The notes under the pieces are model-generated. The model was not told the origin of the DNA, made no database searches, and worked only from the letters and a program-made list of their open reading frames with translations. From Streptomyces roseicoloratus (GTDB taxonomy: Bacteria > Actinomycetota > Actinomycetes > Streptomycetales > Streptomycetaceae), in contig NZ_SDOY01000144.1 of the NCBI RefSeq assembly GCF_004117935.1, positions 124,001-188,000 of the forward strand: a stretch of 64,000 nucleotides of DNA, in the 5' to 3' direction. This document shows positions 1 through 64,000 of this stretch, in pieces. How positions within the stretch are numbered: position 1 is the stretch's first letter; every line of letters starts with the position of its first letter. Position numbers and translations under genes: made by a program.

Positions 1-181
1 GTCCGTGAATGTGGCTGTGCAGGGCCGGGGCCGACTTGACGCCATCACTCCCGGCAGCAGCGCCTTCGGAGGTGGTCCCGTCACCACAGGCGGCAAGGAG
101 GAGGGCACCCGCAGCAGCGGAGCCTACGGCGAAGAGTGAGCGGGTGCGCGGTCGGCGGAACGGATTCGTGAAGGAAGGCAT
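1..181 (-). CDS. Exported lipoprotein, N-terminal fragment
   Basis: The reading frame runs leftward off the window edge; about 60 residues are visible. An Arg-rich n-region is followed by a hydrophobic stretch and a lipobox ending LLLAAC at about residues 26-31, so a lipid-anchored extracytoplasmic protein is predicted. The visible part ends in HSHIHG. Streptomyces lipoproteins with a HIHGL-type start are often beta-propeller proteins of the F510_1955 glycosylhydrolase-like group, frequently near copper genes; that assignment is inference from a very short match. The ATG at 181 starts a clear signal peptide. The neighbouring DUF6153 gene on the same strand lies 59 bp upstream. Confidence 0.65.
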   Translation of the reverse strand, partial: MPSFTNPFRRPRTRSLFAVGSAAAGALLLAACGDGTTSEGAAAGSDGVKSAPALHSHIHG

Positions 182-240
182 GAGTGAATTACCTCGTGTG
201 TCGGTCGTACGGGGAGCCGCTGGCGGAAGCACGGGACGGT

Positions 241-669
241 CTATACCCGTAGGACCGGCAACCGGGCCAGGCTGAGTACTCGCGGCAATGGGGCGGGCCG
301 AAGCCAATGAGCGAACGCTGCCCCACTCGGAGGCGACCAGCCGGGGTGACGGGGGAGCGCAGGCCGAAGCAGTGAAGCGGCCGCCGAGCTGCTGATCGCT
401 CCGACGCACAGTGAGGACATGTCCGAACCATTGGACGGGCTGGTGACCGTCGACGAATGGCTGTACTGAGCAGACAGCTGCGATGAGCCGTCACTCGTAG
501 GTTCGTCGTGGGAGTGTCCCGCGCCGTGCGGGGTGGCGGACACGCCGTGGACCGGCGAGCCGTCCGCATGGCAGACGGTGTGCATGACGAGCGCGGCGAA
601 TGCGAGCACTCCGACGAGCAGGAGGCGCCCCAGGACACCGCCTGTGCGTACGTCTCTGCTCGCGTTCAC
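241..669 (-). CDS. DUF6153 family protein
   Basis: A 142-residue protein with one N-terminal hydrophobic segment (about residues 13-30), then a His/Ser-rich region with several SH/GH pairs and a Pro/Arg-rich tail ending in LPVLRV. This layout (short membrane or signal segment, His-rich middle, conserved C-terminal Leu/Val tail) is typical of the Streptomyces DUF6153 family, usually found near copper genes. No enzymatic motif is visible. The same-strand position next to a lipoprotein gene and downstream of copA suggests a metal-related envelope role, which is inference. Confidence 0.6.
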   Translation of the reverse strand: MNASRDVRTGGVLGRLLLVGVLAFAALVMHTVCHADGSPVHGVSATPHGAGHSHDEPTSDGSSQLSAQYSHSSTVTSPSNGSDMSSLCVGAISSSAAASLLRPALPRHPGWSPPSGAAFAHWLRPAPLPRVLSLARLPVLRV

Positions 670-884
670 GTTCGACCTCCGCGCGGGACACTATCAACCG
701 ACGCAGGGCGCCCTCTGTGGTGAAACCCACCATGGGACTCTGACGGCAGCCGGCCCGAGCACGTCATGGCGGGCACCTGATCACGATCAGAGATCCTCGG
801 GAGGACGCACCCAAGATCGCGACAGTCGCGTGGCTCATGAGACTGCATGGTGCATCAGGGGGGCGAGTGACCGGTGGAGCAAGG

Positions 885-920
885 AAGAGGGACGGACCCC
901 ATGGGGTCCGCCCCTCTTTG
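885..920 (-). terminator. Hairpin terminator after the copper ATPase
   Basis: Just beyond the ATPase stop codon lies a nearly perfect stem, GGACGGACCCC / GGGGTCCGTCC with an AT centre (about 891-914), extended by flanking AAAGAG / CTCTT. The strong symmetric stem would end leftward transcription from the ATPase gene. Confidence 0.6.
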
Positions 921-929
921 CCTACTGGC

Positions 930-3200
930 TTACTTGTCGGCGGCCTGGAAGCCGCGCAGGCGGAGGCTGTTGCCGACGACGAAGACCGAGGAGAAGGCCA
1001 TCGCGGCCCCCGCGATCATCGGGTTGAGCAGTCCGGCCGCGGCGAGCGGCAGGGCGGCCACGTTGTAGGCGAAGGCCCAGAAGAGGTTCGAGCGGATCGT
1101 GCCGAGGGTCTTGCGGGAGAGCCGGATCGCGTCGGCCGCGGCCCGCAGGTCTCCCCGTACGAGGGTCAGGTCGCCGGCCTCGATGGCGGCGTCCGTGCCG
1201 GTCCCCATCGCCAGGCCCAGGTCGGCCTGGGCGAGCGCGGCGGCGTCGTTCACGCCGTCGCCGACCATCGCGACCGAACGGCCGTCCGCCTGGAGCTTCT
1301 TGACGACGTCGACCTTGTCCTGCGGCATGACCTCCGCGATGACCTCGTCGATGCCGACCTCGGCGGCGACGGCCTCGGCGACGGCCTTGTTGTCGCCGGT
1401 GAGCAGGATCGGGGTGAGCCCGAGGGCGCGCAGCCGCCGGATGGCCTCGGGGCTGGTCTCCTTGACGGCGTCGGCGACCTCCAGGACCGCGCGGGCCTCG
1501 CCGTCCCAGGCCACGGCGATGGCGGTCTTGCCGGCCTTCTCCGCGGTGTCCTTGGCGGCCTTGAGCTCCGCCGGGAGGGCCATGGCCCACTCGTCGAGGA
1601 GCTTCTCGCGGCCGACGAGGACGGCGTGTCCTTCGACGATGCCCTGGACGCCGAGGCCGGGGATGTTGGCGAAGTCCTCGGGGGTGGGGAGCGTGCCGAC
1701 CTTGGCGGCGGCGCCGGTGGCGACGGCCTGGGCGATCGGGTGCTCGGAGGAGTGCTCCAGGGCGCCCGCGAGGCGCAGGACGTCGGTCTCGTCGGTGCCT
1801 TCGGCGGTGTGGACCTTGATGAGGGTCATGCGGCCGGTGGTGACGGTGCCGGTCTTGTCGAGGACGATCGTGTCGACCTTGCGGGTGGTCTCCAGGACCT
1901 CGGGGCCCTTGATGAGGATGCCGAGCTGGGCGCCGCGGCCGGTGCCGACCATGAGGGCGGTCGGGGTGGCCAGTCCGAGGGCGCAGGGGCAGGCGATGAT
2001 CAGGACGGCGACGGCGGCGGTGAAGGCGGCGGTGAGTCCCTGGCCGGTGCCGAGCCAGAAGCCGAGGGTGCCGAGCGCGAGCGCGATGACTACGGGTACG
2101 AAGACGGCCGAGATCCTGTCGGCGAGGCGCTGGGCGGCGGCCTTGCCGTTCTGGGCGTCCTCGACGAGCTTGGCCATGCGGGCGAGCTGGGTGTCGGAGC
2201 CGACGCGGGTGGCCTCGACGACGAGCCGGCCGCCGGCGTTCAGGGTGGCGCCGGTGACGGAGTCGCCGACGGAGACCTCGACCGGGACGGACTCGCCGGT
2301 GAGCATGGAGGCGTCCACGGCGGACGAGCCCTCGACGACGGTGCCGTCGGTGGCGATCTTCTCGCCCGGGCGGACCAGGAAGCGGTCCCCGACCTGGAGG
2401 TCGGCGGTCGGTACGGTGACCTCCTGGCCGCCCCGCAGGACGGTGACCTCCTTGGCGCCCAGCTGCATCAGCGCCTTGAGGGCGGCGCCCGCCTTGCGCT
2501 TCGAGCGGGCCTCGAAGTACCGGCCGGCCAGGATGAAGGCGGTGACGCCGGCCGCGGCCTCCAGGTAGATGTTCCCGGCGCCGTCGGAACGCGCGATGGT
2601 GAACTCGAAGGGGTGCGTCATCCCCGGCGTACCGGCCGTCCCGAAGAACAGCGCCCACAGCGACCAGAGGAACGCGGCGATCGTGCCGACCGAGATCAGG
2701 GTGTCCATGGTGGCCGCGCCGTGCCTGGCGTTGGTCCATGCGGCCTTGTGGAAGGGCCAGGCGGCGTAGACGACGACCGGCGCGGTGAGCGTGAGGCTCA
2801 GCCACTGCCAGTACTCGATCTGGAGGGCCGGGACCATCGCCATCGCGATGACCGGCACGGCGAGGGCGACGGCGGTGACCAGCCGCTGCTTGAGGGGCCG
2901 CAGCTCCTCGTCGGCCTTCTCCTCGTCGGAGGGGCCCTCGGGGGCGCCGGGGGCCGCGCTCTTCGGCGGCGCGGGCTCGGCGGCGGTGTAGCCGGTGGCC
3001 TCGACGGTCGCGATCAGGGCGGCGACGTCGATGTCGGCGTCGAAGGTGACCTTGGCCTTCTCGGTGGCGTAGTTGACGGTGGCCTCGACCCCGTCCATGC
3101 GGTTGAGCTTCTTCTCGATACGGGCCGCGCACGAGGCGCAGGTCATGCCGCCGATGGCGAGCTCGACCTGGGCGGTCCCGGCCGTCGTTGGGGTGCTCAT
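930..3200 (-). CDS. copA: Copper-translocating P1B-type ATPase
   Basis: A 756-residue copper-exporting ATPase of the inner membrane. One N-terminal HMA domain carries GMTCASC (Cys21, Cys24). The transmembrane CPC metal site, [11 protein letters not shown], lies at about residues 403-413. The phosphorylation motif DKTGT starts at Asp448, the HP motif reads SEHP, and the hinge MVGDGVND lies near 643-650. All residues needed for a Cu(I) P1B-1 pump are present and the length is normal. The start ATG is preceded by AGGAG-type spacing, and a one-domain HMA protein lies directly upstream on the same strand. The CsoR-like palindrome at 3474-3492 in front of that protein probably controls both genes. 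Confidence 0.95.
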
Positions 3201-3228
3201 GACTAGCTCCTCGTGGTGAAGGCGGGAC

Positions 3229-3447
3229 TCAGGCGCGGCCGACGTAGTCGTAACCGGCGTCCTCGACGGTCTCTTCGATGAGCTTGTCGTCCAGCTCCAC
3301 CGCGCTGTTGATGGTGATCAGTCCGGTGGAGATCTCGACCTGCACGGTGTCGACGGCGTTGAGCTCCCGGAGCGCGCCACTGACGATCGCCTTGCAGTGA
3401 CCGCTGTTGACGCCGACGACCTTGTAGGTGGTGGAGTGCGCGGACAT
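3229..3447 (-). CDS. Small HMA-domain protein, CopZ-like with altered metal site
   Basis: A 72-residue protein with the beta-alpha-beta-beta-alpha-beta heavy-metal-associated fold of CopZ chaperones. The internal ATG at 3447 is preferred because GGAGGC lies just upstream and the product then begins at the usual HMA position. In place of the chaperone motif (M-x-C-x-x-C) the protein reads GVNSGHCKA: the first Cys is Ser and the Met is Val, leaving one Cys plus a His. It may still bind metal weakly or have a partner-binding role. It sits between the operators at 3474-3569 and copA, so it is probably the first gene of the copper operon. Confidence 0.85.
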
Positions 3448-3473
3448 GGGGGCCTCCTGGGCCTTCGGAGATT

Positions 3474-3492
3474 GATACCCCCCTGGGGTATC
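3474..3492. promoter_or_regulatory. CsoR-like copper operator 1
   Basis: GATACCCCCCTGGGGTATC is an almost perfect palindrome of the G/C-tract type bound by CsoR copper sensors (ATACCCC...GGGGTAT). It lies 27 bp upstream of the HMA gene, where it would cover the leftward promoter. No csoR gene is in the window. Confidence 0.75.
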
Positions 3493-3552
3493 TCGTTGAG
3501 ACAGGTATACCCCCAACGGTCCTGTCGATGCAAGCCGGATGGGGGTGAATTA

Positions 3553-3569
3553 ATACCCATAGGGGGTAT
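3553..3569. promoter_or_regulatory. CsoR-like copper operator 2
   Basis: ATACCCATAGGGGGTAT is a second, slightly less perfect copy of the same palindrome, facing the rightward DUF2182 gene that starts at 3669. With operator 1 it suggests copper control of both directions. Confidence 0.65.
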
Positions 3570-3668
3570 GGTGAGCTGTGGTGATGGCCATACGCGGTGA
3601 CTCGGGGCGCTCACGATCCGGATCTGTGCTGTGCTGGAAACGTCAGCGTGTCCTTCTGGAGGAGCGCC

Positions 3669-4508
3669 ATGCCGCATCCACGCGCTGCGCCTTCGGCGGC
3701 CGTCGACTCTCGCGCTCTGCTGCCGAGGCGGGATCTGGCTTTCGCCTGGGTGCTGATGTTTCTGCTCGCCGCCCTGGCATGGGCGCTGACTGTGGGCCAG
3801 GCGCGTGGCATGGCGATGGGCCCGGGCGCGATGGGGCTGGCGCTCCCCGTATTCCTGCTGCTGTGGCTCGTGATGATGGTGGCGATGATGTTTCCCTCGG
3901 TGGCGCCGGTGGCCATCACCTGGGGACACGCCATCGGGCGCCAGTCATCCGGGGTGGTCCGTGCCGTGCGCACCACGGCGTTCGTTGGCGGCTATCTGTT
4001 CGTATGGACGACCTTCGGCCTCGCCGCGTACGGCCTGCTCACGCTGACGGCCGACCTGGTGCGCGACCATCCCGATGCCGGGCGCTGGATTGGTGCCGGC
4101 GCGTTCCTTGTTGCCGGAGTGCAGCAGTTGGGGCCGTTGAAGGGGGTCTGCCTCCGGCACTGTCGGTCCCCGATGTTCCAGCTCCTGCGGTACTCGCGTT
4201 TCCGGCCCCGGTTGCGTGACCTCCGGGTCGGTGCCCATCACGGGCTCTACTGCCTGGGGTGCTGCTGGGGACTGATGATCGTGCTCATCCCGCTCGGGGT
4301 GATGAACGTCGCGGCCATGGCTGGGCTGGCCGCGGTCATCTTCCTGGAGAAGCTGTGGCGCTACGGTCCCTGGCTCGGCCGCGCGGTCGGAATCGCCTTC
4401 CTGGTCCTCGCCTTCCTCGCTGTCCTCGCACCGTTCCAGGACTGGCTTCTCCCTGGGCTCGGAGCAGATGGGGCCCCCATGGATCCCACGATGCCCGGGG
4501 GTATGTAG
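3669..4508 (+). CDS. DUF2182 integral membrane protein
   Basis: A 279-residue protein with about six or seven hydrophobic spans, matching the DUF2182 family (predicted metal-binding membrane proteins). Met-rich runs (MMVAMMFP, MNVAAMAG) and a GVCLRHC / CLGCCWG Cys cluster are visible; these are plausible soft-metal ligands. The ATG at 3669 is chosen because GGAGGAG lies 6 bp upstream and the earlier in-frame part looks non-native. It is convergent with a DUF1326 gene, a common partner of DUF2182. The upstream CsoR-like site implies copper response. The biochemical role is unknown. Confidence 0.85.
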   Translation: MPHPRAAPSAAVDSRALLPRRDLAFAWVLMFLLAALAWALTVGQARGMAMGPGAMGLALPVFLLLWLVMMVAMMFPSVAPVAITWGHAIGRQSSGVVRAVRTTAFVGGYLFVWTTFGLAAYGLLTLTADLVRDHPDAGRWIGAGAFLVAGVQQLGPLKGVCLRHCRSPMFQLLRYSRFRPRLRDLRVGAHHGLYCLGCCWGLMIVLIPLGVMNVAAMAGLAAVIFLEKLWRYGPWLGRAVGIAFLVLAFLAVLAPFQDWLLPGLGADGAPMDPTMPGGM

Positions 4509-4527
4509 AGCTCCCGTCCGTGTGCCG

Positions 4528-5151
4528 TTACCCTCGACCCGTCGGAGCGCCCTCCGCCTGTTCGGTGGAGAAGGAGAAGTCGCCGAGCTCGCCGTACGCG
4601 CCCTCGAAGGCCAGGCCGAACGCGTCGGAACGGCCCTTGGAGGTCCCGAGCGTGAACTCCGGCGAGAAGCCGAATAGAGCGTTCTTCATGGTGGTCGGTG
4701 TTCCGTCGGGTCCGCGAAGCGCCGTGAACTCGATGTCGCTTCGGCCGCCCACGGAGAGGCGGGGCTTCTCACCGTCCGAGAGCGAGACGTCAGCCCGCTC
4801 CATACCCAGGTACTCGCCGAAGAACTGGGACAGCTCGCCGAACGGTCCGCCCGCGCGGCCGGAGACGATGGTGTCGATCGCCTCCGCCTGGTCGTCGCTC
4901 GCGCCGCCGTCCACGACGATGCCGACCTTCCAGTTGCCCGATGTCAGATTGGACGGGAACTCGTTGTACAGCGCGAAGTCCACACCGGACAGATCGACGT
5001 CGTCCAGTTGGCCCTCGGATATGTGGAAGACACCTACTCCCAGGCACTCCTCCCGGCCCTTCGCGTCGCGCGGCTTTGCATCGACGGCACAGCCGCAGAC
5101 CAAGGCGCACGAGCAACCGGCGATGTAGTTGCCGGCGATGGTCCATGTCAT
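4528..5151 (-). CDS. DUF1326 domain protein
   Basis: A 207-residue cytosolic protein. The N-terminus MTWTIAGNYIAGCSCALVCG is the signature of DUF1326, with a Cys-rich CSCALVCGC segment at about residues 13-21 that could bind a metal. The rest is a mixed alpha/beta domain without known catalytic residues. It ends 19 bp from the DUF2182 stop codon in convergent orientation. DUF1326 and DUF2182 genes often occur together, so a joint metal-handling role is likely but unproven. Confidence 0.85.
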   Translation of the reverse strand: MTWTIAGNYIAGCSCALVCGCAVDAKPRDAKGREECLGVGVFHISEGQLDDVDLSGVDFALYNEFPSNLTSGNWKVGIVVDGGASDDQAEAIDTIVSGRAGGPFGELSQFFGEYLGMERADVSLSDGEKPRLSVGGRSDIEFTALRGPDGTPTTMKNALFGFSPEFTLGTSKGRSDAFGLAFEGAYGELGDFSFSTEQAEGAPTGRG

Positions 5152-5881
5152 GACGTGCTCCTCCTGTTGGGACGTCCGCCCGAGGTGACGAGCGGCGCGG
5201 GGGAGCGTTGTCGGGGCGGGGAGCGTGCGCTCCGAGGAGGGTGCAGCGCAAGGCGACGGCCGGTGGGCTGGTCGTGCACTCTCTGCAGCAGGCCATGGCC
5301 CGGGACTGGCCGGCGTGCTGTTGTCCGGATCATCCGGGAAGCGTCCATCATGAGCTGCGCATCCGGAAGTGTCGGAGCTCCCAGACCTGTCGGCGTTCCG
5401 GAGAGCGTCTCCTCCCCTTCCACGCTAGGCGGGTGCTCGTGGTCCTGCAATCACGGCCCCGCAGCCCTCGACGCCCGTGGCGCGATAGTGGGTCGGTGGA
5501 GAGCGGAAGGAGGCGGGGCAGCGGGCTGACCTCGGAGGGTGGTCACAAGGTTGCTCATCGCCATGATCGCGACACCCGTTGCGGTGCTCCTGATTCCTCG
5601 TGCGCGGGACGGCAGGACCGGGCGCGCACCGCGGGGTACGCCGAGCGCGTGGGGGAGGGGGATTCGCTCGTCATGCCTCGCGCCTCCAGAGCAACGCCCG
5701 GTCCTTGCCGTTCGGGCGCTGACTCCCGTGCCGCCGGGGCCACGCCGCGAGCATCATCCTGATGCAGAGCCCAACCCCTGGCCAAGCAGCACCCGTTGCG
5801 TAAAGACGCGATGGCGCGATGACGCCACCTCCTCGATTGAGGCAGTGGCGTCGGAGCGCCTGGAGCACCGTTCGGGAGGGC
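5152..5881. other. 730-bp stretch without a convincing gene
   Basis: Reading frames here have no domain, no ribosome-binding site and no codon bias like the neighbours. The left part must hold the leftward promoter of the DUF1326 gene. The right part holds copy 1 of a direct repeat described separately. A decayed gene cannot be excluded. Confidence 0.5.
5607..5757 (+). repeat. Long direct repeat, copy 1
   Basis: About 150 bp here match 61056-61209 in the same orientation, at roughly four bases in five by eye. Both copies begin GGACGGCAGGACCGGGCG and share CACCGCGGGGTACG and CATGCCTCGCG. On the reverse strand both can encode a shared RES-PER-GPGV peptide before the frames diverge, so they may be remnants of one gene or mobile element. 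Confidence 0.65.
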
Positions 5882-6508
5882 TCAGGGCAGGAGCTGGCGT
5901 ACGAGGGTGTCCGTCGCCCAGTGCTCCCAGCGCGACGCGGACCATCCTCGGTTGTTCACCAGGAGACCGTACGTCTCGGGGCCGAGCACGGTTGTCGCGA
6001 TGTCCGCGGCCGACATGGCGTCATGACCGTCCCGGAGGCCGGAGTCGACCTTGTCGACGAGGGACTGCGCGAAGCGCAGTTGGACGGTGTGTCGTTGGTG
6101 CAGGTTCGCCCGCCACAGCTCGGCGAGCTCCGGATCGGCGGCCGCCGCGCCGCGTACCACTTCCAGGACGGATGCGGCGCGTTCGAGGATGTGGCGCGCG
6201 CCGACGGTCTGCAGGGCGAGTTGGGTCGCCGGATCGGGCTCCGCGAGGATCTCGCGGGCCCAGGGGCGGTCGAGCGTGGCGACCGGGTCCGTGTCGCCGG
6301 CGATGGCGGTGTCCAGGACCTCCTTCAGCAGGGTCCGCTTGTTTCCGAAGGTGAAGTAGACGGTCTGCACACCGACTTCAGCGGCGCGGGCGATGTCCTC
6401 CACGGTTGTCCGTGCCCAACCTCGTTCGGTGAACAGCTCCGTCGCGGCGTCGATCATCCGCAGCCTCGTGCGGCGCGCCTTCTCGGCCCGAGTCAGGGGT
6501 GCAGTCAC
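5882..6508 (-). CDS. TetR/AcrR-family transcriptional regulator
   Basis: A 208-residue repressor-type protein. The N-terminal helix-turn-helix is clear: RLRMIDAATELFTERGW followed by TTVEDIARAAEVGVQTVYF at about residues 15-55. The C-terminal ligand domain is helical and of usual length. The gene is divergent from an oxidoreductase gene. The 70-bp intergenic region holds two copies of a 17-bp palindrome (6546-6562, 6572-6588), the expected arrangement for a TetR protein repressing itself and its neighbour. The ligand is unknown. Confidence 0.9.
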   Translation of the reverse strand: MTAPLTRAEKARRTRLRMIDAATELFTERGWARTTVEDIARAAEVGVQTVYFTFGNKRTLLKEVLDTAIAGDTDPVATLDRPWAREILAEPDPATQLALQTVGARHILERAASVLEVVRGAAAADPELAELWRANLHQRHTVQLRFAQSLVDKVDSGLRDGHDAMSAADIATTVLGPETYGLLVNNRGWSASRWEHWATDTLVRQLLP

Positions 6509-6545
6509 CAGTGCCGCCGCCTTCGTGATCGCAGGATGTATTTCA

Positions 6546-6588
6546 CTGTAGTGAGACTACAGCGTGGTTTACTGGAGTGTGACTACAG
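6546..6588. promoter_or_regulatory. Paired TetR-type operators
   Basis: CTGTAGTGAGACTACAG (6546-6562) and CTGGAGTGTGACTACAG (6572-6588) are near-identical palindromes with centres 26 bp apart. They fill the gap between the divergent TetR and oxidoreductase genes, and the second overlaps the likely translation start of the oxidoreductase. Two dimers on adjacent faces is the simplest reading. Confidence 0.75.
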
Positions 6589-7601
6589 CGAATGGTGTGT
6601 CGACTGGCCGGGTTCTCGTCGTCGGTGGCTACGGCGCCGTGGGCGGAGTCGTGACGGAGGCCCTCTCGGTCTGGTTCCCGGGGCGGGTGGTGCCGGCGGG
6701 ACGGGACGAGGCCCGCGCCCGGCGGCTCGGCGGGGTACGCGTAGACCTGACCGACCCGGCAGGCTTCGCGAAGGTGCTGGACGAGCTGGGTGACGTCGCG
6801 GTGGTGGTGTTCTGCGTCGAGCCACCGGATGCCGGGCCGGCGCGTCTCTGCCTCGAGCGTGGGATTCACCTCGTCGATGTCGGTGCCGACCACCGGCTAC
6901 TCCAAGCGGTCGCAGACCTGGACGGCCTCGCTGCCCGAGCGGGGGCCGCGGCGGTGCTGAGCGTGGGCCTCGCGCCCGGGCTGACCAATCTGCTCGCCCT
7001 GCGGGTCCACGAGGAGGTCGGTGGGGCCGAGCGCATCGACCTGACCGTGCTGCTTGGCACGGGGGAGCGGCACGGGGACGACGCCGTGCGATGGACGGTC
7101 GCCGGTCTGAGCGAACCCGTCACCGCCCGCCCGCGGCGGATCGAGCTGCCCGGCTACGGCACGCGGACCGCGCACCACTTCCCCTTCTCCGACCAGCACA
7201 CCCTGAGGCAAACCCTCGGCGTCGCGGAGGCGACTACTCGCCTCTGCCTGGACTCCCGCCCGCTCACGGCCGCCCTCTTCGCACTGCGCCGAACCGGTCT
7301 GGTGCGACAGCAGAGCCTGCTCACCAGTGTCTTCACCCGTGTGCACATCGGCGGCGACGGCTTCGCGGTTCGAGCCGACGCCGAGCGCGACGGCCGGCGT
7401 GTTTCCTGGGCGCTCACCGGTCATGGCCAAAGCCGAGTGTCAGGGCTGGTGGCCGCCCACGTCAGCCGGACACTCCTCACCGGACGCGTATGCCCGGGGG
7501 TCCATCACATCGAGCAGATCCCCGGATTGGCGGACCTGCCCGAGCGGCTCATGCCCGATGGGATCGCCGTCCGGCGTCCGGTGACCGGAGCACGGCAGTG
7601 A
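6579..7601 (+). CDS. Saccharopine dehydrogenase-like NAD(P)-binding protein
   Basis: A protein of about 340 residues with an N-terminal Rossmann fold: GRVLVVGGYGAVGGVV gives the dinucleotide-binding GxGxxG-type loop. The layout (nucleotide-binding half, then a substrate half containing VGLAPGLTNLLAL) matches saccharopine dehydrogenase/LYS9-like proteins of unknown substrate. The start is uncertain: GTG codons at 6564, 6579 and 6597 are possible and none has a good ribosome-binding site. The first two overlap the TetR-type operators. Probably induced when the divergent TetR protein binds its ligand. Confidence 0.75.
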   Translation: MTTANGVSTGRVLVVGGYGAVGGVVTEALSVWFPGRVVPAGRDEARARRLGGVRVDLTDPAGFAKVLDELGDVAVVVFCVEPPDAGPARLCLERGIHLVDVGADHRLLQAVADLDGLAARAGAAAVLSVGLAPGLTNLLALRVHEEVGGAERIDLTVLLGTGERHGDDAVRWTVAGLSEPVTARPRRIELPGYGTRTAHHFPFSDQHTLRQTLGVAEATTRLCLDSRPLTAALFALRRTGLVRQQSLLTSVFTRVHIGGDGFAVRADAERDGRRVSWALTGHGQSRVSGLVAAHVSRTLLTGRVCPGVHHIEQIPGLADLPERLMPDGIAVRRPVTGARQ

Positions 7602-7797
7602 CCGGTGTCCGGGAAGTCGCCGTCGGCACCGCCTGAGGCAGCCCGGCTCATGCTCCTTCCATAACCGGGCTGTCGACACGAGACCCGCGGCCCCGCATCC
7701 TCACGTGTTCTTCACAGGATCGAGGTCCTTCACGGAAACAATTCAGACTTCGACCGGCGTTAGTGATCTCCTGGCAAAGAAGGGGGAGGTGCTGGTC

Positions 7798-8670
7798 CTG
7801 AAGCTGTTTCACGCGATGAATGGAGGCATGACGGAGGTCGTGCCGCGTCTTGCCGAGGTCGAGTCGGATGTGCAGAACCTCGTTGAGACGAACATGGAGA
7901 CGATGCTGGGCGTTCGCTTCCTGGCGAGCGAGTACAGCACCGGGCGGGTCCACGGTGGGCGGATCGACTCGCTCGGGCTGGATGAGAACGGCTCCCCGGT
8001 GATTGTGGAGTACAAACGCGGGATCGACCCCGGTGTGATCAACCAGGGGCTCTTCTACCTGGCGTGGCTCGTGGACCACAAAGAGGAGTTCAGGCGTCTG
8101 GTCCGCGACCGCCTCGGGGCCTCGGCCGCCGCGCAGGTCCTCTGGGGCACGCCTCGGCTGGTCTGCGTGGCCGGAGACTTCACCCGCTATGACGTGCATG
8201 CCGTGCGCGAGCACCGGCGCAGCATCGACCTGGTTCGCTACCGCTTCTTCGGCAAGGACCTGATCGGTCTGGAGACTGTGGCTTCCGTTTCGGCTCGAAC
8301 GTCTGCGTCGAAGCGCGTGCGTCAGGGTGCTGCTACGCATCCGTCCGCCAATGGCCGGCTCGGTGCGCTGGCAGCAGCGGTCGACGAGGTTCTGCTCGGC
8401 CTCGGCGACGGCATCACCCGAGTCCAGCGCAAGCAGTACCGCGCGTACCAGCGCCTACGGAACTTCGCCTGCGTCTGCCCGCCGCAGAAGACCAAGCTCC
8501 TCGTCTACCTGAAGGCCGACCCGAGTGAGGTCGAACTCGTCCCCGGCTTCACCCGGGACGTGACCGGACTCGGGCACCACGGCACGGGCGATCTGGAGGT
8601 GCAGCTGCGCTCCGAGCGAGACCTGGAGCGGGCGCAGGACCTGTTCCGCGCGAGCTACGCGGCAGCATGA
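7798..8670 (+). CDS. NucS-like / DUF5655 protein
   Basis: A protein of about 290 residues. The N-terminal part has the PD-(D/E)xK-like core RIDSLGLDENGSPVIVEYKR (Asp, then Glu-x-Lys), as in NucS-related domains; the C-terminal part resembles DUF5655. Family members usually begin M-K/S-L-F. Here the same residues KLFHAMNGG follow a CTG at 7798 that lies 8 bp after GGGGGAGG, so a CTG start is proposed. A longer frame from GTG at 7705 is the alternative. Nuclease activity is inferred, not shown. It stands alone between two unrelated genes. Confidence 0.7.
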   Translation: MKLFHAMNGGMTEVVPRLAEVESDVQNLVETNMETMLGVRFLASEYSTGRVHGGRIDSLGLDENGSPVIVEYKRGIDPGVINQGLFYLAWLVDHKEEFRRLVRDRLGASAAAQVLWGTPRLVCVAGDFTRYDVHAVREHRRSIDLVRYRFFGKDLIGLETVASVSARTSASKRVRQGAATHPSANGRLGALAAAVDEVLLGLGDGITRVQRKQYRAYQRLRNFACVCPPQKTKLLVYLKADPSEVELVPGFTRDVTGLGHHGTGDLEVQLRSERDLERAQDLFRASYAAA

Positions 8671-8731
8671 AATGCCCACGGCCGCGTAGCCCACGAGCGG
8701 CTCGACCTCTCGGCTCGAACCGCTGCGGTCG

Positions 8732-9145
8732 TCACCAACCAGCGGGCTTGGCGGTGCCCATGGCGCGCGTGACGGTGATCTCGATGACGACGCGGTTCGG
8801 GTTGACCCGCGGGGGCTTGTAGCGCTCGGTGTAGCGGCGCTCGGCCTCCGCTACGGATTCGGGGTCGTCCTTGATCACCGCTGTGCCTTCAAGGGTGCAC
8901 CAGCGTTGGCCGTCGGCTTGGCCCACGGCAGCTCGGGCCGCGGGGCCGGCGGCGCGGACGTTGCGCACTTTCCTGCTGGCACCGTCGCTGATGACTCGGG
9001 CGATGCGGGTTTCGGGGTCGTATGTGACGCCGACGGGCACGAGGTGCGGGGTGCCGTCGGGCCGCTGGGTGGTGAGGAAGCACACCCGGCGCTCCTGCCA
9101 GAAGGCGTTGCCGCCGTCAGCGGTGGGCGGGGTGTCGCGGTTCAA
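8732..9145 (-). CDS. PPOX-class F420-dependent oxidoreductase
   Basis: A 137-residue split-barrel flavin/F420-binding protein. The core RRVCFLTTQRPDGTPHLVPV and TLEGTAVIKDD match the actinobacterial TIGR03618-type family. The TTG at 9145 is chosen because AGGAG lies 8 bp upstream and the product LNRDTPP... then begins where relatives begin; the longer upstream frame has no family similarity. Such enzymes reduce small molecules with F420H2 or act on heme-related substrates; the substrate here is unknown. Confidence 0.85.
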   Translation of the reverse strand: MNRDTPPTADGGNAFWQERRVCFLTTQRPDGTPHLVPVGVTYDPETRIARVISDGASRKVRNVRAAGPAARAAVGQADGQRWCTLEGTAVIKDDPESVAEAERRYTERYKPPRVNPNRVVIEITVTRAMGTAKPAGW

Positions 9146-9343
9146 TGTGCGTCTCCTCAGTGCGTACGGTGCGGATGAGCGGCCCGATTCGCGTGCCGAC
9201 TCGGGTGTGGTATCTGCCTGCGCTTCGACGTTACGCGAGGACCCCGACTGTCCGTTCTCAGGCACACGGTCGCTCTCGACGACCGAGCCGTTTCGATCTC
9301 GGTCCGCCGAGGTCGCCCTCGAAGGGGCTCCATCTCCGCCGAG

Positions 9344-10666
9344 TCAGCGATGGTGCGCTACTGACCGCGGGCGTCCGGCCGGATGAGGCAGAGGAGTGAC
9401 TGGGGTGGGCGTCTCTCGTCCATGGGGCCGATCCCGGCCGAGTGCGGTGGCGTCGATGAGCTTGGTGGTGAGCCGGGCGAGGACGTCGGGTGCTGTGGTG
9501 GCGGAGAGGTGGATGGCCCAGGTGGGGTGGTTAGGATCGGCGCCACCGTAGGCGGTCCACCGGTCGTCGACGCTGTGCGGATTGTGCTCGAAGGCAAGGC
9601 TGCGGTCCGGAGCCCGCCAGGTCGTGCGGGAGGTGTCGTCCTCAGTCCAGCCCGCTTCGCGAAGCGGTCCGTACGGGGCCTCGGCGGTTGACCACGGTGC
9701 GTTGGTGAGGCCCTCCATGACGGCGCGGACAAAGGCGACCGGGGTGGTGGCCGTGATCGTGCTGTACCAGAGCCGTTCGCCGACCGGCGATTCGTAGGCC
9801 GCGATCGTCCAGGCGGTGTCGGTGCGGTGCCGGGCCTCGTGGTCGAACTCGGCACGCAGGGCGAGGGACTCGTGGTTCACGATCGTCGTCTCATCGCTCC
9901 AGGTCCGGTACCGCTCCCAGTCCGTGTTCGACTTCAGGAAGATGTTCAGGAACTCCTCGTGCTCGCCGGGGCCGGCCGTAGGCACCGGTGGCGTCTTCGT
10001 GACGATCTCGGCGGGAGCCTCGTCCTGGCCGCTTGCCCCTGTCAGGACCGAGGACGTGAGGAGCTTGCGGACGGACTTCTCGACGTCGGTGAGCGGCGGG
10101 GGTCCCGGGCGGACGGCGGCGGAGTGCAGACGGTGGAAGTCGGCGACCGCCTCGGCTTCGTCGGCGTAGGCGTTGGAGATCTGGCGAAGGTGGTTCTCGC
10201 CGTGGAGGTGGAGGCTACGGCGGATCCCGCTGGTGTAGGTAGCGACGGCGACGGTGGCCGGGCCGTCGTGAGCGTGGAGGTGGATGAGCAGGCGGCCGGC
10301 GGCGATGTCGTCGTGGAGGCGCTGGGCAGCGGCGCTCACTTTGCGGATGTCCTCGCGGGAGCACCCCGGCAGGGGATAGTCAGGCCAGGTCCACTCGGTG
10401 TCGATCTCCTCCTGGAGCTCTGGGGTGACCTCGACGGTGTATCCGTGCCGGCGGAGCTGACCGGCTGCGGCGTTGGCGTAGTACGGCTCCTCACGGTCGA
10501 TCCGGGCCAGGATCATCGTGTTCGGGCCGGTGCTGCGGAAGCCCAGGTCGTGCAGGTGGGAGCGGGCGGCGTCGCTCGTCGGGCCGGATGTCGTGGCGAC
10601 GACGGCGGGAGTGTGGGTGGGGTGGCGGTCGAGGCGGACGTGTGCGTCGGCCGGGGCGTAGGGCAT
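9344..10666 (-). CDS. DUF317 protein, long form
   Basis: A 440-residue protein whose C-terminal half carries two DUF317-type modules (WYSTITATTPVAFVRAVMEG and the later WAIHLSATTAPDVLARLTTK, each following a PDRSLAF/PDR strand). The N-terminal half, with a distinct alpha/beta region (residues 1-200), is not recognised. DUF317 proteins are of unknown function and typical of Streptomyces plasmids and integrative elements. This is the last gene of the long leftward unit; the start codon lies 14 bp after the DnaB-N gene. At least five more DUF317-type genes occur in the window. Confidence 0.8.
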   Translation of the reverse strand: MPYAPADAHVRLDRHPTHTPAVVATTSGPTSDAARSHLHDLGFRSTGPNTMILARIDREEPYYANAAAGQLRRHGYTVEVTPELQEEIDTEWTWPDYPLPGCSREDIRKVSAAAQRLHDDIAAGRLLIHLHAHDGPATVAVATYTSGIRRSLHLHGENHLRQISNAYADEAEAVADFHRLHSAAVRPGPPPLTDVEKSVRKLLTSSVLTGASGQDEAPAEIVTKTPPVPTAGPGEHEEFLNIFLKSNTDWERYRTWSDETTIVNHESLALRAEFDHEARHRTDTAWTIAAYESPVGERLWYSTITATTPVAFVRAVMEGLTNAPWSTAEAPYGPLREAGWTEDDTSRTTWRAPDRSLAFEHNPHSVDDRWTAYGGADPNHPTWAIHLSATTAPDVLARLTTKLIDATALGRDRPHGRETPTPVTPLPHPAGRPRSVAHHR

Positions 10667-10679
10667 GCGGGGCCTTCGG

Positions 10680-11828
10680 TCATGGGGTCCGGCCGACGGT
10701 TCGCCGGGTGGAGGCGGAGCGGACGGCAGCGGCGGTCGTGCCCGGACGCTGCGGTCCGGCACGGGCGGATACGGCGACGCTGGCCCTTGGTGCCGGCGTG
10801 GCCAGTGGGGTGGTGGCCCGGTGCCAGCGAGTCCGTATGGCGGTCAGGTCGGCGAGCGCGCGGCGGCTGCCGGTGATCAGCTGGTGGACTGTGGTCGCCG
10901 GGTCGTCGGTGTAGGCGCCGATTCGACGGGCGACCTCTCCGGCACGGGCGAGCAGGGCCCGCTCGATGACCCTCGTACCCCAGTGCTCCGGGGAGCCCGC
11001 CGGCGCGGACATGAGCGTGACCACCTCGTCCGGCGCGAGCCCCGACGCGAGGAGCCCGCGGTGCTGCGCTTCCCACAGCACGGTGACCGGGTCGACCGGA
11101 TCTCCGCGGTGGGACAGGGAGTTCAGGCACTGCCAGAGCGCGCCGTGAGTCGACAGGGAGAAGTCGTCGGCGGCCAGCCAGCGCATCTCCTTGATGGCCG
11201 ATGGCGATACTGCGGCGCTCGCTAGCAGCATCCTTTCCTCATCCAGGACTTCCTCGTCCGTGCCACCAGCTGGTGCCTGCAGCACGGTGGTGCGGGGGAG
11301 GGAACCGGGGTGGGCGGGGAAGCGCCCGGAGAGCTCGTCGAGGTGCCGTGCGAGCCCGTCCGCCCGCGCGAGGACGGCTGTGGCCCGGTCTGGCAGGGCG
11401 GTGTCGGCCGCGTCACGCGCGAGGTGCTCGGCGTGCAGGCGGATGGTTCGGCGGGCGTGCTCGGCTCGGATGATCGCGGCGTACGCGTGCGCGTGCGCGA
11501 GCCGAGGGCAGGCCGAGATGAGTGTGTGCAGGTAGGAGATGGTCAGGCCACGAGCATCCGGCAGCGCCGCCTCCAGGACCGCATTCACCCAGAACGGTCC
11601 GGCCTGGTGGCGGACAGGTTCGGGGATCGGCACGCGACGCATCGCGGAGAACAGAACCCCGTGCGAGGCGTTGGAGAACGCATCGACCTCGAGTTGCTCA
11701 AGGTCGGCGAGTAGGGCGGGTTCGAGAAGGAGGGCGCCGAGCAGGGCACGCTCGGCGTAGTGCACAGGGGCCGGTCCGGGCGGGTCGTACAGGACCTCGT
11801 CGTCGTGGGGGTCGGAGGCGTGCTGCAT
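10680..11828 (-). CDS. Tandem DnaB N-terminal-like domain protein without helicase motor
   Basis: A 382-residue protein. Residues about 20-120 (YAERALLGALLLEPALLADL) and 185-330 (LDEERMLLASAAVSPSAIKE ... LWQCLNSL) each look like the all-helical DnaB N-terminal domain that binds primase. No Walker A/B or RecA-like core follows, so it is not a helicase. It could compete for primase or DnaB, or act as a loader; this is inference. Its ATG overlaps the methyltransferase stop as TGATG, so the two are translationally coupled. The C-terminus is low-complexity Ala/Arg. Confidence 0.7.
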   Translation of the reverse strand: MQHASDPHDDEVLYDPPGPAPVHYAERALLGALLLEPALLADLEQLEVDAFSNASHGVLFSAMRRVPIPEPVRHQAGPFWVNAVLEAALPDARGLTISYLHTLISACPRLAHAHAYAAIIRAEHARRTIRLHAEHLARDAADTALPDRATAVLARADGLARHLDELSGRFPAHPGSLPRTTVLQAPAGGTDEEVLDEERMLLASAAVSPSAIKEMRWLAADDFSLSTHGALWQCLNSLSHRGDPVDPVTVLWEAQHRGLLASGLAPDEVVTLMSAPAGSPEHWGTRVIERALLARAGEVARRIGAYTDDPATTVHQLITGSRRALADLTAIRTRWHRATTPLATPAPRASVAVSARAGPQRPGTTAAAVRSASTRRTVGRTP

Positions 11829-13105
11829 CAGGCGGCCAGGGCGAAGTCGTCGGGGTTGAAGGGCACGCCGAGGTGAGGGGCGAGCAGGTGGCCGGCGAGC
11901 CGGGGCGGGACGGCGTTGCCGATCTGGGAGAACTGCGGGCCCTTCGTGCCCTGCCAGGGATAGTCGGCGGGGAAGGTCTGGAGGAGGCCGGCCTCGGCGG
12001 CGGTGATCCGGATCGGCTCCGGAGCGGCCGACTCGTCTCCGGCGGGAGTGCCGGGCGAAGGGGCGGCAACCCACGTGCATTCGTTCGCTCGATGCCCGAA
12101 GAAGAGGGTTCCAGCAGGCTCGTCGATGGAACGGACCGTCGCGTTGGCCTGGTTGTTGCTCCGCAGCGACCAGGACCAGCGGTGCGCCTCGGCGGCGAAC
12201 GTCGGCGCCGGGGCATCGGCAGACCGGTCCTCGCGCGTGCCGTGTCGGGCGTCCCAGCAGGATCCCTCCCGCTGGGACCGCGGCACGACCCCGTCCGCTC
12301 GGGGCTTCCAGGTGCCTCGGTCGCGGGCGTCGGAGAGGGCCTTGCGGGCGCCGGAGGGAAACGGCTCGGGGCCGCCGCCCGGTCCTCCGCCGGCGCAGAC
12401 GGTGGGGACGGGACGGTCGGTGGCGCCCCAGCCGAGGGCCTCGGCCATGGAGACCCACCGCTCGCGGCCCGCCCCGAACAGCGACTCCGGCTCTGCTCGC
12501 CGGGCATGTGTCGGCGTGGGCGGTTCGGCGGTGCGGACGCGGGAGGCGAGTAGGATCGCCCGCTTCCGGGTCTGCGGGACGCCGAAGTCGGCCGAATTGA
12601 GGATCCCGCACCAGACGGAGAACCCCCAGGAGCGCAGGATCGCTGCGTACTGCTTCCACAGCGGTAGGACGTCGGGTACCTCCTCCATCGCGATCCACTC
12701 CGGCTCCCCGACCGCGTTCAGAGCGTGGAGGTAGCGCATCGGCTCCGCCGCGAGCAGGGAGCGCTCGTCGCGGCAGGCGGCCAGGAGCTTCTCGCGGGTG
12801 TCCCGTCCGGCGGCGAGGTCGGCGACGGCCTGGTGGACGAGGGGCTGGTCGAGCAGGCCGAGCCGCTTGCCGGCCATCGACCACGCCTGGCACGGCGGTG
12901 ACGCGATGAACCCGCGGGTCCGGCCGGTGAACGGCCACACCGGGTAGGCGGCGACGTCGGTACGGATCGTCAGCAAACCGGCTGCCGCGCGGGTGCGGCA
13001 GGCCCACTCGTCCCATTCCAGGCCGATGTCCCGGACGCCGAGGACGCGCAGGGGGTGGCTCCAGCCGCCTGGGCCTGCGAAAAGGTCCAGGACAAGGCGC
13101 TTCAC
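11828..13105 (-). CDS. DNA cytosine-5 methyltransferase
   Basis: A 425-residue enzyme. Motif I LDLFAGPGGWS at residues 5-15 binds AdoMet; motif IV SPPCQAW near residue 70 holds the catalytic Cys; motif VIII reads QTRKR; motif X is QIGNAVPP near the C-terminus. Motif VI is AMEEVPD instead of the usual ENV, a variation also seen in phage-type enzymes. The region between VIII and X is long and probably sets the target sequence. No restriction endonuclease is adjacent. It overlaps a PAPS-reductase-like gene by 4 bp and the DnaB-N gene by 1 bp, forming one coupled block. Confidence 0.92.
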   Translation of the reverse strand: MKRLVLDLFAGPGGWSHPLRVLGVRDIGLEWDEWACRTRAAAGLLTIRTDVAAYPVWPFTGRTRGFIASPPCQAWSMAGKRLGLLDQPLVHQAVADLAAGRDTREKLLAACRDERSLLAAEPMRYLHALNAVGEPEWIAMEEVPDVLPLWKQYAAILRSWGFSVWCGILNSADFGVPQTRKRAILLASRVRTAEPPTPTHARRAEPESLFGAGRERWVSMAEALGWGATDRPVPTVCAGGGPGGGPEPFPSGARKALSDARDRGTWKPRADGVVPRSQREGSCWDARHGTREDRSADAPAPTFAAEAHRWSWSLRSNNQANATVRSIDEPAGTLFFGHRANECTWVAAPSPGTPAGDESAAPEPIRITAAEAGLLQTFPADYPWQGTKGPQFSQIGNAVPPRLAGHLLAPHLGVPFNPDDFALAA

Positions 13106-14022
13106 GTCGTGAGCCCGAAGTTGTCCTGGGTCGGCGCGACTTCACCACGGCAGGCCCACGGGGAGCAGCCGTCGTCGACGACCCGCTCCAGCTCTGCGGC
13201 GGAATCGCGGTCCTGCTGCCGTGCGGCCCACTCGCCCGCGGTGACATGGTCGATCGGCGCCTGGTCGAGCGGGACGCGGGAGCGATGCAGGAACGCCTCA
13301 CCGAGCAGCTTGTTGCCGCTGACGTTCGCGCGGTCGTTGCCCTTTCGGATTGCCGCGTCGAACTCCACGACATCCGCCCACTCCTCGGGGGAGCTGTCGC
13401 GGATATTCCGCCACTGGGCATTGCCGTGGAAGGGGCAGCCGAGGCAGCTCGATTTCGGGGTCTCTGAAAGGCCGAGCGACGTGAGGTAGCGGACACAGTC
13501 GGAACGTGACCAGTTCATGTCGATGAGCGGATGCGTATTACGCATGTACTTCACGTCCGCGTCCTTGGCGCGGTGGAATTCATCCGTGGATATGCCGATC
13601 CACTGCTCGACGAACACGCCCTTCGGGACCCGTGCTGGATACGGGTAGCCGAGGAGGTCTCGGACCTTCTTCTTGATTGGCTTCACCTTGTACTCCCCGG
13701 TGCACTGGCGCCTCGTCATCCCGGGGCGTCCGTCCCGGTTGAGGATGTAGAGGGGCATCGAGGCGAAGCGGTGATCCGGGTTGAGGGCGTCGTCGCGGAT
13801 GTTTCCGGAGGAGACTCGAATGATCGGGATTCCCGCAGGTTCTGCAATCTCGCGTTCGAGGCGGTCGAGATGCTCGTAGACCGCTTTTGGTTCCCATCCG
13901 GTATCGGCGAAGATCGCGTATTCGACCTTCGGGAGGATTCCCTCCGCAGACAGGGCGAGCATGGCGCTGGACTGGATTCCCGCACCTAGGGAAATGGCAC
14001 GGAACTGGGGCGTGGCGGTAAT
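13102..14022 (-). CDS. PAPS reductase-family (PP-loop) protein
   Basis: A protein of about 306 residues. The nucleotide-binding PP-loop ISLGAGIQSSA is at residues 10-20, but it lies upstream of the first ATG (13962), so a start there would remove it. An ATT codon at 14022 has AAGGA 7 bp upstream and gives a sensible N-terminus, so an ATT start is proposed. Later motifs are CTGEYKVKPIKKKVR and CLGCPFHGN. Family members include PAPS reductases and DndC-like sulfur-transfer proteins, often next to methyltransferases in phages. Cysteines in CLGC could bind metal or an Fe-S cluster. The substrate is unknown. Confidence 0.75.
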   Translation of the reverse strand: MTATPQFRAISLGAGIQSSAMLALSAEGILPKVEYAIFADTGWEPKAVYEHLDRLEREIAEPAGIPIIRVSSGNIRDDALNPDHRFASMPLYILNRDGRPGMTRRQCTGEYKVKPIKKKVRDLLGYPYPARVPKGVFVEQWIGISTDEFHRAKDADVKYMRNTHPLIDMNWSRSDCVRYLTSLGLSETPKSSCLGCPFHGNAQWRNIRDSSPEEWADVVEFDAAIRKGNDRANVSGNKLLGEAFLHRSRVPLDQAPIDHVTAGEWAARQQDRDSAAELERVVDDGCSPWACRGEVAPTQDNFGLTT

Positions 14023-14172
14023 AGGGACGTCCTTGTGTTGGAGCGTGGGGCCATCAGTGACCCGGGCCGGTGGCGGGCCGATGTGGGTCAGTCACGGGCA
14101 GGACGGGGGCACTACGCCGCGCGGCAGGGCAGGAGCCGAACGGTGCGCTTGGGCGACCGCCGCGGCGTGGCG

Positions 14173-15009
14173 TCACCGCCGAGTGCTCGTCCGGGCAGTC
14201 GGCCTCGGAGCGTTCGGCACCGACGTCGTGACGGCGGGGCGGCCGCCGGGCTTCGGGGGAGAGGCGGCGAGGAGCGTCTGGATGCCCGCGGAGGTGAGCC
14301 GGATGGCGGACCGGCCCTGCTGGCCCGCGAGGGGAGTGAGGGTCAGCAACTTCTTCGCGGCGAGCGCGTCGATGGTGGCGGTCCGAACGGAGGCGTTCAG
14401 AGGACTCTCCAGCTCACGGAGGCTGTGGCGGGCCTCACGGAACACACCGTCCCCCCGCGCCAGCGAGGCGAGACCCTTCCGCTGGGCCTCGCTGACCTTG
14501 ACCGTGCCGCCGCTCGGACCGAGGTTCTCCCGAGCGGCGCGCGCCTGGGCGTAGAGGTATCCGTCGTGCCGGAGCAGGGCGGAGCCGACTTCCTGGCAGG
14601 TCACCGGCGTCCTGTGCAGGTGGACTCGTGCCTGCTCCAGAAGGCGATCGGCGGTAGAGGTGTCGCCGTGGGCGAGGGCGGCGATGCTCTCGGCCGCGCG
14701 CAACGCGGCGGAGGTGGTGGCCTCGGCAAGGCGACGGAGGAGCGAGACGGCGGCGAGGCCGTCGACGGTGGTCGTCGCATCGCTCAGGGCGGCTTTGGCC
14801 AGCAGCCCGGCGGCATGGAGTGAGGTCTGGTGAAGCGCGCCGCCTGCACGAACCGCGTCCTGCAGCCGCTCGGGCGCCGTGCCGCGCCGCTTGAGGTCGT
14901 CGAGCTGATTGCCGGAGGCCAGCAGGTAACGGGTGAGGGCCCAGAGCTCCTCGCCGCTTGGGCCGAGCGGATAGGGGCGAGTCAAAGAAGAGAACTCCTT
15001 GATCGGCAT
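14173..15009 (-). CDS. Unknown protein with C-terminal winged-helix-like part
   Basis: A 278-residue mostly helical protein that I do not recognise. The C-terminal part (ATIDALAAKKLLTLTPL ... IRLTSAGIQTLL) has the pattern of a small winged-helix domain ending in a beta wing. ATG at 15009 is used; a TTG 12 bp earlier is possible. It lies between the coupling-protein gene and the PAPS-reductase-like gene in the leftward unit. The similarly built protein at 34315-35013 in the rightward unit may be a functional counterpart. Confidence 0.6.
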   Translation of the reverse strand: MPIKEFSSLTRPYPLGPSGEELWALTRYLLASGNQLDDLKRRGTAPERLQDAVRAGGALHQTSLHAAGLLAKAALSDATTTVDGLAAVSLLRRLAEATTSAALRAAESIAALAHGDTSTADRLLEQARVHLHRTPVTCQEVGSALLRHDGYLYAQARAARENLGPSGGTVKVSEAQRKGLASLARGDGVFREARHSLRELESPLNASVRTATIDALAAKKLLTLTPLAGQQGRSAIRLTSAGIQTLLAASPPKPGGRPAVTTSVPNAPRPTARTSTRR

Positions 15010-15104
15010 ACGGGATGGCAAGGGGTGGCATGCCGTGGGTGCTGGCTGCCCACGGCGCGACCGGTGTCACTGAGAGCCGTCGTCCATGCAGTGTCGTTCG
15101 CGTG

Positions 15105-16895
15105 CTACGCGGCCCGGCCGTAGTCGTCCTGATTCGGGGCGCTCTTGGCGACGGCACGGGCCGTGATCGCCTTGGACGCGCGGGCGGAGGAGGCAGCGAG
15201 CTGGTCGGCCCCGGGTTCGAGGTACCAGGGGCGGAGGTCGAGCATCGCGACGCGCAGGCCGGTGGCCAGGCACAGGGCGGAACCCTTTGCCAGGGCGCGG
15301 ATTGCGTCCGCAGGCAGGATTCGCTCCTGCCGCATCGAGACCGAGGTCGACTTGCCGGAGTCGGAGATTGAGGTGGACGTGGTTTCGACGTCGTGGTCGC
15401 CGATCATCCGGGACAGCTTGTCGGCGAAGTCCGGGTCGTCGATGCCGCTGCCGATCACCTTGACGGTGGCCGCGCTCCACATCGCGTCCATGCCCGCGTC
15501 GCCCCATACCTTCTGGCCCTGCCGGTAGCTCTGCAGGATGGTGATCGGGATGATCCCGCGGGACCCCAAGTGCGAGTACAAATCGGGGAGGTCCGAGATC
15601 TTGCACACGTTGGCGGCCTCGTCGAGGATCGCGAGCATCGGAGGGTCGAGCCGGCCGCCGGCCCGCTCGGCCTGGGCGGTCGCGGCCCGCATGACAGAGT
15701 CCGCACACGCCGCGATCAGGGCGCTCGCTCCGCCGCCACCGTCCTTCGACAAGAGGAAGAGGGTGTCGTTCGAGGTCACGAAGTCGGCCGGGCGGAACTC
15801 GGGGATGTCCTTCTGTGGGGTGACCCAGGCGGCGATCTCGCTGTTCAGCAGGGCGGATGCGTACTGCCGCGCCGTCTCATAGATGCCGTCGCGTGTCTCG
15901 GGCGGACCTTCGACGGTGCCCTTGAGCTGGGAGGCGACCGCGCTGAACTTGTGGTCACGCAGGATGTCGAGCGGGGTACGGTCGGCGGGGAACGCGAGCC
16001 ACTGCATCACGTCGGTGATCGGCCGCTCGTCGAGCGCCGCGGCCAGGAACAGCTGGGACAAGATGTTGCTGCCGGCCTTGGACCAGAAGTCGCCCTGCTG
16101 GGAGGCGTCGACGGAGGCGGCGAGGAAGTGGCCGGCCAACCTGCCTGCCCCGTCGAGGGTCTTGGCGTCGGCAAGGGGGTTCCACCACATGGCCCGCTCG
16201 GCGTGGGCGATCTGCTGCGGGTCCATCGACCACACCCGCCCCACCCGGCGCCGGGCATCGAGGCAGGTCGTGTAGGCGTCGCCTGCGGCCTTGTTCGAGG
16301 TGAGCAGCACCGGGCCCGGCGCGGCGAGGATCGAGGGGATGGCGAGGGAGGTGGTCTTGCCAGAGCGTGGGGCCATGATGGCGACGGCGACGTCCTCGAA
16401 CCCCATCCGTACCTCGTGCTTCGTCCCCTGGAGGTTGCCCAGGAGGATGCCGGTGTCGACCGGGGCGACGGCCTTGGCGTTCCTCAGACTCGGGCGCAGG
16501 GAGCGGGCCTTGGCCTCGATCGCCTTCGCCAGCAGCGGTTCGATGTCGCGAGCCTTCGCCATCCCGTCGACCTTCTTTCGGCCGCCGGAGGAATTCTTGT
16601 ACCGGAGCCACAGGACGCCGACGGTGGCGGCGAGGAAGAGTGTCAGGGCGATGGGGATGATTCGGGTACCGACGAGCAGGGACGCTTCTCCGGCGTCCGG
16701 CCAGAGCTGTTCGGGGTGGAGAAGGGCGTGGGTCGGCTGATACGGCGCCCACGGGTCGGACCTGGTTGCCCAGGCGGTGAGATTTCCTGCCAGCCAGGCG
16801 ATGTTGGCGAGCGGAAGACCGACGGCGAAAGCGCCGATGAGGATCTTCAGGGCTATGTCGTAACCGTCGGAGCTGGACGAGGAGGAAGAGGGCAA
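15105..16895 (-). CDS. VirD4/TraG-like type IV coupling protein
   Basis: A 596-residue membrane ATPase. Two N-terminal membrane spans (about residues 13-38 and 72-97) precede a soluble motor domain. Walker A is MAPRSGKTTSLA at about 174-185; Walker B is MLAILDEAANV at about 418. The C-terminal part contains the TraG/TraD signature region (LGSRGIIPITILQSYRQG). Such proteins bring DNA or protein substrate to a type IV secretion channel. It is in the same unit as the VirB4-like, TrbL-like and NlpC/P60 genes and is the clearest evidence that the element is conjugative. Confidence 0.92.
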   Translation of the reverse strand: MPSSSSSSSDGYDIALKILIGAFAVGLPLANIAWLAGNLTAWATRSDPWAPYQPTHALLHPEQLWPDAGEASLLVGTRIIPIALTLFLAATVGVLWLRYKNSSGGRKKVDGMAKARDIEPLLAKAIEAKARSLRPSLRNAKAVAPVDTGILLGNLQGTKHEVRMGFEDVAVAIMAPRSGKTTSLAIPSILAAPGPVLLTSNKAAGDAYTTCLDARRRVGRVWSMDPQQIAHAERAMWWNPLADAKTLDGAGRLAGHFLAASVDASQQGDFWSKAGSNILSQLFLAAALDERPITDVMQWLAFPADRTPLDILRDHKFSAVASQLKGTVEGPPETRDGIYETARQYASALLNSEIAAWVTPQKDIPEFRPADFVTSNDTLFLLSKDGGGGASALIAACADSVMRAATAQAERAGGRLDPPMLAILDEAANVCKISDLPDLYSHLGSRGIIPITILQSYRQGQKVWGDAGMDAMWSAATVKVIGSGIDDPDFADKLSRMIGDHDVETTSTSISDSGKSTSVSMRQERILPADAIRALAKGSALCLATGLRVAMLDLRPWYLEPGADQLAASSARASKAITARAVAKSAPNQDDYGRAA

Positions 16896-16955
16896 GGGGC
16901 GGCGGTTCCTTGAACGGGGGGGGGGCGGGCCCGGGGCGTATGGCGTGCGGTGGTG

Positions 16956-17720
16956 TCAGCGGGGGCGGCGACGGGGCGCCAGCGGCCGCGCGGGCGGCGG
17001 CGGCGGTGGGGGAGTGCCGGCGTGACGGGACGCGAGGAAGTCGACGCGCTCGCGCAGGGCGTAGCCGACCTGTTCGGCAGGCCACTCCTGCCAACGGAGC
17101 GTGATCCGGCTGCGACCGAGGGCGGGACGCTGCTCGGGCGAGCGCCGCAGCGGTTCGGGATCGGACAGCGCCCGGGTGAAGGCGGCGACGAGGCGGGCGG
17201 GGGCGCTGTCCCCGAAGCGAGCCTGCCAGATCTGGTGCTCTGGATCCCGACTGAGGGCCGTTTCAATGGACCAGTGGGCGCTGCCGCTGTAGTTGAAGCG
17301 CTCGACTCGGACGATGCCGTCCGGCGAGGCGAGACCGCCCTCCTTCGCCCGGCCCCATCCGGCCCGCAGCAACGGCTCGTTCGGATCCGAGCCTGCTCTG
17401 CCGTTGAAGCCGGGGTCGGTGAGGGAGTCGGTGACGGCCGCGATCAGCTCGACCGGGGTGCGGGCGCCGAAGGATGCGTACCAGCTGGGCCCGTTGGAGC
17501 CGCCGGAGTGGGTCAGGCGCCACCACGGCTCGTCCGGAGTGGGTTCGAGGCGCAGCAGCGTCTTCTGGTCAGGGCTGCTGAGAACGACCTGGGGCATCAG
17601 CGGGTCGTGGCCGTGGCTCCAGCCGGCGGCCTCGTTAAGTGGGACGGTGACCCAGGCCGGATTCCCCGGGCCGGCGAGGTAGCGGGGCGAGATGAACGCC
17701 TGCTCGACGCGGCTGCTCAT
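16956..17720 (-). CDS. DUF317 protein
   Basis: A 254-residue protein beginning FISPRYLAG, the conserved DUF317-family opening. It has two repeats, each with a PDQ/PDG strand, a Trp-rich segment and a TPVELIAAVTDSL-type helix, and a Pro/Arg-rich tail. The ATG at 17720 is used because it precedes the conserved opening and overlaps the upstream gene stop by 4 bp. Function unknown. Confidence 0.85.
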   Translation of the reverse strand: MSSRVEQAFISPRYLAGPGNPAWVTVPLNEAAGWSHGHDPLMPQVVLSSPDQKTLLRLEPTPDEPWWRLTHSGGSNGPSWYASFGARTPVELIAAVTDSLTDPGFNGRAGSDPNEPLLRAGWGRAKEGGLASPDGIVRVERFNYSGSAHWSIETALSRDPEHQIWQARFGDSAPARLVAAFTRALSDPEPLRRSPEQRPALGRSRITLRWQEWPAEQVGYALRERVDFLASRHAGTPPPPPPPARPLAPRRRPR

Positions 17721-18283
17721 CCTCGCCTCCCCGACGTATGACCAACGCCCTTCGGCGAGAGGGCGGGGCCTGGGGAGGAGGTCAGGATCCGGGACGGGGC
17801 CGTGAGAGCGAGGGCGTGCATTTCGATGAGGGCCTGGCCTTGGGCGGACCAGGTGTCGAGGGAGGACCACGCCTCCTCGTTACGTTCGGCGACGGCGTCG
17901 TCGAACTCCTCGGTCCCCGGCACTGCCTCGCTCGACAACGCGTCGCGAGTCTCCAGCCACTCGCCCTGCAGCTTCTCCAGCTGTGTGAGTGCGGTAGTGA
18001 GTTCGGTCAGTTGCCACACCCAACGGGACTGGATGGCACCGGGGTTTAGCTGCTGCAGCTGGACCTCGGCCGTGGCGAGCATCTTGCGCGCTGCGTAGCG
18101 GATCCGGTTAAACGAGCGCCAGGTCTCGGCATCGCGCCGCATCATGTGTTGGCCGTACGAGAGCGGGTCGTGCGGCCAGCCATCGGGATCTGTGTGCTCA
18201 TCGGAGTAGGCGTCCCAGGCGGCGAGGATGTCCCGGGACTCAATCAGGAACAGCTCCAGCTGCCGCAGCAACAGGCCGTGCAT
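17717..18283 (-). CDS. Unknown helical protein
   Basis: A 188-residue acidic, mainly helical protein that I do not recognise. The middle part (RKMLATAEVQLQQLN ... LTTALTQLEKLQGEW) has heptad-like Leu spacing compatible with a coiled coil or four-helix bundle. It is coupled by a 4-bp overlap to the following DUF317 gene, suggesting a paired product. Confidence 0.6.
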   Translation of the reverse strand: MHGLLLRQLELFLIESRDILAAWDAYSDEHTDPDGWPHDPLSYGQHMMRRDAETWRSFNRIRYAARKMLATAEVQLQQLNPGAIQSRWVWQLTELTTALTQLEKLQGEWLETRDALSSEAVPGTEEFDDAVAERNEEAWSSLDTWSAQGQALIEMHALALTAPSRILTSSPGPALSPKGVGHTSGRRG

Positions 18284-18343
18284 TTCGGAGGGCGTGCGGG
18301 TCGGTGGGGGCAGGGCAGGTCTCCTGTGACGTGGGGACGGTGG

Positions 18344-19156
18344 TCAGCGGCTTCCATGGGCGGCACGGGCCGCCGCGGCGTACGCCTGGGGCAGGGGAGT
18401 ACGGGTGCGGGGGCTGGCGGATGCCCAGGAGTTGCGGGCCCAGGTCGCGGCGCGGGCGGCGGCTATCCGGGCCTGCTGCCACGCGCCGAGCTCCGAGGGC
18501 CGCACCGACACCGAGGTCGTGCGGATCCACCGGGAGGGCGGGATGTTTCCGCGGGGGCGCATCACCGGCTGTGGGTCGGCCAGCGCGGCCGAGAACGCCT
18601 CGATCAGGTGCATCGGTGTGCTCGGGGTGAGCACGGCGTCCCAGGTCCGGCCGTGCTCGGTCCGGGCGCCGGCCCACCAGTGGGCCTGGCCCTCGCCGGT
18701 CTGATGGAACTGCAACCATGCGTTCCGGTCTGGGCTGACGGCGGTGAAGTGCTGGGCCCGCTCCGTCTCCCAGCCGTGCTGTTGGAGTGGTGCCCACGGG
18801 TTGGGGGCGTGCGCGGAACGCGACTTGGTGAGGGCATCGGTGAATCCTGCGACGATTTCCACGGGGGTCTGCGGGGTGAAGGTGACGTTCCACTCCGGCT
18901 CATGGCCGTTGGCCTCGCCGGCAATCGTCCAGCCACCCGGTCGGACGAAGGGGTTGTAGTCGACGCGGACCGTACGGTCTGGGCTGGTGAACACCAGCGG
19001 CCCGCCGGTCCTGGACCGGTCGGTCCATCCGGCGGCACGGAGGAACTCCGAGACGTGCCGGATGTCTCCGCCTCCGGCGAGGTGGCGGGGCTCGACCAGG
19101 TAGTGCTGCTCAGCCTGCTCGCCCGCTCCCCAGCCGGGATGCTGCTTCTTACTCAT
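18344..19156 (-). CDS. DUF317 protein
   Basis: A 270-residue protein with the family opening YLVEPRHLAGGG and two DUF317 modules (TSPDRTVRVDYNPF with TPVEIVAGFTDAL, and VSPDRNAWLQFH with TPMHLIEAFSAAL). An Arg/Ala-rich tail follows. It overlaps the stop of the next upstream small gene by 4 bp. This pair (small helical protein plus DUF317 protein) repeats the arrangement at 16956-18283. Confidence 0.85.
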   Translation of the reverse strand: MSKKQHPGWGAGEQAEQHYLVEPRHLAGGGDIRHVSEFLRAAGWTDRSRTGGPLVFTSPDRTVRVDYNPFVRPGGWTIAGEANGHEPEWNVTFTPQTPVEIVAGFTDALTKSRSAHAPNPWAPLQQHGWETERAQHFTAVSPDRNAWLQFHQTGEGQAHWWAGARTEHGRTWDAVLTPSTPMHLIEAFSAALADPQPVMRPRGNIPPSRWIRTTSVSVRPSELGAWQQARIAAARAATWARNSWASASPRTRTPLPQAYAAAARAAHGSR

Positions 19157-19542
19157 CGGCGCCGCCTCACGACCAGAGCGGAGGCCACCGGTGTCGGCGA
19201 AGCCGACCGGGTGGGCGCCGGGGCTTCGGCGAGGGCACGGAGGGTGCTGGCGTTCTCGTCCAAGTCACGGCCGACGGCGGCCAGCTCGTTCGCGGCGCGG
19301 CCGACGGCGAGCCACACCTCGGGCGGCAGGATGCCCCGCTCGGAGTGCGTCTTGGCGAACTGCGACCCAGTGCTCATCAGACCGGTGATCCGCCCCAGGA
19401 TCCCGTCGTCGAAGTCGAGGACCTGGCCGAGGATCCGGGCGGCCTGCTGGGGTGAGGCTTGGGCGAGGTGCTCGCTGAGCTGTCCGAGCTGGATGGCGAT
19501 GCTGTCGGCCAAATGGATCGCGTAGGGCGTCGGGTCGTGCAT
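19153..19542 (-). CDS. Unknown small helical protein
   Basis: A 129-residue protein, helical through residue 105 with a basic tail (LVVRRRR). No known domain. The pattern ILGQVLDFDDGILGRITGL followed by a long amphipathic helix resembles the products at 17717 and 24080 in general build, so they may belong to one divergent group. The ATG at 19542 has a GGAG-type site upstream. Coupled to the downstream DUF317 gene. Confidence 0.6.
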   Translation of the reverse strand: MHDPTPYAIHLADSIAIQLGQLSEHLAQASPQQAARILGQVLDFDDGILGRITGLMSTGSQFAKTHSERGILPPEVWLAVGRAANELAAVGRDLDENASTLRALAEAPAPTRSASPTPVASALVVRRRR

Positions 19543-19573
19543 GGGTCTCCAGGGACGGGGCGGTGCGGAGTGG

Positions 19574-19810
19574 TCAGCCGACCTGCGCGAGGCGGCGGGA
19601 TTCGTCGAAGGTTGCCTCGGGACGCCCGCCGGCGAGTGGCGTGGGCCGGTCGGGGCCGCTGAGTACGCAGGCGTGCAGGTAGCGGCGGATCAGAATTGCG
19701 GCAAGGCGGGGCCTGCGGGTCGCCGTGAGGGGCGGAGAGGTACGTGCTGCGGGGCTGACGGGGACTCCAAGAAGGGGACGACGGGGTTGGGGCGAGACGG
19801 GACGTGTCAC
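19574..19810 (-). CDS. Unknown small protein
   Basis: A 78-residue reading frame starting at GTG that overlaps the preceding stop as GTGA. The conserved-looking core is LAAILIRRYLHACVLSGPDR, rich in Leu/Arg, followed by GGRPEATFDESRR. The precise overlap and codon bias support a real gene. Function unknown. Confidence 0.5.
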   Translation of the reverse strand: MTRPVSPQPRRPLLGVPVSPAARTSPPLTATRRPRLAAILIRRYLHACVLSGPDRPTPLAGGRPEATFDESRRLAQVG

Positions 19811-20553
19811 CGGCCGCGCTGCGGGGCCGACGTCAGTGGGGAGGCGGTCCGGGGGGCCGTAGTGCCCAGGGTGGTGCGGGTCGGGTGCCGCAGGACGACA
19901 CCGATGCCGAGCTCGGCCAGTCGGGTACCAGCGGCTCGTACGGACGCTGCCTGCCGGGACGAGTCGTCGCCTGCGAGCACGAGCAGGCCCTTGTCTGCGT
20001 CGTGGACGAAGCCGTGGTCGGCGAGGACGGCGGCGATGTCGGGCCGCTCGGGCGGGGCGACGACGAGGGCGTCGCCGGACCAGGCCATCACCAGGTTCGC
20101 ACCGTGGGGCGGGGAGGAGGCAAGGCGGGAGGCGTTGTGCCGCACCTGGGCGAGGGCCTTGTCGTAACGAGGCAGCAGACTGAGGACGACGTCCTCGGCC
20201 GCGCGGAAGGGATCCTCGGGCACGGCGATGCCGTCGGGTTCGCGGACACCTTGGTACGCGGCGACGGGGAGGGCGCCCGGGGCCAGGGCGGCGATGAGGA
20301 AGCCTTCGCCACGACCCTTGCGGTCCATGACGAACAGCCGGGTGCCATCGTCGCGGGTCAGGACGGCACAGTGGTCGACGATGTACGTGGCCGTCGCCTC
20401 GGCGACCTGGTCCATGTCCCACACGTCGACGGTGAGGTCGTCGTAGTTGGCGTGGCCTCCGTGGTCGGGGTGGTACTCGCTGGTCCACCTCCCGGGCAGT
20501 TCGCCGGCGAGAACAGAGGCGAACGAGGCGAGGGAGTCGTCGGGGTCGTGCAT
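19807..20553 (-). CDS. Unknown protein, 248 residues
   Basis: A mixed alpha/beta protein that I do not recognise. The ATG at 20553 follows GAGGTGACC and gives MHDPDDSLASFASVLAGELP. The middle contains strands such as VLTRDDGTRLFVMDRKGRGE, and the C-terminal half (GDALVVAPPERPDIAAVL ... LGIGVVLRHP) looks like a small alpha/beta domain. The stop overlaps the next small gene by 4 bp. Confidence 0.65.
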   Translation of the reverse strand: MHDPDDSLASFASVLAGELPGRWTSEYHPDHGGHANYDDLTVDVWDMDQVAEATATYIVDHCAVLTRDDGTRLFVMDRKGRGEGFLIAALAPGALPVAAYQGVREPDGIAVPEDPFRAAEDVVLSLLPRYDKALAQVRHNASRLASSPPHGANLVMAWSGDALVVAPPERPDIAAVLADHGFVHDADKGLLVLAGDDSSRQAASVRAAGTRLAELGIGVVLRHPTRTTLGTTAPRTASPLTSAPQRGR

Positions 20554-20578
20554 GGTCACCTCAAGAGAGCGGTGGAAG

Positions 20579-20944
20579 TCACCGCCTGCGGCCAGCAACG
20601 GTGGGGCCAGCGGTGACGGGACGGGGGCGGGGGCGATCCGGGACGGTGGTGGGCAGGCGCAGACTGCGGAGCTTCGGTTTCGCCCGAGGCGACTTCGGCG
20701 GTGCACTCCTGCCGTGTGGGGTGAGGCTCGTGCCGGTCGGCCAGGTTGTTGCGGGAGCGGGAGAGGCCGGACCAGACGACGTGGAGCCGACTGTCGGTGA
20801 GTTGAGCGCGAGCCGACTTGCCGGCCTGTTCGCCAGCAGAGGTGATCCTGGGCCCGACGAGGCGGGTTCTCCCAGCTGCGGCCTACTGCGCGTGACTTCG
20901 CCGGGCGTACCCGTTGAGCGGAGCTCGTTGACGCGGGGGATCAC
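20579..20944 (-). CDS. Unknown low-complexity small protein
   Basis: A 121-residue frame starting at GTG that overlaps the upstream stop as GTGA. The product is Pro/Arg/Ser/Thr-rich without predicted fold, so it may be disordered. The exact coupling is the main evidence that it is translated; codon third-position GC is less extreme than in its neighbours. Confidence 0.4.
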   Translation of the reverse strand: MIPRVNELRSTGTPGEVTRSRPQLGEPASSGPGSPLLANRPASRLALNSPTVGSTSSGPASPAPATTWPTGTSLTPHGRSAPPKSPRAKPKLRSLRLPTTVPDRPRPRPVTAGPTVAGRRR

Positions 20945-21372
20945 CGCCCGTCCCGGGCGTCGTCGATGTGGACGAGCTGGTTCAGCTCTGTGGTCGTGTA
21001 CCAGCCGCAGTCGATGAGGGCGGCGGAGGGGTGTCTCGGCAGGAGGTGGTCCTCCAGGGCGCGCAGGTAGATCAGGCAGTCAGGGCACCGGCGCGAGAGG
21101 TGGACCATGTACCGGGGGTGGGCGGTGATGTACGACTGCTGGCCGCCGGTCGCATCGCGCAGCCGCCATCCGTCCTCGTCGGTCGGAGTGTGCCAGGACG
21201 GGGCGACGATGTGCATGGCGTCCCCCCAGAGATCCCCGTCAGCCACGCCCTTGAGGACGACGACCTGCTCGCCGGCCTGGAAGTGCCGGTGTGTGACGTC
21301 CCGGTCCGGAGTGATCGGGTCGGGAGTCGGCGCGAGTACCGGGGTGCGCGGGGGCGAGCTGGGATCGGTCAC
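20941..21372 (-). CDS. Unknown protein with CPDC motif
   Basis: A 143-residue protein. GTG at 21372 is chosen because AAGGA lies 8 bp upstream. The middle (FQAGEQVVVLKGVADGDLWG, then GWRLRDATGGQQSYITAH) is beta-rich, and RRCPDCLIYL holds a CxxC pair that could bind zinc. It is the first gene after the promoter module at 21405-21463, so it may start a sub-operon within the leftward unit. Confidence 0.65.
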   Translation of the reverse strand: MTDPSSPPRTPVLAPTPDPITPDRDVTHRHFQAGEQVVVLKGVADGDLWGDAMHIVAPSWHTPTDEDGWRLRDATGGQQSYITAHPRYMVHLSRRCPDCLIYLRALEDHLLPRHPSAALIDCGWYTTTELNQLVHIDDARDGR

Positions 21373-21404
21373 GCGAGGTCCTTCTGAACAGTGGGGTGGC
21401 GGTG

Positions 21405-21463
21405 TGAGGAACAAGGGTCCGGAGGATCGCCGGTTTGGCCAACCGGCGATCGGCGCCTATATT
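21405..21463. promoter_or_regulatory. Palindromic promoter module, copy A
   Basis: The dyad GATCGCCGGTT-5 bp-AACCGGCGATC spans 21425-21451. On the minus strand TTGGCC (21442-21437), 17 bp and GACCCT (21419-21414) can serve the gene at 21372. On the plus strand TTGGCC (21435-21440), 17 bp and TATATT (21458-21463) form an even better promoter pointing against the operon. A copy of the whole module lies at 35790-35846. Confidence 0.6.
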
Positions 21464-21472
21464 TCGCCGCCG

Positions 21473-21970
21473 TCAGCGAAACGGGTTCTCCGTTTCCCGG
21501 TCGTCGTCGGCCGCGGCGTCGAGGAGTTCTAGCAGGTCAGCGCCCTCCGCGTTGCGCTGGTCTATCCACCATCCGGCCCGGGTGATCGCGCGCGCCTTCT
21601 CCTCCAGCTCCGTCCAGTCGGTCTCGTCCCACGTGCCCTCGGCGACGAGTGCGGTGTGTGCGGCCGTCATCAGCTGGTGGCGGGAGCGCCCGCCCCAGTC
21701 CAGGGCTCGTTCGGGCCCTTCCAAAGGCGGCATGTCGAATTTCTGGGCCCACTCGGCGGCGGCCTGCTGCTCCTCGGCGCGCTTGGTGGCGAGCCACTGC
21801 TCCTTGGACTCGGTATCAGCGTCGCGGGCCTCCTTCCAACAGTCTGTGCAGTCCCGGCCGGCGAGCCAGCGGACGAAGCCGGCTCGCCGGTCGGCCGGAC
21901 GGTCGGAGAGGTCGTGGATGACCTGGTGGCCGCAATGGTGATCGACGTTCCACTTCGTACGGACAGCCAT
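21473..21970 (-). CDS. Unknown Cys/His-containing protein
   Basis: A 165-residue protein starting at ATG 21970 after GAGGAG. The N-terminal part has paired potential zinc ligands: DHHCGHQVIHDL and GRDCTDCWKEA. A charged helix rich in Glu, Gln and Lys follows, then an acidic C-terminus. Proteins of this kind are common in Streptomyces mobile elements, but no function is known to me. A plus-strand promoter-like sequence at 21435-21463 would make antisense RNA to this gene. Confidence 0.65.
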   Translation of the reverse strand: MAVRTKWNVDHHCGHQVIHDLSDRPADRRAGFVRWLAGRDCTDCWKEARDADTESKEQWLATKRAEEQQAAAEWAQKFDMPPLEGPERALDWGGRSRHQLMTAAHTALVAEGTWDETDWTELEEKARAITRAGWWIDQRNAEGADLLELLDAAADDDRETENPFR

Positions 21971-22127
21971 AAGTGATCTCCTCAAGTCGGATTCGGAAGC
22001 CAGTTGTGCGGATGAGTGGGTCGCAGGGCGTGCGACGCCCTGCGGCGCGTGCGGCGGCAGCCTCGTGCAGCTCGCGGTGACGGAGCCGGAGCTGGTGCCC
22101 CAGAAACACGAGCCTGATGGTCGTGTG

Positions 22128-23126
22128 TCAGCGGCGGCGGACAACGCCGGTCGCGGCTGCCGGTGCCGGAGGAGTCACGGCAGGAGAGACGCCTGTGCGC
22201 GCGCCGGTTGCCAGCGTGGTGGCGACGATGCGGGCTAGTTCGATCAGGTCCGCGCCGTCTTCGAGCCAGACGGCCATGGCGTCAGTCCCCTCGCCCGCAG
22301 CGGCCGCGCCGAGGCCGGCCTCGACGCGGTCCACGAGGGCCGTCTGGCCGGCGGAAAGGGACGGGCCCTTCCCGCGGCGCAGAAGGTCTATGACGGGCGG
22401 CGCGTGCATCAGGAATCGGTCGAGTGCGGCGTTGAGATCGCTGTCGGCACCGGTACCGGGTTCGAGGTTCCCCACCCAGCACAGGTCCTCCTCGGCCTCC
22501 TCCAGCCGTGAGATGAGCACAGCATGCTCGTACTCGGGCAGAAGAGAGGCGCCGATTCTGGCTGCGAGGCCGGAGATGGTCCGCGCGGCGACGCAGCGGG
22601 GAGCCGGACCGGTGACGTTGAGGTGGTCGGGGCTCGGGAGGAGCGCTCCGGCCAGGTACTGGCCGTCCCATGGACGCTGGGCCAGCAGAAGCTCGGTGCC
22701 GGCGCCGTCGCGGAGTATCGCGGCACAGGGGACGCGGTAGTCCGTCATCGTGGCCAGCAGAGGTCCCGTGTTCCAGAGCCAGGATGTGAGGCCGTCCTGA
22801 TTCGTTTTCTGGGGGAACCGCTCGATGGTGGCCTCCCAGGCACCGGGCAAGTGGGAGGCCACACCTGAGGCGATATCTCCGAGGAACCGGTGGGGGCTGG
22901 TGACGACCTTTACATGGAGGCCCGAAGCGGCCTGCTGAAGGCTGCTCAGGCAGGCTCGGGCCTTGTTGGGGTCGCCCAGAGGGAGGCGGTGCAGACCGTC
23001 GTCCTCCTGGGGGAAGCCCGCTATGGCCAGGACGGTTTCGGCCCACTGATAGGTGTCTCCGCCAGGCAGGCCGACGATGGTGTCCTGCCCGCTGAGATGG
23101 AGCGTGACGGTGGAGACAGAAGTCAA
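22128..23126 (-). CDS. Unknown protein, 332 residues
   Basis: TTG at 23126 is used because AAGGAG lies 8 bp upstream. The product has an alpha/beta region with VPCAAILRDGAGTELLLAQR and later SLLPEYEHAVLISRLEEAEE, which superficially recalls Nudix-like proteins; the Nudix box is not present. The C-terminus is Ala/Gly-rich. I cannot name the family. It is part of the leftward unit. Confidence 0.6.
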   Translation of the reverse strand: MTSVSTVTLHLSGQDTIVGLPGGDTYQWAETVLAIAGFPQEDDGLHRLPLGDPNKARACLSSLQQAASGLHVKVVTSPHRFLGDIASGVASHLPGAWEATIERFPQKTNQDGLTSWLWNTGPLLATMTDYRVPCAAILRDGAGTELLLAQRPWDGQYLAGALLPSPDHLNVTGPAPRCVAARTISGLAARIGASLLPEYEHAVLISRLEEAEEDLCWVGNLEPGTGADSDLNAALDRFLMHAPPVIDLLRRGKGPSLSAGQTALVDRVEAGLGAAAAGEGTDAMAVWLEDGADLIELARIVATTLATGARTGVSPAVTPPAPAAATGVVRRR

Positions 23127-23152
23127 GGCGCGGTCTCCTTGAGCCGGGCTGG

Positions 23153-23512
23153 TCAACGGTGGGGGCGGTGGGCTGCGACGGGTGGCGACGGCTGTGAGGT
23201 CATCGTCAGCGTGGACCGGCTACCTGTTGATGGCGGAGTGGCACCGATGCGAGGCGCGTACAGCGCCCGGTCGAGCTCCACGTAGTACTTGGCGGCGGTC
23301 AGCATGTTGGCGGCCCAGGTTGCGTGCTCGTTCTCCCATGCCTCGCCCATGTCGAACGGCAGATGGATCCAGGGCCCGCGGAGGGACGGTTCGAAGAGGA
23401 ATCCAGCTCGTTGCAGGACTGCTGTGGCGAAGGAGTCGGTGGGCCCGCCGTTCACCTCGACCTCGCCGCCTCGTCCGCGGGTGATGCCGATCGGTTCGCT
23501 GCTGGGCGTCAT
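23153..23512 (-). CDS. Unknown protein, DUF317-associated type
   Basis: A 119-residue protein with FATAVLQRAGFLFEPSLRGPW and ENEHATWAANMLTAAKYYVEL. Short proteins with the same order (helix, RGPW/RGPWYRLP strand, NEKA-type helix) occur in Streptomyces plasmids beside DUF317 genes. No catalytic residues. Its start codon overlaps the upstream... next gene frame by 4 bp, indicating coupling with the 23509-23970 gene. Confidence 0.6.
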   Translation of the reverse strand: MTPSSEPIGITRGRGGEVEVNGGPTDSFATAVLQRAGFLFEPSLRGPWIHLPFDMGEAWENEHATWAANMLTAAKYYVELDRALYAPRIGATPPSTGSRSTLTMTSQPSPPVAAHRPHR

Positions 23513-23970
23513 CGGCTCCGCCCTGCCCCAGACGACGCCGTCAGGTGGACGGTCGGCGCATAGTCGGGTTTCGGAGGGATCAGCCGCGCGCCGGGTCGTG
23601 TCGTGGTGGGCGACGATTGGCGCTGCGGTGAGCGGGCCGCGGCGGCCTGCGCGATTCGGCTGCGGCGCTCCATCAGCCCGTGAGGCGGGGCCGGGCCCAG
23701 CGGGCCGGCGGAGGCTGCCGGGTCGAGGAGAAAGTCGGCGTGCACGGCGTAGCCCATCCGACGCAGGTCGTGGACGGCCTGGCGAGTGCGACGCGACCCG
23801 TCGTGCTCAGGATCCGTGAGTCGGAAGAGCCTGGGCTCACCGGGGACGGGCTCGAACTGCTCCCGGACGAGGAACCAGTGGGCGAGATGCGCGGGCGTGG
23901 ACGAGGTGAACGAGGCGACGAAACCGTGGTCGTCGTGTGTCCCGAAGACGAAGTGGGTGCCAGGATCCAA
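23509..23970 (-). CDS. Unknown small protein
   Basis: A 153-residue product starting at TTG 23970. The first 60 residues (FGTHDDHGFVASFTSSTPAH, LAHWFLVREQFEPVP) contain a TPAHLAHW helix like those in DUF317 modules; the next part (TRQAVHDLRRMGYAVHADF) ends the folded region and a disordered tail follows. A shortened DUF317 relative is possible. Confidence 0.55.
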   Translation of the reverse strand: MDPGTHFVFGTHDDHGFVASFTSSTPAHLAHWFLVREQFEPVPGEPRLFRLTDPEHDGSRRTRQAVHDLRRMGYAVHADFLLDPAASAGPLGPAPPHGLMERRSRIAQAAAARSPQRQSSPTTTRPGARLIPPKPDYAPTVHLTASSGAGRSR

Positions 23971-24079
23971 AAGGCGGGCCTTTCTCGACGGTGGTGCAGC
24001 TCAGCGGGCGGGCGCACAGGCCGGGGTAAGGCCGGCGACATTGGGGGAGTCGGGCCGGAGCAAGGGCGCCGCGTGGGGT

Positions 24080-24508
24080 TCAGCGCGTACGGCCGGTAGC
24101 GGAACCCGAAGGCGAAGGCATGGGCGGTAGCCCATCGGCTCGCATGGACGGGGCGGCAGGCTGGGCCGGGACGAGGACACGCATTACGTCGGTGGCGACG
24201 TGGAGGTCTTCGCCGATGCGGCGCAATTGGCGGGCTGCGTGAGCGAGGTCGTCGTGCAGGTCCAGTCCATCTTCGGTCCCGGCTTCCTTGGCCTTCTCGC
24301 CTGCCGCGTCGAAGAACTCCTGCAGTCGTTCGAGGAGGCCGTCGATGGGATCGAGGATCTGGTCGGTGAGGGCGGCGGCTTCCTCGTACGAGCGGGAGGA
24401 TCTGAGCTGGTCGGTCAGAGCGAGGACGGCCCGACCGTAGACGTATCGGCCATCCGGTTCGGTGGGGGTGCTGTCGGCTGGGGAAGCAGGTTGGGCGCCG
24501 TGAGTGAT
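24080..24508 (-). CDS. Unknown helical protein with ATC start
   Basis: The frame encodes a clearly protein-like product of about 142 residues: YVYGRAVLALTDQLRSSRSY, a long helix DPIDGLLERLQEFFDAAGEK, and DDLAHAARQLRRIGEDLHVA. No ATG, GTG or TTG lies in the coding part or upstream before a stop. An ATC at 24508 has GAGG 7 bp upstream, so an ATC (isoleucine codon) start is proposed; a sequence error is the alternative. The general build resembles the product of 19153-19542. Follows the VirB4-like gene by 47 bp. Confidence 0.55.
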   Translation of the reverse strand: MTHGAQPASPADSTPTEPDGRYVYGRAVLALTDQLRSSRSYEEAAALTDQILDPIDGLLERLQEFFDAAGEKAKEAGTEDGLDLHDDLAHAARQLRRIGEDLHVATDVMRVLVPAQPAAPSMRADGLPPMPSPSGSATGRTR

Positions 24509-24555
24509 CTGAATTCCTCGGAGCGTCGTGGGTACCGGTGTTGCTCGGGCGGTTC

Positions 24556-26070
24556 TCAGTGCATGCGGGCGTCGGTGTCGAACAGGGCCCGTTCATGGGG
24601 GTGCAGGACGTGCTGGACGATGAAGCTCCTGCCGGCGACCTTCCACAGGCCGCGCCCGCGGTTGAGGTGGGCGATGGCTTCGGTCTCGACGCTGGTCAGG
24701 CCCAGCAGGGAGGCAGCGGCGTTGAGTTGGTCGGATTCCTGCCGGTAGATGATGCGGGTGGAGCAGTCGGCCAGTAGCCCTTCCGCGAGGGCGCGGCCCT
24801 GAGAGCCGGCATCGCCGGCGGTCAACAGGTCGGAAAGCCGGTGGATCACCATCAGGTTGGCGATGCCGAGGCCGCGGCTCAGCTTCCACTGCGCCTGCAT
24901 GCGCTGGAGAAGCCCCGGGTGACGCATGAGACGCCACGCCTCGTCGTAGACGATCCACCGCCTGCCGCCGTGCGGGTCGGTGAGGGCGGATTCCATCCAG
25001 GCGGAGGCGCAGGTCATGGCGAGGACCAGGGCGGTGTCGTCGCCGGATCCGCCGAGCCGGGACAGGTCGATGGTGAGCATCGGACTGTTCGGGTCGAAGA
25101 CGACGGTGGACGGGGCGTCGAACATGCCGGCCAGATCGCCGTGGACGAGGCGGCGCATGGCGTGAGCGAGGTCGCGGGCTGCTTCCCCGAGACGCCCGGA
25201 CATGGTTCCCGCCACGTGGTCGAGCTGGTCGGGATTGTTGAGGGCCGCGGCGATGTCGCCGAGTAGCGGGGATCGTCCGATGGCGGCGGCTCGTGTCACG
25301 ACGGTGTCGAGGGCGACGTCCAGCGCGGTGTGCTCCATCGGCAGCAGGTCCCGCCCCAGGACCGTGCGTGCCAGCGAACCGAGCAGGAGCAGGCGGCGCT
25401 TACGGATCTCGCCCGCCCAGTCCGTTTCCGGGACGGAGGTCGGTCTGGGCGCGGCGTCGAGGGGGTTGAGCCTACCGGGCAGGCCAGGACCGAGGGCGAC
25501 GGACGTGCCGCCGAGCGCGGAGGCGACGGCCGTCCACTCCCCCTTGGGATCACAAGGGACGTAGATCCGGTAGCCGAAGGCGACCGACCGGAGCGCGAAG
25601 CTCTTCGCCAGAGCGCTCTTGCCCTGGCCGATCACGCCGGCGAGAAGAATGTTCGGGTTGGTGAAGCCTTCGACGCGGCCGTAGAGGGCGAACGGGTCGA
25701 ACACGAAGGAGGCTTCGGCATGGACATCGCGGCCGATGTAGATGCCCTCGGCGCCGAGACCGCCCTCGGCGAGGAACGGATACGCCCCCGAGGCGGTGGC
25801 GGTGGTCATGCGGTGCGCCGGCAGCTTCAGCCTCCCGCCGCGGGCGGAGGCGAGGCCCGGACGCCCGCTCGGCGGATAGAGCGGAGACGGCATCGTCTGC
25901 TCGGCGGGCTCGGTACCGGCAGGGTGGGAGCTCGCTTCGGCGCGGGCCTTGGCGGCGGCCTCGGCGAGCTGCCGACGTGCCGCCCTTCGGCTGGCGCGGT
26001 CGGCGGTGTGGGGCGTGAACAGTGGGGAAGCGGAGGCGCGACGGGCTCGGCGTGCGGGCCGGTGGTTCAT
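24556..26070 (-). CDS. VirB4-like conjugation ATPase
   Basis: A 504-residue P-loop ATPase of the FtsK/HerA-VirB4 type. Walker A is GVIGQGKSALAK at about 143-154; Walker B is RWIVYDEAW at about 368-376; a later YRQESDQ region follows. The N-terminus is basic and disordered. VirB4 proteins power assembly of type IV secretion channels; here the usual N-terminal VirB4 region seems to be supplied by the separate SCO6880-type protein encoded just upstream (26650-28122). It is in the same unit as the coupling protein and TrbL-like protein. Confidence 0.88.
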   Translation of the reverse strand: MNHRPARRARRASASPLFTPHTADRASRRAARRQLAEAAAKARAEASSHPAGTEPAEQTMPSPLYPPSGRPGLASARGGRLKLPAHRMTTATASGAYPFLAEGGLGAEGIYIGRDVHAEASFVFDPFALYGRVEGFTNPNILLAGVIGQGKSALAKSFALRSVAFGYRIYVPCDPKGEWTAVASALGGTSVALGPGLPGRLNPLDAAPRPTSVPETDWAGEIRKRRLLLLGSLARTVLGRDLLPMEHTALDVALDTVVTRAAAIGRSPLLGDIAAALNNPDQLDHVAGTMSGRLGEAARDLAHAMRRLVHGDLAGMFDAPSTVVFDPNSPMLTIDLSRLGGSGDDTALVLAMTCASAWMESALTDPHGGRRWIVYDEAWRLMRHPGLLQRMQAQWKLSRGLGIANLMVIHRLSDLLTAGDAGSQGRALAEGLLADCSTRIIYRQESDQLNAAASLLGLTSVETEAIAHLNRGRGLWKVAGRSFIVQHVLHPHERALFDTDARMH

Positions 26071-26098
26071 CGGGGGCCCTCTCTCCGGCGTGCTCCGC

Positions 26099-26578
26099 TC
26101 ACCGGGCGCACGCGGTGGCGTGCGCGGGGAGCGGGCTGCTGAGGTCGGTTGGGGTGGTCTTGCGGCGCACGCTGTGCCCGGCGGCGAGGTGGCGCTGGCA
26201 GATGGTCAGCACCGGAGGGCCTTCCGTCAGACGGTCGGGGTGACACTCCGACGCGTCGGTGCGGTCGCGGGAGACGGTGGGCAGGAGGTGGAAGGCGGAG
26301 TGGACTTCGGCGATGGCCTGCCACAGCCGGGTACGCGCCGCGGCGAGGTGACGGCCGGCTGCCGGGTGCGGGGGACGGACAGCATCGGACAGCTGGTCGA
26401 GCAACTGGTGCACCTGGGTGAGGTGGGCGTGCAGCACGTCGAGGTGCGCGCGGTCCACCGCCGTCCTGTGCTCGGCCGCCTGCACGGTCCGAGCGAGAAC
26501 ACGGGTGTGATGGCGGATGCCCGCACTGGCGGCCCGGAGGTAGGGGTGCGCGTCGTCGGGACGCGAGCTTGTGCGCAA
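26099..26578 (-). CDS. DUF6238 family protein
   Basis: A 159-residue protein. A helical first half (YLRAASAGIRHHTRVLARTV ... LHAHLTQVHQLLDQL) is followed by the conserved segment ECHPDRLTEGPPVLTICQRH with Cys/His residues, then a tail containing VRRKTTP. This matches what I recall of DUF6238, a family seen in Streptomyces conjugative clusters. It probably starts at the TTG at 26578. The role is unknown; it sits between two conjugation genes. Confidence 0.65.
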   Translation of the reverse strand: MRTSSRPDDAHPYLRAASAGIRHHTRVLARTVQAAEHRTAVDRAHLDVLHAHLTQVHQLLDQLSDAVRPPHPAAGRHLAAARTRLWQAIAEVHSAFHLLPTVSRDRTDASECHPDRLTEGPPVLTICQRHLAAGHSVRRKTTPTDLSSPLPAHATACAR

Positions 26579-26649
26579 AAGAGGGATTCCTTCCTGTCAC
26601 CGGGCGGGGGACAGGGCGAGGGAACAGCGACGGTTCGAGGCCGCCGCTG

Positions 26650-28122
26650 TCAGAGGGCGGTGCGGGCGAGGGGCAGGGCACCGAGGGCGAAGGCGTCAGG
26701 CTGTTGGTAGAGGAGTCGGCGCAGGTCGACTCCGGCGGTGACGGCGGCGGTCTCGATCTGGGCGCAGGCCGCGTCGAGGAGGGCGTCTGTCTCGGCGGTG
26801 ACGGTGAGCAGTCCGGTCAGAGCGACATCGGCGTGTCCGGCGATCAGTTGCCGCTCGCGCTGCTTGACGTCGGCGTACTCGACGGAGTCGGCCTCGGAGT
26901 CGACCTGCCCGCGCCGTGAACGCTCGCTGGCGTCGGCGATGATCGCGGCCTTCTTCCGCTGGACGTCGCGCAGCGCGGACTCGAGCCCCTGCGGCACGTA
27001 TATAAGGGACAGGGTCCGCCGCACTCCGGCCGTGAACATGAGCCCGTGCAGGAACCCGGCGCCGGTTTCGGTCCTCGGCCAGTCCTCGACCCAGTAGGTG
27101 GCGTGACGGGCGGAGTCGGTGGCGATCCGGTCGTACTCCTCGACCTGAACGACGGGGCCGGCGGCTGCGGCGTCCGCCTCGGCGCACCCTGTCTCGGACC
27201 ACTGCTGCAGGGTTCCGAGGGCCTTGGGGTCGTAGGCGGTACGGATGACACCGGCGATCTCCCGGGTGCTGAGCCAGCCGGTCACTGTCAGGCCCGCGCT
27301 GCGGGCGGCCTGGGCGATCGAGGAGGTGGTCTGCTCCAGGACGGTGAAAGCGCCGTTCAGACCGCCGCCGGCCTGAGAGACGAGGCGCTTGGCGGCCTTG
27401 AGGTCCAGGGAGATGGCGAGGTACGCCTCGTGCGGGGCGGCGGTCGGGCCGGCGGAAGCGACGAGCTCGGCGTACACCTGCCCGGCGACCGGGGCGTCGG
27501 CCTGCCCGTATTGCGCCCAGTGACGGGCGAGGGTGTCGCCCGAGTCCGGCACGGTGCGCTCCAGGACCTGAACGGTGGCGACATGACCGGTGCGGGCGAC
27601 GCCGGCGAGCGCGCGGCCCCATGCGGAGACGTTGTGGTTCTGCGTGGCAGGGTCGAGCAGGGCGAAGGCGCGGCTGGAGACCCGCGCGATGGCTGTGAGG
27701 GTCTGGCCGTGGGGGTCATGGACGGCGGCGGCGCCGTTGGCGGAGTCACCGGGGGTTACGACCTTGAGCGAAGCGTCGGTGCCCGGCAGGTGCAGGACGC
27801 CGTCCTGCCGGGGGCGGGAGACAGGCCGGGCGAGCCAGAGCGTCTGTCCCGTACGTCGGCGGTGGGCGTAGCGGGCGACGACCGGGGCCCAGTCGATCAG
27901 CGACCGGCCGTCGCGGCGGACCACGACCAGGGCGGCGACCGCGGCCCACAGCGGAACCAGGGCGATGGCGCCGACCAGCCCGGTGGAGAGCACGGTTGCG
28001 AGGAGGAGCGCCAGTGCCCCCGAGACGAGGACGAGCTGGGGAAGGGACAGGCCGAGCAGAATGCCTCGGCGGGACCGGTGAGGGAATTTGACCGTGACCG
28101 GGGCGACGGAGAGATCAGACAA
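26650..28122 (-). CDS. SCO6880-family conjugation protein
   Basis: A 490-residue protein. Two membrane spans near residues 27-67 are followed by a large soluble domain. The order (PrgI-like membrane hairpin, then a region like the N-terminal half of VirB4/TraC) and segments such as RGILLGLSLPQLVLVSGALA and GLMFTAGVRRTLSLIYVPQG match the actinobacterial SCO6880 family. No P-loop is present. It probably couples the VirB4-like ATPase encoded immediately downstream to the membrane channel. Confidence 0.85.
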   Translation of the reverse strand: MSDLSVAPVTVKFPHRSRRGILLGLSLPQLVLVSGALALLLATVLSTGLVGAIALVPLWAAVAALVVVRRDGRSLIDWAPVVARYAHRRRTGQTLWLARPVSRPRQDGVLHLPGTDASLKVVTPGDSANGAAAVHDPHGQTLTAIARVSSRAFALLDPATQNHNVSAWGRALAGVARTGHVATVQVLERTVPDSGDTLARHWAQYGQADAPVAGQVYAELVASAGPTAAPHEAYLAISLDLKAAKRLVSQAGGGLNGAFTVLEQTTSSIAQAARSAGLTVTGWLSTREIAGVIRTAYDPKALGTLQQWSETGCAEADAAAAGPVVQVEEYDRIATDSARHATYWVEDWPRTETGAGFLHGLMFTAGVRRTLSLIYVPQGLESALRDVQRKKAAIIADASERSRRGQVDSEADSVEYADVKQRERQLIAGHADVALTGLLTVTAETDALLDAACAQIETAAVTAGVDLRRLLYQQPDAFALGALPLARTAL

Positions 28123-28209
28123 GTGGGCGGTCCAGACGTGCGCGGGGTGGTCGCCCCGGGGCGGGAGGTGTGGGATGCCTCCCGCCCCGGGGTTAAGCGG
28201 ATCAGAAGC

Positions 28210-29574
28210 TCAGAGGCCGGCCGGAGGGGGCGGGGAGGCCGACCATCCGGCCCCGGCCGCCGAGTCAGACGTGGACGGGGCGCCCTGTGGCGGCGGGCTG
28301 GTCGACGGCGGCGTGGACTGCCACCCGCCACCCTGGCCGGTTGCGGCGCCGGTCCCGGAGCCACTCGGTCCAGTGCTGCCGCCGAACTGGCCGCTGGTGT
28401 CGTCGGAGACGCTGGTCGGCGGGGGCTGTGCCGCCTTCTCCAGGCTGGACAGCGCGGCGTCCCCACCGGGAGAGACGCCCGATCCGGCGCTCTGCGAACT
28501 CTCCTGACCACCGGTCGGGTTGGAGGCGATGTCGCCGGGGAATCCGCCCCCACCAGGGACTGAATCGGGCCCCTGTGGAGCAGCACCTGCGCCGGCCGCG
28601 GCACCACCGGTTCCGGCGGTGGCCGCCACTTGGGCGGCCTTACGCGTGGCCTTCTCCGTGTGCTGCTTGGCGAGTTGGGCGCCAGCGCCGCCTGCGCGGT
28701 GGAGCGATTCTCCGTCCGATCCCTCTGCCGCCCAGTGGACGAACTTGAAGGTCGCGTAGGGGCACAACAGGATCAAGACCATGATGACGATGCCGGCCAT
28801 GACGTCGGCGAGCGCGGCCAGGCCGTCGTCCGCTTCGGTCTTACCCATTGCTGCGATACCGAGGACGAACACGATCGTCATCAAGAGCTTGGAGACCACC
28901 AGGGTGGCGGTGGCTTCGATCCACCCGCGCCGCCAGCGGCGGGCCACCTCCCAGCCGCCTCCGGCGCCCGCGAACACAGCCAGCGTGACCATGAGCAGAA
29001 TGCCCACCTTGCGGGTCATCATGATGCACCAGTACAGGAGCGCACCCATCGCGGCGCCGAGGCCGACGAGAGCGGTGACGAGCCAGCCGAGCCCGGAAAG
29101 GGCAGCGATCTGCCCCACCTTGACGATCCGCCGGACCGCGGACTCGATATCCAGATGCGCGGCCTTGAACAACCCGTCGGAGAGGGCGTCGACAACCTCG
29201 ATGGCCACGGTGGTGAACGCGATGGCGCAGAACGAGAACAGCACGCCGCTGGCGGTTCCCGTGAACGCTTGGGTGAGGGCTTGGCCGTCTCGGCGGACCG
29301 CGGCCCGGATGAGTTGGGCGCAGAACGTGGCGACCAGCAGGACGAGCCCGATGGGGAGGAGTAGTTCGTAGTTGTCGACGAACCACCCGGCACGAAGGTC
29401 CACGTTGGTCGTGGCGTTGACGGCCTTGGCGGCCAGGTCGGCTGCGGTGGCGGCGAGTTCGCCGGCGGACTTCGCCATCCAGTCGCCGATCGCCTTGCCC
29501 GGGTCGGACGCGAAGTCGACCGCATCGCCGACCGCGCAGACGGTGCCCGCGAGGGGAAGGTCGCAAAAGCCCAT
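28210..29574 (-). CDS. TrbL/VirB6-like membrane channel protein
   Basis: A 454-residue polytopic protein: about six hydrophobic spans between residues 70 and 280, then a long Gly/Ser/Pro-rich disordered tail. The spacing of spans and the GWFVDNYELLLPIGLVLL beginning match the TrbL/VirB6-type conjugation proteins of actinobacteria (SCO6881-like). ATG at 29574 follows AAAGGAGG. In type IV systems this protein forms part of the inner-membrane pore. Confidence 0.85.
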   Translation of the reverse strand: MGFCDLPLAGTVCAVGDAVDFASDPGKAIGDWMAKSAGELAATAADLAAKAVNATTNVDLRAGWFVDNYELLLPIGLVLLVATFCAQLIRAAVRRDGQALTQAFTGTASGVLFSFCAIAFTTVAIEVVDALSDGLFKAAHLDIESAVRRIVKVGQIAALSGLGWLVTALVGLGAAMGALLYWCIMMTRKVGILLMVTLAVFAGAGGGWEVARRWRRGWIEATATLVVSKLLMTIVFVLGIAAMGKTEADDGLAALADVMAGIVIMVLILLCPYATFKFVHWAAEGSDGESLHRAGGAGAQLAKQHTEKATRKAAQVAATAGTGGAAAGAGAAPQGPDSVPGGGGFPGDIASNPTGGQESSQSAGSGVSPGGDAALSSLEKAAQPPPTSVSDDTSGQFGGSTGPSGSGTGAATGQGGGWQSTPPSTSPPPQGAPSTSDSAAGAGWSASPPPPAGL

Positions 29575-29605
29575 GAAGGTGGTCCCTCCTTTCGTTCAGG
29601 GTGGG

Positions 29606-30295
29606 TCAGGGCGCGACGCGCGGGGCGATGGCCACCAGCGAGCAGTCGTGGGACGGCCGGCACTGCACGGCGAGGGTTACGGAGCGGTCCTCCGCCCCAC
29701 CGCCGCCCTTGACCCATGCGATCCGCTGCTTGCCGGTGACAGTTACGGCGTAGATGTACGCCTTGGTGATCGCGGCCGGATCCTCTGCGAGGGCCTGCTT
29801 GAACGCCGCCGGATAGTGGCCGTCGGCCATGGCCGCGCTGGCGTGCTGCTGTTGGTCGGCCATACGCGACCACAGGGTCGGGTCCGGCACCTGCGCGGAG
29901 ACCGAGAGCCAGTCGCTGTACTGCGACTCCTTCGTCATCCAGAGCTCCATGCCGGCGATCTGCTCATCGCGGGTGGTGTCGCGGGTGTCGTAGGACCAGA
30001 GCATGGCCGCGGCCCGCTTGGCGAAGGCGACGGGATCGGCGATCCGTGGTGGTGCAGGTACCGAACCCGTACTGGCCTGCGGATTCCCGCTGCTGGCCGG
30101 TGTCGTCGTGCTGCTCGGTGATGATGAGGCGGGGCTGCCGGCGGACTCGGGGGGACGGTCGCCTTGACCGGTCAGCGTGGCGGCCAGGCCGGAGACGGCG
30201 ATCAGGGTGATGAGTACGGCGGCGATCAGCAGGGCCCTGCGGGTTGACGACCAGCCCGTGCCGTAGCCCGATCGGGAGAAGGATGATTTCAGCAT
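29606..30295 (-). CDS. Single-span conjugation protein, VirB8/TcpC-like in build
   Basis: A 229-residue protein: a short cytosolic N-terminus, one membrane span (ALLIAAVLITLIAVSGLAA, about residues 23-41), a Ser/Thr/Pro-rich linker, and a C-terminal extracytoplasmic alpha+beta domain (YIYAVTVTGKQRIAWVKG, VTLAVQCRPSHDC). This build is that of VirB8/TcpC-like assembly factors, but sequence identity to them is not evident. ATG overlaps the DUF6112 stop as TGATG. Confidence 0.7.
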   Translation of the reverse strand: MLKSSFSRSGYGTGWSSTRRALLIAAVLITLIAVSGLAATLTGQGDRPPESAGSPASSSPSSTTTPASSGNPQASTGSVPAPPRIADPVAFAKRAAAMLWSYDTRDTTRDEQIAGMELWMTKESQYSDWLSVSAQVPDPTLWSRMADQQQHASAAMADGHYPAAFKQALAEDPAAITKAYIYAVTVTGKQRIAWVKGGGGAEDRSVTLAVQCRPSHDCSLVAIAPRVAP

Positions 30296-30604
30296 CAGTG
30301 GACCTGCGACCCTAGGGCGCTGAAGAAGGTGACGATGCCGTTGGCAGCGCCCAGGCCGAGGGCGGCGCCCGCCGCCACGAGCGCACCCTTCTTGCCGTTG
30401 GCCTCGGCCTGGTGGCCGCCGGTGTGGTGGCCCCAGGCCCACACGCCGAGCGAGACGGCGAGCGCGCCGACCACGGCGATGAGGCCGAACATGTTGATGC
30501 TGGAGACGACGTTCTTCAGGACGGACAGGCCGGGCAGTCCGCCGCCCTTGGGGGGTGATGCCGGGGTCGTAGGCGAGGTGGAGGACGCGGTCAGCGAACG
30601 GCAT
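30295..30604 (-). CDS. DUF6112 pilin-like protein, frameshifted
   Basis: The C-terminal part is a clear DUF6112 protein with two membrane spans ([20 protein letters not shown] and ALVAAGAALGLGAANGIV), the size and topology of VirB2/TrbC pilin-like subunits. The expected N-terminus, MPFADRVLHLAYDPGITP, is in another frame starting at ATG 30604. The two frames meet at a six-base G run (30550-30555; C6 on the coding strand): removing one base joins them into ITPKGGGLPGLSVLKNVV. As sequenced, only a 65-residue product from ATG 30492 is intact. Sequence error, real lesion and +1 ribosomal slippage are all possible. Confidence 0.75.
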
Positions 30605-30733
30605 GGATATGGGGAAGCTCCTTGAGGGCGCAGGCCGAGGGCCCGGCGGGGAGGCGGGAGATGAAGGGAAGAAGCGCGACGAGCGCGGAGGACAGGCCGC
30701 CCGTGGTGTGGAAAGGCGGCGACGGGCGCGATG

Positions 30734-31852
30734 TCAGAGGACGCGACGCACTGCGAGGACGTCCCAGTCGGCGAGAGGCGTGATCCGTACGGGCCTGCCC
30801 GTCTTCGGCGCCTCGATCACGAGGCCCTGACCGATCGCCATGCCGACGTGCTCGGGCCGAGCGGCGGTGCCCCGGGAGAAGATCAGGTCACCGGGCTTCA
30901 GGCTCTTCGCCGAGACAGGCTTACCCTCGTTGACCTGCGTGTACGTGGTGCGGGTGAGCTTGATTCCGGCCTTGGCGTACGCCCGCTGCATCAGCGAGCT
31001 GCAGTCGCATCGGCCCATCGGGTCGGGGCCGTGCGGGGCCGCGCACGAGCCGCCCCACTGGTACATCGTGCCGAGCTGGTGCATCGCCCAGACGATCGCC
31101 GTGCGGGCCCGCGGGTCGGTGCCCTTCGGGATCGTGTAGCCCTTCGGGACGGCACCTTCGGGGATCGGCCCGAACGAAGAGCCGTCCGCCGTACTGCAGC
31201 CCGAGAGGGTGACCTTGTCGTCGGTGCCCTTGCCGGGGCGGTCGCGGCCGGCGCGGGGGAAGGTTGCGGCGACGGCCTTCTGCAGCGCGGTCGCGAGCGG
31301 CTCCCACTGGGCATAGGCGTCCGGGTAGCCAGAGCGCTGTACGACCTGCGCGGCCTGCGTCACCGTCATCTGCTGCCAGCCGTTCACCTTCAGCAGTGCC
31401 TTGTAGAACTGCTCGGAGGCGTAGACCGGGTCGCGGATCTGCTCGGCGGTGCCCCAGCCCTGGCTGGGCCGCTGCTGGAACAGCCCCAGCGAGTCGCGGT
31501 CACCGTAGGCGAGGTTCCGCAGCCGGGACTCCTGCATGGCGGTGGCGAGGGCGATGATCTGCGCGCGTTTGGGCACGTCGAGGCTGATGCCGGTGGCGAT
31601 GATGGTCTGTGCGTGGGGGATCTGCTCGCCAGTTAGGTCGAGGCCCTCGATGCGGACGTCGGTGGCGTCCGCGCCGTCGAGGACGCGGGTCACCTGATCG
31701 GCGACCTTATCCGTGTCGAGGTCGGGAAGGCACTGGCCGATCGAGCCGGTGCTCTGGACGGCATCGCTGGAGGCGGCCATCGCCATGGCCGTGCCGCCGA
31801 GGAGGAGAGGGGAGAGGAAGACGACGCCGATGCCGGCGGCGACGACCTTCAT
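30734..31852 (-). CDS. NlpC/P60 cell-wall hydrolase with lytic-transglycosylase-like part
   Basis: A 372-residue secreted or membrane-anchored enzyme. A signal/anchor segment (residues 5-27) precedes a helical region with ATAMQESRLRNLAYGDRDS and LGLFQQRPSQGWG, typical of lysozyme-like modules in conjugation proteins. The C-terminal NlpC/P60 domain has the catalytic Cys in RCDCSSLMQ (about 283), His in PEHVGMA (about 334) and the VIEAPKTG strand. It would cut peptidoglycan locally for channel assembly, the VirB1 role. First well-supported gene after the leftward promoter. Confidence 0.9.
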   Translation of the reverse strand: MKVVAAGIGVVFLSPLLLGGTAMAMAASSDAVQSTGSIGQCLPDLDTDKVADQVTRVLDGADATDVRIEGLDLTGEQIPHAQTIIATGISLDVPKRAQIIALATAMQESRLRNLAYGDRDSLGLFQQRPSQGWGTAEQIRDPVYASEQFYKALLKVNGWQQMTVTQAAQVVQRSGYPDAYAQWEPLATALQKAVAATFPRAGRDRPGKGTDDKVTLSGCSTADGSSFGPIPEGAVPKGYTIPKGTDPRARTAIVWAMHQLGTMYQWGGSCAAPHGPDPMGRCDCSSLMQRAYAKAGIKLTRTTYTQVNEGKPVSAKSLKPGDLIFSRGTAARPEHVGMAIGQGLVIEAPKTGRPVRITPLADWDVLAVRRVL

Positions 31853-32061
31853 CCGGAGCGGTTCTCTCGTCCGAGTCGGGTTGCGGGCGGGGGTGGGTAA
31901 CGAGACGTCACAGAACGGTCCTTGAGGGTGCGAGGTCCGGCCTGCCGTGCACGCGTGATGACGGTCGGAAGGGACGCGGCGGCCGGAGGCGGGTGATCAG
32001 GAGAGACCGGGCGTGCGGGCGAGTTGCCGCTCGGACCGCGCGCCGGAATCGGTTCAGGCAT
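31849..32061 (-). CDS. Possible small leader protein
   Basis: A 70-residue frame (MPEPIPARGPSGNSPARPVS...) from ATG 32061, just after the predicted leftward start of transcription (about 32128). Its stop overlaps the NlpC/P60 ATG as ATGA, as in other coupled pairs here. There is no good ribosome-binding site and the product is Pro/Arg-rich, so it may be only a leader. Confidence 0.3.
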   Translation of the reverse strand: MPEPIPARGPSGNSPARPVSPDHPPPAAASLPTVITRARQAGPRTLKDRSVTSRYPPPPATRLGRENRSG

Positions 32062-32135
32062 GCCGGAGCAGGGAGAGCTCCAGGAGGCATGAGGGTGGGA
32101 TGAGCCATCGGCGGTGTGCGCCGGGCGGTTCCAAA

Positions 32136-32164
32136 ACAGTAGGGCCGAAATCCCGGTCGGCCAA
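32136..32164 (-). promoter_or_regulatory. Predicted leftward promoter of the conjugation unit
   Basis: Minus strand: TTGGCC (32164-32159), spacer of 17 bp, then TACTGT (32141-32136). The -10 fits TAnnnT; the spacer starts GACCGGG, shared with the rightward promoter. Start of transcription would be near 32128. Confidence 0.6.
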
Positions 32165-32212
32165 AAAGTCGGCAACAAGGGGTCGGAACGCGACCCCTCT
32201 TCCATCCCCTTC

Positions 32213-32241
32213 TTGGTCGACCGGCGTTCTGCACCTAGAGT
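32213..32241 (+). promoter_or_regulatory. Predicted rightward promoter
   Basis: Plus strand: TTGGTC (32213-32218), spacer of 17 bp, then TAGAGT (32236-32241), mirror image of the leftward promoter. Start of transcription would be near 32248, giving a leader of about 120 bases before the methyltransferase start. Confidence 0.6.
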
Positions 32242-32368
32242 TTTGGAACTCTCCTCGCTCCTCCTGCTTCCGTGCCCCTGGGCTTCCGCATGCCCAACTC
32301 CGGCCCGCAGGACTTCTTATGAGCGAGCTGTCTCCACCCATTCGCCGCACTCGAACCGGGGTACCCCT

Positions 32369-33124
32369 TTGTCCTTTTCTCTCCACCAGGGCGACGCTCT
32401 CAGCGTCCTCGCCGGCCTGCCGGACGACTGCGTCGATTCCGTCATCACCGACCCGCCGTACAACAGCGGAGGCCGGACCGCGAAGGAGCGCACGAGCCGC
32501 AGCGCGAAGCAGAAGTACACGTCCGCCGACGCCATGCACACCCTCGCCGACTTCACCGGCGAGAACATGGACCAGCGCAGCTACGGCTTCTGGCTCACGC
32601 AGACCATGACCGAGGCCCACCGGCTCACGAAGGACGGCGGGACCGCGCTGCTGTTCACCGACTGGCGTCAGCTCCCTGTCACGACGGATGCGATCCAGGC
32701 GGCCGGCTGGCTGTGGCGCGGAGTGCTGGCCTGGCACAAGCCGCAGGCCAGGCCCCAGAAGGGCCGTTTCACGCAGAACTGTGAGTTCATCGTGTGGGCC
32801 TCGAAGGGAGCGATCGACGGCTCTCGCAACCCGGTCTACCTGCCGGGCCTGTACAGCGCGTCGCAGCCGTCCGGAAAGGCCCGGCAGCACATCACGCAGA
32901 AGCCCGTCGAGGTGATGCGGGAGCTGGTCAAGATCGCCCCGCCTGGTGGCACGGTCCTCGACTTCTGTGCCGGATCCGGTTCCACGGGCGTGGCCGCACT
33001 GCTGGAGGATCGTGCATTCATCGGTGTTGAGAAGACCCCGCACTACGCCGGGATCGCCGCCGACCGTCTGACCGAGACCATCCGCCAGACCCTCACTAAG
33101 GACGACGTCGGCCTGACTGCCTGA
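32369..33124 (+). CDS. Amino-group DNA methyltransferase (N6-adenine or N4-cytosine)
   Basis: A 251-residue enzyme. The catalytic motif TDPPYNSG is near residue 27 and the AdoMet motif LDFCAGSGSTG near residue 197, the order of the beta class. The target region lies between. TTG at 32369 gives the usual family start (SFSLHQGDALSVL) but has no good ribosome-binding site. An ATG at 32319 with AGGA upstream opens a different frame that would need a shift to join. It is the first gene of the rightward unit. No partner endonuclease is nearby, so self-protection against host restriction or gene regulation is likely. Confidence 0.88.
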   Translation: MSFSLHQGDALSVLAGLPDDCVDSVITDPPYNSGGRTAKERTSRSAKQKYTSADAMHTLADFTGENMDQRSYGFWLTQTMTEAHRLTKDGGTALLFTDWRQLPVTTDAIQAAGWLWRGVLAWHKPQARPQKGRFTQNCEFIVWASKGAIDGSRNPVYLPGLYSASQPSGKARQHITQKPVEVMRELVKIAPPGGTVLDFCAGSGSTGVAALLEDRAFIGVEKTPHYAGIAADRLTETIRQTLTKDDVGLTA

Positions 33125-33172
33125 CGTTCCAACTCCAGCTATTCGTCGAGGTCTTCAAGGAGCCGCCCTTCC

Positions 33173-33811
33173 ATGCCCGAAACCGCGTACCCCGAAGAGG
33201 CTGGGGAAAGGGAACCGATACGCGTTCCGGATTCCCACCTCGAAGGGATCGAGGCCAGCGTCCGGAAACTGATGGAGCAGTCGGCGCAGCAGGCCCGGCA
33301 GCTCGACGACCTCGCCTCCGCACCCATGCCTTCGCCATCGCCGTTCGCTGCCTTCGGTATGCCCGGACCAGGCGGGTCGGCACCGGCTGTCTTGCCGCAG
33401 CCCCGGCCGATCCTGGAGCTGGAGGGCGAGTCGTACGAGGACGAGCTCGACGCGCTGTCGGACTGGGTCGACGACTTCCTCCTTCCCGTCTACGGAGCCG
33501 AGGTCACCACGGCGGCGCCGTGGTGCCTGCAGTGGCAGGAGCACAACGACGTCGTCGCCTGGCTCCACGCGCTCTGGCTCGCCTACCAGCAGCACAAGGA
33601 CCCGGAGACCGGGCTGTCCGGCATGCTGGTGTGGCACCGGGACTTCCTCGCTCACACCATCGCCGCGATCCGGGGACCGGGCGGCCCGCTGTCGGCCTGC
33701 ATGACCTCCCCGGACCGACCCTCGCACCGTCTCCTGCCCGGCCCGAAGCCCTCGGCCCGTACTGCGGACAAGTCGGACGAGCCCGGCGGTGACCTGGACC
33801 TGGCGGCGTGA
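33173..33811 (+). CDS. DUF4913 family protein
   Basis: A 212-residue protein. The first 90 residues are helical and then Pro-rich. The conserved domain (LSDWVDDFLLPVYGAEVTTA, WCLQWQEHNDVVAWLHALW, WHRDFLAHTIAAIRGPGGPL) matches DUF4913, a family found in actinobacterial plasmids and integrative elements. Function unknown. ATG is followed closely by the coupled RelE-like gene (GTGA overlap). Confidence 0.8.
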   Translation: MPETAYPEEAGEREPIRVPDSHLEGIEASVRKLMEQSAQQARQLDDLASAPMPSPSPFAAFGMPGPGGSAPAVLPQPRPILELEGESYEDELDALSDWVDDFLLPVYGAEVTTAAPWCLQWQEHNDVVAWLHALWLAYQQHKDPETGLSGMLVWHRDFLAHTIAAIRGPGGPLSACMTSPDRPSHRLLPGPKPSARTADKSDEPGGDLDLAA

Positions 33812-34296
33812 TGGCCGGGCCCGAGCACCGTCCGGTCTTCGGCCTGTCCTTCGATCCGCGGGCCCTGACCGACCTCCTCCAGGCTCCCGGAGACATCCGT
33901 GACCTCGCCCTCGCTCAGCTGCAAGACGTGGTCAACGCCCAGCTGTTCGGTACGAAGCTGACCGGCGACCTGTCGGGCTACCGCAAGCTCCTCGTCGACT
34001 CCCGCAAGGAGTGGAGGGTTGTCTACGCCGTGCGGCCGGCCCCATCGACCGCCCAGCACTCCAGCGAGGTCCACGTCGTCGCCGTACGACCACGCGCGCG
34101 CAACGACATCTACGACACCGTCGGGCACCGCCTCGGGATGGCGCGCCGGCCGCTGAGCGCCCGGACCCACGCCTCCCGCTCGCGTTCGCCGCAGCTCTCG
34201 CCCCACGGCCCCGTACCGGTGCCGGCACCGCTGCTCTCCGCGATGCCGGGCCTGCCCCGCCCCGCCCTCGGTGTCACGCAGCACTACGTCCGATGA
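33808..34296 (+). CDS. RelE/ParE-superfamily-like protein
   Basis: A 162-residue product. Residues about 8-110 have the small RelE/ParE fold pattern: FDPRALTDLLQ helix, GDLSGYRKLLVDSRKEWRVV strand pair, and VHVVAVRPRARNDIYDTV. Residues equivalent to the ParE/RelE core (LxGYRKLxVDxxxWRVVY) are present. No antitoxin gene is adjacent; the partner DUF4913 gene overlaps by 4 bp. The last 50 residues are Pro/Arg-rich. Could be a toxin, a tamed relative or a DNA-binding accessory. Confidence 0.65.
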   Translation: MMAGPEHRPVFGLSFDPRALTDLLQAPGDIRDLALAQLQDVVNAQLFGTKLTGDLSGYRKLLVDSRKEWRVVYAVRPAPSTAQHSSEVHVVAVRPRARNDIYDTVGHRLGMARRPLSARTHASRSRSPQLSPHGPVPVPAPLLSAMPGLPRPALGVTQHYVR

Positions 34297-34314
34297 CGAC
34301 AGGAGTCGAACCTC

Positions 34315-35013
34315 ATGCCCCCTGACCTTCCACCGGGAGCGATACGGCGTGCGGTCTCGTCGCTCGACCTGCGTATCGAAGCGGCCACCGGCCACGACGT
34401 CGACACGCTCTGGGCCCACCGCGACCGAGGCATCCTTGACGAGCGGCAAACCGCTCTCGTCGACCGGCATCGCGCGCTGGTCAAGGCCGAGACCGCCGTG
34501 AGGTTCCACCGCACGCTGCTGCATCGGCTCTCCAGCGGCGAGTTCCCCGTCGATGCCGCTCTGCTGCAGCGCATCGGCCGTACGGTCGGCCAGCTGGAAG
34601 AAGCGGCCGACGAGCGCGCCGTCGTCGCGCGGCTCGTACTCGCCGACCTGGAGCCAATCGAGAGCTCCGCCCGCACTGCACAGCAGGCCGCCGGTGAACC
34701 GATGACGGCCGCCGACTACGCAGCGCTGCTGGCCATCGCTGGCGGCGCCAAGCTGTACGAGCACCTCCTGACGGGCCGGATGTCGGTGGCCACAGCCTCT
34801 GGTACCCGGATCCCGTACGCGCGGCTCCAACAGCTCGAATCCCTGGGCCTTGTCTCCCGAGTCACGAGCCACCCGGTGCACACCGGACAGCCGGTCGCGC
34901 TCACCGCGCCAGGCCGCGCGGCTCTGGCGAGCAGTCACCGCGGCAGCGCGGCGGCGGTGCCGACCGCACCTCGACCCGGGACGTGGCCGAGCGCGGCGCA
35001 CAGCCGTCGATGA
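34315..35013 (+). CDS. Unknown protein with winged-helix-like C-terminus
   Basis: A 232-residue protein starting at ATG 34315 after AGGAG. The first 130 residues are a helical bundle; the second part (YAALLAIAGGAKLYEHLLTG ... LQQLESLGLVSRVTSHP ... ALTAPGRAAL) has the order of a winged helix. Same build as the leftward protein at 14173-15009, though sequence similarity is weak. Confidence 0.6.
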   Translation: MPPDLPPGAIRRAVSSLDLRIEAATGHDVDTLWAHRDRGILDERQTALVDRHRALVKAETAVRFHRTLLHRLSSGEFPVDAALLQRIGRTVGQLEEAADERAVVARLVLADLEPIESSARTAQQAAGEPMTAADYAALLAIAGGAKLYEHLLTGRMSVATASGTRIPYARLQQLESLGLVSRVTSHPVHTGQPVALTAPGRAALASSHRGSAAAVPTAPRPGTWPSAAHSRR

Positions 35014-35041
35014 CCCTCACCCCGACTCACCGAGAGGCCCG

Positions 35042-35764
35042 ATGCCCCCACCCGAACTGGATCTTCGCCTCGACGGCTTCGAGGCTGCTGACGAACAGAC
35101 CGACGAGGCGTTCTGGCACGCGATCGAGATCGAGCAGGACATGCTCACCGTGCTCGCCGAGCACCACACGGACGAGGACTCGGCCAGCTACTACGTCCTG
35201 CACAACGGAACCACCACCTACGGAATCCCCGGCGAGCCGCAGGTCGTCGCCCTCCACCTGCAGCGCGATCCCGCGGCGCGGACGTTCCGCTTCGAGCACA
35301 CCTACCTTCCTCTGCCGGTCATGGCCCAGTCCTGGCTGATCTCCCGCGGCTGCCCGCCGGACGTTATCCGCCTGCCACCCGGCACAGGTACGGCACCGGC
35401 CGATGAGACGACCCGAGTGCTGGAAGAGCGGCTCATGGGCGACGGCGACCGCTTCGCCCTCCTGACCAGCTACACAAACGACGACCCCGACTCCATGCTC
35501 ACCCTCGTCGTCCTGCGCGCGCTCGACGAACGAGCCCCGTCCCCCTTCCGCGTGCTGCAGGAGGACGTGGACACCGACACCTGGACACACACCCTGCGCG
35601 AAGGGGGCTTCGCCACCGCCGAGGGCGCGCTGCAGTGGTACGAGGAGCGCCTTGCCGGCAGCGCAGGCCCACTGCCGTCCGTGACACCAACGGCCCGCTC
35701 CCTCCAGACGTGGGGAGCCGTACCGCCGACCCCATTCGGCCGCCCGTCGGGCCGCCGCCGTTGA
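35042..35764 (+). CDS. Unknown acidic protein
   Basis: A 240-residue acidic protein from ATG 35042. Alpha/beta with HNGTTTYGIPGEPQVVALHL and RFALLTSYTNDDPDSMLTLV segments; no recognised domain. Last gene before the second promoter module. An outward, minus-strand promoter at 35790-35818 would make antisense RNA to it. Confidence 0.6.
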   Translation: MPPPELDLRLDGFEAADEQTDEAFWHAIEIEQDMLTVLAEHHTDEDSASYYVLHNGTTTYGIPGEPQVVALHLQRDPAARTFRFEHTYLPLPVMAQSWLISRGCPPDVIRLPPGTGTAPADETTRVLEERLMGDGDRFALLTSYTNDDPDSMLTLVVLRALDERAPSPFRVLQEDVDTDTWTHTLREGGFATAEGALQWYEERLAGSAGPLPSVTPTARSLQTWGAVPPTPFGRPSGRRR

Positions 35765-35789
35765 CCCTCCCACGGGCTGGGGCGCGCGA

Positions 35790-35846
35790 AAGATAGCCGA
35801 GGATCGCCGGTTAGCCAAACCGGCGAATCTGCGGACTCTTGTACCG
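35790..35846. promoter_or_regulatory. Palindromic promoter module, copy B
   Basis: Core dyad CGCCGGTT-5 bp-AACCGGCG near 35805-35825. Plus strand: TTAGCC (35811-35816), 17 bp, GACTCT (35834-35839), facing the SH3 gene. Minus strand: TTGGCT (35818-35813), 17 bp, TATCTT (35795-35790). In orientation relative to its operon it is a copy of the module at 21405-21463, with about 38 of 44 bases identical over the core. Confidence 0.6.
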
Positions 35847-35912
35847 GCGCTGAGGGAGGAATCCCCGGGCCGCACCTCTCCCGTCCCATTCCTCCATGGA
35901 GGTTCATTCCGC

Positions 35913-36272
35913 ATGCGCTCCACCCGAATTGCGATAGCCACCGCGATGCTCGGAGCACTCGCTCTGCCGCTGGTGACCGCGGCCTCGGCCACCGGCTCAC
36001 CGGCAGCACTCCGCAGCAACGCGCACGCCGCTCTGCCGTCGATCCGTGACTGCGACCGGCCCGGACCGTGGGTGATCGGCGCCCGCGCCGTCACCATCCG
36101 CTCCAAGGCCACCACCAAATCCACCGCCGTCGGAATCCTCTACCGGGGGCATTCCTTCACCGTCCACAAGAGCAGCGGCGGCTGGCACTACATCACCGAT
36201 CGGACCACCGGCGTGAAGGGATGGGTGTCGGGCACCTACGTCTACCGCGACGTCTACATGTGCCTCGACTGA
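35913..36272 (+). CDS. Secreted SH3-domain protein
   Basis: A 119-residue protein with a Sec signal peptide (MRSTRIAIATAMLGALALPL, cleavage near residues 25-30) and one bacterial SH3 domain (VTIRSKATTKSTAVGILYRG, WHYITDRTTGVKGWVSGTYV). Single Cys residues at both ends of the mature part could form a disulfide. Such domains bind peptidoglycan or proteins outside the cell. It has its own upstream promoter module and may act at the surface during transfer. Confidence 0.8.
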   Translation: MRSTRIAIATAMLGALALPLVTAASATGSPAALRSNAHAALPSIRDCDRPGPWVIGARAVTIRSKATTKSTAVGILYRGHSFTVHKSSGGWHYITDRTTGVKGWVSGTYVYRDVYMCLD

Positions 36273-36313
36273 CCTTCTCTGTCGAATTCCACTCTCATCA
36301 GAAGGGATTGCCC

Positions 36314-36757
36314 GTGTCCGACGGCATAAGGGATGTGGTGGGCCCGATCACCGAGCAGATCGAGCAGCGCTTCGGCCTGAGCATGGACGCGCTCAAGGCC
36401 GCGGTCGAAGCGGCGCCGAACGCCCATCGGGAGGCCACCGTTGTCGTGCGCTGGCATGGGCTGCTCACCGAGTCGCAGGCCGCCTTGGAGCGGGCGGAGG
36501 ACGACCTCCTCGCCGCCTTGGCTACCCAGCCCAGCGAGGTCGACGACCCGACGCTGGTTCTCGCTCACCGCGTTGACTCTGCTGTCACGATCCGTGACGG
36601 CCGAGCCGTGGCCCTCCGGCTCCTGCTGGAGCCGAACGCCGGCGGCCAGCAGGATGTGGAGGCCGAACGCCTGACGCGGCGCGGACCGGCCGTACCGACC
36701 CGCCCGGCGACGCGTTCCGCACCTGTGTCTGTGCCGCCCCGGGTGGTGGTTCGGTGA
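36314..36757 (+). CDS. Unknown helical protein
   Basis: A 147-residue product from GTG 36314 with GAAGGGA upstream. Helical (VVGPITEQIEQRFGLSMDAL, ESQAALERAEDDLLAALATQ) with an Ala/Pro/Arg tail. No domain recognised. The stop overlaps the next start as GTGA. Confidence 0.6.
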   Translation: MSDGIRDVVGPITEQIEQRFGLSMDALKAAVEAAPNAHREATVVVRWHGLLTESQAALERAEDDLLAALATQPSEVDDPTLVLAHRVDSAVTIRDGRAVALRLLLEPNAGGQQDVEAERLTRRGPAVPTRPATRSAPVSVPPRVVVR

Positions 36758-37203
36758 GAGTGCGGACCAAGCCGTGCAGCCAGGATGCCCGTCTCCACGA
36801 GGCTTTCGGTGCCCCAGTCACGGAGCTTTATGAACTGGCCGCCGGCCCGGACCCGTCTGCCGCTCTGACCCGCGCACTGGAGCTGCGCTCCTTCCTCGTC
36901 GTGGTCGAGGAGCAGGTCGCTCGCATTCGGGACCGCGTGCACGAGGCGATGTCGCCAGGGCGGGACATGAACGAACTGTCCGCCGACGAACTTCGGATGG
37001 ACGCCCAGTGGCTCGAAGCGGCACTCGATGCCCGCAGCGGATACCGACGATCACTGGACGTCCTGCTGCGCACAATGCCTCCGTACGTGCAGCAGGACCG
37101 GGCAGTGCGTCGCACCCAGCAGTCCGTCACGGCCACGCTGCCGCCGGCCGTTGCCGCCCGGGCGCCTGTGCGTGTCCGGGCGGCCCACAGCCGCCGACCG
37201 TGA
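36754..37203 (+). CDS. Unknown helical protein
   Basis: A 149-residue product from GTG 36754, coupled on both sides by 4-bp overlaps. It begins with EAFGAPVTELYELA and contains a long helix LVVVEEQVARIRDRVHEAMS. The product at 37200 also has an LYGAPLT motif near its start, so the two look like diverged paralogues. Confidence 0.6.
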   Translation: MRVRTKPCSQDARLHEAFGAPVTELYELAAGPDPSAALTRALELRSFLVVVEEQVARIRDRVHEAMSPGRDMNELSADELRMDAQWLEAALDARSGYRRSLDVLLRTMPPYVQQDRAVRRTQQSVTATLPPAVAARAPVRVRAAHSRRP

Positions 37204-37619
37204 AAGCCCTTCGATCGACCGCTCTCACTTCCGCCGAACTTGCCGTACGGATTGAGGACTTGTACGGCGCCCCGCTCACCACACTCGAGATCCACGCTCA
37301 GACCCAACCCCCGGGCATGCTTGCCGCCCTACTCGGCAGCCGTCACGACCTGGACCTCGCCGAGCGGACCATCACCCTCCACCGTGACCGGCTCCTACAG
37401 CTGGTCCAACCCGAGCGCGGCATCGGCGTCCATGAGGCGTCCCACCTGCTCGACTGCGCTCGCCGCATCGCTGAAGCCGTTGCCGCCCGGGACGCCCAGG
37501 CCAAGACCGCCGCAGCGGTCCTGAACAGCCTGGGACGAGTTCGCGCGTGTGAGCCCCCGGCCGTCTCCGTGGCTCCCGCACCGCCGACGGCGACCGCGAC
37601 CACAGCCCCGAGCCGCTGA
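37200..37619 (+). CDS. Unknown helical protein, paralogue-like of the previous
   Basis: A 139-residue product from GTG 37200 (GTGA overlap). RIEDLYGAPLTTLEIHAQTQ resembles the start of the preceding protein, followed by helices LAERTITLHRDRLLQLVQP and DCARRIAEAVAARDAQAK. The C-terminus is disordered. The set 36314-37619 seems to be one small gene family. Confidence 0.6.
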   Translation: MKALRSTALTSAELAVRIEDLYGAPLTTLEIHAQTQPPGMLAALLGSRHDLDLAERTITLHRDRLLQLVQPERGIGVHEASHLLDCARRIAEAVAARDAQAKTAAAVLNSLGRVRACEPPAVSVAPAPPTATATTAPSR

Positions 37620-37659
37620 GCCGAACGGGCGCGGCTCTTTCACCCCCTGGAGTACTCCC

Positions 37660-38493
37660 TTGGCCACCACCGGTCTGCCCGCGGGCAGCGACGCCGACAT
37701 CGCCCGCGTCACCGAAACCCTCGGCATGATCACCCCGCGATGGAACGTCCGGATCCTGCTGACGCTGGGCTCCGGCCCCCTCCGCTACACCGAGATCTCG
37801 GACAAGATGCCCTGGCTCCTGAGCGGCCAGCTCCACCCCAAGCTCCGGGCCCTCAGCGATGCAGGGCTCGTCGAGCGCACGGAGCACACGTCGCGGCACG
37901 TCACCTACGGTCTCACCGATCGGGGCACGGCGCTGCTGCCGGTGTTGCCCGTGATCGCCTCCTGGGCAGAGGAGTTCCTGGAGAAGCCGGACGAGCCCCT
38001 GTCCGCGATCGAGCACGTCGAGGACAGCCTCACCCTGCTCACCCGTCGGCATGCCGCCGCGATCCTGTGGGTCTTGAAGTCCCGCGGGGAGAGCAGCGCG
38101 CGGGCCGTCGCCAGGATCGTGATGCCCGACGGGTACTGGACGAACATCTACCCGCCCCTGCGGCAACTCGCCGACGACGGGCTCGTGGTGAGCGCCGGCC
38201 CCGGTCAGCCCTATCGGCTGTCGTCATCCGGCGAGGGCCTGGGCCGCGTCTTCGGGGCGCTGTCGGCCTGGTCTGCCGGCCGAACCCTCGACTCCGGCGC
38301 CCAGCACCCGGTCTGGGGGAACGCGGACCGTGCTTCGCGTGCGGCCCCGAAGCACTGGACCAGCCACCGGCCCCGCCTTCCCCAGCCGGCCGTGCCCACC
38401 CGACCGGCACGACCTGCCTATGGCGACCTGTTCTCCCACGCCAACCCGGCTCGCATGCAGACGACGCTCCAGGCAGGAGGTGCGCGTCGATGA
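37660..38493 (+). CDS. Double HxlR-type winged-helix regulator
   Basis: A 277-residue protein from TTG 37660 (GGAG 7 bp upstream). Residues about 10-105 are a complete HxlR domain (ITPRWNVRILLTLGSGPLRY, LSGQLHPKLRALSDAGLVER, YGLTDRGTALL). Residues about 118-205 repeat the fold (LLTRRHAAAILWVLKSRG, YWTNIYPPLRQLADDGLVV, YRLSSSGEGLG). A fused tandem HxlR is unusual because these normally work as dimers of single domains. A basic tail follows. It is a candidate regulator for the repeated promoter modules. ATGA overlap with the next regulator. Confidence 0.8.
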   Translation: MATTGLPAGSDADIARVTETLGMITPRWNVRILLTLGSGPLRYTEISDKMPWLLSGQLHPKLRALSDAGLVERTEHTSRHVTYGLTDRGTALLPVLPVIASWAEEFLEKPDEPLSAIEHVEDSLTLLTRRHAAAILWVLKSRGESSARAVARIVMPDGYWTNIYPPLRQLADDGLVVSAGPGQPYRLSSSGEGLGRVFGALSAWSAGRTLDSGAQHPVWGNADRASRAAPKHWTSHRPRLPQPAVPTRPARPAYGDLFSHANPARMQTTLQAGGARR

Positions 38494-39014
38494 CCTCCAC
38501 CCGCCGCTGCGACGAGTTCGGGCGGGCCTGCTCGGCCCTGGCCTCACCCGAACTGATCCGTCTGGTCACCGAGATAGACGACAACGGCACCATCCCGCCC
38601 CGCGGCCTGGCACGTACCCTCCCGGATCTCTCGCCGCATCAGCTCCGGCACGCCACCGAGCAGGCGCACACTCTCGGCCTTGTCCGTACACGACAGGGCC
38701 TCAGCCTCACCGAGTCCGGTATTCAGCTGGCCGAGGTCTACGACGAAGCCGCCCGCTGGGCTCGTGCCCATGGCTACCCGGGCGTCACCAGCACCTTCGT
38801 GACACGGGTACGAGCCACCCTCCAGCTCCTGGGCAGCGCCGACGTATCCGGGCGGCGCCAGGAACGGAACGGCGAGATCGGTCTCGTGGTCTCGCTGGAG
38901 GCCGCCGAAAGCCTCACCGGTCCGAAGACCGCCGTGGAGTCGTGGATCGCCGGACATGGCGGAGCCGACCTCTCGGCCACCGATGCTCTCGACGGCGCGC
39001 GGCAGGCGGCGTAA
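38490..39014 (+). CDS. Winged-helix regulator-like protein
   Basis: A 174-residue protein from ATG 38490 overlapping the previous stop. DNNGTIPPRGLARTLPDLSP, HQLRHATEQAHTLGLVRTRQ and LSLTESGIQLAEVYD are in the order of a winged helix (helix, recognition helix, wing). The C-terminal part is variable. Coupled to the double-HxlR gene, so they may act together. Confidence 0.7.
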   Translation: MTSTRRCDEFGRACSALASPELIRLVTEIDDNGTIPPRGLARTLPDLSPHQLRHATEQAHTLGLVRTRQGLSLTESGIQLAEVYDEAARWARAHGYPGVTSTFVTRVRATLQLLGSADVSGRRQERNGEIGLVVSLEAAESLTGPKTAVESWIAGHGGADLSATDALDGARQAA

Positions 39015-39145
39015 CCCGGCCACCGGCGGGGTCACCGACCTCGGAACGCATCCCACAGCCGTGCGGCATCCGCCCAGGGCGTGTGCCAGTCCCTCGCCTG
39101 ACCGGCTCTTCTCTTCCTCCATCCCGCTGAGGCGGGCTGCGCTCC

Positions 39146-40399
39146 TTGACGAAAGCGACGATGACCGACCTGATCGCCGGACCCCGGCACGCCCTCCACA
39201 CTGCAGGACTGCTGCGCGGCATCTACCTGCCGCGCACGGTGGACGCCCTCGCGTTCGCCATGTCCACGTACGGCATCCCGCTCCTGGTTCTTGCGACCAC
39301 CCGCTCGGCCGCGCTGACCGGTATCGCGTTCGCCCTGGAGTGGGTGCCTCGCCTGGCCGCGTTCGGATGGGCGGGCGCGGTCGTGGACCGCCGTGGCGCC
39401 TCGGTCGTCTTCTTCCTCGCCTCGCTCGGCCGCGCCCTGGTCATCGCCGCCGGTGCGATCATCCTCGTCCTCCACCCCGTCGGCATCGTGGCGACCGTGA
39501 CGGTGATGGCCCTGGCCGCGACCACCGGAGTGCTCACCGAGTTCAGCTACATCGCCGCCGAGACCGCGGGTGCCGCCGCCGGCCGAGTGGCGGGGGAGCG
39601 GGCGCACCGTGTCCAGGCCGTCCTGCTGGGCATCGACCAGACCGCGACGCTCGCTGGACCGGCGCTCGGCGCGCTGCTTCTGCTCGCCGGACCACCCCGG
39701 ATGCTGGCCGTCATCGCTGCCCTTTCGCTGCTCGCCGCCCTGCTCGCCCTGAGTACCCCGCCGTCGGTGGTCGCCCCCGCCCGGGCGCCGAAGCAGCGCG
39801 CAGGCGCCGGGCTGATCACCGGGCTGCGGACCATCCGGTCGTTGCCCGCCCTCGGTTGGCTCGTGACGGGCCTGACGATCTCCAACCTGGCGACGGGCTT
39901 CCTTCAGGCTGCCGGTCCCGTGATCGTCGTGGACCACTACGGCCAGTCCACCACGGCCGTCGGCATCGTCTGGTCGGCCGCTGCCGGGGCCACCCTGCTA
40001 GCCGTCACCGTCTGCCGGTTCGCCATCGACCGCCTCGGGTTGTGGCGAGTGGGAGCGACCTGTGCCGTAATCGCCTCGCTCGCCTGCCTCGCCGTCTCCC
40101 AGGCCCCCGACTACCTCTCGTACCTGGTCCTCGTCGCCGTCCTGATGGCCGGCGAAGGCGGCATGACCGTCGTCCTGCGCACCCTGCGTTCCCGCCTCAT
40201 CCCCCCGGCGGTGTTCGGCAGCACCCTGTCGGCCACCATCCTCGTCCTCCTGGTGCCCTTTCCCCTGGCCGGCGTCCTGACCGCCCTGACCCCGTCCTGG
40301 GCGCTCGGCCACGTCATCACCGCTTGTGCCGCCCTGCAGGCCCTTGGCCTGGCCATCGCCTTCGCCCGCCTGCGCACCGACCAGGCCCTGGCTGCCTGA
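39146..40399 (+). CDS. MFS transporter
   Basis: A 417-residue (or 412 from the ATG at 39161) transporter with about 11-12 hydrophobic spans and an MFS-type loop after span 2 (AGAVVDRRGAS). It starts a small group with a 101-residue protein and an ATP-grasp ligase. In bacilysin-type clusters a ligase (BacD) and an MFS exporter (BacE) are paired, so this protein may export the ligase product; that is inference from position. Confidence 0.85.
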   Translation: MTKATMTDLIAGPRHALHTAGLLRGIYLPRTVDALAFAMSTYGIPLLVLATTRSAALTGIAFALEWVPRLAAFGWAGAVVDRRGASVVFFLASLGRALVIAAGAIILVLHPVGIVATVTVMALAATTGVLTEFSYIAAETAGAAAGRVAGERAHRVQAVLLGIDQTATLAGPALGALLLLAGPPRMLAVIAALSLLAALLALSTPPSVVAPARAPKQRAGAGLITGLRTIRSLPALGWLVTGLTISNLATGFLQAAGPVIVVDHYGQSTTAVGIVWSAAAGATLLAVTVCRFAIDRLGLWRVGATCAVIASLACLAVSQAPDYLSYLVLVAVLMAGEGGMTVVLRTLRSRLIPPAVFGSTLSATILVLLVPFPLAGVLTALTPSWALGHVITACAALQALGLAIAFARLRTDQALAA

Positions 40400-40427
40400 C
40401 CCGACTCGTCCTCGTGGAGTTCCCCCG

Positions 40428-40733
40428 ATGCCCACAACCCGCCTGGCCCCGCGCCGCCGAGAGGCCCGCCTCACGATCGCCGAGCAGTTCCACGCCTTCG
40501 ACGCTCGCAACCCGCACGTCTACCGGGCCCTGGAACGACTCACCCGCGAGCGGCTGACGGCGGGAGCCACACGCATCAGCCTCAAGGCCCACTTCGAAGC
40601 GCTCCGGTGGCGGCTGCCGCACGGAGTACACGGCCTGAACAACAACTTCACGGCCCTCTACGTCAGGCAGCTGATCGCCGAGCACCCCGAGTGGGCCCCC
40701 GTGTTCGAGCTGCGCCGCCGCCGCACCCCCTGA
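40428..40733 (+). CDS. Conserved small protein of mobile elements
   Basis: A 101-residue protein: TIAEQFHAFDARNPHVYRAL, TAGATRISLKAHFEALRWRL, LNNNFTALYVRQLIAEHPEW. The pattern NPHVY ... KAHFE-LRW ... LNNN(F/Y)-Y is common in phage and plasmid proteins of unknown function. Start ATG 40428 follows GGAG. Placed between the transporter and ligase genes. Confidence 0.7.
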   Translation: MPTTRLAPRRREARLTIAEQFHAFDARNPHVYRALERLTRERLTAGATRISLKAHFEALRWRLPHGVHGLNNNFTALYVRQLIAEHPEWAPVFELRRRRTP

Positions 40734-40778
40734 CTTCCCCCTCGTCCACGCCGTCCCCCTCGCACACCTGGAGTCGTC

Positions 40779-42008
40779 TTGTCCGCTCGTCCCGTCGTGC
40801 TCGTCGTCGCCCCTGGTGACCGCACCTACCGCGGCTACTGCCTGGAGCAGGTCGCGGCCGCGTACGACGTCGTCCTGATCACAGGCACCGAGCCGTCGTG
40901 GGAGAAGCCCTTCATCGTCGACCACGTCGTTGCCGACCTCGACGACACAACCGCTCTGTTCGCCGCCGGCCGTGCTCTGGCCGAGCGCCACGAGGTCGCG
41001 GGCATCGTCACCTGGTCGGAGTGGCACCTCGTCCCCACGGCCCGGCTCGCCCGCGCTCTCAGCCTCGCCGCGAACTCGGTGGAGGTGATGCAGGCGTGTC
41101 GGAACAAGGCCACCGCCCGCATGCTGTTCGCCCGCCACGGCGTCCCGTCGGCCGCTTCCATGAAGGCCCGCTCCCTGGTCGAGGCCGGCCTCGCGACGAT
41201 GACCATTGGGTACCCCGTCGTCATCAAGCCCGCCGCCTTCGCCGGAAGCATCGGCGTGATCCGCGTCGACCGGGCCGAAGCCCTCCCCGACGCCTTCCAG
41301 TTCGCCGCGGCCGGAGCCGACCAGAGCCGGGAGGATACGGCGATCCTGGTCGAGGAGTACCTCGACGGCCCGGAGATCTCCGTCGAGTGCGTCACCCACC
41401 GCGGCGTGACCACCGCCGTTGCCGTCACCCGAAAGTCCCTCGGGCCGGCCCCCTATTTCGAGGAGACCGGGCATACCGTCGACGCCCGCGACCCTCTCCT
41501 GCCCCAGGTGGGTCCTGTCGCCGTCGCTGCGATCAAGGCTCTGGGAATCACCGACGGCATCCAGCACGTCGAGATGCGCCTCGTCGACGGCCGTCCCCGC
41601 TTGATCGAGGTCAACGCCCGCATCGGTGGCGACATGATCGGCCACCTCGTGCACCTCGCCACGGGCATCGACCTGCCGAGAATCGCCGCCGACCTCGCCA
41701 CCGGACGGGCCCCCGACCTCACGCCGGCCCACCGCCGGGCCGCCGGCATCCGCATGCTCTACCCGGCTGCCTCCGGTGTGCTCACCGAGCGCCGGATCAC
41801 CCAGCCGTTCGCAGCCCACGCTCCGTGGCTGCGAGAGGTGACGTGGATCCGCGCGGTCGGCGACCAGCTCGTCCTGCCGCCCGAGGGCGACCTCTTCACC
41901 GGCCGCGTCGGCTTCTATATCGTCACCGGCCGAGACACGGCCGAGGTCAACGAGCGTCTGGAACTGGTCGCCGAGGAGATCACCGTCGAGACCCGGGCGG
42001 CCCGATGA
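40779..42008 (+). CDS. ATP-grasp ligase
   Basis: A 409-residue enzyme from TTG 40779 (GGAG 5 bp upstream). The N-terminal Rossmann-like part (VVLVVAPGDRTYRGYCLEQV) precedes the ATP-grasp fold: GYPVVIKPAAFAGSIGVIRV for ATP binding, ILVEEYLDGPEISVECVTH for the adenine pocket, and RLIEVNARIGGDMI for metal/ATP. It most resembles L-amino acid ligases and related enzymes that join a carboxylate to an amine. ATGA overlap with the next DUF317 gene. Substrates unknown. Confidence 0.88.
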   Translation: MSARPVVLVVAPGDRTYRGYCLEQVAAAYDVVLITGTEPSWEKPFIVDHVVADLDDTTALFAAGRALAERHEVAGIVTWSEWHLVPTARLARALSLAANSVEVMQACRNKATARMLFARHGVPSAASMKARSLVEAGLATMTIGYPVVIKPAAFAGSIGVIRVDRAEALPDAFQFAAAGADQSREDTAILVEEYLDGPEISVECVTHRGVTTAVAVTRKSLGPAPYFEETGHTVDARDPLLPQVGPVAVAAIKALGITDGIQHVEMRLVDGRPRLIEVNARIGGDMIGHLVHLATGIDLPRIAADLATGRAPDLTPAHRRAAGIRMLYPAASGVLTERRITQPFAAHAPWLREVTWIRAVGDQLVLPPEGDLFTGRVGFYIVTGRDTAEVNERLELVAEEITVETRAAR

Positions 42009-42874
42009 ACCACCGCACCGAGGACGCAGCGGAGGTCGACGGAGACGTCTTCGTCTCGCCCCGCTACCTGGCCGGAAGCACCGCGACGGGGGACCCCGCT
42101 CTTCAACCCCTGTTCGCGCTGGGCTGGGAGCTCAGCCATGACGACCTCGGCAACGCGTACGTCAATGCGCCCGACCGCAAGGTCCGGCTCGGCTTCCTCC
42201 CCGAGGGGGAGGACGACGGACTGTGGCGCATCAGCGCGTACCGCGACACATTCGGTCCGCCCGTCTGGGGTGTGTGTTTCAACGACATGGCGCCCACGGA
42301 GTTCGTCGCCGCGTTCACCACCGCCCTGGCCAAGGCGTACACCGCCGGCCCGCACACGTACCTGGCCCCGCCCCACCCGGAGAACGAGGAACTCGACGCG
42401 TTCCAGCCCATGGTGCCGCTGATCCAGCGCGGCTGGGAGATCCAGCACCCGCGCTGGGGCGTCCTCGAACTCCAGACCCCCGACGGTCTGGCCGGCATCG
42501 AGTACACCACCGGCGACCTCGACGCCGAGAAGGAACTCACCACCTTGGAGGCGCGGTGGTACCTGTGGGGTGGCCCCAAGACGAGCTATGCCCGCTGGTA
42601 CGCCACAGCGTCCACGCACACGCCGATCGCGCTCGTCAGGGCCATCACCGACAGCGTCTCCGACCCGGCGCCCGTACCGCGCTGGAAGGACAGCATGTTG
42701 TCCTCGCTGCCCGAGCACGCCCAGCTCACCGCAGTGTTGCCGCCCAGGTCCCCGGCACCGACCCCGCGCGACCTGCAGCGAGCCGCTGCCGCTCGCCGCG
42801 CACCGGCCCTCGCCACACGCAGCGTCCCCCGGTGGACCACGGCCACACGTCCGCCGACGAGCCGAGTCCGCTGA
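42005..42874 (+). CDS. DUF317 protein
   Basis: A 289-residue protein with the family opening VFVSPRYLAGS, two DUF317 modules (NAPDRKVRLGFLPEG with APTEFVAAFTTAL, and LQTPDGLAGIEYTTG with TPIALVRAITDSV) and a basic tail. It is the only DUF317 protein of the rightward unit and overlaps the ligase stop by 4 bp. Confidence 0.85.
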   Translation: MNHRTEDAAEVDGDVFVSPRYLAGSTATGDPALQPLFALGWELSHDDLGNAYVNAPDRKVRLGFLPEGEDDGLWRISAYRDTFGPPVWGVCFNDMAPTEFVAAFTTALAKAYTAGPHTYLAPPHPENEELDAFQPMVPLIQRGWEIQHPRWGVLELQTPDGLAGIEYTTGDLDAEKELTTLEARWYLWGGPKTSYARWYATASTHTPIALVRAITDSVSDPAPVPRWKDSMLSSLPEHAQLTAVLPPRSPAPTPRDLQRAAAARRAPALATRSVPRWTTATRPPTSRVR

Positions 42875-42921
42875 CCCACCCCTTCCCCGATTCGCCCCAC
42901 CCGTCAAGGAGCACCACCTTC

Positions 42922-44619
42922 GTGCACGCCCGTTTCGTCCGCGTCGCCGTCCGATCCCTGGCCGTCGCCATCGCCGCAGGCGCGGCCGGCACTCTGGCCT
43001 GGTCACCTGCCCAGGCCGCCCCCGCGCCGAGCCCGCTGGGCCCCGGATACACGATCCCGGACTCGGACGGCAACGTCGGCGCCTCGCACATCGGCGCGTA
43101 CGGCCCGCCCGGGCCAAAGGTCTTCGGCAACGCCGAGACCTACTGCGCGGACCCCGAGCGCAAGGGGCCGGCTGACTCCGGCGGGTACAGCGACCCGACG
43201 GTGGTCACGTCCTGGACGTCCTCGGTGACGGGCAAGCCGGTGCCCCGCGAAAACCTGGCATACGCCTCGTACGTGATCGGCCGGTACGGGCAGACCCGCG
43301 ACCACGCTCAGGCCGCCGCGGTCGACGCGGCCGTCTACGAGTGGCTCGCGGGAGGCACGTACGGGATCGACGGCACCCGGGGCAAGCAGCGCCTCGCCTA
43401 CCCGGTGGTCTCGCCGACGGCACGCACGCTCGCGCTGCGATACATCGACGAGGCCAAACGGTATGCCGGCCCGTACGCCTTGCACATCAGCCCGTCGGTC
43501 ACCCAGACCCACACCGGCCGGAAGGTCAGTGTGGAGGTGAAGGTCACCTCCACGCTCACCGGCGCCGCCGTCCCCGGCATCACCGTGCAGCTCGCCGAGT
43601 CCGGCTCCGGCACCGCCAACGGCCAGGTCGCCACGAACCAACAGGGCGCCGGGGTTTGGGAGTTCACTGCGGGGAAGACCGGGAAGGCCACAGTGCGGGC
43701 CACCGCCACCGGCCTGCCCGGCTCCCAGCTGAAAATCCTCACCCCGCAGAACCCCGCTGCCCAGCGCATGTTGCTGGCCGGCGCCACCACCACGGCCGAG
43801 GACACCGCCACCGTGGAGGTCACCGCAGCGCCCGGCGGCGTGGAGATCCACAAGAAGGACCCCGAAGGCTCCGTCCTCACCGGGGCGGCCTTCCATCTGC
43901 TCGACTCCGCCGGCAAGGTCGTCGCCGAGGGCAAGACCGACGCGAAGGGCATGCTCGTTCTCGACGGCATCGCGCCCGGCGCCTACCGGCTGCGCGAGAC
44001 GTCCACGGGCGACACGATCCACGACCTCGCCCCGGACCAGGACGTCACCATCACCGAGGGCCGCACCGCCCACGCCAACCCGCTCGTGGTCATCGACCCC
44101 TTCAAGAAGGCCGACTTGCTCCTCCGCAAGACGGACAAGGTCACCAGCGAGACGCTGACGGGCGCGGTCATCAACGTCCGTACGGACGAGGTCGGCCCGG
44201 ATGGAAAGCACCGGCCGGGCAAGCAGCTCCTCGCCCTGACCACAGGCAAGGACGGCACCGCCACAGCGAAGCTCGATGTCACCCTCAAGGCCGGTACCCG
44301 CTACTGGGCCACCGAGATGACTGCCCCCAACGGCTACCAACTCGACTCCCAGCCCGTGGCCTTCGTCGCCAAGCCCGGCGAGCGTGTCACTGTCACCCTC
44401 GCGGACACCGCCACCCCGCCGAGCCCGCCGTCGCCCACCACACCCCCGGCACCGCCCACCCAACAGCCCCCGTCCGCCCCGCCGTCCGGCAGCCTCGCTC
44501 ACACCGGCGCCGAGACCACCCGCTGGCTCCTGGCAGGAGCGGGCAGCCTGCTCGGTATCGGCGGCGCGCTCTACCTGACCGCCTGCCGCCGACGAGCAAT
44601 GGCGCGCCCCGTCGACTAG
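42922..44619 (+). CDS. Sortase-anchored SpaA-type surface adhesin
   Basis: A 565-residue surface protein from GTG 42922 (AAGGAG upstream). Signal peptide residues 1-32 (end PAQAAPA). Next comes a thioester-domain-like region with NAETYCADPE and DHAQAAAVDAAVYEWL (possible Cys-Gln bond). An Ig-like stretch follows, then two SpaA/Cna-B folds (VEIHKKDPEGSVLTGAAFHL, LLLRKTDKVTSETLTGAVIN) with Lys and Glu positions able to form isopeptide bonds. The end has LAHTG at about 526, a hydrophobic span and a basic tail: a class E (LAxTG) sortase signal. Could hold mating cells together. Confidence 0.88.
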   Translation: MHARFVRVAVRSLAVAIAAGAAGTLAWSPAQAAPAPSPLGPGYTIPDSDGNVGASHIGAYGPPGPKVFGNAETYCADPERKGPADSGGYSDPTVVTSWTSSVTGKPVPRENLAYASYVIGRYGQTRDHAQAAAVDAAVYEWLAGGTYGIDGTRGKQRLAYPVVSPTARTLALRYIDEAKRYAGPYALHISPSVTQTHTGRKVSVEVKVTSTLTGAAVPGITVQLAESGSGTANGQVATNQQGAGVWEFTAGKTGKATVRATATGLPGSQLKILTPQNPAAQRMLLAGATTTAEDTATVEVTAAPGGVEIHKKDPEGSVLTGAAFHLLDSAGKVVAEGKTDAKGMLVLDGIAPGAYRLRETSTGDTIHDLAPDQDVTITEGRTAHANPLVVIDPFKKADLLLRKTDKVTSETLTGAVINVRTDEVGPDGKHRPGKQLLALTTGKDGTATAKLDVTLKAGTRYWATEMTAPNGYQLDSQPVAFVAKPGERVTVTLADTATPPSPPSPTTPPAPPTQQPPSAPPSGSLAHTGAETTRWLLAGAGSLLGIGGALYLTACRRRAMARPVD

Positions 44620-44789
44620 CGATCAGCCCGACTGGCGGGGATGGCGCGGGGGACCGCTCGATCCTGGAACCGTGGATGAGGCAGCAGGCGCTGCTGTACG
44701 CCTCAGCCGGTGCCGACGGTGCGCTGGTGTAGACCTGTCGCGGCTGGTGTAGGTCCGGTGGCCTCCTCGGGAGCGGCCCCGGCTGGGGC

Positions 44790-46727
44790 TTATGCCTCGT
44801 AGTTGTGTTCGGCTCGGTGGGTGTGCTCGGGGCCAGGGTGCGTCACGCCAGGGACCATGGGGTGGCTGTAGTCGAGGGAGATGGTGCTGAAGGTGTCACT
44901 GGGGACGGGAGCTGTGTCGTTGTCGGCGATGATCAGCTGCACGCGATCGCCGTAGGTATCCGCGAGTGCTTTGAAACTGCCGTAGATGCGGTTCCCACGT
45001 TCCTGGTCGTCCGGGTTGTTGCCCAGCGCCTTGCGGGGAGAGTCGATGATCAGTAGTGAGGGGACGAGGACGTCGGGGTGCGTGAGCCCGAATTCAAGCA
45101 GTGCGAGGCTGTAGGCGATGCTCACACATGTCGTGATCCCGCCGCCGGAAGCCTGCAGGCTTTCGAAGGGGCTTCCATCGATCACTGGTAGGTATGTCTT
45201 CGGATCGATGACCGCCGTCTGTACCCAAGGCAAGTGCAGCTCGGCGAGCAGGGTGAAGAATTCCTGGCTCAGGTCGTCGACCAGTTGTCCGCGGGCGGCG
45301 AGTGCCAGGGAGCGGGTCTTGACGTCAGCTTGGACGCGTGTGCGCGTTGCTCTGAGGTTCTTGACCTCTTGGGCGATGGACCGCGCGCGAGCCCAGGCAT
45401 CGCGCAGCTGAGTTACGGCGTCGATGCTCGCTCCGAGCGCGGCTACGCGGGCGCTGGAGCTGGCGATCGCGTCGAAACGAGGCGCGACGACGTCACGGGT
45501 CTGCGCGTCCAGCTCCCGTCGGAGGGTGGTGACGAGAAAGTCGGTTTGCTGGGCCCGGTCGCGAGCAGCTGTAAAAACCTGTGCATCAGCATCTAAAACT
45601 GCTCGTGCGTCCAGCAGCTGCCTCTCCAGGGCCTCACGTGCCTCCTGGATGGCTGCGGGGTCTACGGACTCGTCCGGGGGGTCGTGCTGCAGGCAGACGA
45701 TGCAGTGGTCTTCTTGGACCGGTCGCCCTTCCAGCCGCTGCATGCAGCGTGGGCAGATGACAAAGTCGAAGGGGGACAGCTTCTCAATCGCGGACGCCGA
45801 GCGGTCCAGCCGTAGGAGATCGAGTTCGACCTGAGCGACCACTGATTCACGCGCCTCGAGCAGCTCGCGTGCCGCCACGATTTCTTGGCTGGCGTCCCTC
45901 GCCGCTGCGACGGCCTGACGAAGCTCCAGGCGGAGAACGGCATCAGCCGCGCTGCTTTCCTCCAGCTCCGAGCGCAGCGCACCGAGGGCTCCTTCGGCGA
46001 GGGTCAGCATCTCGCGCAGCTGAAAGAGCTCCGCACGGAGCGCGTCATCGCTGCGCGAGTCCGACTCTCGCAGGAAGTTGCTGACATTCTCGTGCTCAGC
46101 GGTCTTCGCCTTCATGTCTGTCAAGAGCTGTGCCGAGCGCTGCTTCAGATCCAGAAGCACGCTGTCCGTCAGGCCGAAAATGACTTCGAAGAGGGCTCGA
46201 CGCATGCCGTCGAAGTATGACTGCTGGTGGCGAACGATTTGGGTGTCGATGTAGATCGCTTCGAGATAGACGTAGGCGAACAGGGCCTGGAAGGTCATGT
46301 TGGCCTTGGCCGCTTTGCCTTCTCGGCGTACGGGAATCGATACACGGGGGAAGCCGAGGGCGCTCAGCAGTCGGTCGGACAAGGTCGTCTGACCCTCTTC
46401 GGCGCGGATGATGAGGCTTTCGCGGAGATCCAATGTGACCGGGTCGAGCACGTCTACTCGGTCGCTGCCGGCCTCGCCGATCATCCTCCTGAGCGCCACG
46501 TGCTCGTCGCCGACGAGGATCTCCGCGCACACCGAGTGGACGTGGTCACGTACGGCAGGCGTCAGGATGGCGTCGCCGCCGATAGCGTGCTTGAGCAGCA
46601 TGAGAAGGCTGGACTTGCCGCTGCCGCTCGGCCCGCTGATCACGGTGGCCGGCTGGTCGAACCGGTACGTCTTTTCGGCGTCGGCGGTGGTGACGGTCAG
46701 GGCGAGAAACTTCAGGTGGACCGCCAT
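44790..46727 (-). CDS. Rad50/SMC-like ABC ATPase of an ABC-3C system
   Basis: A 645-residue ATPase. Walker A SGPSGSGKSS is at 31-40; the long middle part is a coiled coil rich in Glu, Arg and Leu, interrupted near 322-342 by CPRCMQRLEGRP ... CIVC, a zinc-hook-like four-Cys knuckle. The C-terminal part has ASGGGITTCVSIAYSL (signature) and LLIIDSPRKALG (Walker B and D-loop, about 555-570). ATG at 46727 overlaps the middle-component stop as TGATG. In ABC-3C systems this subunit is the sensor/motor acting on nucleic acid ends. Confidence 0.85.
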   Translation of the reverse strand: MAVHLKFLALTVTTADAEKTYRFDQPATVISGPSGSGKSSLLMLLKHAIGGDAILTPAVRDHVHSVCAEILVGDEHVALRRMIGEAGSDRVDVLDPVTLDLRESLIIRAEEGQTTLSDRLLSALGFPRVSIPVRREGKAAKANMTFQALFAYVYLEAIYIDTQIVRHQQSYFDGMRRALFEVIFGLTDSVLLDLKQRSAQLLTDMKAKTAEHENVSNFLRESDSRSDDALRAELFQLREMLTLAEGALGALRSELEESSAADAVLRLELRQAVAAARDASQEIVAARELLEARESVVAQVELDLLRLDRSASAIEKLSPFDFVICPRCMQRLEGRPVQEDHCIVCLQHDPPDESVDPAAIQEAREALERQLLDARAVLDADAQVFTAARDRAQQTDFLVTTLRRELDAQTRDVVAPRFDAIASSSARVAALGASIDAVTQLRDAWARARSIAQEVKNLRATRTRVQADVKTRSLALAARGQLVDDLSQEFFTLLAELHLPWVQTAVIDPKTYLPVIDGSPFESLQASGGGITTCVSIAYSLALLEFGLTHPDVLVPSLLIIDSPRKALGNNPDDQERGNRIYGSFKALADTYGDRVQLIIADNDTAPVPSDTFSTISLDYSHPMVPGVTHPGPEHTHRAEHNYEA

Positions 46728-47299
46728 CAGATTTCCGTTCGCCAGGGCCTGTCCACCGCGTCGGGCAGGCGCTCGTAGATGAGGGTCTTTAGCGCTGACC
46801 CAGACTTGTCGAAGTGCTTCTTCAAGAGTGCTGTCCGATGCGAAACGAGCGCCCACTCAGGTGTCTCGGACAGAGTGGCCGCGGCAATGGCGCCGGAGGC
46901 GGTGATGCGGAACTCAGCCCGGTCGCCCTCGCCGTACGTGATGAGATCACGGGCCGCGAGCGAGCCGAGGACGCTGTAGTAGCGCTGATCCCACGGCCCG
47001 TACTTGTAGCGGGTCATGCGGCTCTCGACCGCCCGTCGCTCCGCGGCCGTGGGCTCCGTGCCGCGGGGCCAGGTGTGGCCGCTCTCCTTGAGTAGGCGCT
47101 CCAGCATCGCCGGATAGCGAAGAAGGAAATCGAGCTTGGCCAGCTTCGTGAGTCCCGCCAAGCCCGTGCGCGCCGTGGTGAAACGGTCGATCAGCAACAG
47201 GACCCTTGCCTCGTGATAGTGGGCTTCACGGCGTTCCTCGCTGCGGGCCTGCCCCTTGATGCGCGCCTCGGAGGCCAGACGCTCGGAGGCGTTGCTCAC
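46727..47299 (-). CDS. ABC-3C middle component-like protein
   Basis: A 190-residue protein from GTG 47299. After a short helix rich in Glu/Arg it has a winged-helix-like domain: KLDFLLRYPAMLERLLKES, then SVLGSLAARDLITYGEGDRA (recognition helix and wing) and ASGAIAAATLSETPEWA. This matches the middle components of ABC-3C systems (small winged-helix proteins between effector and ATPase). Both ends overlap their neighbours by a few bases, so the three genes are one coupled unit. Confidence 0.75.
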   Translation of the reverse strand: MSNASERLASEARIKGQARSEERREAHYHEARVLLLIDRFTTARTGLAGLTKLAKLDFLLRYPAMLERLLKESGHTWPRGTEPTAAERRAVESRMTRYKYGPWDQRYYSVLGSLAARDLITYGEGDRAEFRITASGAIAAATLSETPEWALVSHRTALLKKHFDKSGSALKTLIYERLPDAVDRPWRTEI

Positions 47300-48660
47300 G
47301 ACGCCTCCTCCTCGGAGACATCGAAGACGTCGGAGAAGTAGTAGTCGCAGTCGTCGCACAGCTGATACGCCAAGCCGCGAAGATGCTTGGAGTTGATCTT
47401 GAACGGCAGGGTTGCCAGCATCGCTTCCGGCGTCAACCGCTGCCTCAGCAGCCTGTTCATCCTCGCCCCGTACGGGCTGCCCTCCGCCGCTTCGGTCTGC
47501 GCATCCGCACGGCAGTCAAAGGCGGTGTCCAACACCTCCAAGCGCATGTTCGCAAGGTCGGAACTGTCGCCGGGTAACCCCGAGCGGTGCTCCGCCCATG
47601 CCACGTACCAGGCCGAGCGCAGGGTTTCTGCGTGTGCGACCTCATCAGCGGGTACATGCCCGCGTACCAACTTCTTGCGGAGATTCGCTCCCCCGGGAGC
47701 GACCATCGGGAGTCGGCCGGGAGTAAATGTCGGCACCGTGAGCTCGCGGTAGACGAACTCCTCGCGCACGGTGTGGGGGTAAAGCGTCCGGCGCGCGATG
47801 CGCTGCTGCATCTGCACGTTGTGGAGGACCCGGCTCGGCGTCGCGATGTACTCGGCCAACTGGCCGCGCTCGCCCTCGCCGCGGTTGGCCTGCTCGATGC
47901 GCTCGACGATTCGCCGGTAGGTGGCTCCTTCATCTACGTGGTTCAACTCCAGAGCCAGGATCGCTGGCCGAAGAAGCTGCTGGAGGTTGTGGTCAGTGAT
48001 GAACCGGGAGGAGGGGACGCTCTTGTAGTCGATGTGCAGCACTGCCAGGAAGCGCTTGATCGTGGCAACGAAGCCATCGGGGATGACGATGTCAGTCATC
48101 TTCTTGGTTTCGGTCACCACTGGAATGTGCGGGTACGGCTGCTTCCAACGGATCTTCAGGAAGTACTGTGCGACGGTCGTTGCCATAGCATCGACGCCGG
48201 TAGTGACCTCCGGTTCCGGGCCGCACATCTTGGCGAGTACAGCGGCATTTCCCTTGCTCGTGTTCAGGGCGCCGTTCGTCGTGAGGCGCAGTCGGACGTT
48301 GTCTGCGGAACCACATGCGCGCCAGCTGTTGAACAGGTGAGCGAGGCCCCCGTCCTTGCACAGGTCGCCTACATTCCACAGGGTCCGGTGGTACTGGCGG
48401 TGCTTCACTGACACCAGCTCGACGGAACCGTTCTTGAAGGCGATGACGAAGTCCTCGTGCCACTCGCAGACGACGAACTCGATCTCGTCCCGCGTGAGCA
48501 TGGCCAGACATGCCTGGGCCGCCACTTCGGCTTGATACCGATACAGCCGAGAGGTGTCGGTTCCCCCGTCCTCCCCAGGCGCTCGCTGAAAGATGGGATG
48601 CACGAAGTCATCGGCATCATCCCCCGCGTCCACCGCCACGTCGACCACAACCACCCCCAA
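47296..48660 (-). CDS. DUF4297/Cap4-type nuclease effector
   Basis: A 454-residue protein. The N-terminal nuclease part shows the DUF4297 pattern: RLYRYQAEVAAQACLAMLTR, then FVVCEWHEDFVIAFKNGSVE and LVSVKHRQYHRTLW, supplying Glu, Asp and the x-K of a PD-(D/E)xK site, plus GGLAHLFNSWRAC. The C-terminal half is helical and probably contacts the partners; it ends CDDCDYYF. The start (TTG 48660) is uncertain; GTG codons follow within 24 bp. In ABC-3C systems this is the toxic effector released on infection. Confidence 0.8.
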   Translation of the reverse strand: MGVVVVDVAVDAGDDADDFVHPIFQRAPGEDGGTDTSRLYRYQAEVAAQACLAMLTRDEIEFVVCEWHEDFVIAFKNGSVELVSVKHRQYHRTLWNVGDLCKDGGLAHLFNSWRACGSADNVRLRLTTNGALNTSKGNAAVLAKMCGPEPEVTTGVDAMATTVAQYFLKIRWKQPYPHIPVVTETKKMTDIVIPDGFVATIKRFLAVLHIDYKSVPSSRFITDHNLQQLLRPAILALELNHVDEGATYRRIVERIEQANRGEGERGQLAEYIATPSRVLHNVQMQQRIARRTLYPHTVREEFVYRELTVPTFTPGRLPMVAPGGANLRKKLVRGHVPADEVAHAETLRSAWYVAWAEHRSGLPGDSSDLANMRLEVLDTAFDCRADAQTEAAEGSPYGARMNRLLRQRLTPEAMLATLPFKINSKHLRGLAYQLCDDCDYYFSDVFDVSEEEAS

Positions 48661-48995
48661 GCTGTGTAACGCACACCGCGAGCCCCAGGGAGGGCCAGCG
48701 AGCCGAAGATCCTTAGGCGTATCACAGTCCGCACGCGTGACGTAACTGAGCGATCGCGCATTTCTAGAAACGGCCAGATATCTGCGCCATCAGCGGTGGC
48801 GCTACCGGCTCAGGAACGGGCTGTGTCGTGCACGGCTCACGGCCGGTCGGGCCAGAAGATCGACAAGGGGAGCCGCACGGCGGGAAGCTGTACCGTTTGG
48901 AGGGGCCCGAGAGCGGCTGTTGTGGCGCGAAGGGCCTCGTCGTAGGAGCCAGAGCCCAGGACTTCAGCGGAACAGGCAGGACAGTCTCCAGGGAG
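48661..48995. promoter_or_regulatory. Control region of the three-gene defence operon
   Basis: No gene is visible. A perfect palindrome TTTCTAGAAA lies at 48761-48770, about 100 bp upstream of the effector start, in the least GC-rich part of the region; it may be an operator or part of the promoter. Nothing else was recognised. Confidence 0.4.
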
Positions 48996-50234
48996 TCAGA
49001 CGTGGCCAGCGCTGCGAGCCCCGGAACCTCGGACGTGCGCGAAGGCGTCATCGGGGAAGTCGGCCCGCACGGCATGCCATACCCCGACGCGTTCGCCTTC
49101 GAGCAGCCCGGCTGCTACCGCCGGCCGCATCGGTGGCAGCAGGCGTTCGTGTTCCTGGATGAGGAACACTCGGTCGGTGAAATCGACGCTGTCCCCCTCT
49201 GGGCGCTCGTGTTCCAGCCACGCCCGGGCCTCCTCGCGGGTGCCGGGCCCCACAAGTACTCCGTCGGGAATCGCGTGGTCTCGTAGCGGGTGTCGAACTC
49301 CGCCCAGTGATCGTCATTCCAGCGGCTGTTCGGGATGAAGGGGATGGCCCGCACCACGACGTGCTGGTAGTCGTCGCTTTCTTGTTCCTCCGTTGGGTCC
49401 GGAACGGAAAGTGCTCCGGCGGGTTCCATGCGCGCCCGCCCGGAACCATTCCAGCTCAGCACAGCCATCCCCCGGTGCAGAGATGCCGGGTACAGGCGCC
49501 CGCCGGGAGTGGCCCGCCCCCACAGCTGGTTGATCAGTTCCGCCAGGTCCCGCACTGTCCGGGCTGCCCCAACGGAGCTGTCGACATGATGGCCAGAGGG
49601 ATGGGCAACGTGGTTGCGCAGCTTGGCCAGCGCGTCTTCGATCGTGCGACTGCGCCGCCCGCGGAGTAGACCTGCCATGCGCGCCCACTGGCGAAGGCCG
49701 TGCAGCACGCCGTTGAACTCGACGGTGTTCGTGGCGACGACCAGCTTCGCGCGTCGCCGCGCCATCCTGTCCGCGAGCTTCTTGACGTCGTCGTACGACG
49801 CGACGGGGAAGGAGGCGTCCGGGCCTTGGGAGAAGCGGAAGGTGATGGTGCCAGCGCACCATTCCATGAAACGGTCGCGCAAACGCCTGCTCGTAGATGA
49901 GGAGCGCCTGGTTGCCGACCATGGTCTACACGTCGTAGCAGAGTACGCCGTAGGCGAAGGCGGCACGCAGCCGCTCGAAGGGGGCGCGTGTTCCTGCTGC
50001 GACACCCTCCGCCAGGTCGCAGTCGGCGATCTGCCGCTGTTGGAACTCAGCGGCGTCCTCGGGTTTCAGGCGGCTGCCGAGGCCGTAGGGGTTGAACGTT
50101 AGTGACAGAGGCTCGTCCACCGGCATCGCTCTGACCACCGGTTCCGCTCCGCCCTCGGTTGTCCACAGAGCTTCGTCCCGCTGTGATGTCCATTTCGCGC
50201 GCTCGGTCTCGCAGGAGAAGGCCATGGCCGCCAC
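48996..50234 (-). pseudogene. Broken gene encoding a HEPN-motif protein
   Basis: Joined frames give one continuous protein of about 410 residues, interrupted by an in-frame TAG (49926-49928), a frameshift near 49875 (…YEQAFAR / RFMEWCAG…) and another near 49245 (…TEYLWGP / GTREEARAW…). The middle contains EDALAKLRNHVAHPSGHHVD, an R-x4-H pattern like the RNase site of HEPN domains. Three lesions in one frame suggest real decay. The start probably lies at 50225 or 50234. Family unknown; it adjoins the ABC-3C operon, so it may be a dead defence gene. Confidence 0.65.
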
Positions 50235-50321
50235 CCGCGTGGAGTGGGACGGCGACCACGGCCTTCTCGGTGTGTCTGGCCAGCAGCGCTTGCTGTGTAC
50301 GACGCAGGCAGCCAGTGCGCT

Positions 50322-51596
50322 TCACGCGGCCTTGGACAGGGTGGACCGGTCCATGTTGGGCGCGTGCCGGGCGGGTGTCACGGGGCTGGTCATGGCTTCT
50401 CGTCCGTCGTGGCGCGGCCACAGGAGGAGGGCACCGATCGCTCCCGCTCCGGCAAGGAGTACGAGGACGGACCAGGCAAGGGTGAAGCCGACGTTCGTGC
50501 CGAGCCATCCCGCGACGGGGTAGGTGATCAGCCAGGCCAGGTGCGACAGAGAGAACTGGGCCGCGAATGCCTCGGGGATCGCGTTCCGTCCGACGGAGGC
50601 GCGCAGGACCTTGCCGGTCGGCGTGATGATCAGTGCCATGCCGATGCCGATCACAGTCCAGATGATCGCCGTACCGGTCCATGTGGTCAGGCCGGCCGCG
50701 ATCAGCGTCACAGCGGTGGTCGTGCCGCCGACGAGGACTCCGGCGCCGGTCACCATGACGGTGCGGGCGGCGATCCGGTCGAGAACGCGGGGCAGCACGA
50801 GGGCGGCCAGGAGGGTTCCGGTGCCTGACGCGGCGAGCATCCAAGCGACGTCCGACTGCGAGCCGCCGAGCTCGTCACGGACGTAGTTGACGGTGTTGAC
50901 GACGACGATCGACCCTGCCGCCGCAACCACGAGGTTGAGCGCCATGATGCCGCGCAGCCGCGGCGTCCTGAGGAAGGTCCTGATCCCCGCTGCCGCCTTG
51001 TCCCATGCCTTGGTGTGGGCACTGGGGCGGGCGTCGGGGATGCGCGTCGACAAGACGAGCAGGGCGGAGAGGAGGAATCCGGCGGAGGTGCCCAGGAAGA
51101 GCCAGTTGAAGCTCATGAACGTCAGGGCGACGGCTGCCAGCACGGGGCTGAGCAGGCTCTCCATGGTGGAGGCGACCTGGGAGGCGGACAGGGCACGCGT
51201 GTAGTCGGACTCGTCCGTGACGATGTCGGGGATGACGGCCTGGAACGTCGGGGTGAACGCCGCGGAGCCGGCCTGGAGCAGGCCGATCAGGACGTAGATG
51301 TGCCAGACATCGGTGATCAGCGGCAGTGCCAGGACCACCGCACCGCGGACCACGTCGAGGAGGACCAGGAGAGTTCTTCTGGGGAGCCGGTCGACGTACG
51401 CGGCAGCAAGAGGGGCTATGACCACGTACATGACCATCTTGATGGTCAGGGCGGTGCCGAGGACCATGCCGGCGCGCCGTCCTGCGAGGTCGTAGGCGAG
51501 CAGGCCGAGGGCCACTGTGGTCAGTCCGGTACCGAACAGGGCGATGACCTGGGCGCTGAACAGGTGGCGATAGTCGCGGATGGCGAACAGACGCAT
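50322..51596 (-). CDS. MFS transporter
   Basis: A 424-residue protein with 12 predicted spans. It begins MRLFAIRDYRHLFSAQVIAL, the usual start of MFS exporters of the NreB/enterobactin-exporter type, with the loop AAAYVDRLPRRTLLV after span 2. The gene is followed by a CMD-family gene 82 bp upstream on the same strand. Position in a metal region suggests metal or drug efflux; the substrate cannot be read from the sequence. Confidence 0.85.
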   Translation of the reverse strand: MRLFAIRDYRHLFSAQVIALFGTGLTTVALGLLAYDLAGRRAGMVLGTALTIKMVMYVVIAPLAAAYVDRLPRRTLLVLLDVVRGAVVLALPLITDVWHIYVLIGLLQAGSAAFTPTFQAVIPDIVTDESDYTRALSASQVASTMESLLSPVLAAVALTFMSFNWLFLGTSAGFLLSALLVLSTRIPDARPSAHTKAWDKAAAGIRTFLRTPRLRGIMALNLVVAAAGSIVVVNTVNYVRDELGGSQSDVAWMLAASGTGTLLAALVLPRVLDRIAARTVMVTGAGVLVGGTTTAVTLIAAGLTTWTGTAIIWTVIGIGMALIITPTGKVLRASVGRNAIPEAFAAQFSLSHLAWLITYPVAGWLGTNVGFTLAWSVLVLLAGAGAIGALLLWPRHDGREAMTSPVTPARHAPNMDRSTLSKAA

Positions 51597-51677
51597 GGCG
51601 GGTTCCTTCCGTATCCATGCGGCGGGGCACGCCCCCGGGGTGGAGGCCGTGCCCCGCGAGTACAGGCGGGGGTGTCT

Positions 51678-52208
51678 CTACGCACCGGTGTCGCTCCCCG
51701 GTGTGAGGCCGGCGAGCAGGTTGAAGGCGCCGGTGAGGATGTTGAGCGAGACGACGCCGACGACATCGGCTATCGCCCGGTCGCTGTAGCCGTGCTCACG
51801 CAGCGCGCTGACCTGTTCGTCGGTGATCGACGTCGGCTCGCGATAGACCTGGAGGGCGAGGGCGATGATTGCTGCGATCGCGGGATCGGCCGAGGTGCCC
51901 GCATGGGCGCGCTTGATCTCTTCCTCGTCCACTCCCATGGAGCGGGCGGCACTGACGTGCGCGTCGAGGCAGAGCCCGCAGCCCTGGAGTGCCTGGACGG
52001 CGATCGAGATTCGTTCGCTGATTTTGCGGTCGAGTTTGGCTCGTCCCATGGCCCTGCTGAGCTGGAGGTATCCGCCCAGTACAGCCGGTGAGTGCGCCAT
52101 CGTGGAGACCATGTCGCCGATCTGGCCATGGCGGGAGACCAGGTCGGCGAGGAGGTCGCGCGAGGCGCCGACCGCCGTGTCGGGCGTGAGTCGGGTCAGG
52201 CGGGGCAT
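51678..52208 (-). CDS. Carboxymuconolactone decarboxylase/AhpD-family protein
   Basis: A 176-residue helical protein of the AhpD-like superfamily. The redox motif is QGCGLCLDAHVSAA (CxxC followed by His three residues on), residues about 76-88, and the family core SERISIAVQAL is present. Such proteins often act as small peroxidases or disulfide reductants. It is in a run of three leftward genes together with the copper-binding protein, which suggests protection against metal stress. Confidence 0.88.
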   Translation of the reverse strand: MPRLTRLTPDTAVGASRDLLADLVSRHGQIGDMVSTMAHSPAVLGGYLQLSRAMGRAKLDRKISERISIAVQALQGCGLCLDAHVSAARSMGVDEEEIKRAHAGTSADPAIAAIIALALQVYREPTSITDEQVSALREHGYSDRAIADVVGVVSLNILTGAFNLLAGLTPGSDTGA

Positions 52209-52241
52209 GACGCTCCTTCCGATGTGGCTTCGTTCATGCGG

Positions 52242-53102
52242 TCAGTGGTGTGCGTGGTGGCCGTGGTGGTGGCCGCTGTGCTCGGGTGCGGCCGGGGCTG
52301 TCGCGTCCGAGTGGGGAGCGGCCGTGGCGGTCCGCACCGTGAACTCGGCTGTCCGGACAGCGTCGTTGTGCTGGAAGTCCAGGTACAGGCGGTAGGTGCC
52401 GGCCGACGGCGCGACCGCCATGAAGGCGATCTCCGGTCCCGGCGCGGTGGTGCCGTCACCGGGTTCGCCCTCCGGGTGGACGTGGAGGTAGCCCAGGTCA
52501 CCGACCCGCAGTGCCACCAGGTGTCCGTACGCGGCCAGGTAGGGCTGCAGGTCGGTGACGGGGCGGCCGTTCCGGCTGACGGTGAGGGTCAGTTCGCTCG
52601 CCTCGCCGGGCAGGAGTTCGCCGTCGAGCGCGACGGTGTACTCGCCGATCTGCGCGATCCCGGTGGCCTCGGGGAGCGGCCGCGGGTCGTACGGCCCGGC
52701 GACTGCGGCGTCGATCCCCAGCGTCATGGTCCCGTTGCGGCTGGCCGGGTGGACGTCGGCGAAGAACCTCCAGTCACCCGGTTCCAGAGTCAGGTCGACG
52801 CTCCACGTGCCCTTCTCGTCCATCACCGGGTGCACGTGCTGGAACCCGGCCGTGTCGCGCCGGACAGCGATGAAGTGCAGTTCCTTGTCGTGCTCGGCCG
52901 TGAACTCGGTCACCGCCTGTCCGTCGGGGCCGATCACCCGGAAGCTGACCGGCTGCACGCCGGCGGTGAGGATCGTCGAGTCGAGCTCGAGGGTGTACCC
53001 GTCCTCGGAGACCGACAGCCCACCGGGCTGGGCTCCGCTGTGGCCAGCGTGGCCGCCGTGGACTCCGTGATTGGTCTGGCCGTGGCCGGTGTGATTCTTC
53101 AT
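52242..53102 (-). CDS. His-rich copper-binding protein
   Basis: A 286-residue protein starting at ATG 53102 after GGAG. The N-terminus is His/Gly-rich (HTGHGQTNHGVHGGHAGHSG), the middle is beta-rich with repeated HVHP motifs (FQHVHPVMDE, YLHVHPEGE), and the C-terminus ends HHHGHHAHH. There is no normal signal peptide. Build and ligands fit a periplasm-facing or cytosolic metal buffer; YtkA/FixH-like beta domains are possible. A CsoR-like operator is 64 bp upstream, so copper induction is expected. Confidence 0.8.
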   Translation of the reverse strand: MKNHTGHGQTNHGVHGGHAGHSGAQPGGLSVSEDGYTLELDSTILTAGVQPVSFRVIGPDGQAVTEFTAEHDKELHFIAVRRDTAGFQHVHPVMDEKGTWSVDLTLEPGDWRFFADVHPASRNGTMTLGIDAAVAGPYDPRPLPEATGIAQIGEYTVALDGELLPGEASELTLTVSRNGRPVTDLQPYLAAYGHLVALRVGDLGYLHVHPEGEPGDGTTAPGPEIAFMAVAPSAGTYRLYLDFQHNDAVRTAEFTVRTATAAPHSDATAPAAPEHSGHHHGHHAHH

Positions 53103-53165
53103 GGCATCTCCACTGGTGTGATGCGCCTTCTGGCGTTGTCCGTTCAGGACGTTGATCAGAACCAT

Positions 53166-53182
53166 ATACCCCCGGGGGGTAT
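53166..53182. promoter_or_regulatory. CsoR-like copper operator 3
   Basis: ATACCCCCGGGGGGTAT is a near-perfect copy of the operators at 3474 and 3553, placed upstream of the leftward copper-binding protein gene. It links this locus to the copA locus 50 kb away. Confidence 0.75.
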
Positions 53183-53835
53183 TCCGGAGGGCCTTGATGG
53201 TGGAAATCTCGAGAGGGGCATACCGAAGTGGATCTACCGGGCGGAGGCGCCCACCTGCCGAGCCCGTGACACCGGTGTGTCGGCGCGGCTGCCCGGGCGG
53301 TGGCTGCCGCAGCCGAGCGGCGTGAACTGGTCAGTGCACTGCCGACGCGCGGCAGGGAAAGTGGCACCACCGGCGCGTATGCGGGCACACGCGTCTGTGC
53401 CAAGGGGGCGAAGTCGGGTATGTCGAGCTGAAGGGTGTCGGGGACGCCGTCGCCTGCCTCGTGCACTCGTGACGCCGTACCGGTGGTGACGGCACGCCTG
53501 AAGGCGGCGGGGTTGGGGAACCTGTAGGGGCCACGTACGGACCCAGTTTGTCCTTTGCCATCCAACTTAGTCGTGGACGTACCACCTGACCTGGGCGGAC
53601 TAGCTTGGATGGCAAGGTGCCCGAACCCGCAACGGTGGCTATGTAGAAGAGTGGTGCCGTCAGGCAGTCCTGGTCGTTGACCAGGGAACGGCTGCCATCA
53701 GGGCGACCACGACTGGTAGTTGGCCGGCCGCGTTCGAGAAGCCACAGGTCCACACCCCGTGTCGATTCGTCGTTGGCCATGTCGTCGGTCGTTAGCCGGC
53801 CGTCCGTGGGCGCGGTTGCTCTCTGTCCCGTCTGC
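53183..53835. other. 650-bp stretch without a convincing gene
   Basis: Reading frames lack domains, ribosome-binding sites and codon bias. Leftward frames contain short protein-like pieces (VRGPYRFPNPAAFRRAV; LSWMAKDKLGPYVAP) in different phases, as expected for a decayed gene. The inverted repeat at 53552-53617 lies in the middle. Confidence 0.4.
53552..53617. repeat. Imperfect inverted repeat
   Basis: CCTTTGCCATCCAACTTAGTC (53552-53572, with two mismatches and one extra base) pairs with GACTAGCTTGGATGGCAAGG (53598-53617) across a 25-base loop. A third TTGGATGACAAGGGACA lies at 61396-61412. Could be a terminator for the adjacent gene or the ends of a lost mobile element. Confidence 0.5.
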
Positions 53836-56586
53836 TCATTTCGCGGCGGTGGCGGTGTAGAGGTCAGGGGCGGCGTCGAACCTGGTGGCGCAGCGGGTGG
53901 AGCAGAAGTAGTAGGTGCCGGTGTCGGTGTGCCGCTGCTCGCTTGCGGATGCCGGGTCGATGTGCATGCCGCACACCGGATCTGTGACTCCCTCGCTGTC
54001 GTCCTGGCGTGGGTGGGCATCAGGCTCGTGGTTCGGGGCGGCGGCCGCTGTGGTGGCCTGCTGGTCGTGGAAGGTTTCGACTTGGGGTTCGATGGTCTGG
54101 GGCTGGGTGTCGGTTTCGGTCGGCGGTGTGGGGCGCCAGCGGCGGAGGCGGGAGGAGTTGGTGACGACGGACAGGGAAGACAGGGCCATGGCGGCGGCAG
54201 CGATGATCGGGCTGAGGCGAAGGCCCCACAGGGGGTAGAGGGCGCCGGCGGCGATGGGGATGCCGAAGGCGTTGTAGACGAGGGCGAAGAACAGGTTCTG
54301 CTTGATGTTGCGCATGGTGGCGCGGGACAGGCGGATGGCGGTGACGACTCCGGTGAGGGAGCCGGAGATGAGGGTGATGTCGGCGGCTTCGATGGCGACG
54401 TCTGTGCCGGTTCCGATGGCGAGGCCGACGTCGGCCTGGGCGAGGGCGGGGGCGTCGTTGATGCCGTCGCCGACCATGCCGACGGTGCGGCCTTCGGCCT
54501 GGAGGCGGCGGATCTCGTCGGCCTTGTGCTCGGGCAGCACCTCGGCGAGGACGCGCGGGATGCCGACGTGCGCGGCGATGGCGGCGGCGGTGCGGGCATT
54601 GTCGCCGGTGAGCATGACCACGTCGGTGCCGAGGTGCCGTAGAGCGGTGATGGCCTGGGCGGAGTCGCCCTTGACAGTGTCGGCGACGGCGAGGACCCCG
54701 GCCGGTCGGCCGCCGACAGCGGCGAGGACGGGCGTCTTGCCGGCGGCCGAAAGGTCCTCGGCTACGGGATGGAGGGAGGACGGGTCGATACCGGTGTCGC
54801 GGAGGAGGCGTGCGGTGCCGACCAGGACGGAAGTGCTGTTGGCGGTGGCGCGGACGCCTTTTCCGGTGATGGATTCGAAGCTGGTCGCGGCCAGGGGTGG
54901 AAGGCCGCGGTCGCGGGCGCCGGAGACGATGGCCTGGGCGAGGGGGTGTTCGCTGTCGGCCTCTGCGGCGGCCACGAGGGCGAGCAGATCGTTCTCGGCG
55001 ATGCCGTCGAGTGGTCGGACATCGGTGAGGACGGGCTTGCCCTGGGTGACCGTGCCGGTCTTGTCGAGGACAATCGTGTCGATCTTGTGGGCGGTTTCCA
55101 GGGCTTCGGCGGAGCGGATGAGGATGCCTGCCTGCGCGCCTTTGCCGGTGCCGACCATGACGGAGAGCGGAGTGGCCAGGCCGAGGGCGCAAGGGCAGGC
55201 GATGATCAGGACGGCGACGGCGGAGACCAGGGCGAGGGTCAGTGCCGGGGAGGGGCCGAGGGTGTACCAGAGGGCGAAGGTGCCGATCGCGATGGCGATG
55301 ACGGCGGGGACGAAGTAGGCGGAGATCGCGTCGGCGAGGCGCTGGATGGGGGCCTTGGACGCCTGGGCCTGCTGCACCAGCCGGATGATCTGGGCGAGCA
55401 TGGTGTCCGCGCCGACCTTGGCCGCGCGCACCCGCAAGGAACCGGTGGTGTTGACGGTGGCGCCGATGACACCGTCGCCCGCCTGCTTCGTGACCGGCAT
55501 CGGCTCCCCCGTGACCATCGACTCGTCCACGGCGGAGGAGCCGGAGAGGACCTCGGCGTCGACGGGGATCTTCTCCCCAGGGCGGATGACGATCTCGTCC
55601 CCGACGACCACCTCGTCCACCGGGATCTCGGTTTCGCCACCGTTGCGTACGACGCGCGCGGTGCGGGCCTGCAGGCCGATCAGAGCGCGGATGGCCTCGC
55701 CCGTGCCGGCCTTGGCCCGGGCCTCCAGAAGGCGGCCCAGCAGGATGAGGGTGAGGATGACGCCGACCGCTTCGAAGTACACCTCGCGTACGTCCTCGGG
55801 TAGCAGTCCGGGGGCGAGGGTGACGAGCAGGCTGAAGCCGTAGGCGGCGCTAGTGCCCAGCGTGATCAGGGAGTTCATGTCCGCCGACCGGTGGCGCAGG
55901 GCCAGCCAGCCGGTGGAGTGCACGGGCCAGCCGGTGTAGAGCATGACCGGCGTGATCAAGGCGAGCTGGAACCAGTGGTTTAGCATCCAGCCGGGTACCC
56001 AGTCGGCGCCGAACAGCTCGTGCGCCATCACGGCGAACAGGACCGGCGCGGTCAGTACAGCGCCGACGACGACCCGGCGGGTCAGGTCCTTGATCTCCGC
56101 CTGGCGCTCGGCGATGTCGGCCGCCTCCGCCGCCTCGGCCGGCGTCTCCACGGCGCTCGGTGCCGCGCTTTCGCCGGGCTCAGCGCCCGGTTCTTCAGGT
56201 GCTGCGCCGTTGGTGGGTTCGACGACGAGGGTGCCGTGGATCATGTTCATGCCGCAGGCGAAGCCGAAGGTGCCGGCCCTGTCGGGGTTCAGATGGACGG
56301 TTGTGCGGGTGTGGGCGGGCAGACCGGCCCCGACCTTGAGATCAGGGAAGACGACGCGGGAGGTGCATTCTCCGGCCTCCTGCCGGTCGAAGACCAGCTC
56401 GACCGGGGTGCCCTGGCGGACCTTGATCAGGTTCGGGCTGTAGCCGCCCCGCACGGTCACGTCGATCCGCTGCACCCCGCCCTCCAGCCGGGCCGTGCCC
56501 GCCTTGCGCGGGCCGAAGAAGTACCAGGCCAGCACCGCGATCAGCCCAGCGGCGACCACGACGATGATCACGTCTACGACTGTCAC
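53836..56586 (-). CDS. Cupredoxin-P1B ATPase-YHS fusion copper pump
   Basis: A 916-residue protein from GTG 56586 (GAGGAGG 9 bp upstream). In order: a membrane span (5-24); a cupredoxin-like domain about 35-125 with a likely Cys/His/Met site ([10 protein letters not shown]); a P1B ATPase with CPC at 464-466 ([13 protein letters not shown]), DKTGT near 509, SEHP, and MVGDGIND near 705; a linker; and a YHS domain about 865-910 ([23 protein letters not shown]). Typical N-terminal HMA domains are absent, so the cupredoxin and YHS domains may supply metal instead. Divergent from the DUF2933 gene. Confidence 0.92.
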
Positions 56587-56661
56587 GGCCACTCGCCTCC
56601 TCGCACGCCCTGCTGTTCCAGCCTCCCGCGCGGCATCCGCCCGGGCCACTCCTGCCAGGCA

Positions 56662-56698
56662 GGGACCGTCCGGCCCCAGGCGGGGACCGTCCGGCCCC
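56662..56698. repeat. Tandem 16-bp repeat in a divergent promoter region
   Basis: GGGACCGTCCGGCCCC occurs at 56662-56677 and again at 56683-56698 (21 bp apart, two helical turns). It lies between the copper pump (leftward) and the DUF2933 gene (rightward), where a regulator bound to two sites on one face of DNA would be expected. Confidence 0.55.
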
Positions 56699-56751
56699 TC
56701 TGCCCATCCGCCGACTGGGGAGACGATGAGAAGTGAAGAAGGAGGCCCGTG

Positions 56752-56973
56752 ATGAAGCAGAACCAGTGGGGCCTGTACGCCATCGCCGTGGCCATCGCCG
56801 TCGTCGGCGCCCTTGCTCTCGGTGTCCCCGTCGGCACCCTGGCGATCCTGGGCATCGCGCTCGCGTGCCCGCTGATGATGTTCTTCATGATGCGCGGCAT
56901 GCGCGACCAAGGCGGTCACGACCACGAGTCGCACCGCCACGATGACGACCACAGCGGATCCGGCCGCGTCTGA
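56752..56973 (+). CDS. DUF2933 small membrane protein
   Basis: A 73-residue protein: two hydrophobic segments ([18 protein letters not shown] and [16 protein letters not shown]) then a His/Asp-rich tail ([16 protein letters not shown]). This is the DUF2933 layout, common beside copper-pump genes. ATG at 56752 follows GGAGG. The tail may bind metal. First gene of a rightward run of seven. Confidence 0.85.
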
Positions 56974-57289
56974 CCCGCGACCCGGGATCAGGGCCGGGGT
57001 GAGTTCCGTGATCGCCGTGATCGCAACCGTTGCCGCGGGGCTGATGATCGCGGGCATCGTGTACGACACCGCCCGCATGATCGGCCCCGACGAGTCTCGC
57101 TGCCCGCCGCTCGCCCGCCTGTGGGGCCGCCGTGCCGCCCTTGAGGCCGCCGAAAGCCGTCTGGTCGCCGTGCGCCTGCGCGGCCGGATCGATACGGCCG
57201 CCTACCAGCGGCGTATGGCGGCCATCGCCCACGGACACCGGTATGCGGCCTCCCCACCCCGGACGCACGTCGGAGGCGGTCATGGCTGA
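56942..57289 (+). CDS. Unknown single-span membrane protein
   Basis: A 115-residue protein overlapping the previous gene by 32 bp. One membrane span ([20 protein letters not shown], about 21-40) and a basic C-terminal segment with [20 protein letters not shown] and [10 protein letters not shown], resembling a SHOCT-like short helix pair. Overlap with the next gene is 8 bp. Function unknown. Confidence 0.65.
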
Positions 57290-57974
57290 CGCCGCGTACG
57301 GCCTGTTGCCACTGGTCGTGCTCAACACCCTGCTGTTCATCGTCTTCGCCGCGAGCTTCTTCCACCCGAAGACGAAACGCGACTGGCGGGCGATGGGCGC
57401 CTACAGCGCGTTCATGGTCGCCCTGTTCACCGAGATGTACGGCGCCCCTCTGACGATCTACCTGCTGGGCAGCTGGCTCGGCAGCACCTTCCCCCTCCTG
57501 AAGGACACCCACGCCGGCGGACACCTGTGGAACGACCTGACGGGCTGGTCCGGCGACCCGCACCTCAGCCCGTTCCACCTGGCCAGCTACGTTGCCATCA
57601 CCGCCGGATTCTGGCTCCTGGCCGCCGCCTGGAGACGCCTGCATGAAGCCGCCCAGCACGACCGGCTGGCCATCACGGGTCCCTACGCATGGGTGCGTCA
57701 CCCGCAGTACGACGGATTCCTCCTCGTCATGACCGGCTTCCTGCTCCAGTGGCCGACCATCCCCACCTTGATCATGTTCCCGGTACTGGTGTACGTCTAC
57801 GTCCGCCTCGCCCGCGGCGAGGAGCGCGAGGTCGCCGCTCGCTTCGGCGACGAGTGGAACGTTTACGTGGCCCGGACCCCCGCGTTCTGGCCTCGCCTGC
57901 GGCATCACACATCGCCCGTGCCGCCCTCGCCGCGGCGTGCTTCCGATCCGCGCGGGCGTACCGCCCGGAGGTGA
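57282..57974 (+). CDS. Isoprenylcysteine methyltransferase-like membrane protein
   Basis: A 230-residue protein from ATG 57282 with about five hydrophobic spans. The C-terminal signature GPYAWVRHPQYDGFLLVMTG and RLARGEEREVAARFGDEW is that of ICMT/PEMT-type methyltransferases, where it binds AdoMet. Substrates of bacterial members are unknown. Such genes are common in copper and mercury islands. Followed by a small membrane protein 3 bp on. Confidence 0.88.
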   Translation: MADAAYGLLPLVVLNTLLFIVFAASFFHPKTKRDWRAMGAYSAFMVALFTEMYGAPLTIYLLGSWLGSTFPLLKDTHAGGHLWNDLTGWSGDPHLSPFHLASYVAITAGFWLLAAAWRRLHEAAQHDRLAITGPYAWVRHPQYDGFLLVMTGFLLQWPTIPTLIMFPVLVYVYVRLARGEEREVAARFGDEWNVYVARTPAFWPRLRHHTSPVPPSPRRASDPRGRTARR

Positions 57975-57977
57975 GCA

Positions 57978-58262
57978 GTGGTGGCGGTGCTGACCTGGGT
58001 CCTGCTGGCTGCCGCAGTGGCGGCAGTCGCCGCGTGCCTCGCCTATCAGCGCCGGCGGCGTGATCCCGGGCCTTGGCTCGCCCTCGTCCTGTCGCTCGGG
58101 GGCCTGCTCCCGCTGCCGGTGCTTCTTGCGTACGACGCCTCCGCTGCCGCCTGGGGTGTGTGGGGTGCCATCGTCATCGCCGCCGCGCTGGTCTGGGCCG
58201 CCGCCGACACGCTGCGCGACACGGCTGCCGCGCGGGGCCGCCGTTCACGGGGCCGGCCGTGA
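57978..58262 (+). CDS. Unknown small membrane protein
   Basis: A 94-residue protein with three hydrophobic segments (LTWVLLAAAVAAVAACLAYQ, ALVLSLGGLLPLPVLLAY, WGAIVIAAALVWAAAD) and a basic tail. No family recognised. Its stop overlaps the ABC ATPase start (GTGA), so it is probably an auxiliary component. Confidence 0.7.
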   Translation: MVAVLTWVLLAAAVAAVAACLAYQRRRRDPGPWLALVLSLGGLLPLPVLLAYDASAAAWGVWGAIVIAAALVWAAADTLRDTAAARGRRSRGRP

Positions 58263-58912
58263 GCGGCCGCCTGCCCGACGGGGTCGTGCTTACCGCTGCG
58301 GGGATCGTGAAGTCGTACCGGCGCGGGGTGTGGCCGGTACGCCGAGCTGTCTTGGTGCTGCGCGGAGTCGACGTGGAGCTGGCCGAGGGAGAGGTGGTCG
58401 GGCTGGTGGGGGAGAACGGCTCGGGCAAGAGCACCCTGATGCGGATTCTCGTCGGAGAGCTGGCCCCCGATGCCGGCACGATCGCCCGGGGCGGGCGGAT
58501 CGGGTACTGCCCGCAGGATCCCGTCGTCTACGAACGGCTCACCTGCGACGAACACTTCGAGTTGTTCGGCCGCGCGTACAGTCTGCCCGGCCATGCCGAA
58601 CAGACCACCCGTGCCGAGATCTACGAGCGGCTCGGCTTCGGCCGGTACGCCGCCACCCGCGCGGACCGGCTGTCGGGCGGGACCCTGGCCAAGCTCAACC
58701 TGGGCCTGGCCCTCCTGGCGGACCCCGAGGTGCTGCTCCTGGACGAGCCGTACGCCGGGTTCGACTTCGACACCTATCTGAAGTTCTGGGACCTGGTCGC
58801 CGAGCGCCGCCGGGCGGGCCGCTCGGTGCTGATCGTCAGCCACTTCGTCACCGACGCCGAACGCTTCGACCGCATCGTCCACCTCCGCGACGGCAAGGCG
58901 GTGGAAGGATGA
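58259..58912 (+). CDS. ABC transporter ATP-binding protein
   Basis: A 217-residue ATPase from GTG 58259. Walker A GENGSGKST near 53-61, signature LSGGTLAKLN near 139-148, Walker B VLLLDEPYAGFD near 159-170, and the H-loop in SHFVTDAERF. This is a CcmA/NatA-type ATPase, paired by a 4-bp overlap with the permease that follows. Confidence 0.93.
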   Translation: MSGRLPDGVVLTAAGIVKSYRRGVWPVRRAVLVLRGVDVELAEGEVVGLVGENGSGKSTLMRILVGELAPDAGTIARGGRIGYCPQDPVVYERLTCDEHFELFGRAYSLPGHAEQTTRAEIYERLGFGRYAATRADRLSGGTLAKLNLGLALLADPEVLLLDEPYAGFDFDTYLKFWDLVAERRRAGRSVLIVSHFVTDAERFDRIVHLRDGKAVEG

Positions 58913-60411
58913 CCGCTTCCCTGCTTGTGCGACGTTTCCTCGCTGATGCCGCCCGTACCCCGGTGAACCTGCTCGTGCTCGTCCTCGTGCCGATCGTGTT
59001 CGTCGTCGTGGCCTCCCGTCCCCTCGCCGATTCGGCCGAACTGATGGGCGGCCCCGGCGGGCCGGCCGTGCAGACCGCGACCGCCGGATGGGCTGCCGGG
59101 TTCATCGCCGCCATCGCGATGTACTTCCAGCTACGTGGCGCCCGCGCCGCCGACCGACGCCTCGTCCTCGCCGGACTCGCGCCCCACCGGCTCGTGGCAG
59201 CCCGCATGGTGACCGGGCTGGCTTTGGGGCTGCTCGCTGCGGCGGCGGCCCTGGCGGCCCTCGCCGTACGGACCGGATGGGGCCAACAGCCGGGACGGGT
59301 CGTGGCCGGCACCGTGATGTACGCGGTGATCTACCTCGGCATCGGCGCCGTCATCGGCGCCCTGGTGAAGAACCCGGTCAACGGCACCGTGCTCGTGCTG
59401 TTCGTGTGGATCCTGGACGTGTTCTTCGGCCCCGTCCTCGGCGCCGCCGACCGGCCGCTCACCCGGATCCTGCCCACCCACTACGTGACCCTGTGGATGG
59501 TCGACCTGCCCTCCGGGCACAGCGGACGGCTGGGCGACCTCGGCTGGGCCCTCGCCTGGACCGCGGTCGCACTGGCCGTCGCCTGGACGGTCATCACCGC
59601 CACCAGCCGGCCCCGCTCCGCCCGCCGCACAGCCCGGCCCGGTTCTCTGCGGGCGCAGACGTCCGCCGCGGTGCGGGCAGGGCTGAGGGAGGCCGCCCGC
59701 AACCGGGTCCTGTGGGTGCTGCTCGTCGCCGTGCCCGTCGTGTTCGTCCTCCTCGCGGTGGCCACGACACCGCAGGAGTTCACCACGCTGAGGGTCCCCG
59801 AGAACGGCATGGACCGCGCGGTGCGGGCGTGGCTGCCCGACATCCACGGCGGCACCATGGCCCCCATCGCCATAGGCTCACTCGCCGCCATGACCGGACT
59901 GTTCACCGTCCTCGCCACCGGCGCCGCCGACCGGCGCCTGGCGCTGGCCGGCATGCGCCCCGCCGCGCTGCTCGCCTCCCGCCTCACCGTCGTCGTCCTC
60001 GGCGCACTCGCGGCCACCGCGGCCTCCCTCGCCGTCACCGCCACCGTCCTCGACGCCAGCAACTGGCCCCGCTACATCGCCGCCAGCATCCTCATAGCCC
60101 TCACCTACGCGCTGATCGGGGTCCTGCTCGGCCCCCTCTTCGGACGCCTCGGCGGCATCCTCATCGCCTTCCTGATCCCCTTCATCGACCTCGGTATCGA
60201 ACAGAGCCCCATGCTCCGTCCCACCCCGCTCGACTGGGCCCACGCCCTTCCCGGATACGGCGCCGTCCGCGTCCTGACGGATGCCGCCCTCACTCCCGGC
60301 TTCGACACCGCCGCCGCCCTGCTCCTCGCCCTCGCCTGGCTGGCCGGCCTCACCCTGGCCGCCGCCGCCCTGTTCCATCACACCGGTCGCACCGCAGGAG
60401 GCACGCCATGA
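58909..60411 (+). CDS. ABC-2-type permease, duplicated
   Basis: A 500-residue membrane protein of two similar halves, each about six spans: half 1 (2-230) and half 2 (255-495) share VPIVFVVVAS/VPVVFVLLAV and AADRRLVLAGLAPHRLVAAR/AADRRLALAGMRPAALLASR. It probably pumps a substrate together with the ATPase before it. A single fused permease replaces the usual two subunits. The substrate is unknown; the copper-region context suggests metal, a metal-chelate or membrane repair. Confidence 0.88.
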   Translation: MTASLLVRRFLADAARTPVNLLVLVLVPIVFVVVASRPLADSAELMGGPGGPAVQTATAGWAAGFIAAIAMYFQLRGARAADRRLVLAGLAPHRLVAARMVTGLALGLLAAAAALAALAVRTGWGQQPGRVVAGTVMYAVIYLGIGAVIGALVKNPVNGTVLVLFVWILDVFFGPVLGAADRPLTRILPTHYVTLWMVDLPSGHSGRLGDLGWALAWTAVALAVAWTVITATSRPRSARRTARPGSLRAQTSAAVRAGLREAARNRVLWVLLVAVPVVFVLLAVATTPQEFTTLRVPENGMDRAVRAWLPDIHGGTMAPIAIGSLAAMTGLFTVLATGAADRRLALAGMRPAALLASRLTVVVLGALAATAASLAVTATVLDASNWPRYIAASILIALTYALIGVLLGPLFGRLGGILIAFLIPFIDLGIEQSPMLRPTPLDWAHALPGYGAVRVLTDAALTPGFDTAAALLLALAWLAGLTLAAAALFHHTGRTAGGTP

Positions 60412-61049
60412 ACGCCACCCGCACCGCCCGCCGCCGTCTTGCCGCCACCGCGGCCGCGGCAGCCGTCACCGCCGGTCTCGTCCTCGCCGGCTGCGACAGC
60501 GACGGCACCAGTACCCCGGCCAGTACCCCGCCCGCCACCTTCACCCAGGCACCCGCCACAGCCCAGGACGGCGCCCACAATCAGGCCGACGTCACCTTCG
60601 CCCAGCAGATGATCCCGCACCACCGCCAGGCCATCGCCATGTCTCAGATGGCCAAGACCCACGCCGCGACGCGCGATGTGAAGGCCCTCGCCGACCAGAT
60701 CGAAAAGGCGCAGGAGCCCGAGATCCGGACCATGACCGGCTGGCTCACGGCATGGGGTGAGGAAGTCCCCCGGGGCATGTACGGCATGCACGACGACATG
60801 GGTCAGACGAGCGGTATGCCCGGGATGATGAGCGGCCGGCAGATGATGGACCTCGACCACGGCTCCGGCCGCGCCTTCGACACCATGTTCCTGACCATGA
60901 TGATCGAACACCACGAAGGCGCCATCACCATGGCCAAGACCGAGAAGCAGAACGGCGCCTACACCCCGGCCAAGAACCTCGCCGACCAGATCATCGAAAC
61001 CCAGACCGCCGAGATCGCTCACATGCGCGAGATGCTCCACGGCAGTTGA
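60408..61049 (+). CDS. DUF305 lipoprotein
   Basis: A 213-residue protein with a lipobox LVLAGC near 24-29 and a DUF305 domain: DVTFAQQMIPHHRQAIAMSQ and FDTMFLTMMIEHHEGAITMA, two HH-rich copies of the ferritin-like helix hairpin. The linker is Met-rich (MYGMHDDMGQTSGMPGMMSG), as in metal-binding proteins. ATG overlaps the permease stop as ATGA. Likely binds copper outside the membrane. Confidence 0.93.
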   Translation: MNATRTARRRLAATAAAAAVTAGLVLAGCDSDGTSTPASTPPATFTQAPATAQDGAHNQADVTFAQQMIPHHRQAIAMSQMAKTHAATRDVKALADQIEKAQEPEIRTMTGWLTAWGEEVPRGMYGMHDDMGQTSGMPGMMSGRQMMDLDHGSGRAFDTMFLTMMIEHHEGAITMAKTEKQNGAYTPAKNLADQIIETQTAEIAHMREMLHGS

Positions 61050-61526
61050 CAGACAGGACGGCAGGACCGGGCGGCCACCGCGGGGTACGGCGAGCGCGCG
61101 GGGGAAGGGATACCACTCGCCATGCCTCGCGTCTCCAGGGACGACGCCAGGCCCATGCCGTTCCGGCACAGACTCCCGTACCGCCGTGGCCGATGCCGCG
61201 GGCGACATTCTCACCCCGCCAGGGGACGGCGCCGACGCCGGCCTGCGGCGTCCACGCACGACACCTCGATGTACGGCACGGCCCCGTCCGTCCCAGCCGG
61301 TACAGCCATACAACACCCCCAGCGTGCTCACCCCGCACGACTAGGTTCACTGTCACAGAAGGCGGAATGGCTTGGTTCGCTGTCAAACGCCTCGATTGGA
61401 TGACAAGGGACACAGTTCGCCTGGGGCAGACAGGAAGGATCCACGAAAGACTGGCCAACGGGTGCAGGGGCATGTCAACGTAGACGACCTTCCCGGAAAA
61501 CCCACAGGTCAGTGAGGTGAAGGCCC
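61050..61526. other. 480-bp stretch between two gene groups
   Basis: No convincing gene. It holds direct-repeat copy 2 (61056-61209) and a TTGGATGACAAGGGACA sequence (61396-61412) related to the inverted repeat at 53552-53617. The right end should hold the promoter of the DUF317-like gene at 61527; no clear -10/-35 pair was found. Confidence 0.5.
61056..61209 (+). repeat. Long direct repeat, copy 2
   Basis: Matches 5607-5757 in the same orientation over about 150 bp, with small indels. It begins six bases after the DUF305 stop codon. Confidence 0.65.
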
Positions 61527-61880
61527 ATGACCGTGGCTCCTGCGAGCCCCGGATTCTCCACCACCATCCAGGCCCTGCGACTGCGCGAGTGGCAGCTCGG
61601 CCCGGGCCAGCCCACGCTCGTGATGGACCAATTTTCCGCGGCCGACTTTCACGTGGTCGTGGACGACCGGGCCGATGTGCACGTCAGCTCGAAGGACGGA
61701 CGCTTCTACCTCGGCTGGTATCCGCTCGGTCGCCCCGGTACCGATGGGGAGGGATGGAAGATCGCCGTCACCGGCACCGCGAAGGTCCCTGGCTACAGCA
61801 TCGCCTTCGACACCCAGACGCCGGCCGACGTTGTCGCCGCCGCCGTGGCTCGTGTGCTGGAGACCTCCCGGCCCCTCTGA
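61527..61880 (+). CDS. DUF317-like small protein
   Basis: A 117-residue protein with a single DUF317-type module: HVSSKDGRFYLGWYPLGRPG, WKIAVTGTAKVPGYSIAFDT and TPADVVAAAVARVLE. Its start ATG follows GAGGTGAAGG. The single module and short length contrast with the two-module forms elsewhere in the window. Confidence 0.75.
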   Translation: MTVAPASPGFSTTIQALRLREWQLGPGQPTLVMDQFSAADFHVVVDDRADVHVSSKDGRFYLGWYPLGRPGTDGEGWKIAVTGTAKVPGYSIAFDTQTPADVVAAAVARVLETSRPL

Positions 61881-61965
61881 GGGGCGATCCTCGAGTCCCC
61901 CGCGCATCAGGCGGTTCGAGAGTCCGCCTTGCCCAAGACGCCCCTGAACTCAAGGAGACTGCCCC

Positions 61966-62265
61966 GTGGAACGACCGGAGATGACCGTCGGCGACCTCAT
62001 CGATTGCCTCTCCGCGTGTGATCGCAGCGCGCCGTTGCGGCTGGCGATGAACCCCTTCTTCCCCATGGCCCACCGGGCAACGCGGATCGTCGAAGCCCTG
62101 GACGAGCAGGAGAAGCCCGTCGTCTACCTGGCCGAGGGGCGGGGCGAGGACAGCCAGTTCGGTCCCCTGCCGCCCGAGGTGGCCGTCGCCCTCACCTGGC
62201 AGGCGCCCGTACTGGCGCCCCCGCGCCGCCTCCGCCGTTCTGCTTGCCCGGTCGGCGGGCAGTAG
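61966..62265 (+). CDS. Unknown protein, MTVGDLID type
   Basis: A 99-residue protein from GTG 61966 with AAGGAG upstream. MTVGDLIDCLSACDRSAPLR and YLAEGRGEDSQFG recall small proteins of Streptomyces phages and plasmids that begin (M)TVADLI. Mixed alpha/beta fold likely. A basic tail ends it. Confidence 0.6.
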   Translation: MERPEMTVGDLIDCLSACDRSAPLRLAMNPFFPMAHRATRIVEALDEQEKPVVYLAEGRGEDSQFGPLPPEVAVALTWQAPVLAPPRRLRRSACPVGGQ

Positions 62266-62291
62266 CCCGTACACAGCCCTTGGAGGCGCCT

Positions 62292-63101
62292 CTGAACCGC
62301 AACTCCCCGCTCAATCCATCCACCCCGAGCAGCGCCCAGGCCCGCTACTGGGTCGGCCCCCGACACTTGGCCGGTGACGACGGACGTCTCTACGACACCG
62401 TCGCGGACACGCTCACCGCCCTCGGCTGGACGAGCCTCGCGATCGTCCGTGGACGTCAGGAGCCGGACGAGGCGCCGGAGGACCGGCAGGTCCTGCGCAG
62501 CACCGTCCTTCACATCAGCCCCGACACCCTTCGGTGGGCCCAATGGGCCCTGCCGGACGAGCCGTTCCACCTGGGCGAGCTTCCGGTCGCCTGGCAGGTG
62601 TCTGCCCGCGCGGACACCGACAGTCCGCTCGCTCAGTGGTCGGCCTACTTCACCACCGACGTCCCGGGCGAAGTCCTGGCAGACTTCCTCGTCGCGCTCG
62701 ACGCCCGAGAGGCAACCGCCACCGCGTTCACCGGGCCCGACCTGGTCCTCGACGCCGTCACGGCGCATGGCTGGCTCCGCGACATCGACCAGCCCGACGC
62801 GGGGGCGACGGACCCCACCTTCACCTCGCACCTCAGCCTCGGCGAGGTTCCGCCCCTCATCCAGGACGCTGACCCGCGCGCTCTCACTGTTGGGGCCGAC
62901 GTCGCGGGTCCGGTCGGATGGCAGGCGTGGGCGGAACCCGCTCTTGGGGAGTCCTACCTGTGGGCCGCGTCCTTCAGCGCCAGCGTGCCGCACGACCTCG
63001 TCGCGTGCTTCGCCGCCTCCGTCAGCTCCACCGCACCGGTCCTGCGCGGCGTGCTGCCCGAAAGCACCCACGACAGGCTCCTGCGCGCGCCGGCCGGCTG
63101 A
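62292..63101 (+). CDS. DUF317 protein with likely CTG start
   Basis: A 269-residue protein with the family opening YWVGPRHLAGDDG and two DUF317 modules (DVPGEVLADFLVALD; SVPHDLVACFAASVS) plus a Trp-rich core. CTG at 62292 is preferred because GGAGG lies 5 bp upstream and the protein starts at the normal family position. The alternative TTG at 62280 would include that GGAGG in the coding region. Confidence 0.8.
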   Translation: MNRNSPLNPSTPSSAQARYWVGPRHLAGDDGRLYDTVADTLTALGWTSLAIVRGRQEPDEAPEDRQVLRSTVLHISPDTLRWAQWALPDEPFHLGELPVAWQVSARADTDSPLAQWSAYFTTDVPGEVLADFLVALDAREATATAFTGPDLVLDAVTAHGWLRDIDQPDAGATDPTFTSHLSLGEVPPLIQDADPRALTVGADVAGPVGWQAWAEPALGESYLWAASFSASVPHDLVACFAASVSSTAPVLRGVLPESTHDRLLRAPAG

Positions 63102-63119
63102 ACGCTTCCACATGGAACG

Positions 63120-63151
63120 AAGCCCGGTCTCCCGGTTCAGGGAGCCGGGCT
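63120..63151 (+). terminator. Hairpin terminator after the DUF317 gene
   Basis: AGCCCGGTCTCCC, loop GGTTCA, GGGAGCCGGGCT form a strong stem 19 bp after the stop codon at 63101. No U-run is needed for most actinobacterial terminators. Confidence 0.7.
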
Positions 63152-63361
63152 CGTACCTCCCCGATCGCGCTGACCTGTCCCCGCCGCACCCGCGAACAGT
63201 TCGCCGCCTTCGCCGGCGAGCGAAACGGCCGGCCGTGGAAGACGCTCGGTTGGAGTCCTTGTCGAGCGCTGTCCAGACTGCTCGCAGTGTGGCCGACAGT
63301 GCTGTGGGCTCCGCGCCGCCAGGGCATGAGGTGCATCGCATCACCATCAATCCAGGGTTTC

Positions 63362-63371
63362 CTGAATTCAG
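63362..63371. promoter_or_regulatory. Palindrome in front of the ArsR-type gene
   Basis: CTGAATTCAG is a perfect 10-bp palindrome 21 bp upstream of the regulator start, in an AT-richer stretch. ArsR/SmtB-type repressors usually bind such inverted repeats over their own promoter. Confidence 0.5.
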
Positions 63372-63392
63372 CGTTCTGTGTACTGTCATGGT

Positions 63393-63728
63393 GTGCTGAC
63401 TGTTGCCTCCGATATCGAGGTGCTGGCCCGGTTCGGCCGCGCGCTCGCCGACCCGATCCGTTGCCGCATCCTGCTCGCCTTGCGCGATGCCCCCGCCTAC
63501 CCGGCCGACCTCGCTGACGCTCTCGGCGTCTCTCGGACCCGGCTGTCGAACCACTTGGCATGCCTTCGTGACTGCGGTCTGGTCGTGACCGTGCCTGACG
63601 GCCGCCGTACCCGTTACGAGCTCGCGGACGAACGCCTCGGCCACGCGCTGGACGACCTGCGCACCGCCGTGGTGGCTGTGGAGACCGATCGGATCTGCGT
63701 CGATGCCGACGAGAAGGGCTGCTGCTGA
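63393..63728 (+). CDS. ArsR/CmtR-type metal-responsive regulator
   Basis: A 111-residue protein from GTG 63393. Winged helix: ALADPIRCRILLALRDAPAY, LADALGVSRTRLSNHLACLR and RRTRYELADERLG. Cys residues in RCRI, ACLRDCGL and at the C-terminus (ICVDADEKGCC) can form a thiolate metal site as in CmtR (Cd/Pb). It is 2 bp from a CDF transporter gene, which it very likely represses until metal binds. Confidence 0.9.
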   Translation: MLTVASDIEVLARFGRALADPIRCRILLALRDAPAYPADLADALGVSRTRLSNHLACLRDCGLVVTVPDGRRTRYELADERLGHALDDLRTAVVAVETDRICVDADEKGCC

Positions 63729-63730
63729 CC

Positions 63731-64000
63731 ATGGCCGCCGAGATATCGATATCCCTCGGTCCCTCCCCGGCCCGCCGTGACGCGCTCACCCGCCGCATAC
63801 GCCTGCTGGTCGCAGCCACGATCACCTACAACGTCATCGAGGCGATCGTCGCCATCACCGCCGGCACGATCGCCTCCTCCACAGCTCTGATCGGCTTCGG
63901 CCTCGACTCCGTCATCGAGGTCTCGTCCGCTGCCGCCGTCGCCTGGCAGTTCTCCGCCCGCGACCACGCCGTCCGGGAAGCACGCGAGCACCGCACCCTG
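63731..64000 (+). CDS. Cation diffusion facilitator transporter, N-terminal part
   Basis: Cut off by the window end; 90 residues are visible. YNVIEAIVAITAGTIASSTA and LIGFGLDSVIEVSSAAAVAW are membrane spans 1 and 2 of a CDF protein, with GLDS-VIE carrying the expected metal-site Asp in span 2. It exports a divalent metal such as Zn, Cd or Co. Co-transcribed with the ArsR-type regulator. Confidence 0.88.
   Translation, partial: MAAEISISLGPSPARRDALTRRIRLLVAATITYNVIEAIVAITAGTIASSTALIGFGLDSVIEVSSAAAVAWQFSARDHAVREAREHRTL

Follow-up and report, generated by a model that had tools for sequence, protein, structure and literature searches.

Divergent promoters with shared operators are already known, both from the IncP plasmids and from pLS20. 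In the central control region of the IncP plasmids (RP4/RK2), divergent operons are governed by the common repressors KorA and KorB. The cooperativity of KorA and KorB has been described (PMC2680271), and on pLS20 of Bacillus subtilis, the regulator Rco of the Pc/Pr promoters contacts two operators with looping (PMC4207663). The mobile elements of Streptomyces chromosomes include the AICEs (pSAM2, SLP1), which use a single FtsK-like protein (PMC3218068). The S. coelicolor island GI-5 contains a 14-gene operon, SCO6871-6884, that includes SCO6878 (VirB4-like), SCO6880, and SCO6881 (PMC2782261), and the island also carries the DNA methylase SCO6885 (PMC1934918). How type IV secretion-type conjugative elements are regulated in Streptomyces appears not to have been studied in the literature that we searched, the best-known Streptomyces elements being those with a single FtsK-like protein; we likewise found no promoter study of the GI-5 operon there.

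Here, we consider a 64,000-nucleotide stretch of Streptomyces roseicoloratus DNA (referred to below as the window), in which a type IV secretion operon and a methyltransferase-headed operon diverge from a mirror-image promoter region that we refer to as the hub. Similar hubs recur at approximately 80 Streptomyces and Kitasatospora loci, which fall into two clades; the window belongs to subgroup 1A of clade 1. As on pLS20, divergent promoters head a Gram-positive conjugation operon, and a long leader precedes its first gene; however, on pLS20 the two promoters overlap and are of unequal strength, and the divergent gene encodes the regulator (PMC4207663), whereas those of the hub are mirror copies 45-48 bp apart, with a methyltransferase as the divergent gene. 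The IncP plasmids share with our proposal for the hub the common control of divergent operons, but their promoters are not mirror-duplicated and their regulators are known. Like the AICEs, the element studied here belongs to the mobile elements of Streptomyces chromosomes, but in place of a single FtsK-like protein it has VirB4, VirD4/TraG, and NlpC/P60 components. GI-5 has the same gene arrangement by annotation (SCO6880 family, VirB4-like SCO6878, adjoining DNA methylase), from which we infer that the SCO6884/SCO6885 region is the same hub. In the literature searched, we found no description of a Streptomyces type IV secretion element whose promoters are mirror-duplicated, with arms that match in a lineage-specific manner. 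A conserved switch region as sharply defined as this one predicts transcription starts and sites to mutate, and S. coelicolor, by way of SCO6884/SCO6885, is a likely strain for testing them.

Gene blocks diverging from the hub

The genes on either side of the hub are as follows:

15105-16895, minus strand: TraG/VirD4-like coupling protein
24556-30604, minus strand: transfer genes 29606-30604 and 28210-29574 (unknown membrane-type proteins), SCO6880 family (26650-28122), and VirB4-like ATPase (24556-26070)
30734-31852, minus strand: NlpC/P60 lytic transglycosylase/peptidase, first gene of the type IV secretion operon
32369-33124, plus strand: DNA methyltransferase (beta class), TTG start at 32369, first gene of the right operon
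33173-42008, plus strand: right backbone, comprising DUF4913, RelE-like (weak match), 34315 (possible winged helix), SH3, HxlR-type regulator (37549-38493), MFS, and ATP-grasp genes

In this layout, the left and right gene blocks both begin at the hub, as the original prediction held. Its description of the genes so controlled as conjugation and cargo genes needs revision, since four other clade-1 elements (G104, G110, G057, and G093) share the gene order of the right block as far as the ATP-grasp gene, which makes it conserved backbone rather than cargo. A VirB4 ATPase and a VirD4/TraG coupling protein, as expected of a type IV secretion-type integrative conjugative element, are present. The methyltransferase protein resembles CcrM and DpnA.

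Architecture of the hub

The hub contains the following features:

32128-32249, no strand: the whole mirror-image divergent promoter region, delimited from the sequence, a repeat search, and an inverted-repeat scan
32136-32164, minus strand: predicted leftward promoter of the transfer operon, TTGGCC (32164-32159), 17 bp, TACTGT (32141-32136); expected start ~32129; read from the sequence and kept in ~80 loci
32213-32241, plus strand: predicted rightward promoter of the methyltransferase operon, TTGGTC (32213-32218), 17 bp, TAGAGT (32236-32241); expected start ~32248; read from the sequence and conserved
32128-32137, minus strand: GTTTTGGAAC (exact match), overlapping the end of the left -10 box, at the expected start; conserved in clade 1 as GTTTTKGAAC
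32240-32249, plus strand: GTTTTGGAAC (exact match), overlapping the end of the right -10 box, at the expected start; conserved in clade 1 as GTTTTKGAAC
32178-32198, no strand: central palindrome AGGGGTCG-GAACG-CGACCCCT, candidate operator found in subgroup 1A only (repeat search and 1A conservation), at approximately -59/-60 of both expected starts

A repeat search places the 41-nt arms of the outer dyad at 32128-32168 and 32209-32249, with 76% complementarity (31/41) and a center at 32188.5. When every center was scanned, this dyad was the top-scoring 41-nt ungapped inverted repeat of the window, with no second site at that score, and the best such repeats in 12 random windows (first-order, with the same dinucleotide statistics) scored only 26-28; the nested dyad predicted here is thus present. 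Inside it lies a palindrome with all eight positions paired (32178-32185/32191-32198, centered at 32188). The original prediction counted three nested repeats with one center, which holds for these two, but the third (32173-32188/32200-32215) is centered at 32194, 6 bp off, so that the strictly concentric dyads are two only. Exact occurrences of the decamer GTTTTGGAAC are restricted to the two outer ends of the hub. An Rfam search of the hub and leader gave no significant match, with a single chance miRNA match.

In each arm, reading of the sequence bears out an outward-facing TTGGYC-17 bp-TAnnnT pair. A matrix built from the clade-1 relatives scores the two hub promoters at 45-52 bits and finds no further copy in the window, the next best site (21435) reaching 5.3 bits versus approximately 50. 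These promoter-like pairs are presumably the real promoters of the two operons: divergent operons flank two outward pairs whose spacing and conservation fit a regulated divergent pair of a conjugative element.

Inverted repeats in the intergenic region of a conjugative element, with a deep palindrome in some relatives (L019), might also mark an origin of transfer or of replication, the second possibility raised in the original prediction. We consider this highly improbable. The repeat search found no iterons in the hub, and what is conserved consists of promoter elements, spaced as in a promoter. An origin of transfer in particular is unsupported, because no relaxase was recognized by Pfam, PHROGs, or NCBIfam among the window ORFs tested (one of an unknown type may exist), no relaxase gene adjoins the hub, and the sole TrwC relaxase of the genome sits on another contig (C81).

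Recurrence across Streptomyces and Kitasatospora

Full-length relatives of the NlpC/P60 protein occur in about one-third of 150 Streptomyces genomes (a sample that contains the window's own genome) and also on 80 named contigs. In nearly all Streptomyces and Kitasatospora loci, a methyltransferase lies divergently upstream of the NlpC/P60 gene; the methyltransferases of clade 1, including that of the window, are approximately 83-92% identical with a few outliers near 76%, and those of clade 2 are 47-74% identical. A stringent clade-1 promoter pattern (at most 3 mismatches, a limit because of which more divergent hubs are missed) gave 23 sites in 14 of the 150 genomes, every one at a hub upstream of NlpC/P60, and the reversed pattern gave zero matches in the same genomes. 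The dyad anticipated in other Streptomyces elements recurs as mirror arms at approximately 80 loci, but its central palindrome is confined to subgroup 1A.

The sequence of the arms depends on the lineage. Subgroup 1A promoters read TTGGTCAACCGCCGATCYGSGCCTACTGTTTTTGAAC on the left and TTGGTCGTCGGCGGATTCGCCTCTACAGTTTTTGGAC on the right; loci of the window's type (L039, L042, L095, and L098) have GACCGGCG in both arms, and subgroup 1B has CAACCGGGGATC in both arms. Clade 2 keeps the same design in other letters (left TTGGTGCGGCCGGAATCCCGGTCTACTGT, right TAGGTGCGGCCGGAATTCGCCGTTAACCT), with the promoter pairs TAGGTG-17-TAACCT on the right and TTGGTG-17-TACTGT on the left. Throughout both clades, the spacers between -35 and -10 hold at 17 bp. 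The gap between the two -35 boxes in clade 1 is 45-48 bp, the exceptions being one locus at 50 and one split by an insertion, and it is alike in 1A and 1B even though the 1B center is unrelated in sequence to that of 1A. Of the clade-2 rows, 31 have a gap of 38-42 bp and 6 have one of 50-51 bp, and no row falls at 43-49; the two classes thus differ by one helical turn.

Two variant arrangements were observed. In related S. albidoflavus plasmids (L164, NZ_CP109239.1), the methyltransferase gene follows NlpC/P60 on the same strand, so that the divergent arrangement is not obligatory. At locus L020 (G107), an insertion of approximately 0.9 kb in the intergenic region cuts the leftward -10 box (TACTG/A), so that the transfer promoter of this copy is naturally disrupted.

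Matching of the two arms within lineages

We compared the left arm (21 nt) of each locus with the region on the methyltransferase side, treated as a promoter; near-duplicate rows of one locus from two collections occur, and 79 loci were kept after removal of identical pairs. Clade-2 left arms match their own right arms at 14.8 of 21 positions, compared with 10.7 for shuffles and 10.6-11.2 for clade-1 regions, and the 1A left arms match their own right arms at 13.8 of 21, compared with 10.6 for shuffles and 10.8 for clade-2 regions. For the window's type, the own-arm match is 16.0 of 21, against 10.9 with clade-2 regions. Within 1A, the own-arm match of 13.8 hardly exceeds the match between loci (13.5), and covariation is therefore shown between lineages, not locus by locus. 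Individual loci (L090, with CGGCCGAGGTTCG; L014; L022) have an unusual variant common to both arms. That the two halves change in step suggests one switch for the whole element.

An ordinary pair of constitutive divergent promoters, alike through inverted duplication, with no shared regulator and with mere spacer DNA at the center, would account for arms that fit weak HrdB-type promoters, and for an own-arm similarity in 1A that barely exceeds that between loci. We nevertheless regard a constitutive pair as rather unlikely, given that the conserved sequence includes the 17-bp spacer and varies between lineages in the two arms simultaneously, that the clade-2 gap lengths lie one helical turn apart, and that the 1A center is palindromic with symmetric changes (see below).

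A single genome (G057) holds a 1A hub and a 1B hub, and also a clade-2 hub (recognized by its leader), so that differing arm versions coexist and a shared host regulator would not explain their divergence. Most likely, each element encodes the factor that reads its arms, and this factor would act on both promoters. If so, lineage-specific mirror arms would account for the coexistence of several such elements in one genome without cross-talk.

The central palindrome

The original prediction placed one regulator on the central GGGGTCG/CGACCCC dyad. For the window's subgroup, the conservation data agree with such a site. In most 1A loci, the palindrome lies within approximately 1 bp of the midpoint between the arms, and perfect 8-bp palindrome arms occur in 14 of 42 clade-1 rows versus 0.3 expected. 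Among 23 distinct 1A cores, opposed positions are 80% paired at the true center versus 15-48% with the center slid, and symmetric double changes occur at the fourth pair (TA/GC) and at the sixth (CG/TA). The 1A centers come in two versions, GGTGCCGGATTCCGGCACC and GGGGTCGGATTCCGACCCC; the window keeps the arms of the second, with the core GAACG in place of the common GATTC. Such a palindrome is absent from subgroup 1B and from clade 2, where the mirror arms persist, and the arms, not the center, are therefore the general feature. The central palindrome, a candidate operator, is accordingly an accessory site of one subgroup.

Class-I activators usually bind near 60 bp upstream of a start. The palindrome alone might be the switch, with a dimeric class-I activator at about -60 driving both promoters. 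The -35 boxes are weak, the palindrome center lies approximately 59-60 bp from both expected starts, and most 1A palindromes sit on the midpoint and show symmetric base changes, all of which would fit such an activator. We consider this unlikely as the whole mechanism, because 1B and clade 2 have no palindrome, though the mirror arms and near-constant spacing remain, and because the GAACG core of the window departs from the common GATTC.

Most 1A centers also contain GATTC or GAATC (GANTC, the CcrM target) beside the CcrM-like methyltransferase gene; the center of the window is without GANTC. The methyltransferase could itself be the regulator, methylating hub sites and so setting the state of both promoters: it is the sole sequence-recognizing enzyme always encoded at the hub, it is unusually conserved (84-92% in most clade-1 loci), and it resembles CcrM and DpnA, consistent with the GANTC of most 1A centers. 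However, several loci, the window included, are without GANTC in the center, and no short palindrome is common to both arms of all loci, which makes control by methylation very unlikely.

A proposed joint switch and its candidate regulators

We think it probable that the divergent pair of this integrative/conjugative element consists of two mirror copies of one regulated promoter under joint control. RNA polymerase would start outward from both arms, transcribing the type IV secretion operon to the left and the methyltransferase-headed operon to the right. A DNA-binding protein encoded by the element, presumably one and the same for both arms, would recognize the same sequence in each (the region of the -35 box and spacer) and, in subgroup 1A, would probably also bind the palindrome midway. 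A single bound complex would silence or activate the two promoters jointly, because the sites are inverted copies at a fixed, helically phased distance; two inverted, phased sites would favor contact between two bound molecules, as in pLS20 (PMC4207663). Since the bases between -35 and -10 are the conserved ones, we favor repression by occlusion as the sign of control. Points against this reading are the right -35 box of subgroup 1B, which is not TTGG-like although the adjoining spacer is conserved, a combination that simple promoters do not account for; the absence of the palindrome outside 1A; the small own-arm advantage within 1A; and the codirectional genes of the S. albidoflavus plasmids. 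The predicted joint control of both promoters is thus in line with their conservation, the fixed 17-bp spacers, the near-constant arm distance, and the matching arms, but its placement of the regulator's site at the center does not extend beyond 1A.

Two proteins encoded in the right block are candidates for the regulator. The HxlR-type protein (37549-38493) is a plausible one and is kept in four clade-1 elements. The protein at 34315-35013 is a candidate by virtue of a predicted C-terminal winged helix; a structural search with it gave no significant match (best E 0.046, coiled coils). Neither protein was found in the one clade-2 element examined (G091).

The leader of the transfer transcript

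The transfer transcript has a leader of approximately 280 nt that is itself conserved. Known Streptomyces attenuation leaders, in which likewise a short ORF and then hairpins stand ahead of an operon, serve amino-acid genes, whereas the conserved leaders described here precede a transfer operon (PMC8079986). In clade 1, the order is GGAGG, a five-codon mini-ORF, the hairpin CGAG-CGGCAA-CTCG, a GC-rich stem, and ORF2 (MTSRYPPLP...). The corresponding features of the window are as follows:

32054-32071, minus strand: five-codon mini-ORF CTG CTC CGG CAT GCC TGA, degenerate in the window; translation presumed
32020-32033, minus strand: conserved hairpin CGAG-CGGCAA-CTCG in the leader of the transfer transcript
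31849-31911, minus strand: leader ORF2 VTSRYPPPPATRLGRENRSG, its stop overlapping the NlpC/P60 start (ATGA); overlap kept in nearly all clade-1 loci

The mini-ORF of the clade-1 relatives reads NTG-P/S-R/W-H-T-stop, the stop being TAG, TGA, or TAA. ORF2 encodes approximately 20 amino acids (MTSRYPPLP...), and we read its overlap with the NlpC/P60 start as translational coupling. The fold of the window's leader is no more stable than shuffles (z -0.2), and RNA structure is therefore claimed for clade 2 only. There, the z-score is -4.3 (one member), a downstream stem is kept in all or nearly all sequences, and the ORF2 SD is paired in 23 of 23.

The clade-2 leader consists of AGGAG, ATG or GTG, three codons, and then the nearly invariant AGATTACGAGCGCGGCTGGCTGCCGC. 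At approximately 230-380 bp before NlpC/P60, the clade-2 leaders (L062-L099, L030-L038) show a nearly invariant AGATTACGAGCGCGGCTKGCTGCCGC preceded by AGGAG and a start codon. A single copy of the motif is present in each of 22 of the 150 genomes, every time near an NlpC/P60 gene of this type. Its peptide holds AGA-TTA in frame, TTA being the bldA codon; in 21,113 codons of neighboring genes, TTA occurs 0 times and AGA twice. Even the synonymous positions of the AGA-TTA motif hardly vary, which is compatible with retention as codons or as RNA. A separate reading of RLR in the clade-2 leader as a macrolide-stalling motif was dropped, as several loci have RLQ or RLP.

We tentatively suggest a switch with two layers, in which mirror promoters with element-specific arms would define an immunity group for each element, even for several in one genome, and a structured leader, with translation of a tiny ORF, would gate the transfer operon. 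Transfer in the sister clade would then depend on the developmental bldA tRNA, because the tiny ORF carries the invariant AGA-TTA pair. We found no precedent for a link between bldA, a leader peptide, and conjugation in the literature searched.

Additional gene content

Several neighboring genes deserve mention in their own right. At 37549-42008, the backbone genes for the HxlR regulator, the MFS exporter, and the ATP-grasp protein (L-amino-acid-ligase-like) may form an element-borne small-molecule or signal system. A PAPS-reductase-like protein (PHROG 424; 13102-13962) adjoins the coupling protein and is 68% identical in a clade-2 element. Just beyond the conserved block, AAA ATPase and Cap4-type nuclease genes (44790-48660) form a possible anti-phage system. 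Past the methyltransferase of the clade-2 element G091 (L126, 7634-14900) lie genes for a protein kinase, an SNF2 helicase, and an MmeI-like methyltransferase, which resemble defense cargo.
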